Part shown: positions 1-25,890 of the stretch, one piece after another
Position numbering within the stretch: the stretch's first letter is position 1
Layout: the number at the start of each line of letters is the position of its first letter
Source: a virus
Direction: 5' to 3' (one strand)
Length of the DNA stretch: 25,890 nucleotides
Virus record (IMG/VR): IMGVR_UViG_3300002933_000997
Span: 1-25,890 of that record
The notes under the pieces: generated by a model
Database searches by the model: none
Seen by the model: only the letters and a program-made list of their open reading frames with translations
What the model was told of the DNA's origin: nothing
Translations under genes and position numbers: made by a program

Positions 1-3000
1 GTAAATTTTTCAAAACCAAACACATCTACCGGCACACAAACAATTACCTATGACACGAGAACAGGTAATGCTACTAGTCAAATTACTACTGGGTCATTTA
101 CATATAACGCCACTGGCGCAACTCAAAAAGTAAATTATGTTGAAGAATCTAATGGATCAAACTTAACTATTGGTAATTCAGCAGCTTCATCTATTGCACT
201 ATCAGGTTATATCCTTGTTGACAACACTAATAGTGGAGCATTGACACCAAGCACTACGCCAACGACAACCAATATGACTACGTCAGCTGGTGTTACAGCA
301 CAGGGTGCTTTGACTGCTGGTGATTACATCAGTCTTTCTGGAATTAACAACAGCGCAACTGTTGCTGCTGTTGCGTTAGGCGCAACTACCTTAACGGTAA
401 CCAATGCATCTACAGCAACTACTGCTATCTCAGTCATCGGAATGCACAATAGTGCCAATAAAGGAAATACTGGTATTACCTCTACAGGCGCGATTACCGA
501 TAACGCCAATGGTGGCGGGATCTTATTCAAATCCAATGCGGACATTAGCCAAACGGGTGCAGTCACTGTTGCCGCTAATACTAGTGGCACTGCCTCAAGT
601 ATTGTTTATGACACAACTACAGGTAATTTAAATTCATCGATTACCAGTGGCGCCTTAACCTTAACGGGCGGGGTTTCTGCATCAAACACTGCGATTAATT
701 TTGTTGAAAAAACAGCAGGAGCTCAAATTACCGTTGGTGCTGTGTCAATGCCGGGTTATATCCTCCTCGATAACACCTACGGTGGCACTGCAGGAGCAGG
801 TGGTACGCCAACTACTGGATTTATCAATCAAGGGAATTCTTCTACGTTAGCAACGGCAGCTACGGGCGTTACAGTAGGAGGCACATTGACTTCGGGCACT
901 TATGCCGGCACCAACGCTATTACCATTAGCGGAGTGACTTCAGGTCCTACCACAGCTTATGGCGCTAACATTGCCAATGCCTTAAGTGCGCCTACTGGTA
1001 ATATCAATATTACGGGAACCGGCACCAATAATTCCGGTGTATATAGTGGTGCGAACATTACCTCAACTCTTGGCAGCGTTAATGTTATTGGTAATAGCAT
1101 CACTGGCGGTGGTACTTCTGCGGTTAATTTTTTGGCTGCCTCTAATATTACCGCTGGTGGCGATATCAATATTACGGGAACGGTTTTAGATACAAGTTCC
1201 AGTGGTTCAGGTATTGTATTTCAAGGTTTAGTGGCTCCATCTGCGCAAAAAATAGTTGCTGGTGGCGCGATTAATGTTACCGGTTATTCCTTTAATAGCA
1301 CGGCTGCTAACCAGAGTAGAGGCGTCTTAACCAACGGAGAAGTGTATTTTAAATCCGGTGGCAATATGACTATTTCAGCATCAGCGCCCTCCGCAACAGC
1401 AACTGCCAACGTTGCTACATACCTAAATAATATAGTGACAAACGTAGGTGGTAACTTTGTTATACAAGGAGCGACTACCGGTAACGTCACTAATGCCAGT
1501 GGCGCCGTTATTCCCAATACTGCCACGCCATCGCCAGGCTCAGCTGCTACTGGTCAGAATCATGGTATTTATATTGTCAACTCAGCAAGTTACACAGTTG
1601 GATCTACAACTTATACAGGTATGAATGCGGCTGGCAATATGAGCCTAACTGGCACAGGAAATACTGGATATGGTATTTATATTTTTGGCGCCCCACCACT
1701 TACAAGCACTAATGGAAATATTACTTTAACCGGGGCAAGTACTAGCCTAATGGGTGTTAGTAACACTGGGGCAATTACCGCCCAATCAGGATCGGTAAAT
1801 ATAGTAGGCACAGCTACTACGGATAAAGCTGTTCTTAATACCGGAGTAATCTCCGCCACCTCTGGCGTCACAATTACCGGTACTGGCAATCTAGGTGTTG
1901 CGGCAGGTACCGCTGGCCTTGTGCAGGCCTCAGGTGCTATTACTAACACTGGGGCAGGGGGTGTCACAGTGACCTCCACTGGTAATACGACTACTGGCGC
2001 TATTACCGATTCAGGTTCAGGCGGAATCAGTATTACAGGTGGTCGAACTGTTGCAGCTGGTACAGCTACCAATGGAACCATTACTGCCGTTGGCACGCTG
2101 ACTAATACTGGTGGTGGCGTGATTTCTTTATCGATGGCTCAGCCAACATCCGCTACCGGCGGAGCAATTGAGACTGCAGCAGGCGTCGTTAATGCGAGTC
2201 CATCTGCTGGCCAAGCTGTTGCTTCAGTATCTTCCAACGTGTCTTACGGCAATATTGGTGGCGTGATGGGTGCTGTTAATGCAGCCACAGTCAATAGCGT
2301 CAACTACCGTGCATACACTCAGGGTATTGGCGTCACACTAAAAGCAAGTTATACCCAGCCATATGGTACGGCTTATAACAGCGTATTAGCAAAAGATTGG
2401 TTGCAAAATCCAGCTTATGCTACCGTTACGGTAACCGGTTCAGCGAACTTCGGTGCGCCTACGATTACGGCAGCGCAAGCGCAAGCCTCATTGATTTTTG
2501 CGGGCACGATCGGATCAGCGAGTAACTCTAATTTAGTGCAAACCGCTACCAATTTAGACGGCACAACCAACATCCTTTCCACCTTAGGAAATGTGGTCAC
2601 TACGGTTGGTGCTGGTAATACCTATACCATCACCCCTAAGGCTCTGACGATTACTGGCACCCAGCTATCGTCGACCTATAACGGCGTCAGTACCTACGAA
2701 ACCGTTGCTAATGCGGGTTACACCATTTCTGGATTGGTCACTAATTTCAATACAGGAACTGTAGCTTCTCCAGTGACCGGTTCTGCCACTGGCGATGCGG
2801 TCAGTAGTGTTACCCATGTGATTAAAACTGGTGCTACTGTATTGAGTAACACTGCCATTGCTCAAGCATGTGCTACCACTAATTGCTATACCGATGCGGT
2901 GAGTGCAGCATTGGGTACTGGTTTATCTAATTACACCATTGCATATGTATCTGGCACATTTAATGTCAGTAAAGCGGCGCTGACCATCACCCAGGGAAAT

Positions 3001-6000
3001 AGCACTGGAACTTATAGTGGATCTGCTCAAACATTTACGCCAAGCTATTCAGTCAGTGGTATTTTGGGCGCCGACTCTGTGAGTTCGCTCTCAACCAACA
3101 CACAGACTGGCACTAATGCAGGAAGCTATACCGGAACCATCTCTGGAGCTACTGGTACGGGTTTATCAAACTACACCATTGCCTACACTCCTGGCACTTT
3201 AACCATTAATGGCATTCCTGTGTATGTCACCGCAGCCAATGACACCAAGGTATATGGTTCAAGCATTACAGGTGGTGCCATTACCTATAACAGCAGTGGC
3301 GTATCTACCAATCCAGCAAGTACTGCCTATACCGTGACTGGATTATTGGCCGGTAACAGTATTTCAGGCTTAACATTGACCAGCCTTGGCGGTCAAATAA
3401 GTGCAGGTGTTGGCAGTAGTCCATACAGCATCGTGCCATCTGCCGCTACGATTAGTGGATCAGGGTCAGGAAATTACACCGTGTATTACAACAACGGCAC
3501 GATGACCGTTACGCCTAAGCCTATTACGATTACGGCGAATGCAGTTACTACTCCAGTCTACGGAACATCAAGCACTTTGTCGCAAACGGCTTATACCGTT
3601 ACAGGTGGTTTGGTGGGTGTTGATGCTATTACATCGTTAGCAATTAAATATGGAACGGGTAGTGGTGCGGGCACGAGCGTTCCTGGAACGGTCAACGCAG
3701 GAACCTATGCGGGTGCTTTGGTGCCAAGTAGTGCGTCCGGAACAGGTGGCTTCAATAGCACTAACTATACAATTTCATATGCGGCGGGCAGCTTAACGGT
3801 TAATCCACTCAGCCTCACGATTACTGCTAGCGCTCAAACGGGTGCTACCTACGGTACTGCGTATTCTTTAGGATCTAGTGCCTATACCCAAAGCATTGCT
3901 ACCTTACCAAATGGTGATGCACTCTCTGGTGTGACTTTGCAATCGGGTGGCGTGAACCTAGTGCCCGGAACAACTAATGCAGGCACTTACACGATCACAC
4001 CAAGTGCCGCTACTTTGTCATCCGGTATTGCTGCTAATTACAATATTATTTACGCTACTGGCACATTGACAGTTGGCAAGGCTAGCCTGACGATTACGCC
4101 AAATGCCGTGAGCACCACCTATAACGGCACGACTCTCGATAACACGACGTATTCTGATGCGATTGCTAATTACTCAGTCGCTGGATATAAAAACACCGAT
4201 AGCAGCGCTAATACTCCGGTGACATTGACTGGAGCGATGACCTTCACCAGTAGCGGCCAATCGACGGTAACGAATGCGGCCACCTATACCTATGCCGTTG
4301 GTACGTTAGCAGGTACATCAACAAATACCAACTACAACATCGTATGGGCTAATGCACCAAACAATACCTATGTTATTAACAAAGCACTTGCAACAGTAGT
4401 CGCCACCAAGCCTTATGACGGCACAACCACTTTTGCTGCAAGTACTTTGACTATTACTGGTGTTGGTTCTGAAAAGCTTAGTGCAAGTGCAGGTACCGGA
4501 TTAGCCAATAGTGCCAACGTAGTGGGCGTCTCGAGCCTGGTTACTTCAGGATATACCTTAGCTAACGGTACTAGCGGCACAATTGGTCTCGCTGCAAACT
4601 ACATTCTTCCGAGCTCAACTTCTTCTGTCACTATTACCCCGTTAACGCTGACCGCTTCTATCAGTGGTGCTGCACAAACCAAGGTCTATGACACCACGAG
4701 CACGGCTAATCTCACTGCAGGATCTTGTAGCGTCAGTCCTTGTACCGCTGGTAATGGTGTCACGCTCTCTGGCAGCAACGCCACATCGGGTAGCTTCACC
4801 ATTGGTGGATTTGTAGCAGGTGAGGGCGCTTACATCACCACGGCCACTGGTAATTACATTAATGCTACGAGCGGACTGGCAACACCTAACGTCACCCTCA
4901 ATGCAGCAGCAGTAACTGCAGGTAGCCAAGCGAATGCAGTAAAAGCAGTCATTGCCCCAAGTAATATTGTGGCGCTCTCCAATACCACCTTGAGTAACTA
5001 TGTATTACCGAGTGCTGCGATATCAGCTACTAATGCCACGATTACTGCAGCTGCCTTAGGAGTGTCTGCTAATAGTTATTCCATGTTTACGGGTGGCACC
5101 ACCCCAACAGCAGTAGCGGGCGTGAGCGTCACGAGCGCATCACCATCGGCTCCAGCTAATCCAGGCGCTACTTCTTTATCTGCTCAAGTGACTGGCTTAT
5201 TGGGAGCTGATTCAGTATCAGTATCTTTACCGTTGCCTGGTACTTTCTCAAGCGCTAGTGGTGGCACTTATACCCTCACACCAACGATTGCTAGTGGTAT
5301 CACGGCGGGCAATTACAGCATTACACCTACGACAGGGGTCTTGTCTGTAGTTGGTAACCGTGACTTAGTTATCTCTGCAGGTAATGCCACTTATGTCTAC
5401 GGCACTGTCACTGCGTCTAATTTGGCAACATCAGCTACACCAGTAGTGCAGTATTGCGCTGCTACGTCTGGATCCTGTGCTGGATCGGTCATCAACTTAA
5501 CCGTAGCTACTACCGCAACTCCTAATATCTGGAGTGCGACTTCCACTACAGGTGGTATTTATAACTTTACGATTTCAGTAGCTACCCCTGGATACAGTAC
5601 CGGTGGTTTTGCTAAGGTTGGAAGCTATGCAGCTACTGCATCGAATAACCAAGTTATTCATGTTGACACCACAACCGTGGTGAATACTTATTACGTTGCT
5701 GGCACTGTTGCGGTTACTCCATTGACAGTCACACCAGTAAATAATCAGGTCCCATCTAAGGTTTATGACGCAACGACTGCGTTAACCATGACCCCGCTCA
5801 CCACTAGTGGCATGGCTCTTGCGGGTGATGTGTTGAGTATGACTGGTACAGCAGCTTATAACTCTAAGAATGCTGGTACTAATGTGGGTTACACCATTAG
5901 CAACCTGGCATTGGGTAGTGCTGATGCAGCCAACTATGTCTTAAGCACAAATACTTTGGCTGGCACTAATGGCACGATTACGCCAGCACCATTAACAGTC

Positions 6001-9000
6001 GCCGGCTTATCTGCAAACAATAAGGTATACGACACAACTAATGCAGCAACGATTTCTTCTGCTGGTCAAGCATTAGCCGGGGTATTTGGTGGTGACACGG
6101 TCAGCATTAGTTCTACTGGAAGCTACAGCGGAACCTTTAGTCAGGTCGATGCCGCGAACGGATTAACCGTGACACCAAAAACATCAACCGTAGGTGGTTT
6201 GACTGTGATGAGTGGTGTTACTTTGACAGGTACAGATTCTGGTAACTATTATGTTGCCGGTCCGAGCACTGCTCTTGCTGCCAACATTACCCCAGTGCCA
6301 GTGTCTTTGACAGGCACACGCGTCTATAACGGTACAACTGCATTCTCGGCAAGCAGTTTGACAGTGACTGGTATCGCAGGGCAAACCTTAGTCTTAGGAG
6401 GTAGCGAAACTGCCAATAGTGCTAATGTTGGAGTCGCTAATACCTTATCGAGTACTTCAGGCTTAACTTTAGCGAATGGTACTACTGGCACGATTGGCTT
6501 GGCATCTAACTACACCTTAGTGGGTGCAAGTAGCGCCATTAGCATTACGCCTGCGGCAATTACTGTTTCTGCTGCGGATGTGACTAAGACCTATGACGGA
6601 ACGAATACCGCTACATCTACCCCAGTAGTTATTTCTGGAACGTTATATAACAATGCATCGAATAGTGGCACTAAAGATGCATTAAGTGGTGGTACTTTTG
6701 CCTACACCAACCCCAATGTTGGTAGTGGCAATAAAACGGTCACTGTGTCTGGTGTACTTGCTAGCGACGGAAACTCTGGCGCGAATTACACCATTAGTTA
6801 CGTCAATAACACCACTAGTACGATTACCGCTAAGTCCATCAGTGTCACGGCTTTAGCACAAACGAAGTCTTACGGCACGAGCGATCCAACCCTTACATAC
6901 ACTGTCGCTGGTTTAGCATCAACAGATTCATTATTGGTGATGACAGGTAACCTGTTGCGCCAGGGTACTACTGCTCCCAATGTGGCTAGCAGCATTACTT
7001 ATGAGCAGGTTGGCACTTACCCAATCGCCATTGGCAGCTTAAGTGCAGGTTCAAACTACACGATCTCTAGCTTCACACCAGCCAATTTAACGATTACGAA
7101 GTACGCTACTAATGCCTTGACAGTCACTGCCAATGCCCAAACTAAGGTCTACGGCACCAATGACCCAACCTTGACTTATGTCACAACAGGTTTGCCAGCT
7201 TCTCTGACAGCAGATGGCTTAACTTGGACTGATACAGCAGCAACGGCAGTAACAGGTTCATTGATTCGTGCAGGTATGACAGCTCCTGGAGTGGCGCCTA
7301 ATGCCACACCAGAAGCAGTCGGTACTTATGCCATTACCAATACCTATGCTACAAGCCCCTTGGTATCGACCAACTACAACATCAGCTATGTCGGCGCTAA
7401 TCTCACGATTACAGCAGCACCACTGACAGTTAGCGCTGCTAACAAAACCAAGTCTTATGCTACTAATGACCCAGCGCTGACTTTCAATAATCCAGTTGGC
7501 TTGATCAATGCCACGGTGGATGGCGTAGCCATTGCTGATACTAGCTCTGTGCTGACGGGAAGCTTGGTCCGCGCTCAAGCGCGTACTCTTGCAGGAGAGC
7601 AGGTTGCTACTAGTCCTTATGCCATTACACAGGGCACCTTAGCTGTCACTGGCGGTAACTACAACTTAGCTTTCACTCCAGGCACGCTCACCATTACGCC
7701 ATATGCCGGCACGATTTCCGTATCTGCTGTCAATAATCAAAAGGGCTACGGTTCATCTGATCCTGCCTTAACTTATACAGTCAGCGGATTAGCCAACGTC
7801 ATCCTCAGCAATGGCGTGGTGATTAATGACACACTTAAACCCACATCATTCTTTGCTGGTAATGTTGCACGTGCTGCTGGTGAGAGTATGGGCACTTATG
7901 CCATTGGGGTTGGTAGCTTGGCTCTCAATAGTGGGGCAGGTGCTAACTATTCTTGGACGCCAACAAATCCAGCCACCTTTACAGCAGCTACCTTCACGAT
8001 TAATCCAGCGACCTTGTATGTCATCGTCGCAGATAACGGTAAGTTTGTATTCCAGAGCGATCCAACCCCATTAACAACCGTGGTCTATTCTGGTTTCGTA
8101 AACGGCGATACCTCTACTACGGCAGCTGGTTTAGTTGCTCCAACGCTGACTCGTGTCAGCGCCGGTAATAACACAGTTGGCACTTACGCCATTACAGCCT
8201 CTGGCGCATCGGCCACCAACTACATCATCGTGTACCAGTACACCCAAGGCGTTACATCTGGCAATCCTACTGGTACGAATTCCAACTTCTATGTTGCTGG
8301 TAGCAATGATTTATTGATCTCTCCAGCGCCAGCAACGGCGGTGTATGGCACTGCTAATGCCAATATTAATTTAGGCAAACCAGTAGTACAAACTTGCTTG
8401 TCGCCTTGTGCTGCGCCTACTGATATCGTGACCCTCAATTACACGGGTACCAGCAATGGTACGCTGTCCTATGCAGATCCTGCCAAGGGCTCAGGCGGTG
8501 TATCTTTTGCCTTAAGCACAAACTATGACTCCACAACGCCGGCATTGCGCAATGTAGATGCCTATACATTGACACCAAGCGGTATTTCACAAATCAGTAA
8601 TAGTGCAGGTGGTAATAACTATCAAAGTGTTTTTGGTTTGGGCTCCTCGCTATCTATCACTCCTGCGCCAATCACAATAACCACTACTAATGTGACTAAG
8701 GTGTATGACGGCACAACTGCTGCTACCTCAGCAATGGGCGCTAGTGCAATTAATGTAGCGACTGGCACAACATCAACCGGTATTTATAGTGATGTGATTA
8801 GTGGTGGTAATTTTGTCTATGCATCGCCTAATGTCTGCTCTGGTACTTGTATAGTCAGCGTATCAAATGCAGCTATAAGTGGCACGAGCGTTGTAAATGC
8901 ACTGCCAAACTACAGCATTACTTATGTTGATAACACTACTAGTACCATCACTCAAGCTGCATTAACTATTACTGCTAATGCACAAACAAAGATGTATGGC

Positions 9001-12000
9001 ACTAATGATCCAACCCTCACTTACACCGTCAGTGGTTTAGCAGCTAGTGATACCGTAACCTCGGTCATGAGCGGTTCCTTGACCCGCGTGCTCTCAGGTA
9101 CATTGGCTGGCGAACAGGTGAACACCAGCACTGGCTATGCCATCTTGCAAGGCACGCTCGCAGCCAACGCTAACTACTCAACAAGCTATGTATCGAGTGT
9201 CCTCAAGATTACGCCACGAGCAATCTGGACTGGTCCTGGTGCTTGGCCTGGCCCCGGTCCAGCACCAGCTCCAGTAACTGTTACAGCAGTTGATCAGACC
9301 AAGGTTTATGGTTCCAACGACCCAAGCTTGGCATATACCGTCACTGGGTTGGTGAGTGTGACCCTGGCTAATGGCGTAGTCATTAACGACACAGCTGCTT
9401 CAGTCTTTACTGGAGGCTTGTTACGTGCTGGTACCTCTGCGCCTGGAGTAGCAACCGGTATCGCTAGCGAGCAGGTGGGAAGCTACGCTATTGCGAATAA
9501 CAGTGGTACGGCACCTTTAGCCTTGAACGCTGGGGCACAAGCTAACTATGGTTTAGCAGCTAATGGATTTGTCTATAACGCTGGCACTTTAACCATTACA
9601 CTGAATGCTGCAACCATCAATATTGTTGCCGCCAATAAGACTAAGTCTTACGCAACGAATGACCCAGCGCTCACTTACACAGTAAATGCCACCAATGGCT
9701 CTTTAGTCAATGCCATAGTCGACGGCGTACTGATTAATGACACTGCTGCAACAGTAACCAGTGGTACTTTGACTCGTGCACAGTACGGTACCTTAGCCGG
9801 TGAGCAGGTAACAACAGCTGGATATGCGATTACTCAAGGAAGTGTGGTGGCGGCTGCAAACTACGCTTCATCGACATTTACGCCAGCAATCCTCACCATT
9901 ACCCCTTACGCAACACCGATCACCATTACAGCTGATGCTAAAACCAAGTCTTATGCAACGAATGACCCAAGCCTGACCTATGCGGTAGCTGGCCTCGTGA
10001 GTGGGGTAGTGGTTGATGGGGTGGCAATTACTGATACCGCAGCCAATACCATGAGTGGTTCATTATTGCGTGCTGGAACTTCTGCACCGGGCGTGGCTAC
10101 TAGTGCTCTGAGCGAAAACGTCGGCACATATCTGATTGCTCAAGGTACTGTAGCTCCAAATGCTAACTACACTGCAACGTATACATCTGCAAATCTGACG
10201 ATTACGCCATACGCCACACCGTTAACGGTTACTGCTAATAACCAGACTATGGTGTATGGCTCAAGTGGTATGCCAATTCTGACTTATGGCGTTACAGGTT
10301 TAGTCAACGGCTCAGTAGTTGATGGAGTGACTTTAAGCAATAACTCTGCTAGCGTCTTTACTGGCAACCTCAGTACTACTGCTACTGCGTATAACGGCAC
10401 AGCCGCGTCAGCATCTAACGTTGGCAACTACCCAATTGCAGTGGGTACTTTGGCACTCAATACGGGTGAGGGCGCTAACTATACTTTTGTAGCTGCTAAC
10501 AACTTCAATGCAGGCACCTTAAGTGTGACACCTGCACCATTAACCATTGCCGTTGCTGATAATGGTAAGTTCGTATTCCAGACGGATGCACAAGTCCAGG
10601 CATCAGCTACCCAGATTTCTCCTGTGGTCTATAGTGGTTTTGTGAATGGCGATGCACTAGGTGCCTTGAAGTCAGGCAGCACCTTGACTGAACCTACTGT
10701 TGTGAGAACGTCAGCAGGTAATGGAGTAGCAGGTAGTTACGCAATTACTGCATCCGGCGCCAGCGCATCCAACTACAGCATCACTTATCAATATACGCAA
10801 GGTGTCAGTGCAAGCACGCCAAATGGCACGAACTCGAATTTCATTATTGCTGGTCCTTACGATGTCTTGATTGAAGCCAAGCCAACTACGGTGATGTACG
10901 GTACCAGCAGCGTGACTTATACAAGGCCAGTAGTGACATATTGCACCTCTTGCAGTAGTTCAGCCAGTGTAGTTACTTTGACGGGTACAAACGTCGGCAA
11001 TAACTGGACTTTTGCAGATAATCTTTCAGTTTCTGGGGGCATTACCTTTACCTTAGGTTCTAGCTATAGCACTGCAGCCGTAGCTACCCGTAGTGTCGGT
11101 GACTATCCTATTGCCCCTAGCAATGTAGCTCCAATCACTAATGCAACAGGCGGTACCAATTACAACAACTTATACAAGGTAGATAGTGTCCTCACTGTCA
11201 CTCCTGCCCCTATTTCGATTACCACCGCTAATGTCACTAAGCCTTACGATGGATTGACTACAACAGTAGGCGCAGCACCCATTACTACTGCAGGCACACA
11301 AACCTATTTTGGCGACACCTTAAGCGGTGGCACATTCACCTACACAAGCGCTAGTGCAGGGGCTGGCAATAAAGTGGTGACACCAGATTTAGTTGCAATT
11401 CAGAATGGTGCAAGCAATGTTGCGTCTAACTATGTCGTGACTTATGTGAACAATACAAGCAGCACGATTACACCTGCTGCATTAACGATTACCGCTAATG
11501 CTCAAAGCAAGCTTTATGGTACCAATGATCCATTGTTGAGTTATGTAGTGACTGGTTTAGCTAGCACTGATACTATTTCTAGTGCATTAACTGGTGGTCT
11601 ATTACGTACAGGCACTAGCGCTCCAAATGTCGCCACTTCGCTCACCTCAGAAAATGTAGGCAGTTATGCCATTGGCCAGGGCTCATTAATCGCAAATAGC
11701 AACTATGTGCTCACTTATAATGGTGCAAACCTCACAATTACGCCTATTACTACTAATGTTGTAGTGACGGCTAATAACAACACTAAGGTCTACGGTGTTA
11801 ATGATCCAACCCTGACATCAACCGCCCCAGCGTTACTTACGGGAGTTGTAGTGGATGGCTTAACCATTAATGACACGGTTAGCTCAGTCTTCACTGGCAA
11901 TATCTTGCGTGCTGGAACTTCAGCGCCAGGTATTGCAACCGGTCTTGCAAGTGAGCAGGTAGGTAGCTATGCAATTAGTCAGGGCACCCTGGCTTTACCT

Positions 12001-15000
12001 GCTAACAGTAATTACAGCAGCTTTAGCTTTGTGCCTGCCACATTTACGATTACCCCCAAACCAGCGGGTATTAATGTTGTTGCTGACAATAAAACCAAGA
12101 TGTATGCAACTAATGATCCAGCACTTACATACACTGCAAGCCTAGCAACTGGATCAGCTTTGGTTAATGGCACTGTTGATGGAATTGCCATTACAGATAC
12201 CTTTAGCAATATCTTTACTGGCGCTATTACACGTGCGCTTGTTGCAACCTTACCGGGCGAGCAGGTGGGAAGCTATGCGATTACGCAAGGTAGCTTAGCT
12301 AGCCCTAATTACGCCGGTATTAATTACACACCTGGTGTTCTAACGATTACCCCACGCGGTCCTTGGACTGGCCCTGGGGCATGGCCTGGCCCTGGCCCTG
12401 CACCACAAGCCTTGACTGTAGTTGCTGATAATCAAACCAAGTCATACGCAACAAATGACCCAACATTAAGCTATACCGTTACTGGCTTGGCCTCAGTCAC
12501 GCTCGCCAATGGGGTTGTCATCAACGATACTGCAGCAAGTGCATTAACCGGATCCGTAACTCGCTCCTTGTATGGAACAGTTGCTGGTGAGCAAGTGAAT
12601 ACCACATCTGGCTATGCCATTACTCAGGGTACTTTGACACAAAATGCAAATTACATGCCTTTGGTATTTACGCCAGCGGTGCTCACTATTACCCCATACG
12701 CTACGCCAATTGTGGTTACTGCAGCAGCTAAAACAAAATCTTATGGCACCAATGACCCTAGCCTGACTTATACAGTTGCTGGCTTGGTAAATGGAGTATC
12801 TGTTGACGGTGTGACATTAATTGATACATCTAGCACTGCTTTGACTGGTAATTTAGTGCGTGCTGGTACAAGCGCACCAAATGTAGCCACTTCTATTGCA
12901 AGCGAGCAGGTCGGTAGCTATGTGATTAACCAGGGAACCGTTTATGCAAGTAATTACAACATTACCTACAACTCTGCTAACTTAACAATTACGCCATATG
13001 CAACACCATTGGCTGTAGTGGCAAATGCACAAACTAAGGTTTATGGAACAAGCGATCCAAGCTTGACCTATAGTGTTTCAGCTCTGCCAAATATCCTCAA
13101 TGCCGATGGTTTAACTTGGACAGATACTGTTGCAAATTCCATCACGGGTGGATTGATACGTGCTGGTACAAGTGCACCAAATGTAGCTACCTCCCTTGCA
13201 AGTGAGCAGGTGGGTAGCTATGTAATTAATCAAGGTACATTGGATGCTGCGAACTATAACTTGGTATACACGCCTGCCAATTTAACAATTACCCCAGCTG
13301 TCGTAACTGTGACCGCTAATTCTGCTACGAAGTCCTATGGCACGAGTGATCCAGCATTAACTTACACCACCAGTGGAATTTTGAGTGGAGTAGTGGTGGA
13401 TGGCGTAACGATTAACGATAGCAGCGCAATCATGTCAGGCTCCTTAGGACGCGCAGGGTATGGCACAGTAGCTGGCGAGCAGGTGGGTACTTACGCAACA
13501 ACCATTGGCGGAGTAAATGCTGGCGCTAACTACAGCACCTTGCTAATCCCAAGTACTCTCACGATTACTCCGTATGCAGGAACCATTACGGTTACTGCAG
13601 ACAATAAGACGATGGTTTATGGCTCAAGCAGTCTGCCATCGTTGACATATACACCAACCGGCATTCCAAGCTCATTTAGCGTTGATGGTGTGACTTGGAG
13701 TGATGCTGCTGGATCTGTACTCACTGGTTTGCCAACCACCGCTGCAACAGCATTTAATGGCACAGCCGGGTCTGCCTCTAATGTCGGAACTTACGCCATC
13801 AATCCATCTGCCGTAGCCCTGACTGCTGGTGCGGGTGCTAATTACCGTACGCCTACATACGTCAACGGTACATTGACTGTTACCCAGGCTCCCTTGACCA
13901 TTGCCGTTGCTGATAACGGTAAGTTTGTGTTCCAGACTGACGCAGAAGTTCAGGCATCAGCTACCCAGATTTCTCCTGTGGCCTATAGTGGTTTTGTGAA
14001 TGGTGATGCTTTAGGGTCCCTCAAGACGGGTAGCGCCTTAACTCAACCTACTGTAGTTCGTGCGACTGGAGCAACGGCCGGTACTTACAACATAACCGCT
14101 ACTGGTGCCAGTGCATCTAACTACAGTATTAACTATCTCTATACCAATGCTGGAAACACAGCCTCGACCTTTACGATAGCTGGCCCTTATGACCTCTTAA
14201 TTAAGGCATCGACAAATAGCATTGTGTATGGAACGGCAAATTCGTCAGTGACGTATGGCGCTCCAACTGCTAGCTACTGCACAACTTGTACTGGACCAAG
14301 CAGCATTGTGAGTTTGACTGGAAGTCATACTGGAAATAATTGGACATTTACAGATGGCCTTTCAATTCCTGGTGGTGTTTCATTCACATTAAGCTCATCT
14401 TATGACAGCACTAACGCTGCAGCAAGAAATGTTGGAGTCTATGCAGTCTCAACTAGCAACGTTGTTCCCGTTACTACTACCGGTGCAGTGAACTACAACC
14501 ATGTCTATTCAGTAGATGGATTGATGACGGTGACTCCATTGGCGATTGTTGTTACGGCAACAAATGCGGCTAAAGTCTATGACGGCACTAATGGGGTATC
14601 AACTGCAACCACAGTTCCTGCTGCAACCTTGACTAATACTAGCAACGCCTTGGCTTACTCAGACGCACTTAGTGGCGGATCCTTTGTCTATGCAGATCCT
14701 AATGCTGGTGCTGGTAATAAGACTGTGAATATTTCAGGGGTTTCTACTGTTAATGGCTTGGTTGATGTTTCAGGTAACTACACCATTACATACGCGCCCA
14801 ATACAACTAGCACCATTACGCCTGCGGCATTGACCATTACCGCAAATAACCAAACAAAGATGTATGGAACAAATGATCCAAGTTTGACCTATGTCGTCAC
14901 AGGACTTGCGGCAACGGATAGCGTTTCTTCCGTGGTCACTGGTGGGCTATTGACACGTGCCAATGCTGCCTCGCTAGCTGGCGAGCAGGTGGGAAGCTAT

Positions 15001-16536
15001 GCGATTACGCAAGGTAGCCTAGCGACGAATGCTAACTACACCGTCAGTTTTGTTGATGGAACCTTAAGTATTACCCCGCGTGGTCCTTGGACTGGTCCTG
15101 GTCCATGGCCTGGCCCTGGTCCTGCACCACAGGCTTTGGCCGTATCTGCGACTGCTAATACAAAAGTATATGGCTCTAATGATCCAAGTTTGGCTTACAC
15201 CGTAGCCGGATTGGTTAATGTCACCTTGGCCAATGGCGTGGTCATCAATGACACGGCAGCCATCGTATTTGGTAGCACTAATGTATTGCGAGCAGGCACC
15301 AGTGCTGCCGGTGTTGCGCTAAGCCTTGCGGATGAGCAAGTGGCTAGCTACACCATTAATAAAGGCTCATTAGCTCTGCAAAACTCGAACTATGGCTCAA
15401 GCTTTGCATATAACAGCGCTCAATTTACGATCACACCAAAGGTTGTGACTGGTGCCAGCATTGTTGCTGACAATAAAACAAAGATGTATGGTACTAATGA
15501 ACCTGCCTTAACCTTTACCGCAAGTGCGCCAGCAGGCACCTTTGTTGTTGCTACGGTCGATGGCATCGCAATTAATGATTCTGCCGCTAATGTATTTACT
15601 GGTCAGTTGACGCGTGCACAAGTCAATACACTTGCAGGAGAGCAGGTCACGCCAGCAGGTTATGCGATTACTCAAGGTTCAGTAGCTGGCTCTGGAAATT
15701 ACTCCGGCTTTACATACACACCAGGAGTGCTGACAATTACCCCACGCCGTGCTTGGAATCCTGTTACAGATGGTCCTTGGATTGGGCCTGGACCAGCACC
15801 GCTTCCTTTAACCGTAACGGCTGTCCCTGCGACCAAAATGTTTGGTGCTGCAGATCCGGCCTTTGCTTATACCGTGACCGGCTTAGTTAGCGTGACATTG
15901 GCCAATGGAGTGGTCATAGCCGATACTCCAGCTAATACATTTACTGGTGCTTTATCTCGCATTTCTGGTGAGAATTCTGGTGGAATTTACGCAATCACGC
16001 AGGGTAGCCTGTTGCAGAATGCGAATTACTCATCCATGGTGTACGTCCCATCTACATTGACGATTGGACTCGCCCCACAAACTATCAACAATATGGCCGT
16101 TGTTCAGCAACAAGTTGCTCAAGAATTTGTCCAGGATCGTCCAACTGATCGTATCAAAAAAGGTGAATTGATCTACGTGCGCGATAAAGACGACTTGAAG
16201 CAGTATATGCAGGCTATTGAAGTGCCATCATCAGGTGCATTCAAGTTCCCGGTGCCTGATCAAATCATTCAAGACTTGATTAATCTATCGGGTGAGAATG
16301 TGCCATCGACTCAGCAAGCTAGTGGCTATAAGCTGTTGTTATTGCCAAAAGGCAGTCGCCTGGTTGTTACTCTCCCTGATGGTGCTGCATTGCCGGCTGG
16401 CATTCAATACGATGCAGGAAGCAAGAACTTCACAGTGCCTAAGCTTGGCGAAGTAACGTTGCCACTATCTGTAAAAGTGACCTTAATGCGTGGTAACAAG
16501 GTATTAAGTCAGAAGATTATGGTGGTTACTAAGTAA
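1..16536 (+). CDS. Giant MBG/YDG-repeat adhesin (5' end outside window)
   Basis: The frame is open from the first base to a TAA at 16534-16536, about 5,511 residues, so the true start lies to the left; a TTG at 241 is only an internal codon. Residues 1 to about 870 are a Ser/Thr/Gly/Asn-rich, beta-helix-like part typical of filamentous-haemagglutinin-type exoproteins. From about residue 880 to 5360 there are roughly forty units of about 100 residues, opening with strands such as LTITANAQTKVYGTNDPTL (MBG type) or TKVYDGTT (YDG type) and often containing GEQVGSYAITQG. The last 154 residues (16072-16533) are non-repetitive and more charged. No secretion (TPS) domain, signal peptide or autotransporter barrel is visible, so the export route depends on the missing N-terminus. 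The family is known for large extracellular adhesins; role in attachment or biofilm is inferred. An HTH gene follows after 18 nt. The frame has no interruption despite heavy repetition. Confidence 0.9.
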   Translation, partial: VNFSKPNTSTGTQTITYDTRTGNATSQITTGSFTYNATGATQKVNYVEESNGSNLTIGNSAASSIALSGYILVDNTNSGALTPSTTPTTTNMTTSAGVTAQGALTAGDYISLSGINNSATVAAVALGATTLTVTNASTATTAISVIGMHNSANKGNTGITSTGAITDNANGGGILFKSNADISQTGAVTVAANTSGTASSIVYDTTTGNLNSSITSGALTLTGGVSASNTAINFVEKTAGAQITVGAVSMPGYILLDNTYGGTAGAGGTPTTGFINQGNSSTLATAATGVTVGGTLTSGTYAGTNAITISGVTSGPTTAYGANIANALSAPTGNINITGTGTNNSGVYSGANITSTLGSVNVIGNSITGGGTSAVNFLAASNITAGGDINITGTVLDTSSSGSGIVFQGLVAPSAQKIVAGGAINVTGYSFNSTAANQSRGVLTNGEVYFKSGGNMTISASAPSATATANVATYLNNIVTNVGGNFVIQGATTGNVTNASGAVIPNTATPSPGSAATGQNHGIYIVNSASYTVGSTTYTGMNAAGNMSLTGTGNTGYGIYIFGAPPLTSTNGNITLTGASTSLMGVSNTGAITAQSGSVNIVGTATTDKAVLNTGVISATSGVTITGTGNLGVAAGTAGLVQASGAITNTGAGGVTVTSTGNTTTGAITDSGSGGISITGGRTVAAGTATNGTITAVGTLTNTGGGVISLSMAQPTSATGGAIETAAGVVNASPSAGQAVASVSSNVSYGNIGGVMGAVNAATVNSVNYRAYTQGIGVTLKASYTQPYGTAYNSVLAKDWLQNPAYATVTVTGSANFGAPTITAAQAQASLIFAGTIGSASNSNLVQTATNLDGTTNILSTLGNVVTTVGAGNTYTITPKALTITGTQLSSTYNGVSTYETVANAGYTISGLVTNFNTGTVASPVTGSATGDAVSSVTHVIKTGATVLSNTAIAQACATTNCYTDAVSAALGTGLSNYTIAYVSGTFNVSKAALTITQGNSTGTYSGSAQTFTPSYSVSGILGADSVSSLSTNTQTGTNAGSYTGTISGATGTGLSNYTIAYTPGTLTINGIPVYVTAANDTKVYGSSITGGAITYNSSGVSTNPASTAYTVTGLLAGNSISGLTLTSLGGQISAGVGSSPYSIVPSAATISGSGSGNYTVYYNNGTMTVTPKPITITANAVTTPVYGTSSTLSQTAYTVTGGLVGVDAITSLAIKYGTGSGAGTSVPGTVNAGTYAGALVPSSASGTGGFNSTNYTISYAAGSLTVNPLSLTITASAQTGATYGTAYSLGSSAYTQSIATLPNGDALSGVTLQSGGVNLVPGTTNAGTYTITPSAATLSSGIAANYNIIYATGTLTVGKASLTITPNAVSTTYNGTTLDNTTYSDAIANYSVAGYKNTDSSANTPVTLTGAMTFTSSGQSTVTNAATYTYAVGTLAGTSTNTNYNIVWANAPNNTYVINKALATVVATKPYDGTTTFAASTLTITGVGSEKLSASAGTGLANSANVVGVSSLVTSGYTLANGTSGTIGLAANYILPSSTSSVTITPLTLTASISGAAQTKVYDTTSTANLTAGSCSVSPCTAGNGVTLSGSNATSGSFTIGGFVAGEGAYITTATGNYINATSGLATPNVTLNAAAVTAGSQANAVKAVIAPSNIVALSNTTLSNYVLPSAAISATNATITAAALGVSANSYSMFTGGTTPTAVAGVSVTSASPSAPANPGATSLSAQVTGLLGADSVSVSLPLPGTFSSASGGTYTLTPTIASGITAGNYSITPTTGVLSVVGNRDLVISAGNATYVYGTVTASNLATSATPVVQYCAATSGSCAGSVINLTVATTATPNIWSATSTTGGIYNFTISVATPGYSTGGFAKVGSYAATASNNQVIHVDTTTVVNTYYVAGTVAVTPLTVTPVNNQVPSKVYDATTALTMTPLTTSGMALAGDVLSMTGTAAYNSKNAGTNVGYTISNLALGSADAANYVLSTNTLAGTNGTITPAPLTVAGLSANNKVYDTTNAATISSAGQALAGVFGGDTVSISSTGSYSGTFSQVDAANGLTVTPKTSTVGGLTVMSGVTLTGTDSGNYYVAGPSTALAANITPVPVSLTGTRVYNGTTAFSASSLTVTGIAGQTLVLGGSETANSANVGVANTLSSTSGLTLANGTTGTIGLASNYTLVGASSAISITPAAITVSAADVTKTYDGTNTATSTPVVISGTLYNNASNSGTKDALSGGTFAYTNPNVGSGNKTVTVSGVLASDGNSGANYTISYVNNTTSTITAKSISVTALAQTKSYGTSDPTLTYTVAGLASTDSLLVMTGNLLRQGTTAPNVASSITYEQVGTYPIAIGSLSAGSNYTISSFTPANLTITKYATNALTVTANAQTKVYGTNDPTLTYVTTGLPASLTADGLTWTDTAATAVTGSLIRAGMTAPGVAPNATPEAVGTYAITNTYATSPLVSTNYNISYVGANLTITAAPLTVSAANKTKSYATNDPALTFNNPVGLINATVDGVAIADTSSVLTGSLVRAQARTLAGEQVATSPYAITQGTLAVTGGNYNLAFTPGTLTITPYAGTISVSAVNNQKGYGSSDPALTYTVSGLANVILSNGVVINDTLKPTSFFAGNVARAAGESMGTYAIGVGSLALNSGAGANYSWTPTNPATFTAATFTINPATLYVIVADNGKFVFQSDPTPLTTVVYSGFVNGDTSTTAAGLVAPTLTRVSAGNNTVGTYAITASGASATNYIIVYQYTQGVTSGNPTGTNSNFYVAGSNDLLISPAPATAVYGTANANINLGKPVVQTCLSPCAAPTDIVTLNYTGTSNGTLSYADPAKGSGGVSFALSTNYDSTTPALRNVDAYTLTPSGISQISNSAGGNNYQSVFGLGSSLSITPAPITITTTNVTKVYDGTTAATSAMGASAINVATGTTSTGIYSDVISGGNFVYASPNVCSGTCIVSVSNAAISGTSVVNALPNYSITYVDNTTSTITQAALTITANAQTKMYGTNDPTLTYTVSGLAASDTVTSVMSGSLTRVLSGTLAGEQVNTSTGYAILQGTLAANANYSTSYVSSVLKITPRAIWTGPGAWPGPGPAPAPVTVTAVDQTKVYGSNDPSLAYTVTGLVSVTLANGVVINDTAASVFTGGLLRAGTSAPGVATGIASEQVGSYAIANNSGTAPLALNAGAQANYGLAANGFVYNAGTLTITLNAATINIVAANKTKSYATNDPALTYTVNATNGSLVNAIVDGVLINDTAATVTSGTLTRAQYGTLAGEQVTTAGYAITQGSVVAAANYASSTFTPAILTITPYATPITITADAKTKSYATNDPSLTYAVAGLVSGVVVDGVAITDTAANTMSGSLLRAGTSAPGVATSALSENVGTYLIAQGTVAPNANYTATYTSANLTITPYATPLTVTANNQTMVYGSSGMPILTYGVTGLVNGSVVDGVTLSNNSASVFTGNLSTTATAYNGTAASASNVGNYPIAVGTLALNTGEGANYTFVAANNFNAGTLSVTPAPLTIAVADNGKFVFQTDAQVQASATQISPVVYSGFVNGDALGALKSGSTLTEPTVVRTSAGNGVAGSYAITASGASASNYSITYQYTQGVSASTPNGTNSNFIIAGPYDVLIEAKPTTVMYGTSSVTYTRPVVTYCTSCSSSASVVTLTGTNVGNNWTFADNLSVSGGITFTLGSSYSTAAVATRSVGDYPIAPSNVAPITNATGGTNYNNLYKVDSVLTVTPAPISITTANVTKPYDGLTTTVGAAPITTAGTQTYFGDTLSGGTFTYTSASAGAGNKVVTPDLVAIQNGASNVASNYVVTYVNNTSSTITPAALTITANAQSKLYGTNDPLLSYVVTGLASTDTISSALTGGLLRTGTSAPNVATSLTSENVGSYAIGQGSLIANSNYVLTYNGANLTITPITTNVVVTANNNTKVYGVNDPTLTSTAPALLTGVVVDGLTINDTVSSVFTGNILRAGTSAPGIATGLASEQVGSYAISQGTLALPANSNYSSFSFVPATFTITPKPAGINVVADNKTKMYATNDPALTYTASLATGSALVNGTVDGIAITDTFSNIFTGAITRALVATLPGEQVGSYAITQGSLASPNYAGINYTPGVLTITPRGPWTGPGAWPGPGPAPQALTVVADNQTKSYATNDPTLSYTVTGLASVTLANGVVINDTAASALTGSVTRSLYGTVAGEQVNTTSGYAITQGTLTQNANYMPLVFTPAVLTITPYATPIVVTAAAKTKSYGTNDPSLTYTVAGLVNGVSVDGVTLIDTSSTALTGNLVRAGTSAPNVATSIASEQVGSYVINQGTVYASNYNITYNSANLTITPYATPLAVVANAQTKVYGTSDPSLTYSVSALPNILNADGLTWTDTVANSITGGLIRAGTSAPNVATSLASEQVGSYVINQGTLDAANYNLVYTPANLTITPAVVTVTANSATKSYGTSDPALTYTTSGILSGVVVDGVTINDSSAIMSGSLGRAGYGTVAGEQVGTYATTIGGVNAGANYSTLLIPSTLTITPYAGTITVTADNKTMVYGSSSLPSLTYTPTGIPSSFSVDGVTWSDAAGSVLTGLPTTAATAFNGTAGSASNVGTYAINPSAVALTAGAGANYRTPTYVNGTLTVTQAPLTIAVADNGKFVFQTDAEVQASATQISPVAYSGFVNGDALGSLKTGSALTQPTVVRATGATAGTYNITATGASASNYSINYLYTNAGNTASTFTIAGPYDLLIKASTNSIVYGTANSSVTYGAPTASYCTTCTGPSSIVSLTGSHTGNNWTFTDGLSIPGGVSFTLSSSYDSTNAAARNVGVYAVSTSNVVPVTTTGAVNYNHVYSVDGLMTVTPLAIVVTATNAAKVYDGTNGVSTATTVPAATLTNTSNALAYSDALSGGSFVYADPNAGAGNKTVNISGVSTVNGLVDVSGNYTITYAPNTTSTITPAALTITANNQTKMYGTNDPSLTYVVTGLAATDSVSSVVTGGLLTRANAASLAGEQVGSYAITQGSLATNANYTVSFVDGTLSITPRGPWTGPGPWPGPGPAPQALAVSATANTKVYGSNDPSLAYTVAGLVNVTLANGVVINDTAAIVFGSTNVLRAGTSAAGVALSLADEQVASYTINKGSLALQNSNYGSSFAYNSAQFTITPKVVTGASIVADNKTKMYGTNEPALTFTASAPAGTFVVATVDGIAINDSAANVFTGQLTRAQVNTLAGEQVTPAGYAITQGSVAGSGNYSGFTYTPGVLTITPRRAWNPVTDGPWIGPGPAPLPLTVTAVPATKMFGAADPAFAYTVTGLVSVTLANGVVIADTPANTFTGALSRISGENSGGIYAITQGSLLQNANYSSMVYVPSTLTIGLAPQTINNMAVVQQQVAQEFVQDRPTDRIKKGELIYVRDKDDLKQYMQAIEVPSSGAFKFPVPDQIIQDLINLSGENVPSTQQASGYKLLLLPKGSRLVVTLPDGAALPAGIQYDAGSKNFTVPKLGEVTLPLSVKVTLMRGNKVLSQKIMVVTK
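49..795 (+). repeat. Two copies of a ~186-residue unit in the N-terminal part of the adhesin
   Basis: Copy A begins at 49 (YDTRTGNATSQITTG) and ends near 240 (GYILVDNTNSGA). Copy B begins at 607 (YDTTTGNLNSSITSG) and ends near 795 (GYILLDNTYGGTAGA). Both carry a NYVEES/NFVEKT motif and an LTIG/ITVG strand in the same order. The start-to-start distance is 558 nt and the end-to-end distance 549 nt, an in-frame 3-residue difference. Copy A is next to the window edge, so the array may continue upstream. Confidence 0.7.
8014..10539 (+). repeat. Adhesin super-repeat 1
   Basis: The module order is: a unit opening VADNGKFVFQSD (8014); a unit opening DLLISPAPATAVYGTAN with a Cys-rich start (about 8308); a YDG unit (8671); one MBG unit (8962); a Trp/Pro/Gly linker (9217-9273); and four further MBG units. 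The same leading order recurs at 10540 and 13894, which defines it as a higher-order repeat. Confidence 0.75.
9217..9273 (+). other. Trp/Pro/Gly linker 1 in the adhesin
   Basis: This segment encodes RAIWTGPGAWPGPGPAPAP, placed exactly between the end of one MBG unit (ILKITP-like) and the first strand of the next (VTVTAVDQTKVYG). It differs sharply in composition from the Thr/Ala/Asn-rich units and probably forms a stiff extended hinge. Confidence 0.75.
10540..13893 (+). repeat. Adhesin super-repeat 2
   Basis: It opens with VADNGKFVFQTDAQVQASAT (about 10545), followed by a DVLIEAKPTTVMYGT unit with YCTSC (about 10861), a YDG unit (about 11212), three MBG units, the linker RGPWTGPGAWPGPGPAP (12355-12405), and five MBG units. 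It is about 830 nt longer than super-repeat 1 because it contains extra MBG units. Confidence 0.75.
12355..12405 (+). other. Trp/Pro/Gly linker 2 in the adhesin
   Basis: It encodes RGPWTGPGAWPGPGPAP between two MBG units and is almost identical at protein level to the linkers at 9217 and 15079. It is preceded by the usual closing strand LTITP. Confidence 0.75.
15079..15129 (+). other. Trp/Pro/Gly linker 3 in the adhesin
   Basis: It encodes RGPWTGPGPWPGPGPAP between two MBG units. The Ala of linkers 1 and 2 is replaced by Pro; the other residues match linker 2. Confidence 0.75.
15745..15810 (+). other. Divergent Trp/Pro/Gly linker 4 in the adhesin
   Basis: It encodes RRAWNPVTDGPWIGPGPAPLP, a variant carrying a five-residue change in its first half but keeping the two Trp residues and the GPGPAP end. 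It precedes the final MBG unit. Confidence 0.65.
16072..16533 (+). other. Unique C-terminal domain of the adhesin
   Basis: The last 154 residues leave the repeat pattern. They start with Gln-rich QQQVAQEFVQDRPTDRIKKG, contain many charged residues, and end in beta-rich VTLPLSVKVTLMRGNKVLSQ. No membrane anchor, LPXTG-like signal or beta-barrel ending is visible. This could be an adhesive tip, a capping domain or a secretion-related domain; which one cannot be told from the sequence. Confidence 0.55.
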
Positions 16537-16554
16537 CTGCCATAAAGGGCTTAG

Positions 16555-16842
16555 ATGGATTTATTAAATTCTCCTAAGCATTTTAGGGCGCTGGGCAGGC
16601 AGCTCAAAGAAGCACGTGAATCACAAGGCCATAATCTGGCTATCCTTGCTGGCCAATGCAATCTCTCCGTAGTGCAGCTAACGGCAATAGAGCGGGGCGA
16701 TACTCTTGCATTTGCCCGCTCACAATCGAGTCTTCTGGTGGCAATACAAGCTTATGCGAAGGTATTGGGCGTTAGTCTTGATAGTTTTGAGCAAAACTTA
16801 GATGACGAAATTCAGATACCTGAATTTCTGAGAAAGAAGTAA
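16555..16842 (+). CDS. Small XRE-type helix-turn-helix protein
   Basis: This 95-residue protein has one recognisable domain, an XRE/Cro-type helix-turn-helix at about residues 10-76 (LGRQLKEARESQGHNLAIL, then SVVQLTAIERGD), with a short acidic tail ending FLRKK. It should be a cytoplasmic DNA-binding regulator. The start is supported by AAAGGG at 16544-16549, five nt before the ATG. It begins 18 nt after the adhesin stop, and its TAA shares a base with the next gene's ATG, so the three genes look like one operon. Control of the adhesin or of surface properties is plausible but inferred. It is too short for the membrane regulator RodZ, whose N-terminal HTH it resembles in form, and it has no membrane segment. 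Confidence 0.75.
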   Translation: MDLLNSPKHFRALGRQLKEARESQGHNLAILAGQCNLSVVQLTAIERGDTLAFARSQSSLLVAIQAYAKVLGVSLDSFEQNLDDEIQIPEFLRKK

Positions 16843-17408
16843 TGAGACTTGCTTGGTTTCAGCTTTGTATCACTTTGCTGCTAGGTACTATGAGCTCCAA
16901 TCTTTGGGCGCTTCAAAAGACGGTGATTGGAGATTGGGTGGTGCAGACTTCTCCTGGGTCTATTGAAGCATCTACAAGTGCAGGCACAACTTCGCTTGGT
17001 ATGTATTGCCAGGCAGATCAGTGTATGTTTTATCTTCATGACAACTTAAGGTGTCGGCCAGGCAGTAAATCCCCCATATTAATGAGTGGCCTTGGCAATG
17101 CCGCATCACTCACAATTCAATGCGCCCAAATCAATGGGGTGCTCTTTCAGATTCTTGAGCCGTTTAATGCGGTTTTAAATGAGGTAAAGCGGGGCGGAAT
17201 AGTCAGCTTTGCTGTCCCCCTGCAGAATGCATCTTTTGGGGTTTCTCGCTTTAGCTTGGATGGGGGTTTTGAGGCCGTTAGGCAAGCATTACACGAGGCT
17301 GGTAATGCAAAGCAAGTGCCATCAAACCCCATTACACCACGTGTGCCACCTGTTCAGCCGACACAGCCAGTGCCGGGATCAAAACGGCTTCAAGACATCA
17401 TGATCTAA
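16842..17408 (+). CDS. Secreted IalB-like (invasion-associated locus B) protein
   Basis: This 188-residue protein starts with a signal peptide (about residues 1-23, hydrophobic, ending NLWA), so it is exported. The mature part has the layout of the IalB family: an early GDW motif (residues 30-32), Cys56 and Cys61 in MYCQADQC, further Cys71 and Cys94, a strand-rich middle, and an ending FSLDGGFEAVRQAL like the family's C-terminal helix. Residues 160-180 form a Pro-rich tail. IalB proteins are small periplasmic or outer-membrane-associated proteins of poorly defined function, first tied to erythrocyte invasion in Bartonella. The start codon overlaps the upstream stop as TAATG, indicating translational coupling. 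The assignment rests on pattern and not on a search. It converges with the isomerase gene 17 nt away, and no clear hairpin terminator is visible between them. Confidence 0.6.
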   Translation: MRLAWFQLCITLLLGTMSSNLWALQKTVIGDWVVQTSPGSIEASTSAGTTSLGMYCQADQCMFYLHDNLRCRPGSKSPILMSGLGNAASLTIQCAQINGVLFQILEPFNAVLNEVKRGGIVSFAVPLQNASFGVSRFSLDGGFEAVRQALHEAGNAKQVPSNPITPRVPPVQPTQPVPGSKRLQDIMI

Positions 17409-17425
17409 AAACTTGATTGCTACAG

Positions 17426-18256
17426 TTACTGAGTAATCTTGGCACGTCCCCGAAGGTCTTTTACTGTCTCAACCAAGTATTGCTGAACAAATGCTTGGCG
17501 TAATTGCGGTTTGGATTCTTCAAATCCTGGTAGCTTGTAGTTGCGCTTGTCATCTAGCTTAATAATGGCCCAGCCGCCTTGCACTTGAATGGGGCTGTTA
17601 TAGATTGCCCCTTTACCCAGTTTAGAAACTAGTTGTTGTAACTCAGGACTGAGTTGACCCGGGAATAACCATCCCAATTGGCCGCCATTACTCTTGGCTC
17701 CATCGGCAATAGAGTATTGCTGGGCTAATTTCCCAAAAAGCTCGCCTTTATTGATGCGACTTATGAGATCCAAAGCATCAGATTCATTGGCGACAATAAT
17801 TTGGCTGACTCGGTATTGATAGCCTGAGGTAGCATCGCCGGTAAGCTTACGTTGGCGATCATATTCTTGGCGCAGCTGAGCATCAGTAATAGGGGATTGC
17901 TTGAAGTGATTTTCTACTAAAGCCTGTATCAGCAGGGTTTGGCGCAGTTGGGTGTATTGATCGTCTAAATCAAGACCTTTTTCAAGGTCCTTACGTTCAG
18001 CCTGTTGGGCCAGGAGTTCACGATTAATCAACTCATCTTTTAAAGCTTTTTGTAGTTCAGGGGTATTTTTTTGCCCTTGGGCTACAGCTGCTTTGATATT
18101 AAGATCGAGCAAGCCCTTTGTGAGCATCGTGTTATTCACGATGGCAAAAAAGTTGATATTTGAGGTGCTTGAATTACTGGATTCGGAAGCGGCAATTACG
18201 CTATAAGAATTGCTCAATAGGGCGGCGCAAGCAAGGCCAAAGAGATGTTTTTTCAT
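17426..18256 (-). CDS. Exported parvulin-type peptidyl-prolyl cis-trans isomerase
   Basis: I take the ATG at 18256, giving 276 residues, because it begins a good signal peptide (MKKHLFGLACAALL...SVIAA). The frame stays open to 18391, but that extension is not signal-like. An N-terminal helical SurA/PrsA-like chaperone part spans about residues 35-140 (many Leu/Gln/Lys, DELINRELLAQQAERKDLEKG). The parvulin rotamase domain is at about 147-236: YRVSQIIV, FGKLAQQYS, then GGQLGWLFPGQLSPEL and GGWAIIKLDDKR. A C-terminal helix follows (FEESKPQLRQAFVQQYLVE). Family members act in the periplasm, folding or escorting outer-membrane and secreted proteins; the short form resembles EpsD/PpiC-type proteins. 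Its closeness to the adhesin could mean help in adhesin export, but it is transcribed from the opposite strand. Confidence 0.85.
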   Translation of the reverse strand: MKKHLFGLACAALLSNSYSVIAASESSNSSTSNINFFAIVNNTMLTKGLLDLNIKAAVAQGQKNTPELQKALKDELINRELLAQQAERKDLEKGLDLDDQYTQLRQTLLIQALVENHFKQSPITDAQLRQEYDRQRKLTGDATSGYQYRVSQIIVANESDALDLISRINKGELFGKLAQQYSIADGAKSNGGQLGWLFPGQLSPELQQLVSKLGKGAIYNSPIQVQGGWAIIKLDDKRNYKLPGFEESKPQLRQAFVQQYLVETVKDLRGRAKITQ

Positions 18257-18262
18257 GAGTAA

Positions 18263-18268
18263 ATTATA
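18263..18268 (-). promoter_or_regulatory. Candidate -10 box (TATAAT) just before the isomerase start
   Basis: The minus strand reads TATAAT followed by only 6 nt and then the ATG at 18256. If this is a real -10 box, transcription would begin at or next to the ATG, giving a leaderless or nearly leaderless message; indeed no Shine-Dalgarno sequence is visible. The matching -35 region is poor. Confidence 0.3.
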
Positions 18269-18409
18269 AAGCTCTAAGCCATATTTCTTATGGATGCAGA
18301 GCATTAAATGCGTCAAAGGAGGTTCAATTATTTTTTTGGTGGGTGTGTGCAAATCAGGGTAATTAGCGCTGCCAACGGTTAGGTTATCCATCAGGATATA
18401 GCTGACGAT

Positions 18410-18430
18410 CAGCGGTCTATAGATCCGTTG
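18410..18430 (+). other. tRNA-Lys anticodon-arm-like core site (site 1)
   Basis: The arms CAGCGGT and TCCGTTG flank a 7-nt centre CTATAGA. Compared with the tRNA-Lys gene read in its own sense, 17 of 21 bases agree, including all of TCCGTTG and CAGCGG. It lies on the opposite strand relative to the tRNA, 58 nt before the endonuclease-like gene. It could be a recombinase core site, a scar, or chance. Confidence 0.4.
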
Positions 18431-18449
18431 CCCTAAAGGCTATTAGGTG

Positions 18450-18478
18450 TTGTCCATTGCTCTTGGCCTTGGTATATA
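18450..18478 (+). promoter_or_regulatory. Candidate promoter of the endonuclease-like gene
   Basis: TTGTCC at 18450-18455 and TATATA at 18473-18478 are 17 nt apart, with four of six matches each to the sigma-70 consensus. The -10 end lies 10 nt before the ATG at 18489, and there is no evident Shine-Dalgarno sequence, so the leader would be very short. Confidence 0.3.
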
Positions 18479-18488
18479 TTAATCAATC

Positions 18489-19694
18489 ATGCAAAAGAGA
18501 GCCAAACTACCCAACGGATATTGGAATGACCCTGGGCATTGCAAAGCAGAGGCTCTTAAATATAGTTCTCGCTCAGAATGGCAAAGAGGCTCCCCTTTAA
18601 GTTACCGTTGGGCTATTCAAAATAATTGGGTTGAAGAATGTGCTGCTCACATGCATTCCAGCCGAATGCCTGATGGTTATTGGACGCTAGAGCGTTGCCA
18701 GGATCAGGCTAGGAAATATAAATCAAAGGTTCAGTGGAGAATGGAGCATCGCGCATCATTCTCTAAGGCAAATAAAGAGAAGTGGTTAGTGCAATGCTGT
18801 GATCACATGGAAAAAAGTGGTATGTGGTTTGGTCCAGCATCCATTCTTGAGGTACTGCTTTCACATGATGTTCGCTATAAGACGGAACACCGCTTCCAGG
18901 ATGGTAGTGAAATCGATCGCAGACCATTTGACTTTTATTTGCCTGATTACAACTTAGTTATTGAATTTCATGGTGAGCAGCATCTAATTGGCTGGGGTAG
19001 GAGAGATTCAGATGCTCAAGATATACAGGCTCGAGACTTATTCAAAAAGACATGGGCTAAAGACCATGGCATTAATTACTTAGAAATAAAGCAGTGGGAA
19101 ATTAAATCAAAAGAAGAAATCTTTGTCAGGGTGCTTAAAGAGATTAAGTTAATTTCTAAAAATAAAAAACTTATTATTCCGCTATTAAAAAGAGATCTAA
19201 CACCGTCAGAGTTGCTCAAAGTTAAAAATAGACTTAAGTGGACTAAAGAATCGTGTATTTCAGAGGCAAAAAAATACATGACTATTAAAGAGTGGCAGAT
19301 GGGCAGTTCTGGTAGTTATCAGGCTGCATTTAAAAAGAAATGGCTTGTGGAATGCTCAAGTCATATGGATCGACTGCTGCATAAAAAGAACCATTGGACG
19401 TTAACTAGCTGCTTTGAAGACGCCCGGCAATATAAGACTAAGTCCGAGTGGCAGCAGGCAAAAAGAAGTGGGTATTCAATAGCCGCTAAGAATGGCTGGA
19501 TTGAGAAATGCACAGCACATATGGTTCCTGATGGCAGAAAAACAGTTGGACAAAGATTGTGGACAAAAGAAAAATGTATGGAGTTGGCTAGGACCTGTAA
19601 TTCCAGGGCGGAGTTCAAAAGGGCCTCTGGGTCCGCATATCTTAGGGCGAGTGTAAAAGGCTGGCTAGATGAATGCTGTGAACATATGAGATAG
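18489..19694 (+). CDS. Endonuclease-like protein: Vsr/EDxHD-type nuclease core inside five Trp/Cys/HM repeats
   Basis: This 401-residue protein has five copies of a roughly 45-residue repeat at about 11-55, 64-107, 251-293, 303-345 and 358-400. Each runs W/YW...C..EA.KY...EW......Y..A...W...C..HM. Between copies two and three lies a nuclease-like core (112-235): Glu121 in a helix (SILEVLL), Asp148 in FDFYLPDYN, then IEFHGEQH (Glu159, His165) and Asp183/Lys186 in ARDLFKKTWA, then the strand INYLEI. This fits the Vsr-like branch of PD-(D/E)XK nucleases, including EDxHD homing endonucleases such as I-Bth0305I. The repeats probably bind DNA. A free-standing homing or mobility nuclease is the leading reading; a defence nuclease is possible. 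It is bracketed by att-like sites at 18410 and 19725 and may be mobile. Confidence 0.7.
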   Translation: MQKRAKLPNGYWNDPGHCKAEALKYSSRSEWQRGSPLSYRWAIQNNWVEECAAHMHSSRMPDGYWTLERCQDQARKYKSKVQWRMEHRASFSKANKEKWLVQCCDHMEKSGMWFGPASILEVLLSHDVRYKTEHRFQDGSEIDRRPFDFYLPDYNLVIEFHGEQHLIGWGRRDSDAQDIQARDLFKKTWAKDHGINYLEIKQWEIKSKEEIFVRVLKEIKLISKNKKLIIPLLKRDLTPSELLKVKNRLKWTKESCISEAKKYMTIKEWQMGSSGSYQAAFKKKWLVECSSHMDRLLHKKNHWTLTSCFEDARQYKTKSEWQQAKRSGYSIAAKNGWIEKCTAHMVPDGRKTVGQRLWTKEKCMELARTCNSRAEFKRASGSAYLRASVKGWLDECCEHMR

Positions 19695-19724
19695 CTTGCC
19701 TCATTAGTATTTCTTGTTGTAGAC

Positions 19725-19745
19725 CAACGGATCGTTGGTCCGTTG
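19725..19745 (-). other. Att-like core site at the distal end of the island (site 2)
   Basis: On the + strand, the arms CAACGGA and TCCGTTG form a perfect 7-bp inverted repeat around a 7-nt centre TCGTTGG, the geometry of a tyrosine-recombinase core site. The arms match the anticodon stem in the tRNA-Lys gene (25822-25842) in the same orientation; GACCAACGGAT (11 nt) is identical at 19722 and 25819, and 20 of 26 bases agree overall. The centre differs from the tRNA loop, and the tRNA 3' end is not repeated here, so this is only a candidate attachment end. An overlapping palindrome (GACCAACG-GAT-CGTTGGTC, 19722-19740) lies on top of it. Confidence 0.45.
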
Positions 19746-19754
19746 CTGCCATTC

Positions 19755-20156
19755 CTACCCCCCAGGACCGCGCAAAAGCTTTTCGTATTCAGGGTTTAGC
19801 TTGGGTTTGATGGGAAATCGACTTTTCGGAGTTAATCCTAGTTCAGTCATTAAAAGTATCGCCTTGGTAATGGATTTTTCTCGAATATCTACGTGATGAT
19901 TTTTCCCTTTGACGCCGTTGTGATGGGTGATCACTAAGCCATTCTCTGAAATATCCTTGCAGCACACAACGAATGTCTCTAGTACTTCTGCAAGCATCGC
20001 TAAAGCATGCTGATCTTGCTCTGTGCTACTTTCATATGCCTCCCATAGGTACTCAGAGGCATCATTAATAAAGGTGTACTTATCCCATGTTTCGGGATTT
20101 TTAACCCAGCTAGCTAGGGGGATAGGGCTTATAACTTGATCGGTTCTGCTTTTCAT
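19755..20156 (-). CDS. P27-like terminase small subunit-like protein, second copy
   Basis: This 133-residue protein is the last gene of the element. Its C-terminal half follows the P27 small-terminase pattern: a helix (LAMLAEVLETFVVCCKDIS, 52-70), then ENGLVITHHNG (71-81), then a helix and LGLTPKSR (106-113), with a basic/Pro tail. The neighbouring gene at 20294 has the same order (EEGLTV..VNG, then LGFDPASR), so they are probably divergent paralogues. A P27 protein would recognise phage DNA for packaging. AAGGG lies seven nt before the ATG. It is separated from the first copy by 137 nt, unlike the tightly packed genes upstream. It might also be a diverged regulatory or decoy form. The assignment comes from motif comparison by eye. 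Confidence 0.5.
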   Translation of the reverse strand: MKSRTDQVISPIPLASWVKNPETWDKYTFINDASEYLWEAYESSTEQDQHALAMLAEVLETFVVCCKDISENGLVITHHNGVKGKNHHVDIREKSITKAILLMTELGLTPKSRFPIKPKLNPEYEKLLRGPGG

Positions 20157-20293
20157 GGGAATACCCTTGTTTTTGAAAGTTGGTCTTGCGGAAAATTGTC
20201 AGACTAGCTGCTATCAAAAGCGTCTCAGATGTTTTAGTTTCTAATGGAAGTTGTAATTTAAAACAGCCTGCTGTAGTACATTTAACTCGTGCC

Positions 20294-20707
20294 CTAATCA
20301 ATATTAAACTTTGCCCACGGGTTGTTTGGGTCATGTTCTGGCTGTATATCTAACTTTTCTCTTGACGCAGGATCGAAGCCAAGAGCTGTGGATGCCTTAA
20401 GCATTAAGACTGCTTGACGGTTAATGATGGGCAAATATGGAGATTGGATCAAATAGCCATTGACTGACTTAACAGTCAAGCCTTCCTCGGCGAGTAAGGC
20501 GCTTGCCTCACGATGTACGGACTCTGCCACAACCCAGATTGTGAGAATTGAAGAGTCAATCTTTTTTAAGAGACCCTTTGGTGCCACTTCAATAGCTTTT
20601 CGCCAACCTTCTTTTTGGGAAGGGGATAACCAATCGGGTGTATTAACTAGACTTGGGTCGAATGGAATTTCAACGACTGAATTTACTCGCTTAAGTTTTT
20701 TTAGCAT
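20294..20707 (-). CDS. P27 family phage terminase small subunit
   Basis: This 137-residue protein is close to the usual size. The P27 signature is visible: W35 within a helix (SQKEGWRKAIE), a second helix (SSILTIWVVAESVHREASALL, 52-72), EEGLTVKSVNGYLIQSP (74-90), then a helix ending LGFDPASREKL (109-119). TerS proteins bind the packaging site of phage DNA and deliver it to the large terminase ATPase/nuclease, which is absent here. The start has a strong Shine-Dalgarno AGGGAG six nt upstream of the ATG. The gene lies 54 nt downstream of the winged-helix gene, as part of the polymerase operon. In satellites, a private TerS redirects the helper's packaging machine to satellite DNA; that role is inferred from the missing capsid genes. 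Confidence 0.7.
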   Translation of the reverse strand: MLKKLKRVNSVVEIPFDPSLVNTPDWLSPSQKEGWRKAIEVAPKGLLKKIDSSILTIWVVAESVHREASALLAEEGLTVKSVNGYLIQSPYLPIINRQAVLMLKASTALGFDPASREKLDIQPEHDPNNPWAKFNID

Positions 20708-20761
20708 TTAACTCTCCCTGTTGTTTTGTATAGTGTGACAATTTTTGCCTTCACGTACGGT

Positions 20762-21148
20762 CTAGACACTAAAGGTGCTAGGGATTAGACCCCCATACCC
20801 CCCTATATCTTCATATTCATCTTCGAAGTCTTTAATAATCCTAACTACTGGGAATGCCCCATGTCTTATGGTCAGATGGATCAAGCCAGCGGCTTCTAAT
20901 CTCTTTAGCGCTCTTTGTCTTGCCTGTCTGGAGATACCAGTCACATCATCTAGCCTCCAAGTTAGACGGAATGACTCTCCATGATTGATGCCATCGTAGA
21001 ACCATAGGGATGTTGCTACTGCACTCGTACACCCACCCAGGCGATTTGCTTTGATTAGCCAAGAAAGAGGAATTGGGCCTTTGATAAAGTATTTTGTTTT
21101 CATAATTGCTTTATTTCTATTAGATATATAAGAATGGACAGGTGTCAT
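20762..21148 (-). CDS. Winged-helix DNA-binding protein, coupled to the polymerase gene
   Basis: This 128-residue protein has a winged-helix fold suggested at about residues 45-105: SLWFYDGINHGESFRLTW, then VTGISRQARQRALKRLEAAGLI and a wing strand HLTIRHGAFPVVRII. The FIKGPIPLSWLIKANRL start resembles proteins often found beside replication genes of mobile islands. Function is likely replication control, origin binding or transcription regulation. The ATG at 21148 follows the polymerase TGA by only two nt (TGA-GG-ATG), giving stop-start coupling; a second ATG at 21103 would give 113 residues but has no ribosome binding site. The tail (107-128) is acidic and then Gly-rich. Confidence 0.6.
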   Translation of the reverse strand: MTPVHSYISNRNKAIMKTKYFIKGPIPLSWLIKANRLGGCTSAVATSLWFYDGINHGESFRLTWRLDDVTGISRQARQRALKRLEAAGLIHLTIRHGAFPVVRIIKDFEDEYEDIGGYGGLIPSTFSV

Positions 21149-21150
21149 CC

Positions 21151-22905
21151 TCAGTTATAGGTTGGTGTTATGTTTTGCACTTTTTGATTGATGTCTATCA
21201 CCTGATTCCAGAACTCCAAGTCAGCGTCACTTAGAAATCTATCGGGGTATCGAATCACCTCGGTCTCGCTGCCCAGCTCAAATCCATTAAGGACATAGCG
21301 ACTGGCTTGTGTCATGCATTCAATCGCAATTTGTACTTCCAGATCAATTTCATCCTCATTAGCTTCGATAAGAATTGCGTCATGTACTGGCGCACACATA
21401 TAAATCCCGCGACCTGCCATCAAAATGCAGGCAATTCGAAGCATCTCGGCGGAATTAGCTTGCATCGGGAAGTTCCGAATACTTCTGGGATTCAAATCTG
21501 GCTTCACAATTTGCCGCCAGCCATAAACCGTTTGAATTCTATTGGTTGATATGGCGTGGTTGTAGGCGCTATCAGACCACTCCCAAAATTGTTTGTAGAT
21601 ACGCCGATGGGCAGCTAAGAGTTGTCTGGCACGTATTACGGGTTGCTTGAGGCTTTGTGCTAATGCTTCTGCCCCCATCCCATATTGAGTTGCTAAGACA
21701 CAGAGTTTGTATTGCTCACGCTCCTGAAGATGACTTCTCTTCGTGGCGCCTTCAGGTACGGCGCCAGCTTGTTTTGCAAACGCAAGGTATGGATCGCCGC
21801 TCTCATAAGCAGCCATCATATTTATGTCTTTTGATAAAGCTGCGGCGACACCAAACTCTTGCTGTGACCAGTCAATGTAGGCAAGAGCGCGCCCAGGCAT
21901 TGGTTGCATTAATCCTCTAGCCCATTTAGATAGCCCAAATACAAACTTATTAGTAGAGGGCTGGTTACGACTAGTAGTTGAGCTAAAGGGTGATAGTAAA
22001 CAGCGATTGCGTCCATCGGAGCCTACTTGAAGAGCATTGAGTCGCAGCTTAGATAGGCTATCTCGTAGCTTTCTTAGTGGGGCTAATTGCAGATGTATCT
22101 TAGACATTAGCTTAAATGTTTCTTCGTCGAGCTTAAGTCTTCCGCTTGGATGCCGCTCCCATTTAATTTGATTTTTTGTAAGGTATGCCTCAAATCGTAC
22201 TTCTTTAAAGACCCCTTTTTCATAGACGTTATAGTCTTCATCAATTTGATTAATTAATTCTGCCTTAATCAATTCCCAGTTTTGACAAAGTGAGCTATAG
22301 ATACCCATATCAATCGGAGTTCCATTAGATTCCATAATGGCTAGGGGTATGGCATAAGCGCCTCGAAGAAGTGCTCTGGGTAGATCTAGGCTATTTGCCA
22401 TGGCATTTAATAACTGATCAAGAGAATCCACATCACTTTGGCAATAATCTAGAAGCGCTGTCTTTTCATCTGTGGTGTAAGGGCCACCGCGTAATGCTAG
22501 GGATCGCATCAGATCTTTATGGGCAGGCTCGCAAATTTGAATCCCGAATGACTTAAGTGCACCCAATAAGGAATTGCCAAAAAAGGGTGGTTGGCCGTTA
22601 GTTAGGCATCTAAATTCAGCAAATAAATCCAGAATATTTTCTGGCCACGACCACCCAAGCGCTTTATAGCAATTCATTTCAGCGCTCGCGAAATAGGCAA
22701 CCAAAATCTGGTTTCCGCTGTTACTAAATGGATGGTCCTTGAGTAGCAAAAGCTCATCAGCCCAGAGATTTTTATATTCTCCAGTTGCTAGATTTTTAGA
22801 GGACATGCAAATCACCTCTATAGGATTTCCTTCCCGGCCATCCTTCGGTCGAAACTCAAAGTCAATCAGGAGGTATTCATATTCTGTTGGAGTGGCGGGT
22901 AGCAT
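21151..22905 (-). CDS. Family A DNA polymerase with 3'-5' exonuclease (mobile-element type)
   Basis: At 584 residues it is much shorter than PolA (about 930) because it lacks the 5' nuclease domain. The exonuclease looks intact: Asp15 and Glu17 in LLIDFEFRP, Asp93 in ILDLFAEFR, and Tyr154...Asp158 in YCQSDVD. The polymerase motifs keep Klenow spacing: a TSRNQPS block (311-317); motif A Asp345 in YIDWSQQEFG; motif B Arg396, Lys400, Tyr408-Gly409; the Arg474, Asn478, Gln482 cluster; and motif C His508-Asp509. Ala510 replaces the usual Glu after HD. It should be a proofreading replicative polymerase for the element. Its ATG directly abuts the stop of the upstream gene (TAAATG) with AGGGGA inside that gene's end. 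A chromosomal PolA is ruled out by size and context. Confidence 0.88.
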   Translation of the reverse strand: MLPATPTEYEYLLIDFEFRPKDGREGNPIEVICMSSKNLATGEYKNLWADELLLLKDHPFSNSGNQILVAYFASAEMNCYKALGWSWPENILDLFAEFRCLTNGQPPFFGNSLLGALKSFGIQICEPAHKDLMRSLALRGGPYTTDEKTALLDYCQSDVDSLDQLLNAMANSLDLPRALLRGAYAIPLAIMESNGTPIDMGIYSSLCQNWELIKAELINQIDEDYNVYEKGVFKEVRFEAYLTKNQIKWERHPSGRLKLDEETFKLMSKIHLQLAPLRKLRDSLSKLRLNALQVGSDGRNRCLLSPFSSTTSRNQPSTNKFVFGLSKWARGLMQPMPGRALAYIDWSQQEFGVAAALSKDINMMAAYESGDPYLAFAKQAGAVPEGATKRSHLQEREQYKLCVLATQYGMGAEALAQSLKQPVIRARQLLAAHRRIYKQFWEWSDSAYNHAISTNRIQTVYGWRQIVKPDLNPRSIRNFPMQANSAEMLRIACILMAGRGIYMCAPVHDAILIEANEDEIDLEVQIAIECMTQASRYVLNGFELGSETEVIRYPDRFLSDADLEFWNQVIDINQKVQNITPTYN

Positions 22906-23484
22906 TTAACATTTCCCCTGTAGCTGGCTAATCAGTGGATGCTCCTCCGAGGCGATGATCCGTCCTAAAAATACTTCATGGATGAGCGCCTCCATGGATT
23001 GAGTTGGCCACTGGGGATCACCCAGATTGTTTGCGGCCTGGATGATGGTGTATTGCTGTGCATCCATATTCGACTCGATACGAACCCATGCTTCTTCTGA
23101 TAGCCTGATTGCCTCTAGCATGGTGGTTGTCCAAAGTGTAGTTCTGCTTGCTGAATCAATGATCGGTTCTGCAATTAGCTTGGGTGTTGCAGCACTGTCA
23201 ACTACCAGCCTCAAAATTACACTCTTAGCCATAGAGCCAAGATGGGCCGCAAGGTGAGGCATAACTAAGTAAACCTCTCGACCTTCTTTGTCATCTACCA
23301 GTAATGCCGGGAATTTGTATTCATCGGTAGGATGTGTTCTAGAAAACCGGTGCTTACTTAATTTTCCAAATATTGCTTTAGTTGGCAGCTTTATTCCGCC
23401 GTTAACTAAGGCATAGCTATCGGGTAACCTTAGGCTGCCTATGTCATATTTAACGCCTGGAGTAGATTCTGGCAAGGGGCTCAT
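22906..23484 (-). CDS. Unidentified 192-residue protein in the polymerase operon
   Basis: I do not recognise this protein. The first half is beta-rich with a basic stretch (AIFGKLSKHRFSRTH, about 38-52) and a likely compact domain ending VYLVMPHLAAHLGSMAKS. The second half is helical, with Trp and acidic residues. There is no signal peptide or membrane segment. The ATG overlaps the preceding TGA as ATGA, and its TAA abuts the polymerase ATG, so it is translated in fixed proportion to both. This tight packing suggests a replication accessory role, such as a single-strand-binding or polymerase-partner protein, but no motif proves that. Confidence 0.7.
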   Translation of the reverse strand: MSPLPESTPGVKYDIGSLRLPDSYALVNGGIKLPTKAIFGKLSKHRFSRTHPTDEYKFPALLVDDKEGREVYLVMPHLAAHLGSMAKSVILRLVVDSAATPKLIAEPIIDSASRTTLWTTTMLEAIRLSEEAWVRIESNMDAQQYTIIQAANNLGDPQWPTQSMEALIHEVFLGRIIASEEHPLISQLQGKC

Positions 23485-23729
23485 GATGCAATTCCTAAGG
23501 ACTTGCGAGCAATGGCTTGCGCTATTTCAATAACCTTTAGGTCATAAGCAGGGCGTATACGAAACCAACTGCCGCGAACTTTGATTAAGGCACCAGATTC
23601 AACTAGCGCCTTACGATTGATTCGTTCAAACCAGTTAACTGCATTCTCTGAGCCAAATAAACTTTTGCCCTCTGGTGTATTGAGAAAATCCGATTTACTC
23701 TGAATACTGTTGAGTGTGACTTCATTCAT
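23481..23729 (-). CDS. Small putative DNA-binding protein, first gene of the replication operon
   Basis: This 82-residue protein has a core (about 30-70) that reads NAVNWFERINRKALVESGALIKVRGSWFRIRP followed by an amphipathic helix. The shape (aromatic helix, a 'GALI...GSW' turn, a basic strand) resembles small excisionase/AlpA-like or regulatory proteins of integrative islands, where Trp-Phe-x-Arg-x-x-Arg is common. The role is inferred and not proved. It is the first gene after the 160-nt gap that holds the likely promoter, and its stop overlaps the next start. A Shine-Dalgarno-like GGAAGG lies about seven nt before the ATG. Confidence 0.5.
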   Translation of the reverse strand: MNEVTLNSIQSKSDFLNTPEGKSLFGSENAVNWFERINRKALVESGALIKVRGSWFRIRPAYDLKVIEIAQAIARKSLGIAS

Positions 23730-23889
23730 TTAAGTACCTTCCAAATTAACTTACGGGGTCTGCGCTTGCTCGCTGACTGATAAGAATTCTGGAGGTAGTG
23801 TGAGGCTATGTCACGGACTCTGATTGCTGTTTAGATCGCATTCTGTACACTTTTCAATGAAAGATGTATTTTTAAAAGTAAAGTAGGAT
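23730..23889 (-). promoter_or_regulatory. Intergenic control region of the replication/packaging operon
   Basis: This is the only long gap inside the island (160 nt). On the minus strand TTGAAA (23852-23857) and TCTAAA (23830-23835) are 16 nt apart and could be a weak sigma-70 promoter with a leader of about 100 nt before the ATG at 23729. An 8-bp palindrome AGAATTCT (23783-23790) lies in that leader. No strong terminator for the gene upstream is visible. Confidence 0.3.
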
Positions 23890-24699
23890 TTATTTTTTTA
23901 GTCTGAATTGAGAAACAACATTTGTATAAAACCAGCGTGAGCTATATGGAATTTTTTTAAACTCTTTTGTCTCCCTTTTTGCCTTCAGAAGTTCAAAAAG
24001 CGCATCAGAGAATTTAACACCCATTTTTGGATATTTCTCAACTAATTCCATGAACCTGGGGTTACTAATACAAATATCCCAATAAGACTTTGCAAGACTA
24101 GCAGCTATTAACCCTTTCTCTCTTCCAGCATTACTCCTATCTTCGAGTATTTTTTTCTCTTTAATTGAGTTCGCAACTAATAAGGGAAAATTTATCTGAC
24201 TAACTAAAATGTTTGAAAACTTGAGTTCGAATCGAAGTTTATCGATTGAACCCCAAGCCTCTGCGGCTTTAATAGTAAATAGATATGCTAGATTTTCATG
24301 TTTCTGGGCTGTTAATACTCTAGAAACCGCAGCAAAAAGAGTAAATTGATGAACCAGAGGCAAGAGTGGGGCAGCTAAATTAAAAAATCCCTCAGAAGTA
24401 TTGTTTTCGAGCGCTTCACCATCCCATTCATCTTGTAATTCCATGGGAATTAATTGGTCAAATGGTTTTAGGTTCCGCTCCTTATTTTTTTCGTACTTAA
24501 TCAATCTCTCTGAAGTTAGCTCCCCAGACAAAGCTTTTTGATAGTAGCTAGAATATATTTTTTGTATATCAAAAGTTGGAGTGAGTATTCTTTCTGCGCC
24601 TGAGCCAAATGTACGTCCAGAGAGCTTAGAAATTAACTTTAATCTACTTTTAATATACTCCTCTGAGTTGAATTTAGGTGATGTAGGGTTTGGTTTCAT
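23890..24699 (-). CDS. Unidentified 269-residue island protein
   Basis: I do not recognise this protein. The frame is open to an ATG at 24744 (284 residues, overlapping the integrase by 23 nt), but that start has no ribosome binding site. The ATG at 24699 has AAAGGA five nt upstream and is chosen here, 22 nt after the integrase stop. The protein is basic and helical: a Lys/Arg-rich N-terminus, an acidic patch (DEWDGEALENN), a hydrophobic middle (FFNLAAPLLPLVHQFTLFAAVSRVL) too polar at its edges to be a clear membrane segment, and a basic C-terminal end. Its Ile/Lys/Asn-rich, A+T-rich coding differs from its neighbours, which suggests separate acquisition. Its place just behind the integrase is where islands often carry cargo, but no defence or toxin motif is visible. 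Confidence 0.6.
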   Translation of the reverse strand: MKPNPTSPKFNSEEYIKSRLKLISKLSGRTFGSGAERILTPTFDIQKIYSSYYQKALSGELTSERLIKYEKNKERNLKPFDQLIPMELQDEWDGEALENNTSEGFFNLAAPLLPLVHQFTLFAAVSRVLTAQKHENLAYLFTIKAAEAWGSIDKLRFELKFSNILVSQINFPLLVANSIKEKKILEDRSNAGREKGLIAASLAKSYWDICISNPRFMELVEKYPKMGVKFSDALFELLKAKRETKEFKKIPYSSRWFYTNVVSQFRLKK

Positions 24700-24704
24700 T
24701 TTCA

Positions 24705-24710
24705 TCCTTT
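24705..24710 (-). promoter_or_regulatory. Ribosome binding site that decides the start at 24699
   Basis: AAAGGA on the minus strand lies five nt before ATG 24699. It touches the in-frame ATG at 24705, which is therefore too close to be used, and no such motif precedes the longer start at 24744. Confidence 0.5.
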
Positions 24711-24721
24711 GCCAATAAGCT

Positions 24722-25714
24722 TTATTGGGGCTTTGCCTGACCATTTGAAAAAGTTTTGCAGATCATTTCTTTTCGTGAATCAACGCATAAGTGGCTGTAG
24801 CGTTTTGTCATAGCTAGAGATTTATGTCCCATGCTGTCAGCAATTGCTAAGAGTGGTGCTCCTTGTTGGGCTAGCCAAGATGCATGAGTGTGGCGTAACG
24901 AATGAAATACTAGCTTTTCATCTTTAGGGGTTTCGCTAGTATTTTCTAGTCTCGCGTCCTTCAACGCTTGACTCCAAGGCCTATTGAAGTTTGCCGGCTT
25001 AAAGGGATTGTCGCCACAAAAAACATACTCGTCGGGATTTCCTTTGCCTTTGAATTTTTTCAGCTCTGTCACGACATCATCAGTCAGAACCAAAACAAAA
25101 GGTTCGCCATTTTTGGTTCTTTGCACAAAAGCTTCAGCTCTGTCTAGGTCTACATCTTTCCACTTAAGTCCCAAAAGGGTGCCTCTACGCCCACCGGTAG
25201 TAACGGCGATGGTTACAAGGGCGGTTAATTTTCTCCAGTGTGAGATCCGAGTCATTTTGAGTAGCCTTTCATATTCGTCTGGCTTTAAATACCGTTTGCG
25301 TATGTTGTCTTCTGGCATACGCTCGGTCTCATTGACAGGGTTAATCCATCCTTTGGGCATCAATCGTTTTTTTCGTGCCCAAGTTAATACTGATTGCAGA
25401 GTGCAGCGGTAACGATTGATTGTGGCATCTGCCAGGGGTTTATGGGTGATTTCTCCGGTTCCACCACGTTTGGTGCCTGTACGGTAGTGAAGCTTGCCAC
25501 GCTTACGGAGTGCATCAAGGCAGTCATCCACATGGTCTGCATCGATTTCAGACGCAATAAGACCGCCCAGATGTAGGGTGAAAAAGTGAAGTCTGCTACT
25601 GAAAGTGGAGTCTCGGCCAGCGTAACCAGCCATAAAAGTATCGGCAAGAGCCGAGAAACTGAACTGCTCACCCCGTTGCAAGGGGGCGTTTACTGCCAAA
25701 GTGCCTGTATCCAT
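24722..25714 (-). CDS. Tyrosine recombinase (phage-type integrase)
   Basis: This 330-residue integrase is of normal size. The N-terminal SAM-like core-binding domain covers about 15-125 (FSALADTFMAGYAGRDST; TINRYRCTLQSVLTWARKKRL). The catalytic domain (about 140-320) has all expected residues: Arg176 in TTGGRRGTLLGLKW, Lys201 in QRTKNGE, His271 and Arg274 in HSLRHTHASWL, His297 in MGHKSLAMTKRYSHL, and Tyr306 as nucleophile. It should cut and rejoin att sites to insert and excise the element. GGAG lies seven nt before the ATG. The gene starts 76 nt from the 3' end of a tRNA-Lys gene, the classic position for an integrase that uses the tRNA as its attachment site. Confidence 0.92.
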   Translation of the reverse strand: MDTGTLAVNAPLQRGEQFSFSALADTFMAGYAGRDSTFSSRLHFFTLHLGGLIASEIDADHVDDCLDALRKRGKLHYRTGTKRGGTGEITHKPLADATINRYRCTLQSVLTWARKKRLMPKGWINPVNETERMPEDNIRKRYLKPDEYERLLKMTRISHWRKLTALVTIAVTTGGRRGTLLGLKWKDVDLDRAEAFVQRTKNGEPFVLVLTDDVVTELKKFKGKGNPDEYVFCGDNPFKPANFNRPWSQALKDARLENTSETPKDEKLVFHSLRHTHASWLAQQGAPLLAIADSMGHKSLAMTKRYSHLCVDSRKEMICKTFSNGQAKPQ

Positions 25715-25790
25715 GTAGCTTCTCCATATCTAGAGCATCGGACTGATGCGAAAGTTATGTCAACGCTAAACACAGACCCCGTAAGGCTGT

Positions 25791-25866
25791 TGGTGGGTCG
25801 GGCGAGATTCGAACTCGCGACCAACGGATTAAAAGTCCGCTGCTCTACCGACTGAGCTACCGACCC
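25791..25866 (-). tRNA. tRNA-Lys (anticodon UUU)
   Basis: Read on the minus strand this is a complete 76-nt cloverleaf: acceptor GGGTCGG pairing with CCGACCC, D-arm GCTC...GAGC, anticodon stem GCGGA/TCCGT with loop CTTTTAA, T-arm GCGAG-TTCGAAT-CTCGC, discriminator A, and an encoded CCA end. The anticodon TTT (25831-25833 on the + strand) gives lysine. The sequence is close to E. coli tRNA-Lys. The first anticodon-stem pair is a G-U wobble. The gene is intact and is the likely integration target of the adjacent element. Confidence 0.97.
25822..25842 (-). other. Presumed attachment core in the tRNA-Lys anticodon arm (site 3)
   Basis: On the + strand CAACGGA, a 7-nt centre TTAAAAG (the anticodon loop) and TCCGCTG make the same 7-7-7 layout as the site at 19725. 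Tyrosine integrases often use the anticodon stem-loop as core. The integrase gene faces the tRNA 3' side. Confidence 0.5.
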
Positions 25867-25878
25867 GGTAAGTCGTAA

Positions 25879-25884
25879 ATTATA
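25879..25884 (-). promoter_or_regulatory. -10 box of the tRNA-Lys promoter
   Basis: The minus strand reads TATAAT 12 nt before the tRNA 5' end, the normal distance for a stable RNA with a short leader. The -35 box would lie outside the window. Confidence 0.6.
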
Positions 25885-25890
25885 GCAAGA

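Follow-up and report, generated by a model that had tools for sequence, protein, structure and literature searches.

Why would an element carry two small terminase (TerS) genes side by side and no large terminase (TerL)? This question is raised by a stretch of viral DNA, record IMGVR_UViG_3300002933_000997 of IMG/VR (25,890 nucleotides, here called the window). A preliminary description, made from the letters alone, had noted two consecutive, divergent P27-type genes at 19755-20707 and offered three roles for them: a mixed ring, the recognition of different helpers, or an inhibitor of helper packaging. The explanation that we prefer, which taken as a whole comes close to being probable, is that the island is a satellite in which one TerS (P133) and a cos-like site recruit helpers resembling Methylophilaceae phage P19250A, while the other TerS (P137) most likely acts as an adaptor to a second phage lineage.

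Two P27-family small terminases in one island

P133 (19755..20156, 133 amino acids) and P137 (20294..20707, 137 amino acids) are encoded head to tail on the minus strand. Both matched the Terminase_4 family PF05119 above its Pfam gathering cutoff of 24.7 bits (P133, 48.5 bits, E = 1.2e-12; P137, 53.5 bits, E = 3.4e-14), and both matched PHROG 83 (terminase small subunit). Against the NCBIfam P27 equivalog TIGR01558, which has a cutoff of 45.6 bits, P137 scored 58.9 bits and P133 scored 33.1 bits. The GL-V/I-x-x-x-NG turn followed by LG-x-x-P-x-SR, which had been read from the translations, is present in that order in P133 (GLVITHHNG...LGLTPKSR) and in P137 (GLTVKSVNG...LGFDPASR).

AlphaFold models of the two proteins (mean pLDDT of 80 for P133 and 84 for P137) have the same order of elements: a helix, a long helix, a beta hairpin, a helix, and the LGxxPxSR segment. 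A structure search of BFVD with the P133 model retrieved P27 TerS models (best E = 2.8e-10); together with the PF05119 score, this disposes of the suspicion that the 133-residue protein might be unrelated to P27. HK97 TerS was among the top PDB structural matches of both models, at nonsignificant E values of 0.5 to 1, and PDB sequence searches with profiles of P133 and P137 gave no TerS match.

P137 retains the residues that are invariant across its family, and a purine-rich, ribosome-binding-like stretch precedes its start. We attributed an 8-residue identity that P137 shares with a TerL to colinear divergence and set it aside. Searches of the window with TerL sequences from three clades gave no match, in agreement with the preliminary description.

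The island lies beside a tRNA-Lys gene of Polynucleobacter

The two TerS genes close a minus-strand operon that runs from an integrase through a variable protein, a small protein, a 192-amino-acid protein, a family A DNA polymerase (PolA), and a winged-helix protein to P137 and, last, P133. The insertion end of the island is marked by a tRNA-Lys(TTT) gene (25791..25866, minus strand; ARAGORN). The tyrosine integrase (24722..25714; PF00589, E = 5.9e-31) shares 64% identity with the integrases that adjoin tRNA-Lys in two Polynucleobacter genomes. Adjoining it is the variable protein (23890..24744), which had no family match in Pfam, PHROG, or NCBIfam and has different proteins in its place in sister islands. 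The small protein (23481..23729) has homologues at two related loci, L185 and L186, and occupies an excisionase/regulator position, a role assigned from position only. Directly upstream of polA lies the conserved 192-amino-acid protein (22906..23484), 49 to 63% identical in sister islands and likewise without a match in the three family collections. PolA (21151..22905; PF00476, E = 3.8e-22) is the predicted replication protein of the island; its motif C region reads HDA (VHDAILIEA) instead of the usual HDE, as does that of the L185 homologue (IHDAVLIEA). The winged-helix protein (20762..21148) has weak MarR/HTH matches and, in sister islands, directly precedes the gene position that we call the packaging slot.

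Convergent with the TerS genes is a nuclease-like cargo gene (18489..19694, plus strand) with PHROG homing/HNH endonuclease matches. Between the two lies a stem-loop, GACCAACG-GAT-CGTTGGTC (19722..19744), which recurs unchanged after TerS at loci L186 and L147; L149 has a version of it with a compensatory change. The conserved form, GACCAACS-ATC-SGTTGGTC, is similar to the tRNA-Lys and tRNA-Asn anticodon arms. We considered a 26-nt match between the left side of the island and tRNA-Lys as a possible attR and rejected it, because in tRNA-Asn islands, too, TerS is followed by this hairpin. The left two-thirds of the window is taken up by a 5,511-amino-acid open frame with repeated adhesin-like domains (1-16536), apparently host chromosome.

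Judged by sequence, the host of the island is Polynucleobacter, a freshwater bacterium, since tRNA-Lys and its 5' flank match that genus (the tRNA is identical and the flank is 95 to 97% identical).

Sister islands carry a single gene in the packaging slot

A PolA query found only a near-identical fragment in viral contigs and nothing in genome contigs. In a genus search of 186 Polynucleobacter genomes, nine encode intact PolA relatives (60 to 66% identical) and two more encode decayed ones; in a sample of 398 genomes from the family, PolA was seen only in genomes known from that search. In P. cosmopolitanus MWH-MoIso2 and in Polynucleobacter sp. Latsch14-2, related islands with one TerS adjoin this tRNA. 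The gene order int-X192-PolA-WH-slot is conserved among the sister islands, which are free of phage structural genes.

In these islands, the slot after the winged-helix gene holds a single gene. Its occupant is a P133-type TerS in five genomes (G001, G002, G057, G113, and G161), a small cysteine-motif protein in four (G029, G040, G069, and G110), and a DUF5681 protein in G066, with a relative in G038. Because sister islands have one slot gene, P137 is an addition upstream of the usual gene, and no counterpart of it was found in them. The same pair was sought in related islands, as had been proposed, and did not turn up: PF05119 occurs in 13 of the 186 genomes with one match apiece, and the only places with the P137-P133 doublet were the window and an identical, overlapping 4.2-kb fragment.

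The cysteine-motif (PHROG 3678-like) and DUF5681 proteins that stand at the L179-L184 slots where others have TerS are perhaps other packaging adaptors. The DUF5681 protein as a stand-in for TerS is unsupported, having one phage match and no TerL seen nearby. At L186:10514-11341, the place of the window's nuclease-like gene is taken by a gene for an HNH nuclease, type IV restriction-like, that also runs toward TerS, which suggests that this position is a slot for defense cargo.

The two small terminases come from two phage lineages

Gene 1 of phage P19250A (KX815270), which is annotated as hypothetical and directly precedes TerL, encodes a protein 43% identical to P133. An IMG/VR scan with a P133 alignment returned 315 relatives, and TerL partners were counted in 79 of the 80 contigs retrieved from these, leaving out the window's own fragment. 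A P19250A-type TerL follows the P133-type TerS in 78 of the 79, and the remaining contig ends just past TerS. P137 is 50% identical to the TerS of a Polynucleobacter prophage, which adjoins TerL. Nearly all P137-family contigs have TerL of other clades downstream, and these partners are 29 to 33% identical to P19250A TerL.

A TerS tree separated the two families with a support of 1.0 and placed P133 and six other satellite TerS in one clade (support, 1.0) inside phage TerS. One of the six, from G005, belongs to an element with a different replication module, and the TerS cassette therefore appears to move between satellites. By these comparisons, the two TerS of the window stem from two phage lineages.

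This divergence bears on the proposed mixed ring. Equal predicted folds and neighboring genes would suit a single ring of P133 and P137 with a new DNA specificity, but the two proteins are so divergent that we regard this as very improbable: direct BLASTP found only weak similarity (27% over 56 amino acids, E ~0.005), which also indicates that the pair is not a recent duplication, and the proteins fall in separate clades. P133-type TerS, moreover, occurs alone in sister islands. The tree likewise speaks to the idea of a decayed prophage in which two TerS happened to survive. Such a remnant could hold two small packaging genes and no structural genes, but we give it hardly any credence, as the island TerS belong to a satellite-only clade and the conserved gene order recurs in Polynucleobacter genomes without phage structural genes.

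A cos-like site precedes P133

Between P137 and P133, the window contains a cos-like site, TTAGAAACTAAAACAT ... ACAATTTTCCGCAAG ... AAGGGTATT (20161..20244, minus strand), identified by alignment with phage cos regions and sister islands, which have their block in the same place. P133-type phage contigs tend to share a start: of 52 such contigs, more than half begin 28 to 31 nt ahead of a G run that lies just upstream of TerS, the pattern that a physical cos end should leave. Read across this shared start, the phage sequence is AGAAACTTAAATATTT ... AAAGCAAGCGCG, then CCCAATTTCCCACAAA ... GGGGGGT. In the islands, the noncoding gap before TerS contains the phage blocks in unchanged order.

A two-block matrix built from phages alone placed a site in the window 43 nt from the P133 start (permutation p = 0.002). 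The matrix site lies 41 to 46 nt before TerS in most islands and 71 nt before it in L150, and p values were 0.001 to 0.005 at six of seven TerS-bearing loci, including the window, and 0.087 at L185. The same search upstream of P137 found nothing (p = 0.53). A first HMM, made from four phage cos regions and searched against 332 kb, recovered six satellite sites upstream of TerS (E = 1.9e-5 to 0.016); the next matches at the expected place were those of L155 (E = 0.15) and the window (E = 1.5, 7.2 bits), and the top match elsewhere came only at an E value of 10. When a broader HMM was run against 1.2 Mb, satellite sites led again with one exception, L097 (E = 1.7e-9), and the window site was not reported. 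An HMM of the left cos half only was nonsignificant over whole loci; with the right-end half added, several sister islands became significant and the window did not.

The resemblance had first been spotted by eye and the matrix and the HMMs came later, so we take their p and E values as support and not as the outcome of blind tests. The putative cos-like site is well supported for the island family, and that of the window, among the weakest in the family, draws mainly on the alignment and the matrix test. P133 and the adjacent cos-like site very probably constitute a packaging module for P19250A-like helpers.

No cognate site for a P137-type TerS was found in the island, and no motif could be built from P137-type phages. 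P137 is flanked by a 15-nt inverted repeat (TAGTSTGACAATTTT; 20192-20206 and 20731-20745; 93% complementary), one arm of which (20192-20206) falls inside the cos-like site. The repeat is absent from all other loci compared and could be an insertion mark or chance. It would fit P137 as a passenger or replacement intermediate, with the island caught holding a newcomer and the old gene, as would the changing slot occupant (P133-type TerS, cysteine-motif, or DUF5681 protein) in sister islands and the single occurrence of the two-TerS arrangement. We nevertheless consider this rather improbable: P137 is intact, its N terminus is satellite-like (see below), and it was inserted upstream of the cos-terS cassette, which it did not displace.

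Most satellite small terminases lack the phage N-terminal motif

Phage TerS of both clades start with a PPELHxVxGT or GRKPxPTxLKxLxGT segment. P133 and P137 are both without this phage motif (GRKPxPTxLK in the case of P137), and it is also missing from nine of 10 other TerS of TerL-less elements that were examined, G104 being the one that retains it. Loose motif matches in ISL_G001 and SAT_G005 fall on PIPLAxW and are spurious. The N-terminal arm of HK97 TerS inserts into the minor groove and clamps cos together with a C-terminal arginine (PMC11331095). By analogy, satellites may have changed the DNA-reading part of TerS and kept the TerL-facing core, and the loss of the motif from P137, P133, and most satellite TerS suggests adaptation rather than fresh debris.

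The same loss could be read differently, with P133 and the cos-like site performing packaging and P137 acting as an interfering or redirecting protein of the Rpp kind. Deprived of the arm that contacts cos in HK97 TerS (PMC11331095), P137 would join the TerS ring or the TerL of a competing HK97-like phage and block or redirect its packaging. Rpp of Escherichia coli PICIs offers a precedent (PMC6739421), and the island yielded no P137-type site. Motif loss is no mark of an inhibitor, however, because P133 and its satellite sisters, which are tied to the cos-like site, have lost the motif too; P137 also keeps a short basic N terminus. We judge this role for P137 to be unlikely, if a serious candidate.

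Other elements in Polynucleobacter

Several further loci carry parts of the same machinery. The strongest nonphage cos match, the L097 site noted above, lies at L097:1930-2017 near tRNA-Lys in Polynucleobacter sp. JS-Safj-400b-B2, with no TerS near it and with a candidate defense gene, HEC-09 (L097:898-1536), between the match and the tRNA; this locus is possibly a cos-only hitchhiker. In G104, the stretch L152:754-4436 encodes an integrase, an AAA ATPase, a phage-capsid-family protein, and a P137-type TerS, with a transposase-like gene at the contig end; TerL was not found in this stretch.

A second satellite family (L153, L154, and L155, from G071, G090, and G155) has an integrase, a primase-like protein plus a RecA/DnaB-like ATPase, and then a distant P133-like TerS. 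The cos-like site upstream of this TerS is significant in L153 (E = 0.001 to 0.002) and weak in L155. A small tRNA-Asn element in G005 (L151:6395-9337) combines an integrase, a primosomal-like protein, and a P133-type TerS with a cos-like site (matrix p = 0.001) and has no PolA. At L027 and L111, the tRNA-Lys segment ATCCGTTGGTC is repeated ~55 nt downstream of tRNA-Lys; these repeats are possibly scars of other elements using this tRNA.

A proposed satellite with two packaging adaptors

Packaging, the identity of the helper, and any function of P137 are what we infer from these features. According to the satellite explanation that we prefer, the element would integrate beside tRNA-Lys and be replicated by its own polymerase. 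During growth of a P19250A-like phage in the same cell, the helper TerL would be brought to satellite DNA by P133 and the cos-like site, and this DNA would then be packaged into helper heads. The source of P137 would be another phage lineage, HK97-like, from which it entered the island upstream of the cos-terS cassette; there it most likely lets the element use TerL of that second lineage (L005/L146-type).

Three features lead us to favor P137 as a second adaptor: an intact gene, an N terminus of the satellite type, and descent from a lineage that has a prophage-like member (G101) in the genus. Among the three roles first suggested for the pair, recognition of different helpers is best supported, because the TerS clades and TerL partners differ and only P133 adjoins a cos-like site. 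Two observations count against our explanation: the two-TerS arrangement is known from one island, and the cos-like HMM match of the window is weak, with no P137-type site beside it. Because such a site was not found, the inhibitor and passenger readings keep some weight. Probably the island is built to travel in particles made by other phages, which may be of two unrelated kinds; that a satellite with two TerS of different lineages is packaged by two unrelated helper motors is a real but somewhat doubtful possibility.

If this explanation is right, it shows how gathering packaging adaptors could extend the helper range of a satellite, and one helper lineage is predicted from sequence alone through the shared cos-like site. 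The Polynucleobacter islands with their varying slot offer a ready-made set in which to study how TerS is matched to TerL and how DNA is chosen. Loss of the N-terminal motif with retention of the core in most TerL-less elements makes a testable claim about which region of P27-type TerS determines DNA specificity.

Comparison with known satellites

That satellites bear TerS and cos is already known. In the pac SaPIs of Staphylococcus, a satellite-encoded TerS works with the helper TerL (PMC5052747). Like these, the window island is integrated and has its own TerS and no TerL; unlike them, with their single TerS, pac (headful) packaging, and other replication module, it has a cos-like site and a pair of TerS from separate lineages. 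Other satellites, such as the cos SaPI SaPIbov5 and the E. coli PICI EcCICFT073, carry a helper-like cos site (PMC5052747, PMC6092414, PMC6739421), a feature that the island shares. EcCICFT073 also has a TerS-like gene, whose product, Rpp, acts with the helper TerS, and more than one phage packages this satellite (PMC6092414, PMC6739421). In the window island, by contrast, its own TerS homologue adjoins the cos-like site and is joined by a TerS of a second lineage; a family A polymerase is present, and AlpA and a primase-helicase were not seen.

P19250A and related viral contigs are the source clade of the P133-type TerS and the cos-like sequence. Unlike the island, these tailed phages have TerL, portal, and capsid genes, and their TerS retains PPELHxVxGT. 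A closer resemblance of the window island is presumably that to tycheposons and VEIMEs. These are transduced islands of aquatic bacteria, and many are thought to be satellites (PMC10803314). A partial literature search found no satellite with two TerS, and in particular none in which they differ in lineage and one adjoins a cos-like site.

As a phage satellite should, the island has a helper signal and adaptor without a motor, namely TerS and a cos-like site (weak in the window) and no TerL. Like PICIs, it has an integrase and no phage structural or lytic genes. In place of the AlpA/Stl-type regulator and primase-helicase replicon of PICIs, it has a family A polymerase and no family match to such a regulator, and it spans ~6 to 7.3 kb, measured from tRNA-Lys to the hairpin or the cargo gene, compared with ~12 to 15 kb for PICIs. 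The window island would work like SaPIs and PICIs but stands outside the PICI definition in replicon, regulator, and size.
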